Below, piece after piece: positions 1-64,000 of a DNA stretch of 64,000 nucleotides. The notes under the pieces are model-generated. The model was not told the DNA's origin. It was given only the letters and a program-made list of their open reading frames with translations, and made no database searches. Origin of the DNA: Selaginella tamariscina (Eukaryota; Streptophyta; Lycopodiopsida; Selaginellales; Selaginellaceae); contig PUQB01000084.1 of assembly GCA_003024785.1 (NCBI GenBank), positions 307,346 to 371,345 on the forward strand. The letters run 5' to 3'. Each line of letters opens with the position of its first letter. Position 1 is the first letter of the stretch. The translations under genes and the position numbers were made by a program.

Positions 1-493
1 TACGGGAATTGAAAGAAGAGGAGCTTGCGATGTTAGGACTAATGTGTGAGAACATATTCTTTGCCAAGTCGTCTGTAGCCAATTGCAAACGAATGTCCTA
101 TAGAAGTGTTGAATTTGCTAGAGCATGATGAACCTTAGTGTCGCAAGCCGAAATCGATCAAGACTCAACAACACTTGCTTTTAACAGTCATATGCAGGAT
201 CGCCCGAGATTAGTGCAAGGTAAGAGTGCTTAGACAATGCATCCGCTTTGCCATTCCGAAAACCAGGATTGTAGACGATGACAAAATCAAAATATGATAG
301 GAATTTCGCCCACCTAGCATGTCGTCGACTGAACTTGAACCGTTTGAAAAACCTTCAGGTTTTTGTGATCTACAAGAACTTGTACAGGATGCGTAGCACC
401 TTCTAGGAAGTGCCGTCACTCCTCAAACGAATCCACAATGGCCTTGAGTTCTTTGTCATGAATTTTGTAATTGATCTCCGCCGAAATGAACTT
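1..493 (-). mobile_element. Old Ty3/gypsy copy, pol fragment (left part)
   Basis: Degenerate minus-strand pol sequence (RNase H to integrase zinc-finger region) that aligns by eye with about 2480-2970 of the younger gypsy element in this window. It continues directly at 6721 once the inserted younger element is removed. No long reading frame survives. The outer LTR on this side lies beyond the window edge. Confidence 0.85.
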
Positions 494-1090
494 TGTCAAG
501 CCACGATCCAGGAACCAAAGAGAATAGGATTCCAGGGACATGAAGGCTTGACTCAGGAACAGGACCGAGAGCAGGACATGAACTAGGAATAGGAACAGGA
601 CGGATCTAGGAGCAAGACAGGATCAGGATAGGATCCGGGAGCAAGACAGGAAAGTGCAGGACAAGATCAGGAACAAGACAGAAGCAGGACAGGATCCGGA
701 GCAGGACAGAGATCCAGGAGCAGGACAGGAAACAGGAGCGAGACAGGAACGGACAGGAAACAAGACAAGAACAAGACAAGACGAGATTGATCGTAGTAAG
801 ACTGGTGTTGATAGTAACTGATTGTACAACAATTAGGTCGGAGCTTTTATGCTCACAACTCCAAGAGCTAATCTAGGCATGAGTGCTAAAAGTGGTTGCA
901 TGCATGCAAAAGTGACTGCATGCATGCAGAGGCTAAGATGAGTCCACATGTCCCTTATCCTCTAGGCATATCCTGTGGCATATCCTGTAGGAATATCCTG
1001 CAACCGTATCCTGTATCCGGAATCCTGTAGGAAAGTCCTGCAACCCATATCCTGTATCCGGAATCCTGTATTCTGTATCGGGTCGTGACA
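494..1090 (-). repeat. 3' LTR of the younger gypsy element
   Basis: The LTR has TGTCA/TGACA ends. The plus-left part (about 505-775) is a degenerate run of CAGGACAGGA-type units. A TATA-like CATAAAAG (minus strand, near 845-852) lies upstream of it in element orientation, so the run falls in the transcribed leader. The U3 side carries two GCATGCATGC blocks (about 896-926) and repeated ATCCTGTA words (965-1080). Confidence 0.92.
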
Positions 1091-1099
1091 GCACCTCCT

Positions 1100-1810
1100 C
1101 CCTAAAGACGAGTTCCACGAGTCTTGGGACCTGGTTTAGCAGGATAATGCCGATGGAAGGCAGCAACCTTGGAAGAAGCATGGAGTAAGTTGGATGCAGG
1201 TTCCCAAGTGCGATCAGTAGGCAAATACCTTTCCAATCCACCAAGTATTGGAGTTGGTGCGATGAAGACGAGATCAAGGATGGGCTGACTTCGTACTCAG
1301 GTTCAGTGTCAATGACCACAGGAGGGGGAGGAGAAGAAACACGACCGGGAAGAGAAGAAGGATGATACGGCTCCAACAAGGAGGTGTGAAACACAGGATG
1401 AAGTTTCACCGTGGATGGTAACTCGAGTCGGAAAGCTACAGGATTTACCTCCGCCACGATCCTGTAAGGGCCCAATCGTTGAAAATCCAACTTAGAAGAA
1501 GGCCTGTTGGTGCGAATGTGTCGACGAAGAAGCCACACGAGATCACCAATCTTGTATGCAGGTGGCTGACGGTGAGCATCAGCATGATGCTTGTATCGTT
1601 CCTGTGCCTGCTGAAGATGAACCTGGAGATCATCCTGTACCTGCCGAAGATGCTGAAGACGATCCTGTACTGCAGGAGCGGAAGAAGGAGAAGCGGAGGA
1701 GCAAAGTCAAAACGTGGATGGTGGCCTGTAAGAGCAAAGAAAGGTGTCTGTCCTGTAGATGCGTGAACGGAGTTGTTGTAGGCAAACTCCGCCATTGGAA
1801 GAAGGTCCAA
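1100..1810 (-). CDS. Gypsy integrase C-terminus and chromodomain
   Basis: Minus-strand frames carrying the integrase tail ([19 protein letters not shown] at about 1700-1800, then LGPYRIVAEV and LHPVFHTSLLEPY) and a chromodomain. The chromodomain reads EYEVSPSLI, then QYLVDWKG, and after a one-base frame change TWEPASNLL and FHRHYPAKPGP. Chromodomains guide chromovirus integration toward heterochromatin marks. The aromatic cage residues (Tyr, Trp, Tyr) can be seen across the two frames, as in canonical group I chromodomains. The frameshift would truncate the domain in this copy. Confidence 0.8.
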
Positions 1811-3366
1811 CCAGTTGTCCTGCTGGTAACTGATGAAGCAACGAAGATACTGTTCAAGGTCTGAATTGTGCGTTCGGACTGCCCATCGGTTTGTGGGTGA
1901 TATCCTGAAGAAAGATCCGCTTTAACCTGTAGACTCCGAAGAAGCTCTCGCCAAAACTTGGACATGAATTGTGGACCTCGATCGGAAACAATGCTCTCAG
2001 GAAGACCATGATGTCGGAACACCTCACGGATCACCAACTCGGCAGTTGTCTGACCTGTAGCTGTCTTGTTGCAGGGTAGGAAATGAGCCTGCTTGGTGAA
2101 ACGGTCAACCACCACAAGAACTGCATCGAATCCACGAGAAGGAGGAAGATCTGTGAGGAAATCCATAGAAATGGATCTCCAAGGAGCAGAAGGAACAGGA
2201 AGAGGACGAAGAAGACCAGAGGGTGCATGATGAGGCATCTTCGACCTGCTACAAGTGTCACAACTCCGTACAAACCTCTCCACAAAACCTCGCAACCCAG
2301 GCCACCAATAGTTGCGAGTCACCAACTCCACTGTCTTGGCCACACCAAAATGTCCTGTAGCCGGGGTATCATGACAATCCTGTACCACACGAGTCCTGGA
2401 AATACCAACAGGAACGTACAGGAGACCTTCCCGGTACAGGAGTCCATCCTGTATGGTGAACAGGTTGTAGTCTGGACGGGAACTGGAGGAAGAGGAACTT
2501 GCAACGTCAGGATGAATGTGTGAGAACACATTCTTTGCCAAGTCGTCTGTAGCCAACTGCGAACGGACGTCCTGTAGGAGTGTTGAATTTGCTGGAGCCT
2601 GATGAACCTGCAGTGCCGCAAGCCGGAATCGATCAGGACCCAACAACACTTGCCTTTGACAGTCAAATGCAGGATCGCCCGGGCTTGGTGCAAGGTAAGA
2701 GCGCCTAGACAATGCGTCCGCCTTGCCATTCCGAAAACCGGGCCTGTAGACGATGACGAAGTCAAAACGTGATAGGAACTCTGCCCACCTAGCCTGTCGC
2801 CGACTGAGAACTCGAGCCGTTTGAAAGTACTCCAGGTTCTTGTGATCCGTAAGAACTTGTACAGGATGTGCAGCACCTTCCAGGAAATGCCGCCACTCCT
2901 CAAACGAATCCACAATGGCCTTGAGTTCCTTGTCATGAATCTCGTAATTGATCTCCGCCGACAGGAACTTACGAGAGTGAAAAGCTACAGGATGAAGCAA
3001 CTTGTCCTCTCCAACTTGCGATAGGACGGATCCTACTGCAAAATCCGAGGCATCTGCTTCAATGAAGAAAGGATGAGAAGGGTCAGGATGTGCTAAAATC
3101 GGAGCTGTCGTGAAGACGTCCTTGAGTGTTGTGAATGTGTTCCGCCTTGTCGGACCAAGAGAAAAGCCCTGTGCGCTTGGTGAGTTTGTGAGTGGAAGTA
3201 CACGCTTGGAGAAGTCCTGTATGAACCGCCTGTAGAAGTTTGCAAAGCCAAGGAAACATTGTACATCTCGTACCGACTTGGGCCTCTCCCACTCCACGAT
3301 GGTCTTCACCTTGTGCATGTCCATGGAAACGCCAGCAGGAGAGACGATGTAGCCCAAGAACTCCAC
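1630..3366 (-). CDS. Gypsy RT thumb, RNase H and integrase
   Basis: Continues pol from the RT frameshift. It starts with [12 protein letters not shown] (RT thumb). RNase H follows, with [12 protein letters not shown] and [11 protein letters not shown]. Then come the HHCC zinc finger of integrase (H/H near GHFGVAKT, C-x2-C at SCDTC) and its DDE core: Asp in SMDFLTDLP, Asp in IVSDRGPQF, Glu in [11 protein letters not shown]. All three catalytic positions are present. A frameshift just after TIQTLN moves the rest of integrase into the frame of 1445-1810. Integrase would join element DNA to the chromosome. Confidence 0.92.
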
Positions 3367-3929
3367 GAATCCCTATCGAAAAAACACTTCTCCAACTTCG
3401 CGTACAGGCCATGCTCGCGAAGCCGCTCTAGAACTAGTCGTACATGCTTGTCATGTGCCGCCTGGTCCTTGGAGAAAATCAAGATGTCGTCGAGGTAGAT
3501 CACCACAAACTGGTCCAAGAAGTCACGAAAGATGTCGTTCACCATGTGTTGGAACACGGCTGGGGCATTGGTAAGGCCGAAAGGCATTACCGTGTACTCA
3601 AAATGTCCATACCTTGTACGAAAGGCAGTCTTCCACTCATCGCCGGGACGAATCCGTACAAGGTTGTAGGCCCCTCGTAAGTCGATCTTCGTGAACACCT
3701 TTGCTCCTCGCAGCCGATCGAGAAGTTCCGGGATCAATGGCAACGGGTACCGATTCCGAATGGTGACTTGATTCAAACCCCTGTAGTCCACAACCAAACG
3801 TAAACTCCCATCCTTCTTCTTGACAAAGAAGATAGGCGCTCCTGCAGGGGACTTTGAGTGACGAATGAAGCCGGATGCCAAGTTGTCCTCGATGTACTGA
3901 CGAAGAACCTCCAACTCTGTGGGTGACAA
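3306..3929 (-). CDS. Gypsy reverse transcriptase
   Basis: RNA-dependent DNA polymerase domain that copies element RNA in the particle. Fingers and palm motifs are plain: [28 protein letters not shown] (first Asp), and [11 protein letters not shown] (the YLDD active site). The frame is lost about 40 codons after YLDD, where a one-base change near 3375 moves the sequence into the next frame. The older copy reads through the same point. Family-typical up to that break. Confidence 0.93.
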
Positions 3930-4642
3930 TGCATAAATCGGTCCGAATGGTGGAGTCTTTCCTTCGCAAGATCAATAGGACAGTCGTAGGACCTGTGAAC
4001 AGGAAGAACTGCAGCCTTGTGCTTGTCAAAAACGTCCTTAAAGTGTACTTGGATGGTAGGGAAGAGGAGAAGGAGAGGAGAAGGAGTAGGAGAAGGAGAT
4101 TGAAAAACAGGAGAGTCGGATACAGGAAAGGTAGAAGAGGACGTAGGAGTTACTTGAAAGGCAAAAAGGTGGAAAGGAGCAGGATCAGTGGCGAGTTCAT
4201 GCATGGTAGTGGTAAGAACTCGGAGAGGAGAAGGAGGGAGCTGTGACTGAAAAAGAGGAAGGATCTTGGGGGTGGAACAGAAGCAGGGTAACAGAAAGAG
4301 CAGGATTGGAAAAAACCTGTGTGGTGTTGATGAGTGTACAGGATTGGAAGAATCCTGTACAGGAGTCCGTGGTTGCGCAGGAGTGGGAAAAGCCTGCGAA
4401 TGTGCTGACGAATCAACAGGAGGTGGATCCTGTTGAGGAGGAACCTTCGACACTGATACAGGATTGGAAGAACCCTGTACAGGACACCGCAAACTTACAG
4501 GAGTGGAGAGAGCCTGCGGATGTGCTGAGGAACTGACATGAGGTGAATCCTGTCGAGGAGGAGTCTTCAACACTGGTACAGGAACAGGCACGGTCAATCC
4601 TGTAGCTTGTACTGCCTCAGATACTAAGGATGTATCCTGCAC
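3930..4642 (-). CDS. Gypsy protease-RT spacer with internal duplication
   Basis: A low-complexity Ser/Pro/Thr-rich frame between protease and RT (the frame runs on to 3773). It contains two copies of a segment of about 38-40 residues with the pattern SSAH.QA..TP ... PVQ.SSNPV, around 4340-4600. The same duplication is present in the older copy near 8090-8380, so it predates the insertion of the younger one. I know of no enzymatic function for such linkers. It is probably a flexible tether in the polyprotein. Confidence 0.6.
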
Positions 4643-5406
4643 GCAGGAAGGTACAGGATTGATCCTAGCTGCGGAGAGGAAAACGTGAGCGTCCTAGACC
4701 TCCAGTCGATCTGCGGATTTGCAACAACGAACCATGGCATGCCCAAAATGATGGGAGTCGACCGAGTCTTGATCAAGTTGAAGGAAATTGAACAGTTGAA
4801 TGTGCCATACTGCAGGAGAGAGGTTGGTAGCATGGGTAACTGCGCCAGAAGCAATAGACGCCCATCGGCCACCTCTACAGGAACTGCACGCTTCAACTTC
4901 ACCACCGAAATGCCATGTTGAGTTGCAAACGTGTCATCCATGAAGCATGCATTTGCACCAGTGTCTAACAAGGCAAACTCCATGAGCTCTCGATTATTAA
5001 GATGAATGTGTACAGGAAACTTAAGTGATGGATGGTATGAGCAGCACCAATGGAGCCTGCACCTACGTCCAACTTCGCGGCTCCTAGACGAAGTGGACAT
5101 TGGAGTTTTCCGACTGAACTTCAGCTTCAACTTCACGCGTCTTGAAGTTCCTGGCTTTAATAGGACAATCTGCCACCTTGTGTCCTGCTCCACCACAATA
5201 CAAGCACAGGTTCTCACTCGACGACGTTGCTTCTCAGCAGCGGAAAGAGAGCCACGCTTGGATTTCTCAACCTCCATAGGAACTACTCCAGAAGGTGGTG
5301 CAGGAACATGTACCACAGCTGCAGGATTGGTTTGCAGGAACTGCTGACGGGATCTTTCCTGACGACGCTCGAACAAACGGTTGTCGCAACGAACAGCTTG
5401 TTGCAT
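4624..5406 (-). CDS. Gypsy nucleocapsid and aspartic protease
   Basis: C-terminal gag plus protease. The frame contains the retropepsin signature LLDTGANACFMDD, with catalytic Asp in DTGA, at about 4935-4975. The CCHC knuckle (C-x2-C-x4-H-x4-C, about 5148-5190) is readable only in the neighbouring frame. A one-base loss upstream, relative to the older copy, shifts it out, and the frame recovers before the protease. The protease would mature the Gag-Pol precursor. The product is therefore probably defective in RNA binding in this copy. Confidence 0.8.
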   Translation of the reverse strand: MQQAVRCDNRLFERRQERSRQQFLQTNPAAVVHVPAPPSGVVPMEVEKSKRGSLSAAEKQRRRVRTCACIVVEQDTRWQIVLLKPGTSRRVKLKLKFSRKTPMSTSSRSREVGRRCRLHWCCSYHPSLKFPVHIHLNNRELMEFALLDTGANACFMDDTFATQHGISVVKLKRAVPVEVADGRLLLLAQLPMLPTSLLQYGTFNCSISFNLIKTRSTPIILGMPWFVVANPQIDWRSRTLTFSSPQLGSILYLPACRIHP

Positions 5407-5412
5407 GATCTG

Positions 5413-6052
5413 CTAATGTTTGGGCATCCGGGTAAGGAGAAGGTCCTTCACGTCATCCCTCAACCCAAAACGGAAGTGTTCGATCAATGCAGTCTCGTCC
5501 CATGGAATGTTCGTGCAAAGTTGCTGAAATTCGGATGCATAGACGGAAGCTGGTCGGGATCCTTGAGTGAGCTTCCGTAACTTCGTGCATGCAGAACGGT
5601 ACTTATCAGGATCTCCAAAACAGGCTTCAAAGGCAGCCACGAAACCTTCAAAGTCTTCCATCAATGGGTCGTCACGCTCCAGCAAGGGGCAACCCAAGCC
5701 CGTGGAGATCCACTTAGTAAGGATGCCAAAAGACCCACCTTTTGAGCATCAGTCGAGTAGCGCGTGGTTGCATACGGATCAAGAGCCGGATCTGATTCAG
5801 GAAACCTTGGAAATCGGCACGATTGCCACTGAACTTCTCTGGCATGCTAACCTTCGGCTCCGAAGAAAAGTTCGATGAAGAGGGAACCACCGATGCCTGG
5901 GAGAGAGCCTGCGCAGCAGCCTTGGAGGATGCATCAGCAGCTGCATGTGCCGCATTGGTGGAACCTTGCAGGTCGGTGACCACTTGGCGCAAAGTGGCCA
6001 GCTCATGAAGTAACATTTGGTGCTCGCGTTGAAAGCGCTCAAAATCAGCCAT
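5413..6052 (-). CDS. Gypsy gag (capsid region)
   Basis: Retrotransposon Gag: the structural protein that forms the particle and packages element RNA in the cytoplasm. The frame starting at 6052 opens with a heptad-like stretch (MADFERFQREHQMLLHEL), followed by a helical linker. A second frame (5697-5413) carries the conserved gag core, with FEACFGDPDKYRSA and YASEFQQL motifs. The two pieces are in different frames, and an in-frame stop lies near 5413 before the nucleocapsid part. The older copy at 9100-9800 reads through this point, so the breaks are secondary. The start is the first Met after the 5' LTR. Confidence 0.8.
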
Positions 6053-6136
6053 GATCTAGGAAAAGAAAAAGGAGGAAAAGGAATCAAGAAAAAGGTAGCT
6101 GGAAAACGGAGAACTATGAAGCAGTTACTATCAAAC

Positions 6137-6720
6137 TGTCAAGCCACGATCCAGGAACCAGGAAGAGAACAGGATTCCGGACAGGAAGGCTTGACTCAGG
6201 AACAGGACCGAGAGCAGGACAGGAACTAGGAATAGGAACAGGACGGATCTAGGAGCAAGACAGGATCAGGATAGGATCCGGGAGCAAGACAGGAAAGCGC
6301 AGGACAGATCCAGGAACAAGACAGGAGCAGGACAGGATCCAGAGCAGGATCCAGGAGCAGGACAGGAAACAGGAGCGAGACAGGAACAGGACAGGAAACA
6401 AGACAAGAACAAGACAAGACGAGATTGATCGTAGTAAGACTGGTGTTGATAGTAACTGATTGTACAACAATTAGGTCGGAGCTTTTATGCTCACAACTCC
6501 AAGAGCTAATCTAGGCATGAGTGCTAAAAGTGGTTGCATGCATGCAAAAGTGACTGCATGCATGCAGAGGCTAAGATGAGTCCACATGTCCCTTATCCTC
6601 TAGGCATATCCTGTGGCATATCCTGTAGGAATATCCTGCAACCGTATCCTGTATCCGGAATCCTGTAGGAAAGTCCTGCAAACCCATATCTTATATCCGG
6701 AATCCTGTATTCTGATGACA
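6137..6720 (-). repeat. 5' LTR of the younger gypsy element
   Basis: Direct repeat of 494-1090 with the same CAGGACAGGA tract, GCATGCATGC blocks and CCTGTA-rich end. It is slightly shorter, with a small deletion just before the terminal TGACA. It is followed by the AACTT target duplication. Confidence 0.92.
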
Positions 6721-9700
6721 AACTTAAGAGAATGAAAGGCTATAGGATGGAGTAACTTGTCTTCTCCAACTTGTGATAAGATAGAACCTACTGCAAAGTT
6801 CGAAGCATCTACTTCAATGAAGAAGGATCAGGATGTGCTAAAATTGGAGTTGTCATGAAGGTGTCCTTAAGTGCTGTGAATGCATGTTCCGTCTTATCGA
6901 ACCAAGAGAAATCCCTTGTGCCCTTGATGAGTTTTGTGAGTGGAAGTACACGCTTGGAGAAGTCCTGTACTTTTTGCCTGTAGAAGTTTACAAAGCCAAG
7001 AAAACATTGTATGTTTCATATAGACTTGGGCCTCTCCCACTCCACAATAGTCTTCACCTTGTGCATGTCCATGGAAACGCCAGCAGGAGAGACGATGTAG
7101 CCCAAAAACTCCACAGTATCCCTGTAAAAGAAACACTTCTTCAACTTTGCATACAGGTCAGGCTCGCGAAGTTTCTATAGAACTAGTCGTACATGCTTGT
7201 TATGTGCTGCTTGGTCCTTGGAGAAAATCAAAATGTTATCAAGGTAGATCACCACAAACTGGTCCAAAAAGTCATAAAAGATGTCGTTCACCATGTGTTG
7301 GAATATGGCTGGGGCATTTGTAAGTATGAAAGGCATCACCGTGTATTCAAAATGTCCTTACCTTGTACGAAAGGTAGTCTTCCACTCATCGCCTGAATGA
7401 ATCCATACAAGATTTGTAGGCCCTTCGTAAGTCAATCTTTGTGAACACCTTTGCTCCTCATAATCGATCGAGAAGTTCCGGGATCAATGACAATAGGTAC
7501 CGGTTCTGAATGGTGACTTGATTCAAACCCATGTAATCCACAACCAAACGCAAACTCCCATCTTTCTTCTTGACAAAGAAGATAGGTGCTCTTGCAGGGG
7601 ACTTTGAGTGATGAATGAAGTTGGATGCCAAATTTTCCTCGATGTACTGGCGAAGAACCTCCAATTCTATAGATGACAGGGCATAAATTGGTCCAAATGG
7701 TGGAGTCTTCCCCTATGTAAGATCGATAGGACAGTCGTAGGACCTGTGAATAGGAAGAACTACAGCCTTGTGCTTATCAAAAACGTTTTGGAATGAATGA
7801 TACTTGGATGACAAGGAAGAAGTAGAAGGAGGAGAAGGGGATTGAAAAATAGGAGAGTCAGATACAAGAAAGGTAGAAGATGACGTATGAGTTACTTGAA
7901 AAGCAAATAGATGAAAAGGAGCATGATCAGTGGCAAGTTCATGCATAGTAGTGGTAAGAACTCGGAGAGGAGAAGGAGGGAGCTAAGAATGAAAAAGAGG
8001 ACGGATCTTGGGGGATGGAACAGAAGCAGAGTAATGAAAAGAGACATGATTGAGAAAAACTTGTGCTGATGTTAATGAGTGTACAAAATTGGAAGAATCC
8101 TGTATAGAAGTCTATGAATGCACAGAAGTGAGGAGAGCCTGCGAATGTGCTGACAAACTGACAAGAGGTGGATTGTGTTGAGGAGGAACCTTCGACACTG
8201 ATACAAGATTGGAAGAACCTTGTACAAGAATTTGTGAACTTATAGGAGTGGAGAGAGCCTGCAGATGTGTTGATGAACTGACATGAGGTGAATCATGTCG
8301 AGGAGGAATTTTCAACACTGATACAGGAACATGCACGGTCAATCCTATAGCTTGTGCTACATCAAACATTAAGGGCATATCCTACATGTGGGAAGATACA
8401 TGATTAATCCTGGCTGTCGGAGAGGAAAACATGAGCGTCCTAGACCTCCAGTCAATTTGAGGATTTGCAACCACGAATCATGGTATGCCTAAAACGATGG
8501 GAGTCATCTGAGTCTTGATGAAGTTAAAGAAAATCGAACAGTTGAATGCGCCATGAGTGCAAGAGAGAGGTGTGGTAGCATGGGTAACTGCACCAGAAGT
8601 AATCAGACGACCATTTGTAACCTTTATAGGAACTGCACGCTTCAACTTCACCACCGAAATGCCATGCTAAGTTGCAAAAGTGTCATCCATGAAGCATGCA
8701 TTTGCACTAGTGTCTAACAAGGCAAACTCCTTGGGCTTTCGATTATTGAGGCAAATGTGTACAGGAAACTTGAGTGATGGAATGGTGTGAGCAGCACCAA
8801 TGAAGCCTGCACCTACATCCAACTTTGTGGCTCCTAAACAAAGTGGATATTGAAGTTTTTCGACTGAACTTCAGCTTTAACTTCACGCGTCTTGAACTTC
8901 CTGGCTTTAATAAGACATTCCGCCACCTTGTGTCCTGCTTCACCACAATATAAGCATAAGTTCTCACCGCGATGACATTGCTTCTCAACAGTTAAAAATG
9001 GGCCACGCTTATATTTGTCAACCTCCATAGGAACTACTCTAGAAGGTGTCGTAAGAACATGTGCTATAACTACAGGATTGGCTTGCAAGAACTACTGATG
9101 GGATTTTTCCTGACGACGCTCAAACAAACGGTTGTTGCAGCGAACAGCCTGTTGCATGATCTCTACTAAGGTTTGGGCATCCAATAACATAAGGAGAAGG
9201 TCCTTCACATCATCCCTCAACCCAAAATGGAAGTGTTCGATCAATGCAATCTCGTCCCATAAAATGTTCGTGCAAAGTTGCTAAAATTCGAATGCATAGA
9301 CAGAAGCTGGTCGGAATCCTTGTGTGAGCTTCCTTAACTTCATGCATGCGGACTAGTACTTATCGGGATCTCCAAAACAAGCTTCAAAGGCAGCCACAAA
9401 TCCTTTAAAGTCTTCCATCAATGGGTCGTCACGCTCCAACAAAGAGGCAACCCAAGCCCATGGGGATCCAACTAGTAAGGATGTCAAAAGGCCAGCTTTT
9501 TATGCATCAATCCAGTAGTGGCGTGGTTGCATACGGATCAAAAACCTGATTTGATTCAAGAAACCTTGGAAATAGGCGCGATTGCCACTGAACTTCTCTA
9601 GCATGCCTTTGAAAAAGAAGTTGATGGAGAGGAAACCACATATGCTTGAGAGAGAGCTTGTGCAACAACCTTGGAGGATGCATCAGTAGCTGCATGCACT

Positions 9701-10223
9701 GCATTGGTGGAACCTTGCAGATCTGTCACCACTTGGCGCAAAGTGGCCAGCTCATGAAACAACATTTGGTGCTCACATTAAAATTGCTCAAAATCTGCCA
9801 TGATCTATGAAAGAAAGAAAGAAAGAAATAAGGGAGAAAAGCTAAAGAAAAAAAAGTAACTAAAAATTGGGGAGTTATGAAAGCAGTTACTATCAAACTG
9901 TCAAGTCACGATCCAGGAGCAAGAAGGCTTGACTCAAGAGCAGGACAAGAACTAGAAACAAGACGAGAACAAAAGGTAAGAAGCAAGACAAGAACAAAAT
10001 AAAAATGATCATAGAATAACTGGTGTTAATAGTAACTGATTGTACAACAATTAGGTCAGAGCTTTTATGCTCACAACTCCAAGAGCTAATTAAGGCATGA
10101 GTTACAAATATACTCAAAGAGCTAATCTAGTCATGAGCTAAAATAATGTCCCTTATTCTATAGGCATATCCTGTATCATGTATCCTATATCATGTATCAT
10201 GTATTATGTATCGAGTCGTGATA
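6721..10223 (-). mobile_element. Old Ty3/gypsy copy interrupted by the younger element
   Basis: Continuation of 1-493. The sequence is collinear with the younger element from RNase H back through RT ([16 protein letters not shown] at about 7550-7600), the Ser/Pro spacer, protease (about 8690-8720), the CCHC knuckle (CLYCGEAGHKVAEC near 8950) and gag, and ends in its own 5' LTR. It is full of stops and G/C-to-A/T changes relative to the younger copy, and has no long frame. It gives a useful reference for the unbroken frame at several places where the younger copy is shifted. Confidence 0.92.
9899..10223 (-). repeat. 5' LTR of the old gypsy copy
   Basis: Starts TGTCAAGTCACGATCC like the younger LTRs and ends in a mutated TGATA. 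It is about 260 bp shorter because it lacks most of the CAGGACAGGA tract and one GCATGCATGC block. The CCTGTATC-like words near its end are partly decayed. Confidence 0.85.
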
Positions 10224-12630
10224 GATAGTGCCATTGTTTGAGAAAGAATCCTTGAGAAAAATGGGTTTGTATATATATTTGATTCACAAGAATACCCATT
10301 AATCTAAATTCTGTGAAATTCAAGGTTTTCTTGGTAATTAGGGTTATTTCATGAAGGGACACAGACAATGGAATTCTATCATATATTGGTAAATTAAGCT
10401 GTCCTATAGTTAGGAAAAGTGGCAATTATATAAAAAAGATGAATTGGTTGTAGAATTTTAAAATTCTTTCTTAATTATGTTTTTTTTAAAGTGCTTATGA
10501 TGGTGAGGAGCTCAATTATAAGAATAATGAGTAAGAGAGATTATTTGTGTGATATTTGTACCAAAAGGCAAGTGGTGAGTGCAGCCAAGGGAGGCAATGT
10601 GCACAAAAGTCCATAAGTGAGGTACATGGTCATGTAAGTGTGATAACAGTAGCAGGTGTGTAAGAGTAAAACCATAGATCACTGATGGAGGCAGTGAATG
10701 GTATTCTCAAGTGTAATTCTTCAAAATCCTACCATCAGAAGTGCTGTAGAGAGTATATATAGAGGAAGTCCTTAAGAAGAAAGGAATGAAGAGAAGAGAT
10801 GTTTTCAAAAGTACAAGGAAGGAAATCCTGAGTGCTAAGAAGGTGTCACTGAGTATTAAAAGGAAGGACCAAGATAGTTGTAGTGAGGACATAATAACAA
10901 ATAAGAAGGGGACAATATTAAAGGTAAAATGTTAAGAACATAGGCCATCTTATTGTAGGTAGGAAGGTCTGTAATTTTGAAAAAAAGGCTGCATAGGAAG
11001 GAAATTCTTATTGAGAAGAAAAGAATAAAGAAAATGGAAAAGGACATTTCAGAAAGAAAAGAATGATATAGCAAGAATAGGAAATGGAAGTTTCGAAAAG
11101 GAAAAAACTTTGACTTTGGTGTTGAGTTTTTCTTTTCTATATAACTTTCTCAAGTCATATATATATATATATATATGATTCTTTCTTATTCAATAGCCTT
11201 GCCATCCTTATCCTTGACCTTGAAGATGAGTCTAAGGAATGAGATAAGCATTCATGGGCAATAAGTAAGATTTCCTTTCCTCTGCATGAACAATGTTTCC
11301 ACATGTAGAAAAAAGAAATAACAAAAACATAATCATGGTGGTTTAAATTAACAAATTTTAAACCTTTTAATGATTTTAAATTAGATTATATATATATATA
11401 TATATATATATAATCTTATATTCTTTAATTTTATTAATACCTTTTTAATTTTATTATATATATTTTTATTAAAAATTAGGATTTATTATTTATAAATAGT
11501 AAAAACCATGGTCTAAGCTAAAAAAGTTAATTCATGATTATATTATTTGGTTTCTTAATGGGATTCATCATATAGTTTGTTATATTCTTCCTACATCCAT
11601 TATGATATATATCTCATTCTTTAATTCAATATTGCTTCTTTAATTTCTAATAATGTACTACAATACTTTAAATAATGTTGTTGAACAAATTGACCCATAT
11701 AAATGTCATATATAGTAACAAGCATGCATAATGAGAATAAACTTATTGACATTTATTTCCACATTTATATCAAATAGCTCTTGACATGATCTTAATTTAC
11801 TTTTTTTAGGAAAAATGACATTTCGTGAAAATGACTTTGTGGAGCTGACTCATCATGGTGAAGTGGTAGTGAATGACAACATTGTATCTTTAGATTCTTT
11901 GTAGATATGCCATTGCGTATTGCTGGGACACAACAAAGTTTACATAAAGGTTCTACAAGTCTTTCTCATAACAAACATACTCGACTTCAAACTGCACCAC
12001 AAATGTCTTATCGCTTGGCATTTCCCTAGGTTAAGGGTGCTTGGGTCTCCTCATAGTCAGTTAGAACGTGCAAGCTCGCATGGCATACCTCTTATTCCCT
12101 CATTATGATTCATAAAAGAAGTACATGGTTAGGCACTAAGGTTTACTACTTGGCGAAGATGGTGCATCAGTTGTTAATGGGATTGTACTAGTTGTAGATC
12201 TAAATGAGTCAATTGAAACTAGAAATCTTGGTTCGTTTAAGATTGTTGTTTTGTTAACAATCCATGCATGATCAAGCATTCCAACTTTCAAGTGGAAAAC
12301 TCGTGCGATAGCACATAAATAAAGTTGTATTTAAATCTAGCATTAGAGACCTTCCCCAAAGGTCCTACACTTTAGGATCACATTTCATTCCATCAAAAGG
12401 AAAGAATGTAGGAGATGGTTCAGCATTGAGCAAAAGTAACCCATCCAAGCAAGGAGATGCATGAGATGCCATTTGAAAGGTCTAGTAGATATTCTAGAAT
12501 AAGACATATTGTCAAGGAAAGAATATATTACAATGCTCTTAGGTAAGATATTCAAAAGGATTTATGCACTCTTGGTGGCCTAGCCTTTAATGGTTACATG
12601 GTCTATTATGAAGGGTGGTACACTATTGGT
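10224..12630. other. Intergenic, AT-rich; no gene recognised
   Basis: AT-rich DNA with a purine-rich stretch (about 10690-11110) and short (TA)n runs at about 11157-11177 and 11388-11412. A short readable stretch at 11815-11905 is described under findings. Otherwise no protein-like frame or RNA gene was seen. Confidence 0.6.
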
Positions 12631-13319
12631 TGTCGGGGACTCCACATGCCAGATGTGGGGAGACTTACAAAGCCTTGGTGGTTGCCAAGACACTATTACC
12701 AACATCCAATCCCGGGGTCCGTGCCAATGAGTTGGCCTTTACCTTGGGAGCACTGGACGATGCTGTAATGGCCACTATTCAGGACGCTGCAAGGGCCCGT
12801 GTATAGGTGGGTAAAAGTTCCACTATGCACATTGATGTTGCCCCTTGTTGGTATCACATTGGACTAGGAGCGGGGCAAGAGGAGAGTAATCAAGAGAGAT
12901 GGGGGACATAAGGAATCTAGAGATATACATATATTGCATGTCCTAATATAGTGTGGCCCCAGAGAAGGTGGAGTAAGATACAAAGAAGAAGATTGATTAG
13001 AAGGACCCGACCCATTACCAGCCTTCCTGCTTATATAGTGGGTCGGTCAGTGCTAGACCCTAGTTCTAGGTGGCACTCTTTCACTAGTTTGTTGCCCTAT
13101 AATAGTGTCTTGCTTGTAGCATTTATGTGCCTTCCTCACGCGTGCTATCTTGATCTGAAGTTGGTAGTTGATCTGGACGATCGGATCCATGCCCGGGTTA
13201 AGCACCACCTAACAATTGTCATTGTTGGTCAGTACATGTTATACCCTCCCTGCTTGACCGCTCCATCCCATCGCTCATTCATGCTGGCTTGCGATTTGAT
13301 GGTGGTCAAACCACCATCA
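12631..13319 (-). repeat. LTR-like dispersed repeat, copy 1
   Basis: About 690 bp starting TGTCGGGGACTCC and ending CCACCATCA. It aligns along its length with 53272-53942, through shared blocks such as GGAGAGTAATCAAGAGAGAT and GCTTGACCGCTCCATCCCAT. The TG...CA ends and adjoining retroelement-like sequence suggest a decayed LTR. The internal side is to the right here. Confidence 0.65.
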
Positions 13320-14765
13320 GCCAGATGCCCGAACTTAATCATTGGCTTGTCCTCAAGCCATGTGCTCCTTTATCCTAGGTCATGCCAAAGTGGTTGTGGT
13401 AGGTAGCAGCTTCGCTCTCCACTGTGGCTAACTTTAGCTTCAAGGCGGCAATTGTCACATTCTACAGCTTGATAACCTTTTGTAGCTCTCCTAGAACCCT
13501 ACCTCCTGAGCTTGTTTTACTTGAGCCTCCAGCTCCGAATTTGCTTGCGCAAGCGCTGTAGCTCTTGTTCCCTTAATGCGAGTAGTTGGGCTTGTCGATG
13601 GGTGTGCTCCGCTAACTCTATGATAGTGGTTCAGGGTGGGTCCTGATTTTTGGGTGAGTTGTGCTTCCTCTCTACGCTTGGTTGTAATGCAACACTCGCC
13701 TTCGGCCCTCTGAGTGGGGGTTCCTCTCGGCTGGCCACAAGTGTGGTTTTGGCTATTGTGCATTGAGTGGTGTGCTGATGCAGCCCCTCCCTGATCACCG
13801 CCAACTTTGCTCAGGCTTCTTCAAACTCCCTACTTCTTTGCTCGATCCAAGTCCTGAGTTCGTGAGATTACTGTTCTTTTTCTGCTATGATTTGGCTGCA
13901 AGCGTGCTTGTGCTGGTCTAAAAGCCTTTGGAGGTATCGTACTTACCATGTAACCTACCGAGGTTCGTCACTAGCTTGCTCCAAAGTTCTCCGGTGTACT
14001 TCCTCCTCTTTTCTTCTACCTTAATCAGTAGGGCTCCTTGGAGGAGCAGTTCCTTATATTCTCTGGCATGCTCTCGTGCAGCATGCCGTCATTCTGTAAG
14101 ATTAACTTTATGGTATCGTGTTCCTTTGCCACGGCTAGGAGGTTGAGGTCGTTGTATACCGCCATTGCTTTCTTTAGTTGGTCAAAGGCCTTGAGGTAAG
14201 TCAATGAGGCCCACTAATCGTTGGCATGGAAATGCTAGTAAGTGTCCTTTTACTCTTCCTCGAAATCGCCCTTCGTACTCTCCTAGTCTAGTCCGATGGA
14301 TTGTCTGGGTATCTCTAACAGAAATTCCCATGGTAACATGGGTTCCACTACCATGGGACCGCTCAGGTGGGTTCTGTCGTTTGGCGCCTGGTTGGCTCCT
14401 GCTCAAGAGAAGGGTTGCCTCTCGCTTGCTTCTCTGATGACTCCAGGGGTTCTGGCTATTTTCTTTGGTTGTCATGACTTGTTTTGACCCACTCTTTCTT
14501 TCATGTTTGAAGCTGTTCTGGTATTGCAGTTGTAGTCCGGCCAATTAGGTTGGTAGTCATGATCCCAATATGGCTGGTTGTGGAAAGTCTCCACTCAGAC
14601 CCGGTCCAAACTCCGTAGATCCCGTGGGTTAGTGCCAGAACCAAGTACTTCTTAAGGCAGTTTGCCCAGTTCATTACAACTCCTTCCCATGCCCTACATA
14701 GGCCATTCGCTAACCACCTGGTGATTTGTCTCTTCATTCTTCTCGTGAGCATGAATCCCATCAAT
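13320..14765 (-). mobile_element. Decayed internal region of an LTR element
   Basis: Minus-strand fragments with coiled-coil-like composition, for example ALAQANSELEAQVKQAQEV near 13500-13560 and an Ala/Leu/Glu-rich piece near 14000-14180. Next to the LTR-like repeat, the minus strand reads WLEDKPMIKFG. Many stops are present. No RT or integrase was recognised, so this may be the end of a large or non-autonomous element. Confidence 0.4.
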
Positions 14766-16456
14766 TGTCAGAATTTTAACCCGAAGGGCTAACACGTGGC
14801 AACACGTCGCCGCCAAGTGGCTTCTAGCGTCAATTCCCTATGTGAGCAACGCTAAGTCTTCCAAGATGACTCTAAGAGTTTAACTTAGATGCCTAGTTAA
14901 ACAGAAGACTTAGAGTCCTACCCTAAGCCCCTTATAATGACCATCCCCAGAACCCTAGAGGATATCCCGAATAGACTTTAGGATCTTATCCTAGTAGACC
15001 TAGACAAGCTCATGCCCTAACCCACAAAGCAGATGTGTCTCACACATGCCCCAGTGACAAAGCTAAGGCATTGTCACTTACCCCTTGAGGAATCACCCTC
15101 ATCTGGGAGAACAACCCCTTTAGGGCGACAAGGGGTACCTTGAACCACAACTAACCCTTAAGGGTTCGAGTGGCCAAGTCATACCCTAGACCTAGGGTTA
15201 GTACTTAGTGAAGACATGTAGGTAAACATGAATGTTCTACTTAAGTAAACTCCCTAAGGCTAGGTTTGGATAACCCTAAGTACATAACCTTGCGAGTGTC
15301 TCATGATAGGGCTTTTGCTAATGAGCTTAAGTTGTTCAACCCTTAAATCTTAAGGAGAACACCCCTTAGCCAAGTGTGCCAAAGCACACCCAGTCACGAG
15401 AGCTAACCTCCCTTGAGCGAATGCCTAACATTTAGCCCCTACTGCGAACACAAGCATGTATGTTTACTAGAGTATCCAACCCCTTGGCGACAAACCCATG
15501 ACACGACTTGCCTCGGGCGTTGTATCGTGTGACTTCTAGCCTAGTGTCACATCTCCATGTGACACTACCTTCCACGATGTGGGTTATCATGCCATAACCC
15601 TTTAATTCAAGAGTTGCACCAAGTGCCACAAATGTGGCTCCTAAATGCCAACTCTAGAACCCCTTAGTGAACCCTTAAGAACTGGGTAATGTGAATCCGT
15701 CAAACAAGATCCCACGCCCACGGTTGGATAAGGACACAAATGTGCCTTGCTTGGCCATGAGTGCTACACCTAGTTTGACGTGGAGGAGGAGGTTGGAGAC
15801 AAGCCTCAACCTTTGCCTCTTGGAACATGCATTCCGACAAGGCCTTCTAAGCATGGATTCGTCAACATTAAAGGTAAACTATCCTAAAGGTGGGACATAC
15901 CCCTGTCATCTGAAAGTTAGGGCAGTACAACATAGAGTTGTACCTTAATGACACAAGCTGAAGCTTGCACCAGCAGAAGAGCAACGAACTCAGTCATAAA
16001 TCCAGAAGCATACTTTACCTTATTTATGTGACGGAGCCCCCCCCATCTTTTTCTATATGTGTAAGTGGACTGGCAACCCCTAGCTAAATTAATGAGATGA
16101 ACTTATATTTAACCTAACTCCGACCCCTAAACCCTACCAAGGGGGTGGGGTTTTTTAGGGGCGTGGGTTAGGTCAACCCTAGGGGTGTCCTATTCAACTC
16201 ACGAAACTCATCAGCATTAACCAATCATCTTAATTGGGATATCAAAATTAGGAGTGGGTTTTTTAAAAGGTAAGTTCTAGCTTCGCTTAGAGTTTCCTGC
16301 AAATACTTAATAACACCCGACTGGACCATCACTAGCTACCCAAGTGCACTAAGTATGCCTGTTTCCTACTACATCTAGGGTTTATCAACATAGTACAATA
16401 GGTAATAACAATTAACCTCCAAAGTAAAGAGTTGAGTCATAGTAAAAACTATAACA
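14766..16456. repeat. Long LTR-like dispersed repeat, copy 1
   Basis: Begins TGTCAGAATTTTAACC and ends ATAGTAAAAACTATAACA. The right half (about 15860-16450) aligns with 61320-61893, sharing GGTGGGACATACCCCTGTC, a CCTAACCC-rich block and GTGCACTAAG. It is rich in ACCCTTA/TAAGGGT words. The TG...CA ends suggest a long LTR. No coding frame. Confidence 0.5.
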
Positions 16457-18684
16457 CCAATGCTACAAACTCGGCCACTTCCTCCCATTCCTATATGCCC
16501 CATAATGCCTCGTTTCCTCTAATGGTGGACCTTTATGGCTCCGTCACTGATAATTTTCCTACTGTGAGGCCGTCCTTCAATAGTCGAAATATTGTTGCTA
16601 GCTTGTCGAACATTATGTGGAAGGCTGCACTACCTCCGAAGTGGAACTAGATCCCTCTCCATCCAATCTAGCTAGCTACCATTTCCACAGATTAGATGAA
16701 TTGCTTGGCCCTCTCGGTGAATCCTATATTCTCCACTTATCCCCATGGAAGGTCAAAAAACTCGTCCATGCACATCTGTCTCGTGACTCTTGCCGAACGT
16801 CGAGTCGTTTGATCAACTCCTTGAACCTTAAATACCTAGGTGACATATACAAAGTCACAAGAATACAGATGTATTTACACACATACACACACATATACAC
16901 ATTGTGCATGTGTGTGTGTGACCATTTGACCACAATTGATTCCAGGTCGAGCAAGTATCAGATTTGAGACATGTTTGTGCATGATCAACAACATGAAACC
17001 AGTCTGTATTGAATTTACTATGCACAATTTGCTCACAGGACAATCTCCTTTTGCGCGTGTCCATATTTTATATCATATATCTTATCTTGGACTACCATGT
17101 TACAGGTGCTGTTATGCATGCCTGTGTGTGTAACTGTGTGTGTGTGTGTGTGTGAGTGAGAGAGAGAGAGAATGAATCGTTATGGGTATTTGGTCCTAGT
17201 TGCTAACCCTTGGTTATTCCTTGAAGTTTCAAATTTAAAACTTCATTGTATTTTTAAAATTTTAGTTATAATACTTGTTTAACTATATATATAAATTATA
17301 GAAAATTTGGGATGAAATTTGCTTATAAATTATCATATATATTATAAATATAAAGAAAATATTAATACATATCTCACTAACTGTAGGATAGTGAGCTAAA
17401 TACTACAAATTATAAATTAGCTAGAATGTATTAGTTTTTAAAAAATATATTTTAAATTTAATTTGAAGTGCATGAAGTATTAAATTGATGTTTCATGGTA
17501 TATATGAAAATTCTCTTTAATAAATTATTAAGAATTTTTTTGGGACGATTCCAGCTACAGACCCCCTTTGTATTAGTCATAATTAATTAAAACTTGATTA
17601 ACAGACGAATACTAAAATCCATGGGAATTTAAGAAAATATATATTATTAAATCATGTATAAAGAAAATGCACGATGTATATCAAATAATTAAGTTAATTA
17701 ATTGTGATTAAGGGAGAGTACATATATATTCTCGAAAGTTTGAAAGTCGCATATATACACCGTAAAAGTTTTAAATTTACATATAATTATATTATAATGC
17801 TGAAACGTCACTGTATTTTGATTTTAAAAATTACATAATTAATATAAAATATGAAAAGATTGGAAAGCTAAGGGAAATACATTTAGTATTACATTACAAA
17901 CACAATCAATTAAATATAACAAGAGGGCACACTTATTTAAAATGTAATATAACACTTAAGAGTAACATCTGTATTAAGAGTTTCTAGTTAAGACACGTGT
18001 TATTGTCATGTAGTCTTTGTAATTTATACAATTAGGTCACTTAATCAATGCTTGAGGAAAGAACAACTGAAGTTCCAGGTAAAGATCTCCATCAATTCTA
18101 TGTTCACCTTTAATAATATTACATGCTTGGAGGGTTATTACTTAAAGGAAAATCATATTTTTCTCTAATGTACTACTAATTTTAAGTTTAAAATATAACT
18201 TGATTATATATATATATTGAGAAAGTTTATCTATATGTATAAAAGCATTTTAAGAGGTTGGACTTAGAAATGAAACATCTCTCTCACACACACATACACC
18301 CATGCATTGTACAATAACAGAAGAACACGTTTGTATGTCCTAAATTCTGCATTTGGTTGAGCTAACACCAGCTCCAGACAAAATATCATGTGGGATTAAG
18401 CTTTGAGTAAGTTAATCACCGTTTGATAATGGTTGACATGAAGGAAAACAAGAGGGATTTGAGGGTGAAATGTATGCATTTATTTGTCTTTTGCTTACTT
18501 GAGATTCTTAGAGCATTGTGCTCATAAGCGTCAAGGGTACCAAAACTATGGTTGTTGCTATGCTTTACCTAGCTTGCAACGGTAACGCTTGTGAACATAT
18601 CGTACGGTTTGATCTGACACCAATTGGATGTTAGGAGCCTAAATCCTTAGAGTTTATTACAAACACTGAGCAAAGTGGTTTAAC
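16457..18684. other. Intergenic with microsatellites
   Basis: Includes a CA/TG-rich stretch at about 16875-16920 and a (TG)n-(GA)n run at about 17125-17172. Very AT-rich DNA follows to about 18300. An open frame at 16432-16650 is rich in Ser/Asn and matches nothing I recognise. Confidence 0.6.
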
Positions 18685-19538
18685 GATTTCAAGGATTTGT
18701 ACGAGCGCAAACTCTACCATCAACTCAGTCTCAAGTTAGAGCAGTTTTCCAGCAAGAAGACGTCTTTGTTCAATTCTACTACAACTTTATGTCCCAATCC
18801 ACTCAAGCTATCCCATTTCGTAGTGGTGGTTTCTCATCAATACTCCGAGAAAGGCGCTGCAATCAACTTCCTTAAGAAGAACCGGAAGATGCAAATCGCT
18901 GCACTAAAGCTACAAAAGCGAGAGCAAAAGGAACGCAAGGCACTCATCGAGACCACACTGCAAACTAGGTCATATATGGATATATACTAGTCTAGAGAGG
19001 AGTTTGTAGGGGCTTGCAGAAGCGGGCTCCTTTACTTGGCATACACCTCCTTAGACACTCTCAAGGAAGACGTGAAGCTGGGTCTTGCCATTGACTTACC
19101 ATTAGCAGCTCTTCAAGGGGACGGTATCTACAACTTTGGTGAACTTGTTGCGCCTACAAGAGACAGAGCATGAATTCCTATACCACATGTTGAAAGATAT
19201 CATGCGGACATGAATATCTACTTCAAAAACCAAGCCAAGCTCCAGAACAAGATCACTATCCTTTGCATTATGGAGATCGTTTCTATAACATGACCATTCA
19301 ACTGGCTGTTCTTGCTAATCGAGCAAGGTTACCAGCAGATGAAGTGGAGCTCCTTTTGATGAAGTGCATTTCCTTGCGTTTGATGACCAAGTGGAAGGGA
19401 CAATCACGGTTTTGTGGGTGCAACCTAGGGTTTTGGGATTGAACTAGTTATCGACACTTCATGACCGCCTGGATAATTGGTTGGAGAAGGTGCACACAAC
19501 TGTGCTTTTTGTTGTATCCGAGGCGTTGGACATGTAAA
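18685..19538 (+). pseudogene. RPN9: Intronless broken copy of 26S proteasome subunit RPN9 (PSMD13)
   Basis: RPN9 is a PCI-domain subunit of the proteasome lid. The plus strand reads LYERKLYHQLSLKLEQF, then LKLSHFVVVVSHQYSEKGAA, which match the N-terminal half of RPN9. An in-frame TAG follows at 18988-18990. Beyond it the recognisable order continues in shifted frames: GLLYLAYTSLDTLKED, the LPLAALQGDGIYNFGEL stretch, ITILCIMEIV, and near the end WVQPRVLG and DRLDNWLEKVHT. Spans normally divided by introns are contiguous, several internal segments are missing, and there are at least three frame breaks. This fits a processed retrocopy rather than the working gene. No poly(A) tail was clearly seen. 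Confidence 0.88.
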
Positions 19539-21820
19539 GTTACTTATAATCTCGTTCTTCCCTTACATTTTCTTGAGTAATATCAGTCTAATTATTTAGG
19601 ATTCGGTTCCTAATTACAAATTTCTTAACAATAATAATATTATTTATATGTATCTTTCTATAAATACATATGGTGGTCGTACTCTTTTATTAATTTCTTA
19701 AGAGTTATAATTCTAAGAGAAGATGATTAATTCTTTCCTAAGTTATATGTATATGCACGTTCTTACCTTATGTTAAGGAAACGATACATGACCTTATTAA
19801 AGCAGAATTACTTGCTTGGGTATTTATATAAAAGACCTAGCATTAATTAAAGAGTAACTTTAACAATGTCTAAACTTGACACGATTTCTTTATTATATAT
19901 GAAATACACTTACTATAATACTCACATAGGTGCATGACCGTTTTATAGTCACATGGCCTTATAAATCCATATTTTGACCGAAAATAAGTTCTAAAGTATA
20001 GTAAAACTAAGCTAGGTCTAATTGGCGCGATCAAAACTGTGTGCCACTGTACATTTCCGTACACTTATGTACGACCGGTTTCACCCCGGCACCAATGATG
20101 GCTTCACGTCGTTAACCTTTCCCATAATGTACTGCTTTATATAATTGCATATGTCTTCAGCACCAAGTCAGTCTGGTTTTGTTTATAAAGACATAGATTA
20201 AAACATGCATAATTTGTTTACATAGACATACACAATCAAATATGCATAAACAATGGCATTCAATAATAGAATATTTAACAACCAAAATATGTACTCTTCA
20301 TTGAGATTATAAATTTTCTTTTACACAAAAGAAGAAAATGCATTATTTTAACTTCTACTGTTGTGTAAGAAAACATAATGTTCACCTTGGACTTTAAACA
20401 ATGTGTTACATGTATTTATACATTAGAAACATAATTTAAAAAATAAACTTTTCGCAATCTTTATTATATCTTTGAGAAAAATATAAATCCAAATTTTATT
20501 TAGATTTTAAATTTTTTAATTGAATTAGATTACAAAATAGAATCCAAAATCTAATTGAACTACTTTTTGAAATTATAAAATAAAATTACTTTCCTTTATA
20601 ATTGTTATTTTGTTCAACATTAAATTGATTTTGAAAAGCCCATGAAAAAATTAATACATTTATTATTAAGTTTTATATATTTCTTTTATAGTTGTTATTT
20701 TATTCAGTATCAAATCAACTTTAGAAGAAATTAATATATTTATTATTAAGTTTTTTTTATATTTTCTTTATAAATGTTATTTTATTCAACATCAAATCGA
20801 CTTTGAAAAGTTTATGAAAGGAATTAATATATTTATTATTGAATTTTTTATATTTTCTTTATAATTATTATTTTGTTCAGCATCAAATCAACTTTGAAAA
20901 GCCTATAAAAGAAATAAATACATTCATCATTGAATTTTTTTAATAAATTAAGTAATAAAAACATATCTTTCAAGCCATTTTGTTTCTTTATGAATTGAAT
21001 ATTTTGTACAGTTTAATTATAAACACATATGAATTTCATTAATAAAGAACTATATACAAACATGAAATAAATATAATGTAGAAGACTATATATTAAAATT
21101 AAATCATTAAACACACATGAATTTCATTAATAAAGATTATATATTAAAATTAAATCGTTAAAGTATAAGAATGAGAAAGATCTCGTTATTATTTTGAAAA
21201 TAAAATTAATATATGACAAATCATGCTAGTCAAGGAAAATATATATATAGACGACAATCATAATTATTTAATATTTAAACGATAATTATAATGTCGATAA
21301 TATAAATATGGGTAAATATTTTTGTTTTAGATTGTGTTATTTTAAGTATGAAATCATTAAAACAAGAAGCATCTCATTCTCAACAAGTGCAAAATACAAT
21401 GCCAATGCTATATTGATTCAATTAATTACATTAGTTTAATAACAAAATTAAAACGAGAAGCATATTATTTGAAAATTATAATTGTCTTAAAAGTTTTCTT
21501 GAACAATAAGTATTTATTTCTTTAGCACATTTTTTTCCAGATAAAAAAAAGATTCCTTTGCAATAATAAAATAATGTAACTTTAATATAAGATTCTTCTT
21601 TTAAATTCAATGATAAACATAAAAAAAGAGATAACAAGCCTTTTTAAGCTCTTTAAAAACTGATTTGATAATTTCATTGTTTTGCTCAAATACTACATTG
21701 AAACGACAAATGCCTGAATCATTATTGAGGGAAAAAAAAAAAAAAAAAAACTCCTGAAAAAATAACTTTTACAAACATAAGTTTGTAATTTGTATCTGGT
21801 CCTCTGGGTTACGAGCATTT
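19539..21820. other. AT-rich intergenic region
   Basis: Very AT-rich, with no protein-like frame. It contains a tandem repeat (listed separately) and two near-identical blocks around 21030-21160 (TTAAAATTAAATC with CACATGAATTTCATTAATAA). An A-run near 21731-21749 follows a stop-rich stretch. Confidence 0.65.
20594..20942. repeat. AT-rich tandem repeat, about 3.5-4 units
   Basis: A unit of roughly 85-100 bp starting TTTATAATTGTTATTTTGTTC, through ATCAACTTTGAAAAG and ATATATTTATTATTG, recurs at about 20594, 20690, 20765 and 20856 with substitutions and small indels. No coding content. Confidence 0.75.
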
Positions 21821-21821
21821 G

Positions 21822-22136
21822 TGCTGAATTGACATGGGGCACCACGTCTATGACAACTGGACAACGTAGGCGCGCCACGCAGGTGCCAGCGTGACACCGT
21901 GGATACGAAACAATACTTGCAAATGAACAGTACTTTTGTTGTCGTGTCCTTCTGTATACAGCACGTGCAGATGCCGAACCTGCAGGTTCGGTATTATGGA
22001 TTGTGACATGTCCACTGGCATTGTAAGCAACGGAGTGGAGGGCCCGTTCCAGTCTCATAGCCAAGCAATTTTCTTCCCAACCACAAGTATATAAGAGTGA
22101 TGTGCATACCACAGAGTTTCACCACTTGAAAGTTGA
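21822..22136 (+). promoter_or_regulatory. Promoter-like module, copy A1, with TATA box
   Basis: A conserved segment found three times in the window (also 24587-24905 and 56182-56415). Shared blocks are GGCACCACGT, a GGCGCC-containing CACGCAGGTGCCAGCGTGACA stretch, GTGACATGTCCACTGGCAT, and in two copies GAGGGCCCGTTCCAGTCTC. TATATAAG at 22088-22095 sits 42 bp before the start codon of the Pin2-type gene, giving a very short 5' leader. Confidence 0.65.
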
Positions 22137-23187
22137 ATGGCAAAAAATACATATTTGGCCTTGATAATAACACTGCTGCTACATCTCTCATTGTGTGAGT
22201 AGCTCTACTGCGAATTCTTCGTGCTCTAAACAGTTTCTAACGTTTCTTTGAATTTTGTAAATGCAGGGGCGAATGCTCACACTGTGCTGGTGTGCAACGG
22301 CATTGTGAGTGAACAGTCATGTTCCAACTGTTGTAACCTGGAGCAAGGATGCATTTATTTGCACCCAGAAACACTCAATCCAGTTTGTGTTGGTGGCGAG
22401 TCTAGAGCTTGCTCAAGGGAGTGCCAGGGGCCCAGAATAAAGGTTTGCCCTGACCAAGCGCCGGACGGGATCAGAGAAACTTGGGTCCAAGCCTTAGACG
22501 CGGAAGACGAGGAAAGTATTATTCCTCCCGAGTGCCAAGTCGTCCATTCTCTCGATATTGTTGGTAATAGCACAAGTTTTTCTCAAAGGCGCCCACCAGC
22601 ACCTCGCCGCCCACCCCACCTCGCCGCGCATCACCGCCGCCGCCTCGCCGCTCGCCACCACCGCCACCTCGCCGCTCGCCTCCACCGCCACCTCGCCGCT
22701 CACCATCACCACCGCCACCTCGCTCACCACCACCACCTCCGCCATTTCGCTCCCCACCACCCCCACCACCATCCCGCTCCCCGCCACCATCCCCACCACC
22801 GCCGTCAGCACCACCATCAGGTGAGAACATTAATATTAACAAGCTGATTCAATGACTCGTTTGTTGTGCCGCGCAGAGTGCTTGGAGGATGCGGTGGAGG
22901 TCTGCAACGGCCAGGTCTTATCAGTGTGCTCGTGCTGTAGCATGCCATCTGGATGCATCACCTTGAGCGATTGGCCTTATCGCAGCTGCATTCCCCGACC
23001 ACCTCATACCTGCACTCGGGAATGTACTCACAACATTGCTGCTTGTACTCTCAATCAGCATCTGGTTGGCACGAGTCTGGACATGGACTCCTGCCTCACC
23101 TGTCATGCACCACGCCGGCCGGGATGCAACATTTACAGCCGTAGAACTGGTTTCTTGCTTTGCCCCGGCCTTCATGCAACCTCGTGA
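22137..23187 (+). CDS. Secreted two-module Pin2-type cysteine-rich protein with extensin-like linker
   Basis: Proposed exons are 22137-22194, 22267 to about 22484, 22589-22820 and 22877-23187. Introns 1 and 3 have clean GT..AG ends (72 and 56 bp) and keep phase; the intron before 22589 is uncertain. Exon 1 encodes a signal peptide (hydrophobic LALIITLLLHLSL, likely cut after ANA). Module 1 reads VCNG, CSNCC, GCIY, VCVGGES, ACSREC, RIKVCP. This is the cysteine and residue pattern of potato type II proteinase inhibitors (Pin2), which block serine proteases. A Pro-rich linker with (S)PPPPP and RRS motifs resembles cell-wall extensins. Module 2 repeats the pattern: VCNG, CSCC, GCI, CTREC. The product would be extracellular or wall-associated. 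Inhibitory activity is inferred, and I cannot name the reactive site. A second, damaged copy lies at 54.0 kb. Confidence 0.72.
22589..22820 (+). repeat. Pro-rich (SPPPPP/RRS) repeat linker
   Basis: CC(A/G)CC-rich DNA coding for repeated PPPRRSPPPP units in the frame that joins the third intron in phase. The other two frames give His-rich or Thr-rich runs. The Pro frame is preferred because it is also open in the 54.0-kb copy and leads into module 2 with correct splice phase. Confidence 0.75.
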
Positions 23188-24173
23188 AACAGCCAAATTC
23201 TCCATCTTTAATAAGTAATTGTTTGTGATGTATAGGCTCTTGCCTGCGCATAAGAGCTTATGCAAGCAACCAAGTTCTTGTGTAAGTTGCTTGCATTAGC
23301 ATCTTCATGTCACAGCATCTATATAATAAAACCCTCCGTTTCGGGACCGTCCGATCGTGGGGGTCTTGCTCGAATCCGAGCCGTTGAATCTTTTGGAGGG
23401 TTGAGTCTTGGTAAGTTTACGGTGAGTGTGTGCTCTGTTTGGTTGGAGTGGTTTGGCGTTATATAAATTGTAAGAGAGCTCCGGATGCATTTGAGTTCAA
23501 TGTACAGGCCGCAGGATCACTGTATATCACGGGAGAATCCCTCTGCGCATTTCACCGTTTCGCGTACATGTCGATGAGACTGGCGACTTCTGCATGTCAG
23601 GACTTCACCCCCAGCGAACCTGAACTGTTCTCTCTCCCTCACGCATGCCGGTTTTGTTTATGAAGGAGCTTGGAGAAGATTGGAGCGACTCAGACACATA
23701 TATATGCTCATTGGAACAACTCTAGTTTGACAAAAACCAGAATGTGCAATGGGGAAATTATAGCCATTCAGTTACCAAACATTATTATGCGTAAGAATAT
23801 ATTTATTTTTTTATATAATGGTTGTAACTATTGGCGAATGTAGGCAATGAATTGGTAGTAACTATGCTTGGCATTATGCTTCCAATTCTACCAATGTAGC
23901 ATAAAAATTCTGTTACTAATAAAAATAACAAGCCCTGTCGATTCAGGACTGAGGAAACTTTACGAGCGTACAACTCTCCAAATTGTCACATCTTCACTGG
24001 CAGATTGCAAACTTTGTAAGCAATGCAGAATGCTTAGTACACACGTGCTTGTCGGTGATGGTTGACGTTCACTATAAATTTAAGTTTTATTGATCTAAAA
24101 TATTTTAAGAAATTCCTTACGAGTTTTTTTAAGAATAATCTTCAAAATACTTTTCTTCTCTTGTCCTTGAGCG
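23188..24173. other. 3' flank of the Pin2-type gene
   Basis: Non-coding sequence that is collinear with 54525-55880 in the second copy, apart from a roughly 400-bp minisatellite present only there. No separate gene recognised. Confidence 0.6.
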
Positions 24174-24366
24174 TACACGACGTCGACGTCGTGTAACCTT
24201 AAGGACATATAATACGACGTCGTGCAGGCTCGAGGACATATAATACGACGTCGTGCAGGCTCGAGGACAATAATACGACGTCGTGCAGGCTTAAGGACAT
24301 ATAATACGACGTCGTGGAGGCTCAAGGACATATAATACGACGTCGTGTAGGCTCAAGGACATAAGA
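24174..24366. promoter_or_regulatory. Tandem array of ACGACGTCGT (bZIP C-box-like) sites
   Basis: Five nearly identical units of about 31 bp, each with TAATACGACGTCGTG, follow a compound palindrome (ACGACGTCGACGTCGT at about 24177-24192). In all there are seven GACGTC cores. GACGTC is the C-box core bound by plant bZIP factors. The array lies about 220 bp upstream of promoter-like module A2. A related array occurs at 55.9 kb. Confidence 0.7.
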
Positions 24367-24586
24367 ATTCACACATGAGCTACTCAGTGTTATTATCAAG
24401 GCCAAATATGTATATTTTGCCATTCAACTTTCAACTCTCTCAAGCATGGATTGATCAAATGGAACCCCCATGCAGCCTTCCAATTATCGGGTACAACTCA
24501 GATTACCTTATGGTGAACGTTGGAGGCAGCTCCGACGTCTAGTAACCTTAGAGCTTCTCACCGCTCGCAGGATTGCAGAGCCAGAT

Positions 24587-24905
24587 GCTGAATTGACACG
24601 GGGCACCACGTCAATGACAGCTGGACAGCGTAGGCGCCACGCAGGTGCCAGCGTGACACCGTAGATACAAATGAGCAGTACTTTTGCTGTCGTGTCGTTC
24701 TCTGGTTGGTGGAGGATACATCAGCCAAGGTGGCACGTGGCAGATGCCGAACCAGTATGGACATAATACACTCTCCAAATTGTGACATGTCCACTGGCAT
24801 TGTAACCCAGAGTTTCAAAATACTTTCATTATTGGAGGGCCCGTTCCAGTCTCATAGCCAAGCAATTTTTTCTCAACCACAAGCATATAAGAGACCACAA
24901 AGTTG
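24587..24905 (+). promoter_or_regulatory. Promoter-like module, copy A2
   Basis: Second copy of the 21822-22136 module, including a G-box in GGCACGTGGCAG (about 24731-24742), GTGACATGTCCACTGGC and a TATA-like CATATAAG (24884-24891). A short frame (ATG at 24913) follows but stops after 11 codons, and no Pin2 module follows. It looks like the promoter of a lost tandem neighbour. Confidence 0.6.
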
Positions 24906-25135
24906 CACCAATGTCGCAGGCGTCCTCTCACTCAAGGTCGTCTTGATGCGAGACCAAAACCAAGGTTTTTCTCTTTTTTTTTTAAGTTTTTTTATAATTC
25001 AAGACAACGTGTTCGTCTCACTCGAGTGCCGTGTCCATTACCGAGTGGTACGCCAAAGCGGCAACGGATGTATAAGTACACACACACATATATCTGCATT
25101 TGTGCATGTATAGGTTACATATAAAACAATTTCCT

Positions 25136-25252
25136 TGAGGGTTTATGGGTTTAAAGGGGGCAGTGTTTAGGGTTTAAGAGGGTTATGGGTATAGGGTTTA
25201 GAAGCAGTTTTTGCCCTAAACCTCAAACACTAAACCCTAACCCTAAACATTT
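25136..25252. repeat. Inverted telomere-like TTTAGGG/CCCTAAA words
   Basis: GGGTTTA-type words (about 25138-25205) are followed by CCCTAAA-type words (about 25215-25248), forming an imperfect inverted repeat. Plant telomeric units are TTTAGGG. These are short, degenerate interstitial runs, not a telomere. Confidence 0.6.
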
Positions 25253-25435
25253 ATATAAACTAAATGTATAGAGCACAACAAATGTATTAGAAGATTGTCA
25301 ACAGTCGCAACTCATTGCATGTCTTTGCAGCTAGAAATTTTGACAAAACATACTTAAATTCGCCATTCTGTTTTCACCCTGCCAAACCCAAGAAGATCGA
25401 AGAGAAGGACCTAAAAAGTCAGCCACGTAAAAATT

Positions 25436-26718
25436 CTAACTTGCAAACCCAAGCACTTGTGCCTTTAACTCTTCCTTGGTCATTAACTTTGTGGGAATCC
25501 TGGGCCGACTTCGAGTCCTGTACGGCATTATGTGCTCGTTAGGCAAGCCAGTGGAAAAGCCTGCAATAAAAGGCATCAGCAACACAGCTACAACTTACAA
25601 ACTCACTTACTTTCTAATGGATGCTGCTCTTCCCACTCATCAATTGGCGTCTTGAAGTTCACCGGGAATGTGTACTCAACAAGTTGATTCTGCACAATCG
25701 CCTGGCTCATGGCTACCATGAAAAAGAAAAGATTGCTCTGTGTTAGCATGATATGGAAAAACAAATGCAGAAAAGAACTTACACTCGAATGGAGTCTCAT
25801 CAGCTTGCAGCCGTATTTTCTGTCTATCGTGCCACTTCTTCCAAATCTTCAACTCCTCGTCAAGATCTCGAACACTTTGGACATGCAACTCTACACCATG
25901 CAAACTCTTAACCTTTCTCCTTGACTGCTGCCTGGGCAACTTGCTGCCATCCACCCGAACAACTATACCTCGCAAGATGCCCAAACCGTTGAATTCAGGA
26001 ACCCCAATTTGCCTCACCATTGCAGACGGGTAAATGATAACTTCAGGCTCTGTCTCTTTTCCCTTCACCGAGTCCAGCGTTAACGCTGGAACCGCACCTA
26101 GAGTAGGATAGCTGTCAAATATCACCACCTCTACTCCCCAGCTGAACCAACACGCAGGCATCAAACCTCTGGCTCTCAACCGGCTCCAGCACTGCAGCAG
26201 CATTCTACTGAACAACAACTTTGCACTCGTAGCAAGCTCCTAAACTAGGGAACTTGACCACGATCACCACTTCTTCTTCATCGCCACCCCTTGCTCATGT
26301 TCAATGCAAGCTTCTGCTATCAAGCAAACCCCATTTGGCTTCACCAGAGTCGCAACACCAATTGATGATTCCAAACTCAGAATTTCCTACTGCTGCCTTG
26401 CTCTAGTGCCATCTCTTCTCTTTCGGGCTATAAAATGCACCGATCCAATGAATTTCCTAACCTTCTTACCTAAAAGCTTGATATTTTGCTGCCGCGACAT
26501 GTGGCAGTGCAGCTCCAATGAGTAGGAATAGAGTCCATTGCCTTAGAAACAAAGACATGAACGGGTCAAAAACAGCAACATAGTGCTCACATCAGACCCC
26601 CCTTTGTAAAACACATCGAACTGAGCGCGTGATCTCCTCACGCTCATCTCACGAAGCCTCTGGTGGTCAATCTTAGGCTGCTTCGGCATTACACGGCCAC
26701 CACCATCACTACGGCTTG
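25436..26718 (-). pseudogene. Unrecognised spliced gene, 3' part (split by copia element)
   Basis: I do not recognise the product. Three 3' exons are clear: 25783 to about 26200, 25611-25712 and 25436-25560, joined by introns with GTAAGT donors and TAG/CAG acceptors (70 and 50 bp) in consistent phase and ending in TAG at 25436-25438. Visible peptides include VVIFDSYPTLGAVPALTLDS, EVIIYPSAMVRQIG, GILRGIVVRVDG and EELKIWKKWHDRQK. The C-terminus is basic (TRSRPRIPTKLMTKEELK). Further coding-like sequence extends up to 26718. There it is cut by a retrotransposon; the frame reading RVPS beyond the insertion resumes as RSDGGGRVMPKQPK here. So the 5' part at 31171-31421 belongs to the same gene. Confidence 0.65.
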
Positions 26719-26870
26719 TGTTGAGACATAAAATGATGCTCCAATATACTAGGGTTTTGGACCCATGTTTTACGGTTCTTCGTGAGCACGAATGTGAGCT
26801 GTTGTGCAGCACGTACTATCCGCCAGGGTTGAGGTTTGATCTTGGTGCAGCCGTGATTTAATTCTAAACA
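26719..26870 (+). repeat. 5' LTR of copia 1
   Basis: Short LTR starting TGTTGAGACATAAAATG. It is a direct repeat of 31019-31170 and is followed by the primer-site-like sequence. Confidence 0.93.
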
Positions 26871-26932
26871 TGGTTTTAGAGCTCTTCCGATCTGGGTGAG
26901 GATCAATGTGTAATGTAGCCTAGTGGGAGGCC

Positions 26933-27778
26933 ATGGTTGAATTTGGTGAGGATTCCTTTGGAAGCTCGTGTGGGAGCAAGCCCTTTGTGTCCAAGGGGCA
27001 GAACTTTCTGTTGTGGAAGAAGTTGTTGGAGACTCGGCTTCGTGTCAAAAGAGTTTTTGGGCTCGTCCGTGGGACTGACCCGGAGCCGCCGGAGGGCAAC
27101 TCCAATGAGACCTTTAGAATCCATCAAGAGTGGAAAGTGCGGGCTGAGCACGCCGTGGGCTGCATCTGCATTTACCTCAGCCCGGGGATTATGCTCAAGG
27201 TGGATACTGACAAGTCCTTGCTGAAGTTTGAAAGTGGCTGTCGGACACCTACGGGAAAAAGACCGATATGGAAGTCATGCAGATCCACTCGGAGCTAGGA
27301 ATGTCGAGGCTCTTAATCGTGAGGACAATCTCACATTTGAAATGGCAGTGGCAAGGCTTGTGGCCATAGCCTTGCTCTGCAAGGAGAAGGCCAAAACCAA
27401 TGCTTTGCATGAAGTCATGTATGCCAAGCGACGGGTTCCCAAGCATGAGCTGGCTGGGCGTGATGCTGTTGCACCCTTGCCGCCTCTAGCCCACGGTTCA
27501 GGCAATGCTTGGGTTGGCCGAAGTGGACGTGGACGAGCAGCTTTCAAAGGGGAACCGGAGAAGGGTGCACGAGGACACAGGGGTCGAGGACGAGAAGGTT
27601 GGCTTGGCCATGACCAATGCAAGATATGCCGAGGGTTTAGACACTGGGGTAGGGACTGCCCCCATGCAGATGGGAAGGCTAATGTCGGTGTTGAAAGTGA
27701 AAAAGGTGAATGGGAAGAAGAGTCCTTCGTAGTGGAGGAGTCCCTCAATGCTGAGAACAGCGGGAAGATGCACTCCTA
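26933..27778 (+). CDS. Copia 1 gag with CCHC knuckle
   Basis: Gag in two frames. 26933-27298 has the N-terminal gag core (FVSKGQNFLLWKKLLETRL). After a frameshift near 27260, the frame of 27228-27779 carries LTFEMAVARLVAIALLCKEK and the zinc knuckle CKICRGFRHWGRDCP (C-x2-C-x4-H-x4-C). The frame ends at a TAG just before the protease. Gag forms the particle and binds element RNA. Confidence 0.85.
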
Positions 27779-27779
27779 G

Positions 27780-28950
27780 GTGCTTGATTCAGGTTGTACT
27801 AGCCTCATGACTAATAACAAGTTGATGTTTGAACAATATATCCCAGTTCAAAGAAGTGGTGTGATGTTGGGGAACAATGCCCGATTGGACATTGCTGGTC
27901 GAGGCACTTTGACATTCCCACTTCAGGACAGTGGGGAGATGATGTTCAAAGACGCCTTGCACGTCCCAGGCATGCAGAAAAACCTTATGTCGGTGGCAAG
28001 GTTGTGTGACGACGGGAAGTCGATCGTGTTTACTAGTCATGGTGCAGATTTATATGACAAGTTGGATTTCCGTGTGACTGGGAGGAAAGTTCTCCATGCC
28101 AAGCGGTGTGGAAACTTGTATGAGATTCTCTCACACCCTCATCTTGCTGCAGCCGCTGAGAACGTCGTTGGTGCAGATGCCTATTTGTGGCATTGCCAGT
28201 TGGGTCATGCAAATCACAAGGCACTACACGAGCCACGAGCTTGTGTCCAATTGCATGGTGGAAGGCTGGATCTGAGGCCTGGTTTTTCACATGCATTTTG
28301 TGAGTCATGTGTGTTGGGCAAACATCATCGCCGAAGTTTTGGATCTTCAAAGCACCGCTCTTCAGAGCTCTTGGAGCTGGTGCACTCCGCCTGTGTGGGC
28401 CCATGGACGTCCCGAGTCATTTTGGCGCATGTTACATTCTTACGTTCATTGATGACTTCAGTTGCCTCACCAAACTTTTCTTTCTACGTCGTAAAAATGA
28501 GATGGTGGAGGCCTTCCGCGTGTACAGAGATGCGGTGGAAACTCAAGTTGGCAAGAAGCTTAAGGCCTTGCGCACGAACGGTGGCAAGGAATACCTTAAC
28601 TCCACCATGCAAGAGTTGTGTCAGAATGCTGGTATTCAACACCACGTCACCACCCGGTACACCTCCCAACAGAATGGCATGGCTGAGAGGAAGAACCGGA
28701 CGCTGGTGAATGCAGCGCAACCTTCTTGCTCATGCACATTTGGGCAAGGAGTTTTGGCAGGAGGCTATTGGTAGCCATGCATGTTCAGAACCGGTTGCCA
28801 ACTGTGGCATTGAAAGGCAAAACACCTGAGGAAGCATGGACGGGTCTGAAGCTTGATGTATCCCATCTCAGGTGTTTGGTTGCACAGCGTATGCCCATAT
28901 TCCTGACCAGCTGCGGAAGAAGCTGGACCCCAAGAGCCAGAAGTTGATCT
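27780..28950 (+). CDS. Copia 1 protease and integrase (frameshifted)
   Basis: The frame from 27780 opens with the protease signature LDSGCTSLM and runs into the GAG-pre-integrase zinc region (LWHCQLGHANHKAL ... CESCVLGKHHRRSF). Integrase continues in the frame of 28307-28774, with FIDDFS (first Asp) and MAERKNRTL (Glu). The second catalytic block reads LRTNGGKEY where copia elements normally have LRTDNGGE, so the Asp appears lost. A later frame (28872-29153) carries FGCTAYAHIPDQLRKKLDPKSQ. Integration activity is not expected from this copy. Confidence 0.85.
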
Positions 28951-29397
28951 TTGTTGGCTATGCACAAGATGATGAACGGCGTTGGAAAGCATACAGGCTA
29001 TGGAACCCGGTGGACAAATGCACCATCATCAGCACAGATGTGGTGTTTGTTGAGGATGACCTCACATGGTGTCGTTCCACGGAACAACTTGTGGACTCCT
29101 TCATTGACGATGACTTGTTGGCTCCCCTAATCCCAGTTGGTTTTGTGGCGTAGGGGAAGACCGTGGCCTTGATGCCCTGGGGAGCAACTGCCAAGTGATG
29201 CTGAGGTGATCAAGGTGATGCTGATGTCCATGAGCAATTGGCACCTGAACAGCCTGAGCGGCAGGCACAGCCAGAGCAACTAGTTGATGTTATGAGCAGC
29301 TGGCACCTGAGCACCAGAAGTAGGTTGATCGGCCTCCTCATGTCCCTCGCGGCGGGCATGCCGGATCTGTGGTAGCTCCAGAAGACCACACACGAGA

Positions 29398-30950
29398 GTG
29401 CCTTCTTGCAAGGTGTTGGAAGATGCCACTTCTCTACTTGATGAGGAAGCCGAGATGTGCATGTTTGTGGATGAGAAGGTTCCCTCCACCTTTGAAGATG
29501 TGGTGATCGGAGCGGAGTCTCTTGAGTGGAAGTGGGCCATTCAGGACGAAGTGGATGCACAAGTGCAGAATTGCACATTGAGGAGTGTGCTGCCCCACAC
29601 CAACGTGACTTGTTGACTACAAGTGGGTCTTCAAACGGACAGTGGATCCCTGACTGGGGATGTCAGACACAAAGCTAGACTCGTGGCAAAAGGCTTCACC
29701 CAGGTGCAAGGAGTTGACTATGAGGAGACATTTTTGCATGTGGTGAAGTTGCCTATGTCCGCGCACTCTTGGCACTTGCTAACGCCAGGAGGTGGCAAGT
29801 GCACCAGATGGATGTGAAGACCGCATTCTTGCATGGGGATTTGCATGAGGAGATCTTCATGCGCATTCCCTAGGCTTTCCCGGGCATGGGGACACAGCTC
29901 GAGCTGGCCCTTAACAAGGCCTTGTATGGTCTCAAGCAAGCTTCTCGGGTGTGGTACCAAAGTTTGATGAAGCTTTGCGTCGACAAGGCTTTCGAGAACA
30001 CACAGTGATTCCAATGTCTATGTGCGAGGAGTTGGTCGTGGACGGATCATTGTTGCCCTGTATGTGGATGATCTTCTCATCACTGGAGGTGATGAAACGG
30101 GATTGGCAGGTTGAAAGCAAGTTTGGCACAACGGTTTGATGAAGGACATGGGAGAGGTGAAGACGTTCTTGGGCCTACAAATTGAGCGGGATATGCAGGC
30201 TGGGACTTTGAAGATTCACAGCAGCACTATGTGCAATCTCTTCTCTCGATTTGGTATGTAGAACTGCCGTCCAGTTGAAACTCCCATGCTCGTCGGTGCT
30301 GTCAATCCGAACTGCCTCAGACGGGAGGAGAGATATGTGATTCTGAGATTCCGTACCGCAGCTCATAGGTTGCTTGATGTTTCTGGTGTCTTCCTCTAGA
30401 CCGGACATAGCATATGCCACTGTGCTGCTTAGCCAGTTTGGATCTGCTCTGAGTTTGTGCATTGGAAGGCTGCCAAACATGTACTCAGGTACCTAAAGGG
30501 AACGCCTCACCACGGCCTATGCTTCTCAGGCTATGACACTAGCTAGTCACTTACATTGATGCAAGTTGGGGGACAAACAAAGGAGCTCGGTCCACCACTG
30601 GCTACTCTTTGGAATTGTGCGGGGCCTCAATTGCGTGGGGGAGCAAGAGGCAGAGTGTGGTGGCCCTTTCATCTGCAGAGGCTGAGTGCATTGCCCTCAC
30701 TTCTGGATGCAAGGAGCTTATATGGATGCGGGGACTCTTACAGGAGCTTGGAGCAGTGCAACGAACCCCCATGCTTAGCTGGTGTGACAATCAGAGTAGC
30801 ATTGCTATGAGCAAGAACCCTGTCTATCATGGACGGACCAAGCATGTGCTCATTAGTTTCATTACGTTCGGAGCTTGTAGAAGGCGGTTTGGTGAAGGTG
30901 GCTCATTCTTCTGCGGATGAGATGGTGGCAGATGTGCTCACCAAACCGCT
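29398..30950 (+). CDS. Copia 1 reverse transcriptase and RNase H (degenerate)
   Basis: RT is broken by several stops, but keeps the opening [22 protein letters not shown], and the active-site stretch [10 protein letters not shown] at about 30057-30087. RNase H is clearer: [20 protein letters not shown] and [23 protein letters not shown] at 30655-30850. Both are standard copia motifs. Confidence 0.85.
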
Positions 30951-31018
30951 GGGCCCGACCAAGTTCGCTTTGTTTCGAGGGGGCCTCAGAGTCTTTTGAG
31001 CACCAGTTTACGGGGGAG

Positions 31019-31170
31019 TGTTGAGACATAAACTGATGCTCCAATATACTAGGGTTTTGGACCCCTGTTTTAGGGTTCTTCATGAGCACGAATGCGAGCC
31101 ATTGTGCAGCGCGTACTATCCGCCAGGGTTGAGGTTTGATCTTGGTGCGGCCGTGATTTAATTCCAAACA
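31019..31170 (+). repeat. 3' LTR of copia 1
   Basis: Direct repeat of 26719-26870 ending ATTCCAAACA, followed by the second GCTTG target copy. Confidence 0.93.
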
Positions 31171-31421
31171 GCTTGGAACCCTAGCACTAGTACCGACGAT
31201 GATGATGGGAGTCTCCTCCGGCATTCCATCCCCAGGCCAGCAAAAGTAGAGACTTGCCTTATTTGATTTGCATCCATGACAGAGAGCCCATTTGCGTCCT
31301 TGAGCATTACCACAGTAAGCGAAGCAAGATCGAGCCCAAAGTAACCTGCAATGCCATCGACAATCAAACGGTTGGAGCTTGGATCCATGGGAAAGCCAAT
31401 GCCCCTTTCTCTGGCGCCCAT
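31171..31421 (-). pseudogene. Unrecognised spliced gene, 5' part
   Basis: The minus-strand frame from 31421 starts MGARERGIGFPMDPSSNRL and continues LDLASLTVVMLKDANGLSVMDANQI. A non-canonical AG|GCAAGT donor may follow (about 31266). A second frame reads WPGDGMPEETPIIIVGTSARVPS up to the copia insertion point, and resumes on the other side at 26718. Product unknown. An alternative upstream Met lies in another frame. Confidence 0.5.
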
Positions 31422-31560
31422 TGCTCCTCATCGTCTAAGCCATGGCTCAAGGAACCCTAAAACCCTTATGATGCTTTTGGTGCAATTATAAAGAAACATG
31501 TAGTAGGTGCGCATTTGCTGGATAATCTCATTAAAGAGTAAATCATATATTATATATTAA

Positions 31561-33430
31561 TGTTGTGAGAGCTCGGAATATAGAAATGTGTATATCCATT
31601 AGTTCAGAAACCCTAACTTATATACAAGACGAGTGGTCCAGATTGAATCCAATCGACGGCTATCAAAATCCACTACGCTAATAATAGTATGTGCACATGC
31701 AGCCGTACACGTGGATCTTACATCATCCCCTCCTTCGGAAGGGTGTAAGTTGGTTAGGGTTCTCTTGTAGACGGGCCCGGATCTGGAGGAACATCAGGAG
31801 GAGGCACTGGTGGATCTGTAGGCGGCACAACTTGTTCCCGTTGCACAAAATGCTTCAACCGTTGTACATGTACAATCTCCGGAGGATCGGGTTGAATGTC
31901 GTGCCGAACCTCATAAACCTGTGGCCCTACTTGCCGTAGCACTCGATACGGTCCTTTCCACTGAGGAAGGAGACTCTTAGCTAAACCACGTACCGTAAGC
32001 TTGGGAAAACGAACCAACACCAGTTCATCAACCTTGTACTCCGCAGGAGGACGATGATGCGAGTTGTAGCGTTGTTGTTGTCCTACTTGTACGCGGCCCA
32101 AGTGTTCTGCTGACTCCGCACGAACCAATGGAAGAATGCTCGTCAGATACCGATCCCATGACCTAGCATCAGCAGCTGCGTAACCGAGAAGGCAAACCCA
32201 ACTCCGTTGGCAACACCGGGTCATGACCATACAAGAGCTTATATGGGGAAGTACCAATGGAACTTTGAACTCCAGTGACATAAGCATATCGGAGAGACGG
32301 CAGATAACCATCCCAATCGAATGTTGAAAGTTCACATACTTCGCGATCATCCCCTTGAAGGTTCTGAAGCCGTTCCACTAAACCATCTGTCTGAGGATGA
32401 TAAGCACTTGTGAAAGTGTGGCGTATCCCTAGTCGAGATGTCAAAACATGAAATGCCTCAGCCATAAATGCAGGACCATTATCCGAGAGAATTCGCTCCG
32501 GACAAGAATGCTGAAACACGACCCGATTAAGGAGAAACTGACCAACAGCAGAAGCAGTCGCACTAGCAAGAGCACCAACTTCTACCCAACGAGTTAGGTA
32601 ATCAGAAGCAATAATAACGTACTCGTTACCAGCAGTTGACCGCGGAAAAGGTCCCATCAAATCAAATGCCACCAATTCAAACGGACGAGAAACTGCAATT
32701 GACTCCAACCGTCCTTCCGAAGCACATGGGGGAGTATTGCGAGCTTGGCACCACACACAGCTACGCACATACCGAATCACATCTCCTCGCAACTCCGGCC
32801 AATAGAAAGATCTGTGCAGCTTCTCCATCACCCGACGATGTCCCATGTGCCCGCCAAGAATAGGAGAGTCATGGTAAGCATGGAGGAAGCGTGGAATGAA
32901 GATTGAAGGCACCACCAACCGCAAAGGATCATCTGGATCAGTCCCCACAAAATAAAGAAGGTCATCCTGAAGGCGATACTGCGAATGTAAATGCCTGAAA
33001 GGCAAGTCATCAGCAAGTGATGCAGGATTCTCAAACCCATCACGAAGCCTTCGAATCCACGGCTCAACCTTTTGAGCTTCCGAACCTCATCCAAAGACGG
33101 CAAATCTAACTCTGCATTCTGCGGACACTGAATGTCAAGCACAGCAACTGCTGATGGTACGGAATCTTCGTCCAAAAAGTCCACTGAGCTGGAACAACTG
33201 GTTCCTCTGGGGCAACAGAAGAGAGAGAAGGTGGAAGAGGAGCCCGAGAAAGAGCATCAGCATCAGCCATGGAACTTCCTGGGCGATGAACAACTTCAAA
33301 GTCGTAAATTTGAAGTTTCAAGGCCCACCGAGCAGTACGCCCAATCAAATTCTTCCGCTTCAACAACGAAGTGACTGCTGCATGATCGCCTTCCAACAAC
33401 GTCGCGAACCATGCAAGCATCCCTAAACCA
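31561..33430 (-). mobile_element. Truncated Ty3/gypsy element (second family)
   Basis: A short LTR-like segment (about 31561-31722, ending CTTACA) with an adjacent polypurine tract (GAAGGAGGGGATGA on the minus strand) is followed by integrase and the end of RNase H. Sequence left of RT is missing beyond about 33430, where unrelated coding-like DNA begins. The LTR start and any target duplication could not be fixed. It differs in sequence from the chromovirus at the left end of the window. Confidence 0.8.
31754..33420 (-). CDS. Gypsy RNase H end, integrase and tail (second family)
   Basis: The RNase H end (VVHRPGSSMADADALSRAP) lies in the frame of 33106-33420. Integrase is in 32169-33005: HHCC finger (HDSPILGGHMGHRRVM ... 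CVWC), then Asp in AFDLMGPFPRS, Asp in ILSDNGPAF and Glu in GLVERLQNL. It is followed in another frame (31754-32350) by the GPYRVLRQVGPQVYEV fold, and it ends in a Pro-rich tail and stop. No chromodomain follows. The frame change after VERLQNL breaks the protein. Confidence 0.88.
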
Positions 33431-33439
33431 TGCTTGTTG

Positions 33440-33663
33440 CTGAGAAGCTTGTGAGACTCAACTCAGGTTCGGGGCAGAACTCTTTCCTGCAACAAAAACC
33501 AAACTGATCGAAGTTGTTGACTCGAGTGCCACCTTAGGCGACATTTACGTGACTTACTGGAATCGTTACAACAATCTGTGGTATGTTTGTCGCTTCAATG
33601 CTCGTCAATTGACACCGGCCTTAGCTCGGACTTTGTTGTACCGGCGGAAGAATTGTGTACCAT
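33440..33663 (+). pseudogene. Unrecognised coding-like fragment
   Basis: A plus-strand frame beginning near 33466 reads FGAELFPATKTKLIEVVDSS, then LGDIYVTYWNRYNNLWYVC and ends RRKNCVP before a stop at about 33663. Its composition looks like real protein, but I cannot assign a family. It abuts the truncated gypsy element, so it may be a gene remnant cut by it. Confidence 0.4.
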
Positions 33664-33750
33664 AGCAGCTGCTTTTTTGAAGTTGATGTACATTGATGCC
33701 GTCTATCAGCAGTCCGACGGGTAGAATTCGAAAGGTTGGTAATTGATGTT

Positions 33751-34230
33751 TCAAGATTGTTTCACGTTTACTTTGAAGCTTTCAGCGACTTCGACTGCTT
33801 GGCTCATTAGTCGAGTCCTGCTCTTCTGGTTCACTGTCCTCCCTACTTCCGTTGGTACACCGAGGTTGTGGATTCTTTGACAACTGAGCCTTTCTTGACT
33901 GTACACCTCGTTTCTTCGGTCCCTTACTTGGATCTTCCTCCTCTTCTCAAAGGCCTTTTTCGACTGTGCACCTCGTTTCTTCGGTTCCTTCTTCACATCA
34001 CTTGGATCCTCCTCTTCTTCCTTCTCGGCCTTTAACGTCGACTTCTTGGCTGGAATGGCTTTATTCGCCTGTGCACCTCCTTTCTTTGCTTCTCTCTTCA
34101 CCTCTTGCTCATTAGTTGAATCCCCTTGTCTTCCTGCTTTGCCTGCTTCTTGGCTACAGAAGCTTTCTCCGACTGTGCACCTCGTTTCTTCCGTTCCCCT
34201 CGCTCATCACTTTGATGCTGAGGTATACTT
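33751..34230 (-). repeat. Degenerate tandem repeat coding for Lys-rich KKRGAQ units
   Basis: Minus-strand units with GAAACGAGGTGCACAGTCG recur about four times (around 33890-33920, 33955-33985, 34065-34085, 34160-34190). In the clearest frame they read KEPKKRGAQSKKAFEK. The frames do not stay joined. It could be the remnant of a basic nuclear-protein tail. Confidence 0.5.
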
Positions 34231-34261
34231 CATGAACACATAACATAAGTCGCAACTTCTG

Positions 34262-35049
34262 ATTATGGCAGATACGCAACTCCAAAGTCTCTGTGTTTAA
34301 TAGATGAGTTCCGCAATGGCACAATATCAGCCAGTACCGATGTCTTTCACGCCTAGTTCTGGTTTTCACTCTATGTGCACAGATGGTATAGGCCTACTGT
34401 GTTCAACGCTGAACCATTTTGCTTGTTCAAAATCTACCCCGAAGGTACGGCATACGTAGAGTCTCGCCAATTAATCTCGTTTCCCCTTACAGGTTTTGGC
34501 ATGCACTCATTTCAGCGAGCTTTCTGAAGATTGTTTTCTGTCGAAGGTGCGTGTTCGTTGTTCACGGAACATGGTATCTGTCATGTTCTTGGCACTCACC
34601 AAAAATATCGTTCTCCACGATGAGCATCTTAGAGCCGAGAAGCTCCCCCAGTGTCGCAGACATTGTCTTTCTTTATCGGTAACACGACCAGCACGACATG
34701 GAATTTTTTTTATCTAAGCTGAAGCTTGTGGCAGGCTTGTACCCGGTTATCAAGCTCTCAGTTACGGTAAGCTTGTTGTATTCCAAGTCGGCTCTCTTAA
34801 ACCTCCTGCAGGGGATTTACTGCGCTGAACTTGCTGGTAGGCCTGCATATCGACCACTGCAATGACAATGCTGATACGTCTGATCTCACAGGAGTACCTC
34901 AGGAGATTACCAACAGGGCTGCCATCGTGCTGGAAGCAGTAAAATCGGGACAGCCCATTCGAGACTTGGACAGCTTAGGAATTCTTGAAAGGGATCGCCA
35001 GTATGAGGTAACAGTCGAGTCTATAATAGATAAAACTCGTCTCGTTTGA
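34262..35049 (+). pseudogene. MSH5: MSH5 C-terminal remnant (MutS homologue 5)
   Basis: MSH5 pairs with MSH4 to stabilise meiotic crossover intermediates. Ordered plus-strand pieces match its ATPase and C-terminal region. They are PKSLCLIDEF at about 34284 (Walker B; GKGT is changed to RNGT), DGIGLLCSTLNHFACSKSTPK (about 34382-34444), VLACTHFSELSEDCFLSK (about 34494-34546), MSILEPRSS..ADIVFLYR (34619-34678), then CAELAG joined across a 55-bp intron to GVPQEITNRAAIVLEAV. The last frame stops at 35049. Introns are about 48-72 bp. The N-terminal half, Walker A included, is absent upstream. The stretch after FLYR does not match the expected SYGLHC region well. Truncated and probably non-functional. 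Confidence 0.82.
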
Positions 35050-35671
35050 TTGCAATACTGGGGACGTGAATAGTTTCGTTTCTGACATTCGAAGACAGGC
35101 TTCTAACCCTTGAGACGGAGTCTCACCCTTTTACTTCCTTCTTGATTCAGGCAGTTTTGCGGTTGCCGGCCGTGGGAGTCAACTCGGATGCTTTCTTTTT
35201 TGGGCTTCGTGATCTCCAACAGTCGTCGAACATCTCAAAGGGCCTGAAGCGCCTATAGCTCCAACGGTGTATCGAGTTAGACTAAGGTACTACTTACACA
35301 CTTACAACTTCAACATACAAGGTGAGGGATGAGGAGTTTTGGGGAATGCTAGGAAAAATTATTAAGTTATGAACCATATTACATTGCATATTCATAAAAA
35401 CATTTGTAGTGCGATTATTGGAACTGCTACGTATAGTGTGAGTTATGTATCACACATATCTAACTGAGAGAAAGCTTGATGCTCATCAACTTTCTAATTG
35501 TTTCCTCTCTTAAATAGATGTCATTAGTGGCAAGAGAAGGAGTACCTGGGTAGCTAGGCTAGTAACACAAAAGAGTTCTTTTGAGCATCATCAGCTTCAG
35601 TTGATGACAAATCAATGGGAGCTTAGGCTGTATATCTAGTGCTTTCAGTTGATGACAGAACCGTTGAGCCT
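35050..35671. other. Spacer between MSH5 remnant and peroxidase pseudogene
   Basis: No gene recognised. Three TTCAGTTGATG(A/G)CA words between about 35598 and 35690 form a short tandem repeat that overlaps the end of the peroxidase frame. Confidence 0.5.
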
Positions 35672-35887
35672 TCAGTTGATGGCAGAACAGTTGGTGCGAA
35701 TAGTTCCTTGGGTTGACTGGAAGGGTGGCAGTGTGATGAGCTTGAACATAGACTGGGCAAAATGCCTGGCAAAATGGGTCTCGTTTTTGGCATAGTCGAG
35801 AAAGACAGGACGCGTGGCTGGGTGGGAGAGGAGTCCCTTGGAGGTTGCGGTAGTACTGGTTGTCTAGCTTGTCGGGCGTAATGGGGT
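35672..35887 (-). pseudogene. Class III peroxidase pseudogene, C-terminal part
   Basis: The minus strand from the MULE insertion point reads ENDPITPDKLDNQYYRNLQ. After a one-base frame change it reads GLLSHPATRPVFLDYAKNE, HFAQSMFKLI, and GTIRTNCSAIN before TGA at 35672-35674. This is the usual C-terminus of secretory plant peroxidases. It continues the exon at 44932-45067 across the 9.0-kb MULE. Confidence 0.88.
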
Positions 35888-35896
35888 CATTTTCAG

Positions 35897-36030
35897 GGGT
35901 TTGACATTTCCTCGAGCGCAGTTTGCCGAGCGTACGGATTTCCGTCATACCGGAATATTCCATTCCGTACAGAATATTCGTTTTCATATAAAGAATATTC
36001 TGGTGCGGCGGGCGGGCAATCATGGCGGCA
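35897..36030. repeat. Left inverted end of the MULE
   Basis: Imperfect inverted counterpart of about 44716-44922. It carries CTCGAGCGCAG, ATTTCCG, repeated GGAATATTCC/AGAATATTCT palindromes and CCAGAATATTCT next to the GTGCGGCGGGCGGG box. Similarity is in blocks rather than end to end, so the ends have diverged. Confidence 0.75.
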
Positions 36031-36202
36031 CGGTAATGTGTCAAAGTTTCACAAATTTGGGGGTTAATCTGACATATATATTATATATTTATATTTATAT
36101 TTATGTTTTTATTTTTTAATATTTATATTTATAACTATAATTATATTTTTATATAAATACCGCATCAAACTAAATAAAAATTACAATAAAAACATAACTC
36201 AA

Positions 36203-39200
36203 TCATGAAGACTCGTTTCCACCAGCCAGTGCCTCGTCGTTAATGAATGCATTGTTACGGTGTCGTGAACGTTTCTCCAAAATCTGTCTGTCGTAAACTT
36301 CGAACTCTTCAACCATTTTCTTTGCCATCTGATTAGCGTAGTCTGGTAGAACAATACTGAAAACATATTAAAGTTTAAAACCAAAGAAATGATAAAACAA
36401 ATCTCACTCATCATCTGATGACTCGTATGATCTCTCTTCTGCTGACTCATCTGATGACTCGTCGTTGTGCTCCACGGACTTCTCCGTAACAACATCCTTG
36501 TCGTTTCGAGAAGGCGGATCCTGGTCTCCATCGTTGTCGCTAGCCAAAGGCAAATCCTGTGCTTCTGTTTCCATGGCCCTCTTCCACTCATCAAAAGGAG
36601 TAATCATGGAAACAACTTGATCATCCCCACCACCTTCAGCTGCTGTAACACTTGGAATGACCTTCCTGAAGACATCTCTGGCTGCTAAAACCAGATCCTT
36701 GTTGATGTCGATTCCATAACCATGTCTCCCTGTGTGAAAAGCTGCAAGAATACTAGCACCGGTTCCCACTGTTAGATCCACAACAGTTCCACCAGGCTTT
36801 GTGAGCTTCTCCACTAGCATCGCAAACAACTTGGGAGATTTCGGGCCAATTGAAATCCTGAAAGTTACAATATTAGAACATGAGAAATAACAAACAACAT
36901 TATACCATGGGAGCTGGAAATCTTCTGGCTCATCAAAAAGAAGAGTGTAGCGAGTGTCCAAGATCTCCTTGTTCTTGGCAACCTTAGAGTAGGGGGAACC
37001 AAAAATACACATGGCAATGATGCTTTCCTGAAAAAATAAACATTAAAAAATGACATTCTCAAAAAGAAGAATTACCTTTCTAGAGAAACGGTATCCCCAT
37101 GACTTTGTCGTGTGCACATAACTCATCTGCAGAAACTTTAGCTTGCAAGTTTCTGCAGTGTTCTTCAAAGCTAGAACATCATCCGGTAGCACAAACACTA
37201 CCACATGGCCAGCTCTGTCTAATATCCCGAAAGCAAGGTTCACCAAGTTCTTCAGCAAAGCATCCGAGAACTTCGTGTATTGATCCACCATCCCGCCTGC
37301 CTCAGCAACGCATCCGGTAGGCGGGTCGATGACAACGAGATCAACAGCTCCCTGGATGCATTTTGGTGGAGGCTTCGCACCAAACACATGAATAGTCCAA
37401 CTTGACTTGTGACTCACGATCCAATCCTCAAGCTCCTTCAATCCTGACGGAAAAGGCCTTCCGGCTTTGAAGTACTGGACTGCAAGGTTCTCTGAATCTG
37501 CATGAATGATTTCCCAGCTTCCATTTCCCTTCTCAGGCATCACCATCCTCAACATATCATCTTCTTCCAATCCAGCCGAGATGAAGGATGGGGCTGAAGA
37601 AGAAGCTTGTCCCTTGCTGACCTTGCTCGCCGATCTAGCATACCTGATATCCATCTTCACATGGAGCTTCCTTGCAGCATTGTCGTTCTTCCATAATAGC
37701 TCTCGCCGATCATCCTTGTGTATCTTATAGCTGGCCATCTCCCATTCGGGACAGTCACCAGGAAGGAAATCCAGCCAGAAAGGACAGTGTTCCACTTCGT
37801 AATCACTGATATCACGTAACAACCGGCTCCACATGCTAGAATCCTTGGTAACATCCATCCACTCTTTGAAATCTTCAGGGAGTGCATCGTTCTTCCATTT
37901 TAAAAACCTGTAAAAATAGATAAAAATCTGTAAAGAAACAAAAAAAAAACTTGCCTGAATGCCATTCTTTTTGCAGATTTTTCCAGCTCAAATAGTCGAG
38001 GAGGTGGAATTGTCGCACCGAACTCCTTGTTCTCGAGCATGTTCTGGTACATATCCAACTTAATTTCATTGTGCATCTTCATATACCATGTCATGAACTC
38101 CTCTACATGCTCGACCAAAAGCTCTTTAGCTGCCTCCGCGACCTGGCACGATAAAACGAATAAAAATGAAAAATATAAATATTAAATTACCTGGAACCAG
38201 TAAGTAAAGATGTGCAAAAACTTGATGAAGTCCTTGTCAGGCCAGCCGGTGACACCTTCCTTCTTGTCTTTCTCCGTCATGTTCACCAGCTTCTCAAGAA
38301 CGCCACGTTCTTGAATGTGCACAAGCTTTCCAAGGATATCAACCTTGACGTTGGAAGGAAGCTGGGACTTCGCGAGCATTTGAAGCTTCTCCAGAGTTAT
38401 TTGCTTCGTTGATGGTTTGATAGTGATATCTGTGATCGCCTTGAACCAATCTTCACCGACCGCCGGATCAGCAATGGTGAGGAATTTGTTCATCCGAACT
38501 GTGAATGTCTTGTAAACGCTGGAGAGGATCTGAGATTCTGTCTGGTTTGGTTTTCTGTTCGCAAGTTTTGTAGCGATTTGTCGCTTCAGTTGATTCTGCA
38601 AAAGAAACCGAAAATCAAAAAACAGTCAAAAGAAGAAGAAAAGATTACCTCCCAAAAAATCTTCACCAATGTCGTCTTTGGATACTCGTACCAAACGTCT
38701 TCTTTTCTGTTCGATCTCCACACTTCCACAGCTTTTCTATCTTCCTCCGGCATCCCGCGAAGAACATGATCGGTAGAAAGATCTGCAGACTTCACACAAC
38801 AATTCCGTAAGAACTGCAAGGTGTGAATGATTGTTGTAGGAACCACACGAGCAGTTGCTCTGCAAAACAAAACAACATTTATTTAGTATTTAAATAATGA
38901 AACAAACAAGTCACTTACTCATTCAACCGATTGCAAGCAGCGATTAGTCTCTTCTCCTCTTGCACTGTGGATGCTATGAGTGTTGCACGTACACGCAAAG
39001 TCCATTTCAAACCTGGCTCTTCAGCAAGCAAAGTGTTCAAAGCAACCCGACGATGATTCCCATCCCACACCAGAAACTTTGCATCTTTCAGAAATCGATA
39101 CCATGCAGAAAATGCTGGCTTATGCAAATCCGCTTCAAACTCTCTATCGACCTGTGCTTCTGACTCATTCCAACTTCGGCGTTCGTCTGCACTCAGCTGT

Positions 39201-39835
39201 GGTCCGAAAGATAAGGTGAACACTGACGTCTCCTGGTAAAATCCTTCAGCTCTAATCCATCCAACAAGGTCTTTCACGCCGTCCTTAGTGACATTCCTCA
39301 AACGTTGGTGTGGGAGCAACCTGTGAACCGGGATACGCGGAGGCTCACCAAGCTCAACTGGAACGTAGTGGTCTCGTCCTTGTAGCGATGTGTCAATATC
39401 TGTGTCATACCGAATAACAAGATCCCGAAGAAGCTTGGATGGAGCCTCAAGTGTCAGCCGCTCCGGAATTGCATATGATTCGGCAACATCCTCAGGAGCA
39501 TCCAGTTTCCTCTTCTTATTGAACATTTTACTACCAAGATCAATATCCGGTACTTCCTCTGCATTACCGTGTTCTGCAGAGCTTCCTGCAATCTCCCTAT
39601 TTCTAGGCATCCATTCACTCACCACAGTATGTTCATCAATGACTTGCGAACTATCCACAGGTTCATTGTTCGTCGGCATCATCTCTTTGTGTTGCAGTTG
39701 TTGCTTGGCGCCTCGGCCTCCTTTCTTGCCACGAGGTTTTGGAGCCATATCTGCAAGAGCTTCTTGGACGATATGTTCTTGAAGTGTCAAAGTCTTGTAT
39801 TTATCTCGTAGTCTCTTACTCTGCCTTTGTCTCAT
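36203..39835 (-). CDS. ParB-like domain fused to amino-DNA-methyltransferase (1092 aa), MULE cargo
   Basis: Eight exons: 38919-39835, 38649-38859, 38191-38595, 37955-38142, 37076-37907, 36906-37027, 36408-36857, 36203-36356. All junctions keep phase with no internal stop. Intron 4 is GC-AG (AG|GCAAGT); the others are GT-AG, about 48-59 bp. An N-terminal basic region is followed by a ParB/Srx-like fold at residues about 167-300 (IPVHRLLPHQRLR, WDGNHRRVAL). A helical middle follows (about 306-600). A beta-class methyltransferase comes next: LVVIDPPTG at about 764-772, then PGGTVVDLTVGTGA at about 913-926 (SAM-binding loop). The C-terminus is acidic, then basic. The family transfers methyl to adenine-N6 or cytosine-N4. 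Here the usual aromatic of DPP(Y/F/W) is Thr, so activity is uncertain. Another 5' exon or leader intron cannot be excluded. Confidence 0.87.
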
Positions 39836-41340
39836 TCTGCAATTACAACAACTGATAAGTGTGTGTGTGTGAGTTGTTTTAATTTATGGACACACATTTA
39901 CTATATATGTATACCTATCAATATATATAGACACACACGCACACACACACATATTTATACGTGTAATGTTGTTTGTGTGTGTGCTCACTATATAATGTTC
40001 CTTGTGTATGTGTGTAATGTTGATTATGTGTGTGTGTGTGCAATGTTGTTTGTGTTTTGTGATGTGTCTGTGTGAGAGAATATGGGTATATTCATATCTC
40101 TTCACATGTATATACAGACGAAAAAGCATCATCTCATATATACAAGTCTTAAATTCATATACTTATACATACATACATACATATTATATATATATAAGTC
40201 TTTTTAAGTATGTATTTAAATATATATATTTATATATACACACACACATGTATACAAGTCTAATGTTGTATAATCATACGTGTGTAAAATGTTATTTATG
40301 TGTGTGCGCAAACACACACACACACACACACACACGGATTTCCTGCCCGAATTGGGCAGGAAATCTGCCCAGATGGTGCGGCCGCCGCACCATCCTGGCG
40401 GCAGGATTTTCCTGCCCAATTCGGCAGGAATTCCTGCCGCCCAGATGGTGCGGCCCGCACCATCCAGGCGGCAGATTTCCTGCCCGAATTGGCAGGAAAT
40501 GTGTGTGTGTGTGTGTGTGTGTGTTTGCCGAAATCGGCAATAACTCATGCGTCGGAGGTGTGTGTGTGTGTGCACACGCGCGTGCGTTTGTGAATAAAGA
40601 AATCCTACTGAATTTGCACATACATTCACAGAAATTACTACACATATATAAGATTTTACCTGTAGCCATGTCGCCGTGACGCTCACACTAGCCTCTTGTC
40701 GCCGCAAAAAAAGAACAAAAGTGCCCTCTCTCAACAATGGAGAATGGAGAAGAAGAATGGGTAGTCCTGAACCTTTACCCTAAAATCTAACACTTAACCC
40801 TTTGACCCTTAACTATAAAACTGTGTTTAATTAAACCATACAACAGTATATATAATACTTACGATAAATAACATACTATATAAAAGGATACAAATACAAA
40901 CACATATTTAAGTAAAAATTTGTATGTTAAAAAAACATATTATTATATAATTAAATAAATATTCGTGTAAAAATATGTATTTATAATTGACAATTGGTAG
41001 CGGAGCAAGTATAATCAACATCTACATTTGATAAAACTGGATCAAATAACTATATAATTATAATAAATAAATTAACAGAATATAAACAAGTCATAAATAA
41101 ATATGTCAGATGAATGTAGATTAGACACACATTTATTTAAAAGACAATAAAGATTGCTCTATCTCTACGTGAAGTGCTATACTATATTAGCATCTAAGAT
41201 CTATACGTTTCCTTGAATTAAATATTCGCCCACGTTGAGTCATGATTGTGAATTTTTGAAATGGTAATATCCGATATTTACCAAAAGATGATTAAGTAAT
41301 GCTGTTGTTTTTCTGTCACGTTTGTGTAACTGCTTGCAAA
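39836..41340. promoter_or_regulatory. Divergent intergenic region between cargo gene and transposase
   Basis: Shared upstream region of the two divergent MULE genes. It holds CA/TG microsatellites (39855-40080), the GC-rich palindrome cluster (40336-40500) and AT-rich DNA (40850-41290). On the minus strand, CTACAG|GTAAAA near 40660 and GTAATTGCAG just before the cargo ATG could bound a leader intron. No clear TATA box could be assigned to either gene. Confidence 0.5.
40311..40541. repeat. GC-rich palindrome cluster between (CA)n and (GT)n runs
   Basis: Between (CA)n (40311-40335) and (GT)n (40501-40524) lie alternating palindromes of two types. Type A pairs TTTCCTGCC with GGCAGGAAA around an AATT centre (about 40339-40363, 40405-40430, 40475-40500). 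Type B is GATGGTGCGGC...GCACCATC (40372-40394, 40444-40464). A further TTGCCGAAATCGGCAA follows at 40525-40541. The whole block can also fold end to end, because CA and GT runs flank it. Type B shares GCGGCCGCCGCAC with the right MULE end. Confidence 0.85.
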
Positions 41341-44300
41341 ATGGCCAGGATTGTTTACGGCAATTTGGATCACGATGTTCCTGTGATAGATGGTGTTGGA
41401 ATCATTCTTACTAATCAGATTAGAACGTTCTTTGGCATTTTTGATTGGCAAAGTGTTCGTCTTTTTAAACTTCTTCATGGGCAATCTGCTTTACAGATCG
41501 AAATAAACGAGGACCAAGATGCTGGAGGGAAGGATAATCCAGGATATGTTTTGTTACCGGATGAAGGACCATTGTTTAAGCTTGTCGTTGCTTCTGACTC
41601 TGAATACTCAACGTTGAAGAACCTTTTCACTTCTAATACCTGCAAAAAGGGAAGAATTCTTATCGAGGGTTCCACGATCATTCATACAAATGAATTGCCT
41701 ATTGCGTATGATGGGGATGTCATTTTTGAGCTCCCTCCTTCCGAATACAAATACAAAGGAATGAATCGGAAAGAGGATGGACATACCTGGACAGCAGGAA
41801 CGACCAGCAACTGGAATTTTCAAGCGAGGGTGTCCAGGAGCAAATGTGTTGGGAGCCTTTGCTGTATCAACCCGGACTGCCCTGCTTCTAAGGCGGATTT
41901 CCGAACTGCACTAAATGGAAAGGATGTATTGTTTCCCCACCTTCAATCGACAAACTGGCAAAAGGATTGACATGTTTTTTCTGTAAAGAAAATCCATTGT
42001 GCCTTGAAGTTTGTCATGCTGTGGCGTTTTGCGTTTTCCCAGACGACATAACCAAGACTAGATTGTTTATCCACCAGGGAAAACATTCACATCCAGTGGG
42101 TGATGGTGTTTCTGCATCGAACAAAGAAGAAATGCATATGGCGGTCCAGAATGCAACAGAAAGAACTCCCAGAGCTAGTCCAAGAGTCATCGAAATGGCA
42201 GCATGTAAAGATGCTATCTTTGGTTTCTATTAGATAATTCTGAGCCTGGAAGTTGGGATAAGCTCATGGATCATTTGCAACCATTATCAAACAATCGAAG
42301 GTACAATTAGAGTTTTACTTTGTGCTGAGCATTCTTTGATAATACCTTTGATGCAGAGTTCGTCAATGGGTAGCGTCCGCAAAGAGAACTGCTGCTGAAA
42401 TGCCAGAGAATATTGATGGATTATTGGAGCTGAAACGAAGGTTGTCTATCCCATTCATCCACGTGATTCACTATCCTGGGATGAATTTCCGTGGTTCAGA
42501 CGACCAGGCATTAGTTTTTAAGATGACGGTTTCAGGGCCAGGTTCTGGAATCGATTATGTAAGGATGTGCCAACCTCCTCTTGGCCCTTTGCAGAAGAGT
42601 TGGGTTCTACTTGATCACACACACCGTGTTGTTGATAAGTGGATCACTCTGGCATTGCATGTTTACGACCCAAAGTAAGATGTTATCTTTTTGTTGTTTG
42701 CTTAACTCTTTGATTATTTTATAGTGTGCGCCGATTATCCACCATTGCTTATGGTGACATGAAGAGACAAACGGCTGGAGCTGTGGAGAAGTTTTTTCGT
42801 GCTATGTTGGATGTCTGTTCCGAGAAGGGAATCTACAATGTGCAGTTCGCTGGGTTTATGTCCGATGAAGCAGGAGCGATCTGGCAAGCAATTAGGAATG
42901 TGTTCTTTAATGGCCAAGAAATTCCTGGACGTGAACGGAGCTGTATCTTTCACTATGAACAAGCCATACAACGTGTGACAAGGAAGTGGGTCCCTCTTGA
43001 ACATCAACAACAACATCTTCAACTTTTGAGATCATGGCCAACAGCCACATCAACAACTGATCGTGAAGAAATTGAAAATAATCTTTTCCGCTTTTGGAAT
43101 GAAAATGTGAAGGATGTTGGAGTTATGCAGACGTGGTTTTCATGGTGGGAAAGACAGAAGAATCATATTTCAAATGTTGTTCTTGAAAGCATGCCGGAGA
43201 ATGCTGCAAGGGTTGTGCCCATGACAAACCAGTCGGAGTCTGTTCACGGAAGATGGAGGAGGGCTAGAGATTCAAAATACATTTCATTGTACCAAGCTAC
43301 AATCCACGACCTGACTGAATCAGTGCGACAATGTGCTCTTGTGAAGGCTTTTAGAGATGGAAGGTATAGTGGTTCCGGGCCGACTTCAGAGGAGCTCTCA
43401 GCAAGGTTCGAGAGAAGAATGTCAAATGCTAACTCAACAACACCTACAGCAAAGGTTATCATCGACTTAGTTGAAGATGTTGCTCCATCAAGCATGCAGG
43501 ATACTGCTTTTGTGGCTGCCACGAATGTTGAACATCGCACTGTGCAAAGAAATATGGGGTCAGAGGCTGAACGATCCCACCGACCGGACATCTTCTATAG
43601 TGAACAGGTTATTCCAACACAGTGTAGACGGAAGCGACGATTGGATTTTCAACTTGCAGAAGAACATGAAGAATATGTTCTGGTTGAAGAACAAGATGTT
43701 ACACCTGGACAATGGGCGATTAGAAGATGTGGTGAAAGAAGTTCTGTGAAATGTCTGGCAGGCTTTCCCTCTTCAGGAGGTCAGTGGAGTGCTTGTGACA
43801 AAAAGATCAGTCCTAGTGGTAATCGAGTGGCTGCTCCTTGTTTTTTTGGAAGGATCAGATACAATGACAAAAAACTGGTGAAGAATGCTTTCGCTCACAA
43901 ATGATGTATTTTTGTCCAACAAACATGCTTTGCAACAGACATCCAAGACCAACTATTGTTTCTCCGCCAGCTTCTACCTCGGTTTGGAAAGTTCAAGTGG
44001 GCACGAAGCTGATAGCAATGGAGATCAATGATCTGGCAAGATCAGGTTTTATGCTAGCTGGGCTTCCTTCAGCTCATGCAGGAGTGCCAGGTTTTTCAAC
44101 ACCTCATGTTCCTTCAGTTCCTGTTGGAGTCACTGGATTTTCAACACCCCCTGCACAATTTCGTGGACCTCCTGTTCCTGCAAGTGGTCGTGCAACAAGA
44201 ACACCTTTAGGGATGTCTAAGAAACAACAGGTAAGTTTTGAAGCATGTTTGACGTTGGGAGCATATGTCGCAGAAGTTGACGTGGTTGATCCTCCAACAT

Positions 44301-44556
44301 GCATTCGCTTCAGAGTATGTGACAACGACCATACATCTGCTTGGGTTGTCATTTGTAGCGCACCATCTTGTTCATGCTCGAGTTCTGCAATGGTCGTCAG
44401 TGGGTGCCTTGCAAACATATGTATTTTGTTTACAAGCGTGTACTGGGAGCTGATCCTCGAGTTGTCAAGCATTTGCAACGTCGTACACTTGCACCCCGTG
44501 AACTAAGTTCTTTATTGATGCTACCAAGGAACCTCCATCCTCCACCATCTATTTAG
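41341..44556 (+). pseudogene. MULE transposase (frameshifted)
   Basis: DDE transposase that would cut and move the element. Order: an N-terminal region of about 165 residues; a zinc-binding module like the WRKY-GCM1 type (CVGSLCCINPDC at 41840-41876, C-x2-C near 41970, HQGKHSHPV near 42075-42100); catalytic Asp in LLDHTH (42613); Asp in MSDEAGAIW (42864) with CIFHYEQ behind it; Glu in NQSESVHGRW (43236); and a C-terminal SWIM finger (CSC near 44369, CKH near 44408). Short introns at about 42301-42357 and 42676-42723 join in phase. Three one-base losses, near 41955, 42228 and 44378, break the frame, two in homopolymers. The Met at 41341 is preferred over 41299 because of its AAAATGG context. 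Either decayed, or affected by sequence error. Confidence 0.85.
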
Positions 44557-44715
44557 TGTGTTTGGTTTGTTTTCAAACAGCTTCGGTTTTATATTTGTTA
44601 TTTCAAACTTATAATTTTCAATATAAATTTTAATGGTAATTTTATGTTTAGCATATTTTTAAGTAATTTAACATATATTTTCTTTAAATACAACAAAAAT
44701 ATACTACCATATTTT
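44557..44715. other. AT-rich spacer after transposase
   Basis: Non-coding AT-rich DNA between the transposase stop and the right inverted end. Confidence 0.6.
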
Positions 44716-44922
44716 GTATGCGGCCGCCGCACTAGAATATTCTAGAATATTCTTGAAAATTTTGGAAGGTCCAATTGTGTGTACACTTGGCAGTACGAAA
44801 AATTTCCGTACAGAATATTCGAGGATATCTAGACGGAAATCGTACGGAACAACGGAATATTCAAGAATATTCGGAAATCTAGGTCAAGCTCGTTGACCTG
44901 CGCTCGAATTTCGCCGTGCCCC
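44716..44922. repeat. Right inverted end of the MULE
   Basis: From inside outward: GCGGCCGCCGCAC, tandem AGAATATTCT, CCGTACAGAATATTC, GACGGAAATCGTACGG, GAATATTC twice, CTGCGCTCGAATTTC and CCCC before the target duplication. Confidence 0.75.
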
Positions 44923-44931
44923 CATTTTCAG

Positions 44932-45779
44932 CTACGACGCGTACTGTGGAGCTGTCATTAATGCACACCTTTGGGAGATGTGCTACGTACTTCTTGTCCA
45001 GAGTCGGATCATTATTGCTCAGACGGCTCTTGAAGTTTTTGCAGCTAGCATCCCCGACGCTGTGTACCTGTGAAAGCCAGTAATTGTGAATTCAACAGCT
45101 TAGTAACGCAACCATACCAGATAAAGTGGCCAAGTCAACGTGGTCAAGCATCTTGTTTGCGAATTGACTCAGCAGTTTGTCAATCGAGTCCGAGGGTTCG
45201 GGAAGAAGAGCGTTGGCTGCATTGGACACAGTTCCATTCTTCCTACCAAGAGGCACGTCGTAGTGGAAGTCGTGTCCTCCAGACTGGACCATAAAACATA
45301 CTATATGAGCACTACTAAGGACTTACCATGACAATAGCATCATGTCCTCGCATGATACCACTCCTTTGCATATGTGTTCTATCTAGCTCGGACTTAATCT
45401 CATCAATGAGGTCGAAGCCCTCCAGTGCTACATTCAGTGGAAAAGTCATCTCGGTGCTGGGGCCCTCAACAAGAATTGAAGCATCACAGCCCTGCATTCG
45501 AGGAGCGATCAGAACTTGGAAAGTAGTGACGGAAACTAGAAAGGAAGTTTGGGACCGAGAAACACGAACTAGACAAGAACTCAGATCGACCCGGATGGTG
45601 ATCTCTACATACTAAGCCAAACTGGCCCCTATCTTTCATACGTACTTGAACCCAATAGTCGTGAAATGCTAGCCTCAACAATGCAGCTGTAGTATTGGCC
45701 TCCTTCATGGCAGCCGTGACGTGTTTCTTGACGATGGAAGCAAACTTTGGGCAGGACTGGGAATAGAATGTCATGAGTG
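44932..45779 (-). pseudogene. Class III peroxidase pseudogene, central part
   Basis: Secretory heme peroxidase, normally exported to wall or vacuole. Exon-like blocks on the minus strand are 45646-45779, 45327-45491, 45118-45283 and 44932-45067, with GT..AG introns in between. Motifs: FYSQSCPKFASIV, RLAFHDYWVQ then GCDASILVEGPST (family RLHFHDCFV-GCDAS; the Cys is lost), GFDLIDEIKSELD, an altered SCADIVAM segment, GGHDFHYDVPLGRKNG, DLATLSG then THSVG (family SGAHTIG; His kept), and SCKNFKSRLSN. The 5' end continues beyond copia 2, at 50218-50282; the 3' end continues beyond the MULE. Confidence 0.9.
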
Positions 45780-45784
45780 CCCTT

Positions 45785-45962
45785 TGACAGAATGAAAGAT
45801 CTTTAATCAGAAAAGAAAGGAAACAACTGTAATGCCTATTAGTTCACACATAGCATATATACAACTCTACGTTGAAAGTAGTTTGGCTATTGTTAAGCCT
45901 TGAAAATGGCCAGAGAAGCGGCCGGAGATTGAGGCTGTCATCTCCTTGATTTCAGCTCAACA
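45785..45962 (-). repeat. 3' LTR of copia 2
   Basis: Direct repeat of 50035-50212 with few differences by eye, next to the polypurine run. Confidence 0.92.
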
Positions 45963-45999
45963 CTCCTCCTAAACAAGGGTGATGACTGCTGCTGTAGCT

Positions 46000-47509
46000 G
46001 CTTTGCATATGTACTTTACCTCCTCCTCAGTCAAGGCCTTGCCACAACTCCAATTGCTGACCGATGCTCAATAAAAATTCTTTGGCTAGTAGCTTCGTGA
46101 AAATGTCCGCAAGCTGCTGACATGAAGAAATGTGTTCAACTTTCAACAATCTTGCTTTTACCAAATCTCGAACATAGTGATAATGCTTGGCAACATTTCA
46201 AGACTTCCAGTGTGTTACCTCACTCTTACACCAATCGATAGCTCCTTTGTTGTCAACATGAAGCTTGATTGGTGATATTTCTTGGCCAAGAGCTCCAAGG
46301 AAATCCTGAAACCAAAGAATTTCTCGTGAGGCAGCAAGGTATTCTGCCTCTATAGAAGAGAGAGCAACGTGAACTTGCTTCTTGCTGCTCCATAGAACCA
46401 GACTGCTTCCAAGCTGGAAACAAAATCCTGTAGTGGACTTGTAATTGTCACAGTCATCTACACGTCATCCTCACCTTCCTCCGGCTCCTCGCCGGCAGTC
46501 TGTCTAGGGTTCCAAGCTCAATGATGGCAACTAAACACGAGGGGCTACACACCATAGCATACATTAGACTTCCAAGTAGATTTCAAAACGGTACCTTTTG
46601 CATGGCCTGTTGCTCCTCCTTGCTAGAAGGACATTCAGCCTTGGTTAAGAACTTGATGTTACCAGGTTCCATACGTACAAGAGATGGATTGCAATCAGCA
46701 TAGCCATACATCTCAAGTACTTTGGTGGTCAAGTACTGTTGTTGAGATACATGAAGTAGACGTCGTTTCCTATCACGGTAAATCTCCAGTCCTAGAAAAT
46801 ATTGTGCTTCCCCAAGATCCTCCATAGCAAAAACCTTTCCAAGTTTTGCCTTAAAACACTTCAAATAATCAATGCTATTGCAAATCAAAAGTGAATCATC
46901 TACGTAAAGAGCAACTATAAGTAAAAACTTTCCTTCCCTTTTAATGTAGACGTTGGATTTTGGAGAAATGGGTGTGAAACCGTCCGCTTTGAAAAATACA
47001 TCAATTTTCTGCCACCAAGCTTGCAATGCTTGCTTAAGCCCATAAAGAGCTTTCTTGAGTTTCCATACAAGGTGCTCCTTTCCAAGAACAACATAACCTT
47101 CGGGCTGTTGGAAGATAAACTTCTTCAATGCTGTTTTAATGTCAGTATGATGAATCTCAAGATCAAAATGAGCAGCAAAAGAAAGTAAAATTCAAATGCT
47201 TATCATTTTTACCACCGGAGAGTAAGTCTTGAGATAGTCAACGCCATACTGTTGTTTGAAACCTTGTGCCACAAGCCGTGCTTTGTGACAATTGATGGAG
47301 CCATCTTCATTCAACTTAGTCTTATAGACCCAGTGGCAGCCAAGAGCTGAAGCTCCCTTTGGTAAAATCGTTACCTCAAAGGTTCCCATGTGAGTGATAG
47401 AGTCAATCTCCCTATCCATCGCTTCCTTCCAGTGAACATTATCTGAGCTAGCCATAGCCTCTTTAAAAGAGATTGGCTCTAGCACATAGGTAGCTGCATA
47501 AAATTCCAA
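46000..47509 (-). CDS. Copia 2 reverse transcriptase and RNase H
   Basis: RT in two frames (47192-47509 and 46583-47128): [51 protein letters not shown], and active site LYVDDSLLI. Sequence from about 46000 to 46420 reads HVALSSIEAEYLAASRE, HVDNKGAIDW and LADIFTKLL in the minus strand, which is copia RNase H. Stops separate the parts. Confidence 0.9.
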
Positions 47510-48122
47510 GAGATTAGAAGTAAAAGCATACGAGCACTCTGCATTTTCAATGGCTTTTTGCTTGGAATTTTCATCCGCTTTCCTCTTCCTAGCTCCTCAA
47601 TTGCTAGTGTAGGATCAACTATCACTGGAGATGGAGACATGGATTCAACTGGTTCATTATCAGCTTGGATCACTGAGTCATCTCCTTCTTGATCAAGAGA
47701 CTCTACAGCAAGATAATCATTCCAAACATCTGCATCAAGAATGTTGTCGTTCCAGAGCCACTCACGTGGAAATGTCACAAAATCAAGGTCAGGAATAAAA
47801 GCTGTCTCAAAATAAGAAGTTTCCTCAAAAAATTGTACTTCTTCCTACCTACAGATGTGAACAGTGCTAGTCGATGGATCCATCAAGCGGTAAGCATGAG
47901 GACTTGTCTCTGACATGCCTACAAACATTAGTCGTTGTCCAGAAGGTTCAAATTTTGAATGTAGATCTGAGTGAATATGTCAACAAGCAATACACCCAAA
48001 AATACGTAGATTAGCCACGTCAGGCTTAATTCCCGTAAACCGTTCTTCATGAGTTTTCCCTCTAACTGCGACAATGGGACAATGGTTAAGGAGATAGAAT
48101 ACCTTATAACTTCTGCCCAAAA

Positions 48123-48392
48123 TTACTCAGGAGCATTTGCTTGTGCAAGAAGACATCTTGCTATATCCACGATAGAACGATTCTTTTTTTTCTGCGACCC
48201 ATTATGTTGAGGTGTATATGGTTCGGTGAGTTGGCATTGAATCCTAGAAGTGGAACATAGCTGATTGAAACTGCGATTCACAAATTCACCGCCATTATCA
48301 GTCCTCAGTTTTTTGATTCGGCAACCAGTTTGGTTCTCAACCAATGCTTTCCATTCTATAAAGCAATCCAAAACTTTAGATTTAGTTTTCAA
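48123..48392 (-). CDS. Copia 2 integrase core fragment
   Basis: Carries KKLRTDNGGEFVN (second catalytic Asp) and YTPQHNGSQKKKNRS, where the usual NG(V/I)AERKNR Glu is replaced, so the DDE triad is incomplete. It is separated from the preceding frame by a stop near 48400. Confidence 0.85.
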   Translation of the reverse strand: MKTKSKVLDCFIEWKALVENQTGCRIKKLRTDNGGEFVNRSFNQLCSTSRIQCQLTEPYTPQHNGSQKKKNRSIVDIARCLLAQANAPE

Positions 48393-48401
48393 GAAATAAA
48401 C

Positions 48402-49418
48402 CTAAGTTTTTCGACTAAGATCATCCGTAAAGGTTAGGAAAGACTTAGCCTTGCTAAAAGATGGAACATGAATTGGGCCACAGACGTCACTATGAACAAG
48501 CTCCAACAGTTCATGTGCCCTACTCCCGATTGTTTTGAATGGTTGGCAATGATGCTTGCCAAGAGCACATGCCTCGCATGGAGAAAGAGTTAAATCGTTA
48601 GATACATTCAAACCATTTACCATTGGTCTCAAACTTTCAATCCCGAAAATTGAGCAATGACTTAGTCGCTTGTGCCAAAGGTCACAACTACCTTTGCCAA
48701 CTGAAGCTAGAATTAAGGAATTGGTTGACACCTTATCCTTAAGATGGTACAAATTTTCTTTCCCAGGTGCTACGGCAACCACATTGTTAGAATACTTTCT
48801 TTGGATAATACAAGTCGTATCATTAAAAACGACCGTATTACCCATATCAGTTATTTTAGCAACAGAAAGTAAATCTTTGCGTAAGGAAGGTACCCTAGCG
48901 AGTGTGAGATCCCCTTTAGATGTGTGAATGCTGATTTCACCGATTCCATGCACGTGATGCTCACTATTGTCTCCCAGTTGAACTGCATGTTGGCCAAGAC
49001 AATCACGATACTTAACATAATGATCCTTATGCCAAGTCAGGTGAGTAGTAGCACTAGAATTTATCACAAAAGAGCCTTTTACCGTTGTGTTGTTGCAAGC
49101 TTCGGTTTTGATCTTAGCAACACAAGCCTCCTCAAGTAGGCGTCCATAGTTAGCTGATGACTTCCTAGACTTGATCTCCTCCAATTGCTTTTGAAGATGT
49201 TTCATCTTCAATCTGCATTCACTCTCATCATGGTTAGCTTTGTTATAGTAACCATAATTTTTCTTTTTCTTATCCTTCCCATTCTCCTTCAGCTTGGACG
49301 TGTTCAACCCTCCTTCTGATTTTCCCTTGTTCTTTTTCTTCCTTGCAATTTGCTTAGAAGTTCTTGCAAACAAGGCTTGATCAGAATTTGAGCTACCAAT
49401 TCCCACATCCTTCCGCAT
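48402..49418 (-). CDS. Copia 2 nucleocapsid, protease and integrase start (key residues lost)
   Basis: A long open frame of 338 codons. The knuckle region reads YGYYNKANHDESEC, where copia proteins have C-x2-C-x4-H-x4-C; both first cysteines are gone. The protease signature, normally (L/I)DSGA(T/S), is NSSATTHL: the catalytic Asp is Asn. The pre-integrase region is sound (LWHKRLSHCS ... CEACALGKHHCQPF) and leads to HSDVCGP and the first integrase Asp in FTDDLS. The frame is thus intact in length but inactive in predicted chemistry. Confidence 0.9.
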   Translation of the reverse strand: MRKDVGIGSSNSDQALFARTSKQIARKKKNKGKSEGGLNTSKLKENGKDKKKKNYGYYNKANHDESECRLKMKHLQKQLEEIKSRKSSANYGRLLEEACVAKIKTEACNNTTVKGSFVINSSATTHLTWHKDHYVKYRDCLGQHAVQLGDNSEHHVHGIGEISIHTSKGDLTLARVPSLRKDLLSVAKITDMGNTVVFNDTTCIIQRKYSNNVVAVAPGKENLYHLKDKVSTNSLILASVGKGSCDLWHKRLSHCSIFGIESLRPMVNGLNVSNDLTLSPCEACALGKHHCQPFKTIGSRAHELLELVHSDVCGPIHVPSFSKAKSFLTFTDDLSRKT

Positions 49419-49486
49419 GATTATCTCTCCTTAACGGCAAGTATTGCACAGCTAAGTTGAAGCTTCTCAACCTGCATCAAGTTTCT

Positions 49487-50010
49487 TCAAAGGGAGTGAA
49501 AAGAGTTGGGTAAAGAATGAAGAAAAAAGTAATTTTGGAGGGAAGGAGGAAGCTTGTTGTCTTTGTCGGACTCCTCAATTTGCCTGTACGTGTTCTTCAT
49601 GTTGTCCACAAACTGGTCAAAGTTCTTAGATTCGGACCACCGCATATTGACCATCTTTGTGTAGAGGTGTCCAATCTGCACATGAGTCTGCAACTTGTGC
49701 TTGTCGTAGAGCTTCTTCCACAAATCTTTGCTGGTGTAGTTCTCCTCGAGATTGAGATCATCTAACACACTCTCCGTCACAGCTAATCCAATCGTTGCCG
49801 TGCCTTTATCCTCTCGCCGACTCCAGGTGTCCAGCTTTTGGTATCTAGCATCAACTTCTGGTTTGAGCTCGTCTCCATTGACCACGCCCCAAACTCCCTC
49901 GCCTTTGAGGATGAGCTCCATTCGGCGTCTCCAGCTTGAGAAATTTTCAAAACCATCAAAAATGGTAATGGAACAGCCGTTGGAGAATGTGACGGTAGCA
50001 ACATCTCCAT
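49487..50010 (-). CDS. Copia 2 gag
   Basis: N-terminal Gag of the UBN2/retrotran_gag type. A start-proximal frame from 50010 (FNGxN-like region) shifts into the frame of 49487-49921: TWSRREDKGTATIGLAV, LWKKLYDKHK, LYTKMVNMRWSESKNFDQFVD. The frames overlap, so one frameshift is implied. Confidence 0.85.
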
Positions 50011-50034
50011 CTTTCTAACCCTGCTCCGCTACCA

Positions 50035-50212
50035 TGACAGAATGAAAGATCTTTAATCAAAAAAGAAAGGAAACAATTGTAATGCCTATTAGTTCACGCA
50101 TAGCATATATACAACTCTACGTTGAAAGTATCTCGGCGACTGTTAAGCCTTGAAAATGGCCGAAGAAGCTGCCGGAGATTGAGGCTGTCATCTCCTTGAT
50201 TTCAGCTCAACA
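50035..50212 (-). repeat. 5' LTR of copia 2
   Basis: Direct repeat of 45785-45962. The initiator-Met-like primer site lies immediately inside it. Confidence 0.92.
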
Positions 50213-50217
50213 CCCTT

Positions 50218-50282
50218 TGCCTCCATAGCTCCAATATGCACCACCAACATAGCAAAGAGAAAGACACAAAGTTTTTTGCCAT
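50218..50282 (-). pseudogene. Class III peroxidase pseudogene, first exon start
   Basis: The ATG at 50282 (minus) opens MAKNFVSFSLLC. In a neighbouring frame, KLCVFLFAMLVVHIGAMEAKG is a better signal peptide, so an indel in the A-run near the start is likely. The sequence runs to the copia 2 insertion point and continues as LMTFYSQSCPK at 45779. Confidence 0.7.
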
Positions 50283-50375
50283 CTCTCTCTTGCTCCTGCT
50301 TTTGCTCCTCCTGCTTGAGATTACAAGAGCAGGGGATTTTGCTCCAATGATACACTCAAGGACTGCATGGATGTG

Positions 50376-50386
50376 AGGTTATATAC
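50376..50386 (-). promoter_or_regulatory. Putative TATA box of the peroxidase
   Basis: Minus strand TAGTATATAACC about 100 bp upstream of the peroxidase start codon at 50282, a reasonable TATA position for a short leader. Confidence 0.4.
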
Positions 50387-51038
50387 TACTGCCAAGCAAA
50401 CATGTTTGGTGAAAGTTTTACCATGTACTGCTTACCCATGTGGCTTAAGAGTTGGTTAGAAGAAAACACCAAATTCTAAACAAGTCCAATGAAATAAACT
50501 TGTGATCGTGTTACATCGTGTTGCAGTAGACAGTCCTATCTTGATGGACATAGCTGGTGTTGTTAAGAATTATAGCATACGTTTGCTTGGAGTCAAAAGG
50601 TTCCGATGAACGCTTCGATGATATGAAAATTTGCGAGGAAACAATTAGGAAGCAGTCTGAGTACCTGTATCATGCGGTCATCCATTTCTAGTAGTTGGAA
50701 AGCCATGGTATAGCCTTCTCAGGATTGCCAGAAAGTGAGGCAGACGCGAATACCGGCAAGGAATCTGAGCAAAAAACAGGAAGGACAGTTCAGCATAGAC
50801 TCTGGCGTAGTCAAGCAAGTATCCATTTAAATCTAGTGAGACGTGATCATAAATGCTATTCTTCATTGTACTGGCACTTACATCTCTAATGACAGAACCA
50901 CGACGATGTCGACATTCTAAGCTGCATCGGTCTTAGCGTAACCCATAATATTTATAAGTTCTTTGCGTGTGGGCTCATGCTGTCCATGCACGACAAGGAA
51001 ACTTGATACTTAAGAATAACATTTGGACTAGTATGGTA
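50387..51038. other. Upstream region of the peroxidase; no gene recognised
   Basis: No recognisable coding sequence. The short open frames here match nothing I know. Confidence 0.5.
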
Positions 51039-53271
51039 CTAAGTGCCATTATCGTTACATACTTGACAATACTTATTCGCATGTGTAGCATAACCCAGTT
51101 GAGCCAGTGTTGCAATTAAGTCTTTCTTTTGTGGTACCCCCCCGGTGGGTTTCCCCTCGCTATAGTTGTATGTGTCCTTTGGCTCCCGACTGTCTCTCCT
51201 TTCTAGCAAGCTTTGGGACGTTTGAGAGGTTTTCCTCATTTGTGGTGGTGTCGTTTGCCCCCTCAACATCCGATTTGTCTTGCGTCTTCTTCTCTTGGTG
51301 TCTCTTGACTTCCTGCTTCTCAGCCTTCTTGGCGAACTGGAGCAACTTGTTGAACGTTCGATCATCGTTTTGCCCATCGGATCTCCAGCCGCAAGCCCTT
51401 TCGGTACTACATTTTCTTGGTCAGGTCAACTGGGGCTTCCCTTAGCTGAGTGATGTATCCTAGCATGCGGAACATGTATTTGTTGACCAACTCTCCCGCT
51501 TTTTGTTTCAAGCTAGTTAGCTTATGAATTATCTCTTTCTCGCTCTTTTCCTCCCGAAAGGTGTCCAGAAACGCTGTCCTTATGGTTTCCTAACGAGCTC
51601 CTTCGTTTGCCTCATGGAATTGCATCCACTAGGCGTGTGCCTTTTTGTCCAAAGTGCAGCCAAATGCACTTAGCTTCTTATGGTTGTTGCTTATGCTTCT
51701 CAACTTGCATACCTGCTTGAACTTGTGTACATGTTGGTCTGCATCTTCACCCTTTGCTCCACAGAACGCAAGTAAAGACACTGTTATTGTGCTCTTCTAC
51801 ATCCGATTGAGCGCGCAGGCTAATAAAGTCACTGAATCAATTCCCATGGCATTTCGTTGAGCCTGAGAAGTGCGACCTTTTGCTTTGGACGTGCTGTAGT
51901 CCACGTCTTGGTATCCTATGGGTACCTTTTTCCTCCCTCGCACCCCACCCCTAGGTAACGAGGATGGGCTCCTCCCGGTTGTCCCTCCTTTGCAAGACCA
52001 ACCTAATGGTTGGTGGCACGGCATTTCTCGATTGGATGGAATTTTCTCATTTAGCGGGTGGCTTGGTAGGACCGTGCGACCCTACGGAATCCCTTGCAAT
52101 GTCGGAATGGTTGTGGCTATCGGGGCAGATTCTCCTCACCTTGAGATGGTAGTCCTTCATCTCATAGTGGTTGCGGCTCTACCATGTGTACTTGGGGGTA
52201 CTGTCTTGCTCGCTCAGGTGGAATTCCTTGCCATGAGACGGAATCCCCGAGTCCTTTGCCCAAAGTGACCACTATGTGGCCCCCCTTGTTGGTACCTCTT
52301 CCCAGTCTGCCAACTTATTGACGTCTAGTTGCCTTCGTGTGGGCGGTCATCCCATGTGTAACTCGGCCTTCTGGAGCCTTGGGCTTTCATTTTGGCACTC
52401 ACCTCGGCATGCTGCATTGTCCAATTGGCTGAACTTTTGGTGCAAAAGTTGTTTTGTTAATAATCGGTGCCCCTCCCTGTGGGGTTCTTTTGGATGAGGC
52501 TCTTCTTCCCCTCTTTCCAGGCATCCACGTTCCACCTGCCTTACCCTAGTCGGTGACAACAGCCCTAGGTTTTCTACCTTGAGTCCCTCATGGTGTTGGG
52601 CATGTAGGACCTCCGGCTCTCATCCTATTGCTATTCGTGCTAACTTTGCCGTCTCAAGATTCCTACTCCCAACGCAGGCCTTCCCTCTCATGGGGTTCTT
52701 TTGCGCGAGGTTTCCTTCTTAGGTACTCATTGAACACGGGTTTTGCTCTTCGATGTGGGGTTCGTCATAGCAGTCACTTTCACCTACATCGAGAGAAGGT
52801 GGACGGCTTCCATTGTCCTGCCATTCGACACACTTTGTGTCATAGGTTATTGTTAGGTGCAGTTGCCCATCCAGGTGCTGCTCATTCTCGCATGCTCCTA
52901 TACCTGGAATGACATCCAAACGTGCTATGGGTTCTTCATATCTTTCTTCGTCGTTTGTGGCTTGTGATCGCCTCTAATGCTGCTGTGCCAGGTTTACCAC
53001 TTCTCAAAGATTCTGCCATGTGGTGTTTGCATCATTTCCTTGAATTGGCAAGGCAGGTGCCGATTGTGGCAGTTGGGGTGCCTCTTTATCCTCCATTAAC
53101 TTCTTTAAGCCCACTTGACACATCCTCCTAGCCAGCTGGTACTCGCTAATCTTCAGTTGTTCAAATGAGTTAATCCTGGCTCTTCAATATCTCCTTCAGG
53201 TCACAACTCTACTTGCTACGGTGAACTCTATTCATGTGTAATTAAATCCCTTCATGGTCGCCACAAATGGT
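51039..53271 (-). mobile_element. Gypsy gag remains (LTR family of 53.3 kb)
   Basis: Minus-strand fragments with gag character. Near 51600-51780 they read FCGAKGEDADQHVHKFKQVC and WMQFHEANEGAR, then TAFLDTFREEKSEKEIIHKL and RMLGYITQLREAP at about 51450-51590. A charged, Lys/Arg-rich tail follows (51039-51377). Upstream pieces (51800-53130) are low-complexity. Stops interrupt every frame. No pol domain is present, so this is a 3'-truncated copy whose 5' LTR is at 53272-53942. Confidence 0.7.
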
Positions 53272-53942
53272 TGTCAGAACTCCGCATACTAGATGTGGGG
53301 TGACTTACAAAGCCTTGGTGGTCACCAAGACACTGTTACTAGCGTTCAATCCTGGGGGTCCATGCCAGTTAACCGGCCTTTGCCTCGAGAGCACTAGGAA
53401 GTGCTGTGATGGTGCCTCTACTCGGACGCCACAAGGGCCCATGTATAGGTGTACATGAGTTCCACTGTGTGCAGGGCTATTACTCCCCCTTCCTTGATGG
53501 TATCTCGTTGGCTAGGAGCAGAGCAAGAGGAGAGTAATCAAGAGAGATCAGGGAACATAAGGAATTTAGAGATAAACATATTTTGCTTAACTTGATACAG
53601 TGTGGCCCAAATAAGGTGGTGCAAGATACAAAGAAGAATACTAATTAAAATTACCCTGACCCACTACTAGCCTTTTTGCTTATATAGTGAGTCAGCCAAT
53701 ACTAAACCCTAGTTCCAGATGGCACTCTATCATTGGTCTGCTGCCTTGTGCTAGTGTCCTGCTTATAGCATTTAAACACCCCCTTACGCGTGTTGTCTAG
53801 AGTACCTTGAGTTGATCGGGTTAAGTGCTACCTGATAATTGTCGTTGTTGGTCAGTACCTATTGTACCTTCCTCGCTTGACCGCTCCATCCCATCGCTCA
53901 TCCTCGCCGGCTGGCAATTTGACAGTGATCAACCCACCATCA
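53272..53942 (-). repeat. LTR-like dispersed repeat, copy 2
   Basis: Starts TGTCAGAACTCCGCAT and ends CCACCATCA. It aligns along its length with 12631-13319. Its outer edge cuts straight into the duplicated Pin2 locus, removing the 5' half of that gene copy. Confidence 0.7.
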
Positions 53943-53999
53943 ACCACCAGCTTCCGTAACACACATAGAATGCAAGGACTCAACACCAATAATCACCCC

Positions 54000-54524
54000 A
54001 ACAAAGGAGTCACATGAGCCACCACCACCACCTCGCCGCTCACCATCACTGCCGCCACCTCGCTTCTCACCACCACCACCTCCGCCATTTCGCTTCCCAC
54101 CACCCCCACCACTGCCGTCAGCACCACCATCAGGTGAGAATATTAACAAGCTGATTCAATGACTCGTTTGTTGTGCCGTGCAGAGTGCTTGGAGGATGCG
54201 GTGGAGGTCTGCAACGGCCAGGTCTTATCAGTGTGCTCGTGCTGTAGCATGCCATCTGGATGCATCACCTTGAGCGATTGGCCTTATCGCAGCTGCATTC
54301 CCGACCACCTCATACCTGCACTCGGGAATGTACTCACAACATTGCTGCTTGTGCTCTCAATCAGCAGCAGTTTGGCACGAGTCTGGACATGGACTCCTGC
54401 CTCACCTGTCATGCACCACGCGGGCCGGGATGCAACATTTACAGCCGTAGAACTGGTTTCTTGCTTTGCCCCGGCCTTCATGCAACCTCGTGAAACAGCC
54501 AAATTCTCCATCTTTAATAAGTAA
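54000..54524 (+). pseudogene. Second copy of the Pin2-type gene, 5'-truncated and frameshifted
   Basis: Collinear with 22690-23187: the Pro-rich linker (up to 54132), a GT..AG intron of about 50 bp, then the second cysteine module (DAVEVCNG, CSCCSMPSGC). Signal peptide and module 1 are missing, because the sequence is interrupted by the LTR at 53942. One C is missing from the CCCC run near 54300, so the native frame (CTRECTHNIAAC) is shifted. The shifted frame runs open to 54524 with a hydrophobic stretch, which I regard as accidental. Confidence 0.8.
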
Positions 54525-55345
54525 TTGTTTGTGATGTATAGGCTCTTGCCTGCGCATAAGAGCTTATGCAAGCAACCAAGTTCTTGTATAAGTTGCTTGC
54601 ATTAGCATCTTCATGTCACAGCATCTATATAATAAAAGATCTCCGGACCCATCCGTTTCGGGGCCGTCCGATCGTGGGGCTTTTGCTTGAATCCGAGCCG
54701 TTGAATCTTTTGGAGGGTTGAGTCTTGGTAAGTCTTACGGCGAGTGTGTGCTCTGTTTGGTTGGACTGGTTTGGCGTTATATAAATTGTAAGAGAGCTCC
54801 GGATGCATTTGAGTTCAATGTACAGGCCGCAGGATCACTGTATATCACGGGAGAATCCCTCTGCGCATTTCACGTACATGTCGATGAGACTGGCGACTTC
54901 TGCATGTCAGGACTTCACCCCCAGCGAACCTGAACTGTTCTCTCGCATGAGCTCCGGTTTTGTTTATGAAGGAGCCTGGAGAAGATTGGAACGAGTCTCA
55001 GACACATATATATGCTCATTGGAACAACTCTAGTTTGACATAAAACCAGAATGTGCAATAGGGAAATTATAGCCATTCAGTTACCAAACATTATTATGCG
55101 TAAGAAAATATTTAATTTTTTATATAATGGTTGTAACTATTGGCTAATGTACGCAAAATAGCAATGAATTGGTAGTAAACTATTCTTGACATTATTCTTC
55201 CAATTCTACCAATGCAGCATAAAAATTCTGTTACTAGTAAAAATACAAGCCCTGTTGAGTTGTAAGGATTCAGGATATGAGCGTACAACTCTCCAAACTG
55301 TCACATCTCCACTGGCAGCTTGCAAACTTTATAAGAAATGCAACA
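54525..55345. other. 3' flank of the second Pin2 copy
   Basis: Non-coding and collinear with 23188-24020. It shares ATGTACAGGCCGCAGGATCA and ACATATATATGCTCATTGG blocks with small indels. No gene. Confidence 0.6.
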
Positions 55346-55735
55346 TGGAGGACTCCGCAATAACAGCCAACACCTTAGTCCGCAGTTAGGTCCAACATGG
55401 AAGTTTCTGCAGTGTCGCCCACGGTTGGGTCCAGCGAGGTGGTCCCCACTGTCACTGTGGACTCCAACCTGGAGGACTTTGCAGTGACAACAGACACCTT
55501 AGCTTATGATTGACTCCGACATGGGCTTCTTTACAGCTGCAGTGGACACATTAGTCCATGGTTGGCCCCAATGTGGGGTCCTCACAATGACTGTGGAGAC
55601 CCTAGCCTACGGTTGGGTCGGTCCTCCCCGCCATGGTAGTGGGCACACCAGTCCACAGTTGACTCTAACGTGGAAGTCTCGAATGTGACATTGGGCAGTT
55701 TGGCACACTTACAGTTGTGTGGGCCATCCATTTGG
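55346..55735. repeat. Minisatellite of about 52-bp units
   Basis: About six to seven degenerate units containing TTAGTCCACGGTTGGGTCC and AACATGGAGGACTTTGCAGTGAC words. It lies exactly where the collinear copy at about 24030 has no such sequence, so it was gained here or lost there. Confidence 0.75.
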
Positions 55736-55879
55736 GCGTCTTAAAAATGTTCATTTTTTTTTCGCATTTGGGACCCTTAGTACACATGTAATAATTAACG
55801 TTCATTATAAATTTAAATTTTATTAATTTAAAATATTTTATGAGCTTTTTTTAAGAATATTATCTTCAAAATACTTTTG

Positions 55880-56028
55880 CTTAAGCCTACACGACGTTGT
55901 ATATTATGTCCTTGAGCCTGTACGACGTCGTATTATATGTCCTTGAGCCTACACGACGTCGACGTCCTGTAGGCTTAAGGACATATAATACGACGTCATG
56001 CAGGCTAAGGACATATGATACGACGTCA
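55880..56028. promoter_or_regulatory. GACGTC array, second copy, arranged as inverted halves
   Basis: The same TATAATACGACGTC units as at 24174-24366, but the left units are in opposite orientation to the right ones and meet at ACGACGTCGACGTCCT (about 55951-55966). Five GACGTC cores are present. It lies about 150 bp upstream of the promoter-like module before the MFS gene. Confidence 0.7.
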
Positions 56029-56181
56029 CATTAAGAATTCACATTAGAGCTACTCAGTGTTATTATCAAGGCCAAATATGTATATTTTGCCATTTAACTT
56101 TCAACTCCCGCAAGCGCAAGCATGGATTGATCAAATGGAACCTTGATGCAGCCTTCCAATTGTCGGGTACGGCTCAGATTA

Positions 56182-56415
56182 CCGGGGCACCACTTCAATG
56201 ACAACTGGACAGCGTAGGCGCCACGCAGGTGCCAGCGTGACACAGTAGATACGAATAAATACTTGCAAATGAACAGTATTTTTCTGTCGTGTCGTTATGT
56301 GGTTGGTGGAGGGTACATCAGCCTACATGGCACGTGGCAGATGCCGGGTAATTCAACTCTCCATATTGTGACATGTCCACTGGCATTGTAAGCAACGAAG
56401 AGTTTCAAAACACTG
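56182..56415 (+). promoter_or_regulatory. Promoter-like module, copy B, upstream of the MFS gene
   Basis: Third copy of the module: GGCACCACTTCAATGACAACTGG, GGCGCCACGCAGGTGCC, G-box in GGCACGTGGCAG (about 56328-56339), and GTGACATGTCCACTGGCATTG. Similarity to copy A2 stops after AGAGTTTCAAAA. The downstream part with the TATA box is missing, and the MFS start codon follows about 30 bp later. Confidence 0.65.
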
Positions 56416-56447
56416 AAATATTAGTGCATTACATACATGTTTTGGGC

Positions 56448-57959
56448 ATGGAGTCCAGCAAGTGGTTAGCACTAGCAGGAGCCATATGGATCATGCTAGT
56501 AGATGGGGGTGGTTACAACTTTAGTCTGTATTCACAAGCACTCAAGGAAGCACTAAACTACTCACAGAACACAGTAAGCACAATTGCATTCTTCAGAGAT
56601 ATCGGTTCCACTTTGGGTATCCATTGTGGCATTGTGTACAAGTTATGGGGACCGCGAGTAGTACTTCTGTCAGGTGCATGCTTGAATTTTGTGGGGTATT
56701 TCGTACTGTGGTTGATCGTAACTCACAAGGTTGCAAATCCTGGTGTAGTCGTTGTTTCGCTCCTGTTTTTCTTGCTCGCAAATTCACAAGCATTTGGATT
56801 TACATGCGCTATGATCACCAGCGTGAAGAACCTTCCCCAAGATAGGGGCTTCGTTATTGGGGTGATAACAAGCTTTGTCGGTCTCAGCGGTGCAGTTTTA
56901 GCCCTGGTTTTTGAAATGATTTACAAACAGAACACAGTTGATTATCTGCTCTTCAATTCCTGGTTTACATCTGGTGTTTTTCTGTTTTGCATGCCACTCA
57001 TGCAGCTTGTGGACAGTTCAGAGAGCGGTCGGTTCCAGAGGTTTTCGGTGCTCAGTCTGGTTACTGCTGGCTACCTGTTCGTGGTAATCCTTCTCAAGGT
57101 GCTATTCAACATAAACCAGCTGGCACATTGCATCCTAACCGCAGTCTTGCTAGTCGGTGTATTAGCAGCTCCGTTCCTGGTAACGTTGGGGAGCAGCAGA
57201 AACCCACCCAAACATGGAGATTACGAAAACAGTGTAAACACTAACACACATGCAGCACAAGTGGAGGAGCTAAAGAGTGAGACACCCGAGAGAGGGGAGA
57301 ATTTCACTGTTTGGCAGGCTCTGACCAGCGTGGATATGTGGATAATCTTTTTGTCGAGCATATGTGGGCTTGGATCCGTCCTAGCTGCGTTAGATAACAT
57401 GGGGCAGGTTGGGACAGCTTGGGGCTACACAACACACCAGGTAACAAACTCGGTATCTTTTACAAGCATATGGAACTTCTTGGGCAGAATAAGTGCAGGC
57501 TGGATATCTGAGGCGCTCTTAGGAAGATATGGCACACCGAGGCCTCTGGTATTTTCTGCAACCCTAATGATTACCGCACTCGGTCACTTGTTTATAGCTC
57601 TCAGACCGTCCCCAGCTGCATTGTTGCTTGCATCAGCTCTTCAGGGGTTTTCACATGGAGCACTGCTAACACTGATTTTCACCATGACGTCAGAGCTCTT
57701 TGGGTTAGAGAACTTTGCAACACTCTACAGCGTGGGAACCGTGGTGTCTGCTACAGTGGGTACTTATTCCCTCTCTGTGTTGCTTGCGGGAGACATGTTT
57801 GACAGGGAATCTAGAAAAGAACATCAACGGATGTGCCATGGTGTTGTTTGCTATCAGGAGAGCTTTTTTATCATGGCTGGTGTGTGCGTGTTTGGTTCGT
57901 TTCTGAGCTTGTTTTTGGCATTTCGGGCTAGGCATTTCTATAAAAAGAAGAGGATGTAG
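56448..57959 (+). CDS. Nodulin-like (NFD4-type) major facilitator superfamily transporter
   Basis: An intact single-exon frame of 503 residues. I chose the Met of MESSKWLALAGAIW because it matches the family N-terminus. The open frame extends 25 codons upstream, into the duplicated module. The N-terminal half is the nodulin-like domain: GAIWIMLVDGGGYNFSLYSQ, FFRDIGSTLGIHCGIVYKLWGP, and LPQDRGFVIGV. A hydrophilic loop (about residues 250-290) separates it from a second MFS half with VWQALTSVDMWIIFLSS, FLGRISAGWISE and GALLTLIFTMTSELFG. About twelve membrane segments are visible by eye. The C-terminal tail is short and basic (HFYKKKRM). Substrate unknown. It is somewhat shorter than many family members, which usually have introns. 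Confidence 0.9.
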   Translation: MESSKWLALAGAIWIMLVDGGGYNFSLYSQALKEALNYSQNTVSTIAFFRDIGSTLGIHCGIVYKLWGPRVVLLSGACLNFVGYFVLWLIVTHKVANPGVVVVSLLFFLLANSQAFGFTCAMITSVKNLPQDRGFVIGVITSFVGLSGAVLALVFEMIYKQNTVDYLLFNSWFTSGVFLFCMPLMQLVDSSESGRFQRFSVLSLVTAGYLFVVILLKVLFNINQLAHCILTAVLLVGVLAAPFLVTLGSSRNPPKHGDYENSVNTNTHAAQVEELKSETPERGENFTVWQALTSVDMWIIFLSSICGLGSVLAALDNMGQVGTAWGYTTHQVTNSVSFTSIWNFLGRISAGWISEALLGRYGTPRPLVFSATLMITALGHLFIALRPSPAALLLASALQGFSHGALLTLIFTMTSELFGLENFATLYSVGTVVSATVGTYSLSVLLAGDMFDRESRKEHQRMCHGVVCYQESFFIMAGVCVFGSFLSLFLAFRARHFYKKKRM

Positions 57960-58680
57960 GCACATTGTAATGAATGTCAGTATTATTTGCTATCCTGAAA
58001 TATACATCCCATAAGAAACCTTAGACCTGCCTAACACACTCCCAACTTTTCAATATATGGGTTGTACGTAAGTGTGCTAAACGAGTTGTACGTACGTATA
58101 TATTTAATAGTTTATAAAAAATTTTTTTGTTTACATCTGTTTGTTATATGTTATATCTCTATGCATACATGTAGTCATTTGCCTATACTACATAGTATAA
58201 CATAACATATCTTTCACACATTTAAAGAATTCATTAAATGGTTAAAAGATTAAAAGGTTTAATAAGAAGGAATATAGGGCTCCTTGCTTTTCTAGGTATT
58301 TCAATATCTAGCGAATCCAGTTCATATTCTCACTGGGCATCTCACATTCGATCTTTCACTAGAGAGATTTCTGAGTGGTGAGATCTCCAGTCATATGCAG
58401 CCTGCCAACTCCTCTTATTCCTGACTCGAACCGTTAAGATGTCAAGTGGTATGTACCAGCTTTTCTGCAAAGTCTACCAATTTTTCTGGAAAGTCGTATA
58501 TAGAGATTCCTAATACTTAATATTCTTAAATATCATATGTAGACCAACTCTTCTAAATCCTTAAATTTAAATATACTGAACATTTTTAATGGATATGTAG
58601 CTATATATGGACCATTAATTCATTTTATTCCTAACTTGAAGAGATCATATTCGATTCTTTACTGCAGGATTAAATGGTCA

Positions 58681-58890
58681 AACCTTTATTCCTAACTTGA
58701 AGAGATATCTGAAACCTTTATTCCTAACTTGAAGAGATATCTGAAACCTTTATTCCTAACTTGAAGAGATATCTGAAACCTTTATTCCTAACTTGAAGAG
58801 ATATCTTACATGATTAAATGGTGAAACCTTTATTCCTAACTTGAAGAGATATCTTTACACGATTGGTGAAACCTAAGTTGAAGAGATCTT
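58681..58890. repeat. 32-bp tandem repeat
   Basis: The unit GAAACCTTTATTCCTAAC...GATATCT occurs four times head to tail (58681-58806, the first copy slightly short), once more after a 16-bp TACATGATTAAATGGT spacer (58823-58854), and then as a partial copy. A single related unit lies at 58621-58648. The copies are almost identical, so the expansion is recent. Confidence 0.9.
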
Positions 58891-59939
58891 ATAAATATGA
58901 TAAAATCTTAAGTCGTATATAGACCACCAACCCTATAACGAGTGTTCTTATTAACATGTAAGTCACCAACTTTTATGGAGGTTTAAATTTCATATCATAT
59001 GTAAATTTGTAATTTTGATATGCATATGTATGTCACCAACTCCGATTCTTAATGTGAAATATATTAAATATTTTTAATGCATATTTAATCATATATAGTC
59101 CTCGTATTTCTGACTTGTATATATTAGCAACTTTTCTAATTCCTAGCTTGAAATTGTATTAAATATTTTTATTGTACAACATCAACTTTTAATTTTTAAC
59201 TTTGAATATTTTTATTGTCTATATTAGGCTTTGTTGGATCTGATAATTGTATTAAAAACTGAAAAACTAGAATACAAGAAAGATCGTATGCTAATTTCCG
59301 TAGTACTTAGAATATTTAAAAGAATGTACCATATAAAAGCATGTAAATAGGTAGTTTTACGAGTCGGTCCAAAATAAAATCTGATATGTCCATACATATT
59401 TCATTTTCGGAGCCTGCTGTATCATCCTTCTAGTATAAATATCTGTTACTAGGATATAACACCGGTGGCCAGGAAAGTAAATTAAATTTTGCACATGTAT
59501 AATATATATATTTTTCTTAATAAAATAAAATGAAATGAATAAGTTCCACTTTATTCTGCAGTTATTTTCTTGTCTTGTTTAAAACAAAATTTTGTGTTTT
59601 CGATTGAGCACGATTGCTGTACCAATTTGAAGTTTATTTTAAACTTTATAAATTGAACAAAGAAGATGTGAGAAATATAAAATTGTGTAGTTTAATTTTG
59701 TCATTTAGAAATTGATTTTGGCACAAAGATGAAACATTACCACATGCAAATTTGAACTTGCAGTCCTTTATAATGTCTCTATTTTGATTACTTCGTTCTT
59801 TATTTTGGAAGTTGATTGATTTTATTATAATCATTTTTTACCTTAGAAATTTATTGTTATTACTTACCGAATTAGATTTCTATGTGTAAAAAATAATAAG
59901 TCGACATAATGCATTTGGATATCTCAAATGGGACAAAAT

Positions 59940-60100
59940 TAATGGGACATAATTGTAAGAAAGTCTAAACAAAATTAACACTTTACTATAGAAAATTCTC
60001 TTCTCAATTTTTATGTCTTAATGGGACATAATTATAAGAAAGTCTAAACAAAATTAATACTTTATTATAGAAAATTCTCTTCTCAATTTTTATGTCTTAA
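59940..60100. repeat. Tandem duplication, about 79 bp, two copies
   Basis: AATGGGACATAATT, then AAGAAAGTCTAAACAAAATT, then AAAATTCTCTTCTCAATTT occurs twice in succession with a few substitutions. Confidence 0.85.
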
Positions 60101-61014
60101 TTAAATTCTTAATTAGTTTCAATGAATTCAACATTATCCATCTAAATAAATAAATTTACATGACAAAATGTCCCTGATAGAGGATGAGAAACTCCTTGTT
60201 CAACTTCCATTAACTCTAAGTTTTCAAAATTAAGGGAATAAGCATATAAAGAAGAATGTCGTGATGTTTACATTGTGTCCGAGATGTAAGGGTTCTACAA
60301 AGTAGCTTCATTGTTATTGTGAAGCTACTTGCTTTCTAAGTTGTGCTGTTAGCCAGAGCTTCATGTAAAGAGTTCTTTTAAACAATTTGTTAGAGAATTG
60401 ATAGTCTTGTTAAATCCACCACCAAACTCACTAATGACAAAATGACGATAAGTCCATGCTCCATGACCATGCATAAGCATCCCAATAAGGGATAGAATGT
60501 TGAGAGAGGAAAGACACTTTGGTGTAGGTTACATCCTCGGGAGACTTGTTTTGGAGTGGTCCATTTTGTCATGTATGATGCTAAGATATTTTTTAGGGTA
60601 ACGTTTAAATAACATCTTGCTAAAATAATAGTTACGTCTACAACTTCTTTGCTTTGACATATGCAATTTCTTTCATCTTTGAGCTACATTCTTTCATATT
60701 CACTTTGTGTCATAAATTTTTGTTTTTAGCAATGCACACAAATTGCATTTGCTAAAAGAATTATTTCTCACAATGTCAAGTTGTGTTATCTCTTCAAGTA
60801 TAGATTGGTTGTTGTACATGGCATACTCATCACATGGTTTTCCCAAAATCACATAGTTTTCACATAACTATAGTTTTTACATGGTTTTTGAAATGGGTAC
60901 AATTAATATGGTTTTAGTAATAGTGTTATAAATTTGTATGATTTGAGAAATGGTTTCATCCAAAAATAGTTGGTTTTATAAATGATTTTGCAATATATGT
61001 TAAAGTTTTTACAT

Positions 61015-61893
61015 GGTGCCACAAGGCGGCTTGTTAGATGCCAACCTTGGAATCCCCTTTCTACGAAATCTAATAAAGTAACCCATATTAGGAACTCAAC
61101 CCTTAAGAACTTAAATCACCTTAAAAATCAGGATAAGCCGAGCTACAGGTATCGTTCCTAACTTGGCGTGGTTGAGGCGACCAGAGCAAAGCCTCAATCA
61201 CTAGTTCTATGGAACATAAATTCGGGGAATGCCTTTGAACTTGCGAGTAGATTTTTAGACCATGACTAACTCCTTTAAAAGTGATGTACCTAGTCACAAA
61301 GGCGAGATCTTGCTACGATAAGAATAGTCTAACCCAAAGGTGGGACATACCCCTGTCGTGTGGAAGTTAGGGCAGCACAACAGAAGGTTGCGCCTTAATG
61401 ACAGAAGCTTAGCTTGCATCAATAAGAGGTTAGCGAGCTCTTTTTTGAACTTAAGAAGCCTCACTACACATACTCTACCTTATTTATGAGATGAAGCTCC
61501 CCCTTTATTTTCCTAAATGAGTAAGTGGGTTGGCACGGAAATGCCAACCCTTAATGAAAAGAGATGCCTAGCCTAACCCTAAACCTAACCCCTAGGGACG
61601 TGGGGGTTAGGTCAACCTTAGGGGTGTCCCTAACCCTTTTTTAACAAGTTATATTTTTATGAAAAACCTATCTTAGAACATAAAATTGAGGGAGAGTTTT
61701 CTAGAAGGTAAATTCTTGCTTTGCTTAGAGTTTCATGTAAATACATAATGACACTCAACCAAACCATCACTAAATACCCAAGTGCACTAAGCGAGCATGT
61801 TTTCTACTACATCTAGGATTCGTCACACAATTTGGTAAGTAACAACAGTTAAGCCCCAAAGTAAAGGTTTAAGTCATAGTAAAAACTATGATA
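61015..61893. repeat. LTR-like dispersed repeat, second copy of the 14.8-16.5 kb repeat
   Basis: Its right half aligns with 15860-16450 (GGTGGGACATACCCCTGTC, CTACCTTATTTATG, GTGCACTAAG, AAGTCATAGTAAAAACTAT). It also shares the CCTAACCC-rich block. No coding sequence and no clear target duplication. Confidence 0.6.
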
Positions 61894-62870
61894 ATATTAG
61901 TTTTTATGATTTTCAAATGTATAAATAGTTTTAATGATATGATTTTAACATAGTTTTTGGCCTAGTTTTTATAAAAAGGTAAATTTTAATAATTAATAAT
62001 TTTATATATTTAATGATTAATGTTTTGAAGACATGGTTTTTTTCTTTAACAAAAACTTTCATTATGCAATATCATTATAAGCCTTGGATTTAATCTAGGT
62101 CGTCTTGATTTTTTTCTTAAAATCATATATATAGTTTTTTTGGATTTGGTGAAATTTATAAAATATAACATTATAAGCCTTAGATTTAATCTTGGTTGCC
62201 CATAATAAATTGATTTTATTAAACCATATATATAATTTTGATGGACTTAGTGAAATTGTGAAATATAGCATTATAAATTTTACATTCAATTTGAGTTGTC
62301 CATAATAAATGACTTTCTTACATGGTTTTTTGAACTTAGTGGGATTCATGAAATTATAGGCCCTAGATTCAATATGGACCATGCTACAATATAAGTTTTA
62401 AACCTAAATTCAATATAGGTTGTTCTTTTCTCAATAAAAATCTAGGGTTTGATGCAAGGGCAAGAGTCAGCTATAGAGGAAAGCGCTCGGTAGCATAGTA
62501 ATGGTGGCAGTGTCACGAAAAATTTGGACCATTGTCTTGGTAGCCCTTAGTATGCATGTAGTGGACTAGTTTTTTACTTATATTTATACGTTTATATTTC
62601 TCTTTATTATTCCTCTTCTTTATCTTTTCTTACATAGTCAAACTAGTCAACATTATTATGTTAATGCATATGATTAGTGCTTGCTTTTACTATACACATT
62701 TTCTTTGTCTTCTTCCATATACCTTCATTGTCACCTCCCCAAATCAAAGTCAAGTCACCTTCTCCATAACCCCCCACCATTTATGGGTCAAGTCAATCTT
62801 CTTTCATAACCCCCACCATTTATAGGTCAAACCCACCTTCTTTCATAACTTCCTTATCTTACACCCTCTC
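61894..62870. other. AT-rich region with degenerate tandem units
   Basis: Contains about three to four copies of a roughly 98-bp unit (CATTATAAGCC..TAGATTTAATCT..TTG, then CATATATATA..TTTTGATGGA) between 62070 and 62385. No protein-like frame. Confidence 0.6.
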
Positions 62871-63576
62871 TTACACTCCTACCCTACCCTATATGCATTA
62901 TTTATATTATTTTAGGTATATAAGGAACTAAGGCTTAAGGGTTCGAGGATAAATAGGGATATACATGAGAGTCTTTAGTTTTTTCTTTTCTTTTTTTACT
63001 TTATAAATAGGTGTGATGAGATTATTTTGTGTATGCTCTTATGATAAAATATAAAAATTAATTAGCGTACCTTTTGTGTTATGAGTTTTATTTCATGTTT
63101 TCCCTTTCTTTTCTCATATGTGAGATCATTAACAAGGACTACTATGATGCGCTATCACTAAAGCTATCAAGTTCCAAACATATGAGTCTCCAAGTGATTT
63201 TTCTTTGACATATTTTTGACTTTCTTACATTCCTACCCTACCCTATATGCATTTTTTATATTATTTTGGGTATATAAAGAACCAAGCCTCAAGGTTTAAG
63301 AATAAATAAAGATATAAAGGAAAGTCTGTAGTTTCTTCTTTTCTTTTCTTATTTTGTAAATAGGTATGATGAGATTATTTTGTGTGTGCTCTTATGATGA
63401 AATATAAAAATTAATTAGTGTATCTTTTGTGTCATAAGTTTCATTTCATGTTTTCCTTTTCTTTTCTTTCTTCATGTGTATGATCGTTAACAAGAACTAT
63501 TATGATGCGCTATAACTAAAGCTATCAAGTCCCAAACATATGAGTCTTCAAGTGATTTTTCTTTAACATGTTTTGG
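62871..63576. repeat. Tandem duplication, about 350 bp, two copies
   Basis: Unit 1 (62871-63223) and unit 2 (63224-63576) share CCTACCCTACCCTATATGCA, GATGAGATTATTTTGTGT, ATATAAAAATTAATTAG, TATGATGCGCTAT and AAACATATGAGTCT in order, with scattered substitutions. No coding content recognised. Confidence 0.85.
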
Positions 63577-64000
63577 TGTGGTGAGTGTGGAATGTTAATG
63601 TGCATTCTTTATGAATTGTTATGAACCTAAGCATCCTTTTTGAAGAAGGTTCTTTTAACTCTTCAAAATTAAATATTGAAGTGTTATTTTAAGCATCCAC
63701 AGGGGTTTGCTTTAAATAACAAGTTAATAGTCATTCAAGTGTGGGAATTTAAAGAATTCAAGTTTGGAATACCAACTTGCAATTGCGAATGTGCTTTTGA
63801 GGGGAAGTGAATCGAGCATGGATCAAGATTTGGCACCCATGATAGTGGTGATATCGATGAGGCACATCGTTTGTGTATGGATCTTCCATACATTGATCCT
63901 CACATGCAGTCGTGACAATATCTCGTTGGATTCATCCAAGTCTTTGGGAATTTGTGGAGTGTGGAGTTTGGTGAAGCAAGAGTATTGCGCGTTGTGAGAG
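63577..64000. other. Window end; no gene recognised
   Basis: An open frame at 63764-63997 runs off the window edge. Its composition gives no family match, and it may be chance. Confidence 0.4.

Follow-up and report, generated by a model that had tools for sequence, protein, structure and literature searches.

Transposons that carry their own epigenetic modifiers are already known, with VANC and TET/JBP as examples. In VANDAL transposons, the VANC proteins bind a short motif that recurs in clusters within the element itself, and VANC21, which binds YAGTATTAY repeats, causes hypomethylation (PMC5735166). Fungal DNA transposons carry TET/JBP, a family thought to stem from phage-bacteria conflict (PMC12730594). 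In bdelloid rotifers, the bacterial-type amino-methyltransferase N4CMT, which features a chromodomain and the motif SPPY, is a host gene for transposon silencing (PMC8885841). In Dam-regulated IS10/Tn10 and methylation-sensing Ac/Ds, end-site methylation controls transposase binding (PMC5371812), the methylase coming from the host. Among phages, fusions of ParB with N6_N4 methyltransferases are common, and prophage regions show an enrichment of them (PMC12704722).

The locus described here lies in a 64,000-nucleotide stretch of Selaginella tamariscina DNA (contig PUQB01000084.1; hereafter the window). Like the VANDAL MULEs, its element has a second gene, for a putative DNA-directed accessory protein, and a short motif clustered in its non-coding DNA; unlike the VANC21 motif, this motif, GAATATTC, is palindromic with exact matches only near the ends. 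As in the TET/JBP transposons, a DNA transposon carries a DNA-modification-type enzyme of its own, although this is a methyltransferase rather than a dioxygenase, and those elements are fungal and belong to other transposon superfamilies. The element shares with the N4CMT case a bacterial-type amino-methyltransferase in a eukaryote, but here as the transposon's own gene, and it differs from IS10/Tn10 and Ac/Ds in that the methylase-like gene is its own. The literature searched yielded no plant transposon gene that joins a phage-type ParB to an amino-methyltransferase; a 2016 BioEssays review on eukaryotic adenine methylation may mention related genes.

Table 1. Features of the element and its two genes, in window coordinates
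Feature	Position	Strand	Details
Whole transposon copy	35897..44922		9,026 bp; ends GGGTTTGACA... and ...GTGCCCC
Left 9-bp target-site duplication	35888..35896		CATTTTCAG; junction reading
Right 9-bp target-site duplication	44923..44931		CATTTTCAG; junction reading
Left subterminal cluster	35953..36000		GAATATTC x3, at 35953, 35972, 35993
Right subterminal cluster	44735..44872		GAATATTC x5, at 44735, 44745, 44813, 44855, 44865
ParB-methyltransferase gene	36203..39835	-	8 exons, 1092 aa
ParB-fold motif WDGNHR	39050..39067	-	residues 257-262
Motif IV, DPPT in place of [DNS]PP[YFW]	37316..37327	-	residues 768-771
SAM-binding motif I DLTVGTGA	36755..36778	-	residues 919-926
G+C-rich palindromic block	40334..40500		between divergent genes; varies among copies
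Transposase gene, 3 exons	41341..44556	+	introns 42301-42356, 42675-42724

The first-pass annotation had joined eight exons in phase into 1092 codons, and rejoining them reproduced its coordinates exactly. The gene spans 3,633 bp, with its ATG at 39835 and the last base of its stop at 36203, and its coding sequence comprises 3,279 nt including the stop. Of its seven introns, six are of the GT-AG type and 48-59 nt long, while intron 4 is GC-AG and measures 47 nt. The 1092-aa reading is uninterrupted in the window copy and in 10 of the 20 young copies that we fetched. This exon model is independently supported, since five of the seven introns (residues 306, 377, 574, 852 and 892) recur at matching protein positions in L042 and L043, each the one copy read of a further family; neither copy gave a call for intron 3, and intron 7 lies outside the aligned part.

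By profile-profile comparison of sequences, the N-terminal part of the protein is a well-supported ParB/DndB-type domain. hhalign against phage ParB-methyltransferases gave 97.0% and E 1.1e-10, as compared with at least 0.096 for eight column shuffles and a reversal. The ParB/Srx core pattern R...G...DGNHR is present, and WDGNHR, invariant in the three families, aligns with the phage WDGNHR. The N-terminal ParB/Srx-like domain proposed earlier is upheld by these sequence results, but PF02195 (ParB) itself gave no match in a Pfam scan of the window protein; the only Pfam match for this domain was DndB (PF14072; E 7e-4, below the cut-off). A structure model of this domain was discarded for its low confidence (mean pLDDT 46.1). 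The protein has a large middle region with no Pfam match, and no HTH was detected in it as a whole.

At the C-terminus, PF01555 (N6_N4_Mtase) matched the window protein with E 3.8e-8 (34.0 bits against a cut-off of 26.7) and L042 with 39.6 bits, and PHROG 67 'DNA methyltransferase' matched residues 640-1023 with E 7.6e-11. Comparison with the phage ParB-methyltransferases by hhalign gave 96.9% and E 1.6e-10, the best of eight shuffles being 0.048. The beta-class motif order IV, X, I is present with the SAM-binding GxG and with PKS (motif X) at residue 897, and the region aligns to phage-type enzymes. The beta-class amino-methyltransferase of the first-pass annotation is thereby borne out, as is its description of a fusion of phage type, both domains matching phage ParB-methyltransferases over shuffled controls. 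AlphaFold2 was applied to 263 residues, translated straight through two in-frame introns; the model, with a mean pLDDT of 58.9 and values of 71-86 in its core blocks, had CcrM (6pbd), TTHA0409 and MboIIA as its best Foldseek matches (E ~1e-11, TM ~0.5), with the bdelloid N4CMT structure 8s9o also among the matches. In this model, the domain has the predicted methyltransferase fold of a beta-class DNA amino-methyltransferase; the fold match is not independent of sequence similarity, because the AlphaFold2 alignment rows were themselves phage-type methyltransferases.

Searches of 5.8 billion proteins returned nothing at E 0.001 for residues 100-1092 (7992 candidates scored) and nothing at E 1 for the methylase domain (1960 candidates scored), and a three-family profile found one protein (7994 candidates scored). 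Single-domain tblastn against phages gave matches of E 0.05-6 at best, and the three-family profile gave 19 pattern matches in viral_contigs, with none confirmed. The nearest prokaryotic-type protein, P0002, contains ParB, a weak HTH and a methyltransferase, with WDGNHR. The plant gene resembles P0002 and the phage fusions (IMG/VR L044-L047) in domain order, the DGNHR-type motif and the IV-X-I order. It is unlike them in being spliced, twice the length of P0002 and located in a eukaryotic DNA transposon, and unlike the phage fusions in its Pfam-less middle region, its lack of a detected HTH and its non-canonical motif IV.

The DNA methylation first proposed is weakened by this last motif. SAM motif I (VGTG, GSGTG) and the PKS of motif X are retained across families, but motif IV is DPPT, without the aromatic residue, in the window and in 29 of the 31 fetched copies (the exceptions, L034 and L036, carry changes within it; 11 of the 31 are more diverged copies read in part), and DLPN in both L042 and L043. 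The catalytic consensus [DNS]PP[YFW] is not matched in any of the three families, and DNA methylation is therefore unproven. In a related eukaryotic enzyme, changing both catalytic residues (SPPY to APPA) abolished methylation (PMC8885841). Five aligned prokaryotic-type relatives have DPPY (three), DPPF (one) or DIPY (one) at this place. The contrast between an altered motif IV and retained SAM motifs would fit a pseudoenzyme, a fold that binds SAM but is catalytically dead and would act on DNA as a scaffold or against silencing, much as METTL14 supports METTL3. We regard this as a serious possibility, somewhat short of probable, given that all three families retain the Asp and the second Pro of motif IV without variation, and that catalysis might still involve this aspartate.

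The earlier proposal that a transposon carries the gene can now be stated with borders, terminal inverted repeats and a 9-bp duplication (Table 1). The inverted repeats are imperfect and have the common part TCGAGCGCAG (TIR alignment), and the two genes are divergently transcribed within the element. Blast homology of the fetched copies begins at 35894-35902 in 19 of 20 (at 36601 in L016), ends at 44922-44927 in all 20, and is broken at the palindromic block in all but one (L022). Matching direct repeats were present at 15 of 19 testable copies, the window included, as against 1 of 342 mismatched pairs; their length was called 9 bp in eight and 10 bp in seven, with an ambiguity of a terminal C or G, and their flanks differ between copies. 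L042 has the duplication GTTTTCTTA / GTTTTCTTG, read by eye; a search of the L043 ends gave no clear target duplication.

The 300.7-Mb assembly contains 122 merged methylase places, fragments included, on many contigs. The gene pair is kept at 79 places, the window included (79/122 methylase and 79/103 transposase places), with the genes 4.5-5.0 kb apart in 67; the pairing rule used leaves 43 methylase and 24 transposase places without a partner. The alternative that copies are never linked to transposon ends is not borne out. Nine of the 20 fetched copies are identical across the 3,633-bp gene; the 20 full-length copies were selected by a perfect exon-5 match, a choice that over-represents young copies. 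The element belongs to a many-copy, recently spread cut-and-paste transposon family, and with so many near-identical copies it may be possible to observe its activity today. Many copies have single-base deletions that resemble long-read errors, which would fit contamination or misassembly, but we rejected this explanation as extremely improbable in view of the spliceosomal introns, the 122 places on many contigs and the target duplications in varied flanks; the gene is a spliced plant gene, as the first-pass annotation had argued.

The transposase frame is broken in the window copy; of 20 other copies, 5 have an unbroken 1037-aa frame and 4 were unreadable by the script. A candidate third intron was rejected because the unspliced frame yields a SWIM-like CxC..CxH. 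By its motifs and the 9-bp duplication the transposase is MULE-like: the candidate catalytic pattern is D407-67-D474-26-CxxH with E598, 124 residues after D474, and a host MULE has the comparable spacings 63, 21, CxxH and 112. The earlier assignment to MULEs stands to that extent, but the uninterrupted 1037-aa transposase matched neither PF10551 (MULE) nor the SWIM Pfam family, the window element is not among the 77 PF10551 rows of the host genome, and hhalign with one PF10551-positive host MULE gave 0.8%, that is, no profile similarity. These negative results might be taken to indicate that the element belongs not to Mutator but to another DDE superfamily, so far undescribed, that also makes 9-bp duplications. 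We consider this rather unlikely, given the D-D-CxxH-E spacing, the duplications and a SWIM finger that appears under the cut-off in the related families L042 and L043 (E 0.0014 and 0.01).

L042 and L043, at ~30% identity, retain both genes and the divergent layout; in their longest blast pieces, identity is 24-27% for the methylase and 37-41% for the transposase. Between L042 and L043, pN and pS are 0.356 and 0.806 for the ParB-methylase and 0.244 and 0.794 for the transposase, silent sites being saturated. Among seven old window-family copies, differences occurring in at least two comprise 24 replacement and 27 silent changes against a neutral expectation of 33.2 and 16.5. The single copies that represent families F2 and F3 have 5 and 8 frame breaks in the methylase and 8 and 2 in the transposase. 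Since two further families retain the gene pair, its layout and five of the intron positions, the ParB-methyltransferase looks, at the level of sequence, like a maintained element gene and not chance cargo. MULEs can capture host genes (PMC9168764), and an ordinary, unused Pack-MULE-type capture would make the gene a passenger; conservation across three families and the depressed replacement changes led us to reject this as highly improbable. The original phrase 'captured a module' is in this respect an understatement, as this second gene seems to be of long standing in a transposon lineage of several families, which has retained it. Because the introns are shared between families, we infer a single, ancient acquisition by the lineage, after which the gene would have been kept under selection.

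The GAATATTC palindromes lie at the 3' ends of both genes. All eight occurrences in the window fall in the two element ends, and exact sites are likewise confined to the vicinity of the two ends in the L042 and L043 copies. Among the 8-mers of the element ends it ranks first in F1 (8) and F2 (6) and ties for first in F3 (4), whereas simulated F1 ends had a mean of 0.03 and a maximum of 1 (n=2000). The heat-shock factor consensus is nGAAnnTTCn, with GAAnnTTC in tandem, and AGAATATTCTAGAATATTCT matches this pattern. Transposase-binding sites have been described in the ends of Ac (PMC5371812). It is thus quite conceivable, if a little less so than the contrary, that the palindromes are transposase sites or heat-shock elements and that the ParB-methylase acts elsewhere; a heat-shock promoter role is ill-suited, however, because the clusters sit at gene 3' ends, far from both promoters.

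We favour, by a modest degree, an autonomous-type two-gene MULE-like transposon whose ParB-methyltransferase binds element DNA, uses SAM and regulates the ends. The protein would bind its own element, most likely at the subterminal GAATATTC palindromes, through the ParB-type domain and the long middle region. SAM would be used at the ends for amino-group methylation or as a switch, and the outcome would be regulated access of transposase or host silencing to them; GAATATTCTAGAATATTC is predicted to concentrate at element ends in all families. A more specific version, in which the element encodes a sequence-specific system that writes 6mA or 4mC at GAATATTC, gates transposase access and marks fresh versus replicated or silenced ends, is unlikely on present evidence; if true, it would amount to a eukaryotic parallel, encoded by the element itself, to the Dam control of IS10. 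The results suggest that a DNA-marking module of phage type has been adopted by a plant transposon for its own purposes, and offer a concrete case, open to testing, in which prokaryotic DNA-marking machinery would serve a eukaryotic mobile element, with a candidate target site at hand.

Rebuilt from the raw sequence, the ParB-methylase gene runs on the minus strand between 39835 and 36203 and comprises 1092 codons plus the stop, in exact agreement with the eight-exon gene proposed in the first-pass annotation. The seven introns are 47–59 nt long, six of them GT-AG and one GC-AG. The methyltransferase assignment of the C-terminal part was confirmed by the Pfam profile N6_N4_Mtase (PF01555), which matched above the cut-off (E 3.8e-8), and PHROG 67, 'DNA methyltransferase', covered residues 640–1023 (E 7.6e-11). 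The ParB part, for which PF02195 had been named as the profile, gave no match to it; its only Pfam hit was DndB, below threshold (E 7e-4; TIGR03233 DndB, E 0.017). The middle region matched nothing in Pfam.

The assembly comprises 300,702,823 bases in 1391 contigs, and the window is bases 307346–371345 of contig 1215. For an open frame with exon 5 at its centre, the genome gave at least 134 matching rows (126 of 1152 candidates scored), of which at least 25, window included, were identical across all 314 residues. From these perfect rows we fetched 20 copies of about 9.8 kb each. Homology to the window starts at 35894–35902 in 19 of them (at 36601 in the other, L016) and stops at 44922–44927 in all 20. 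Both junctions were located by script in 19 copies, namely the window and 18 fetched ones, L016 and L027 being left out. Matching direct repeats were present at the junctions of 15 of the 19, called as 9 bp in eight (one with a mismatch) and as 10 bp in seven, where terminal C or G bases make the true length ambiguous; the four without were L014, L020, L021 and L023. As a control, mismatched junction pairs matched in 1 of 342 cases. The 3,633-bp gene was identical to that of the window, without an indel, in nine of the 20 fetched copies, and the 1092 codons were uninterrupted in ten. The remaining young copies differ from the window by 0–5 substitutions and 1–8 indel events; these appear to be mostly assembly errors. 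Elsewhere in the window, open frames at 933–5412, 27225–28774 and 46583–50014 resemble, by eye, pieces of Ty3-type and Ty1-type retrotransposons, and a 535-aa open frame at 56352–57959 resembles a membrane transporter (nodulin-like, MFS).

Features of the window element and of the proteins it encodes
Feature	Position	Strand	Remark
Target-site duplication CATTTTCAG	35888-35896 and 44923-44931		
Transposase gene	from 41341	plus	three exons
GAATATTC, left sites	56, 75, 96 bp from element left end		
GAATATTC, right sites	50, 60, 102, 170, 180 bp from element right end		
WDGNHR	residues 257-262		ParB-methylase
DPPT	residues 768-771		ParB-methylase
PKS	residue 897		ParB-methylase
DLTVGTGA	residues 919-926		ParB-methylase

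Whether further copies adjoin a transposase, a check proposed in the first-pass annotation, was examined genome-wide. After merging, with fragments counted, there were at least 122 ParB-methylase places and at least 103 transposase places, which form 79 divergent pairs 3–9 kb apart, window included; the spacing is 4.5–5.0 kb in 67 of the 79. This rule leaves 43 methylase and 24 transposase places without a partner; some of them, on contigs C35, C336, C563 and C1137, have one farther off on the same contig.

A PF01555 search of the genome gave, apart from the window family, at least 150 rows, all above the cut-off, from 739 candidates; the window copy, which scores lower, was not among the matches listed. 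Most listed rows resembled copy L042 in having an open frame of 106 residues. Two of these places were read, L042 (family F2) and L043 (family F3), and each carries the same divergent gene pair as the window family, F1. Over the longest blast piece, the ParB-methylase is 27% (L042, E 3e-44) and 24% (L043, E 1e-37) identical to that of the window, and the transposase 37% and 41%. Splice-aware alignment placed introns at residues 306, 377, 574, 852 and 892 in all three; window intron 3 was not called in L042 or L043, intron 7 lies outside the aligned part, and extra introns were called in poorly aligned parts (F2, 106, 119 and 690; F3, 89, 680 and 757). L042 and L043 have 5 and 8 frame breaks in the methylase and 8 and 2 in the transposase, respectively. 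WDGNHR is unchanged in all three families. Between F2 and F3, with silent sites saturated, pN and pS were 0.356 and 0.806 for the ParB-methylase and 0.244 and 0.794 for the transposase. Among seven older F1 copies, differences found in at least two, sites close to gaps omitted, comprised 24 replacement, 27 silent and 0 stop changes (expected, 33.2, 16.5 and 1.3). Private differences (125, 80 and 10; expected, 137, 65 and 13) were closer to neutral. These counts fit selection while the lineage moves and decay once inserted. One F1 copy, L009, apparently interrupts an F2-type element at its end (flank GAGTCCCGACAAAA); L009 has 11 occurrences of GAATATTC where 8 are usual. The F2 right end reads ...GTCGGGACTC in six of seven copies (L042, L060–L065), L065 being one base off, and GGAAGCCC repeats in variable number lie just inside it (L042, 8760–8900).

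The transposase frame of the window is broken by single-base deletions that nearly all other copies lack, and the bases missing from this gene (41341–44556) are probably long-read assembly errors; translations taken from this assembly call for care. A transposase of 1037 residues was present in five of the 20 copies (16 readable), and both genes were uninterrupted in four (L018, L025, L026 and L028). D407, D474, E598 and the CxxH at 500–503 are invariant across the three families, and their spacings (67 from D407 to D474, 26 from D474 to CxxH and 124 from D474 to E598) are similar to those of a host MULE (63, 21 and 112). The CxC..CxH end looks like SWIM; the Pfam SWIM profile fell just under the cut-off in the F2 and F3 transposases (E 0.0014 and 0.01) and was not found in the F1 protein. 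PF10551 did not match the F1 transposase, the element was not among the 77 PF10551 rows of the genome, and hhalign detected no similarity to one host MULE (L059). We therefore call the transposase 'MULE-like'. The host genome also holds ordinary PF10551 MULEs, 16 rows of which tie at the top score.

Among 7994 scored candidates, the three-family profile found one protein, the prokaryotic-type P0002 (517 aa, E 4.2e-3). Its ParB-like part carries VLWDGNHRFEAL, HTH_ParB matches it below threshold, and its N6_N4_Mtase domain is complete. Its IMG/VR relatives (L044–L047) are related over nearly the full length at 39–89% identity. Profile-profile comparison of the whole alignments found the methylase part alone (94.8% and 96.2%); compared separately, the methylase part gave 96.9% (E 1.6e-10) and the ParB part 97.0% (E 1.1e-10), and eight column shuffles of each gave 0.048 or worse. 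Both parts match phage-type profiles, and ParB-N6_N4 fusions are reported to be frequent in phages (PMC12704722).

Against PDB sequences, the three-family profile ranked CcrM (1.6e-5) and MboIIA (3.3e-5) first, followed by 2zie, a putative modification methylase (8e-4), and chains named DpnA (about 1e-3). The methylase part was modelled from window 36638–37426 with two in-frame introns read through; the model had a mean pLDDT of 58.9 and was confident only in the core blocks (71–86), and it came nearest to CcrM, TTHA0409, MboIIA and M.BceJIV, with RsrI lower. The ParB-part model was unusable. In the window, motif IV reads DPPT; 29 of the 31 F1 copies fetched share this, and the motif is internally altered in L034 and L036. 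It is DLPN in L042 and L043, and DPPY (three), DPPF (one) or DIPY (one) in five aligned prokaryotic-type relatives. A change of SPPY to APPA in bdelloid N4CMT is reported to abolish activity (PMC8885841). The ParB-methylase, which retains its SAM motifs, is a putative DNA methyltransferase.

All eight occurrences of GAATATTC in the 64-kb window lie within the element. In L042 (10 kb) three lie close to either end and in L043 (9 kb) two, with none between. The count was also eight in 14 of 18 other F1 copies, the others having 7 (L012), 6 (L021), 10 (L010) and 11 (L009). GAATATTC is the top 8-mer of the F1 and F2 ends and joint top in F3, whose ends were placed by eye; simulated F1 ends contained 0.03 on average and at most one. 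GAATATTC has therefore probably been conserved as a functional site. Being palindromic and carrying adenines on both strands, it would suit a methylase of the beta class or a binder of ParB type, and a transposase too; in tandem it fits a heat-shock element. Between the divergent genes, a G+C-rich block (40334–40500) holds the 18-bp perfect palindrome CGGCAGGAATTCCTGCCG, and L042 has five perfect palindromes of 22–28 bp around CCCAGTCGGCATGCCGACTGGG (4875–5289); the G+C-rich block differs from copy to copy. A possible role here is that of an operator or of an array resembling parS.

In the literature covered, which takes in few subscription papers or repeat databases, no plant transposon was described as carrying a ParB-methylase, and an earlier mention is possible. 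Most likely, the ParB-methylase would act on the element's own DNA via the end palindromes and so regulate excision or silencing, the proposed steps being DNA binding, use of SAM and influence on transposition. One parallel would be VANC, which acts on VANDAL elements by way of a motif that is clustered in them (PMC5735166); another would be the regulation of Ac and IS10 by methylation state (PMC5371812).
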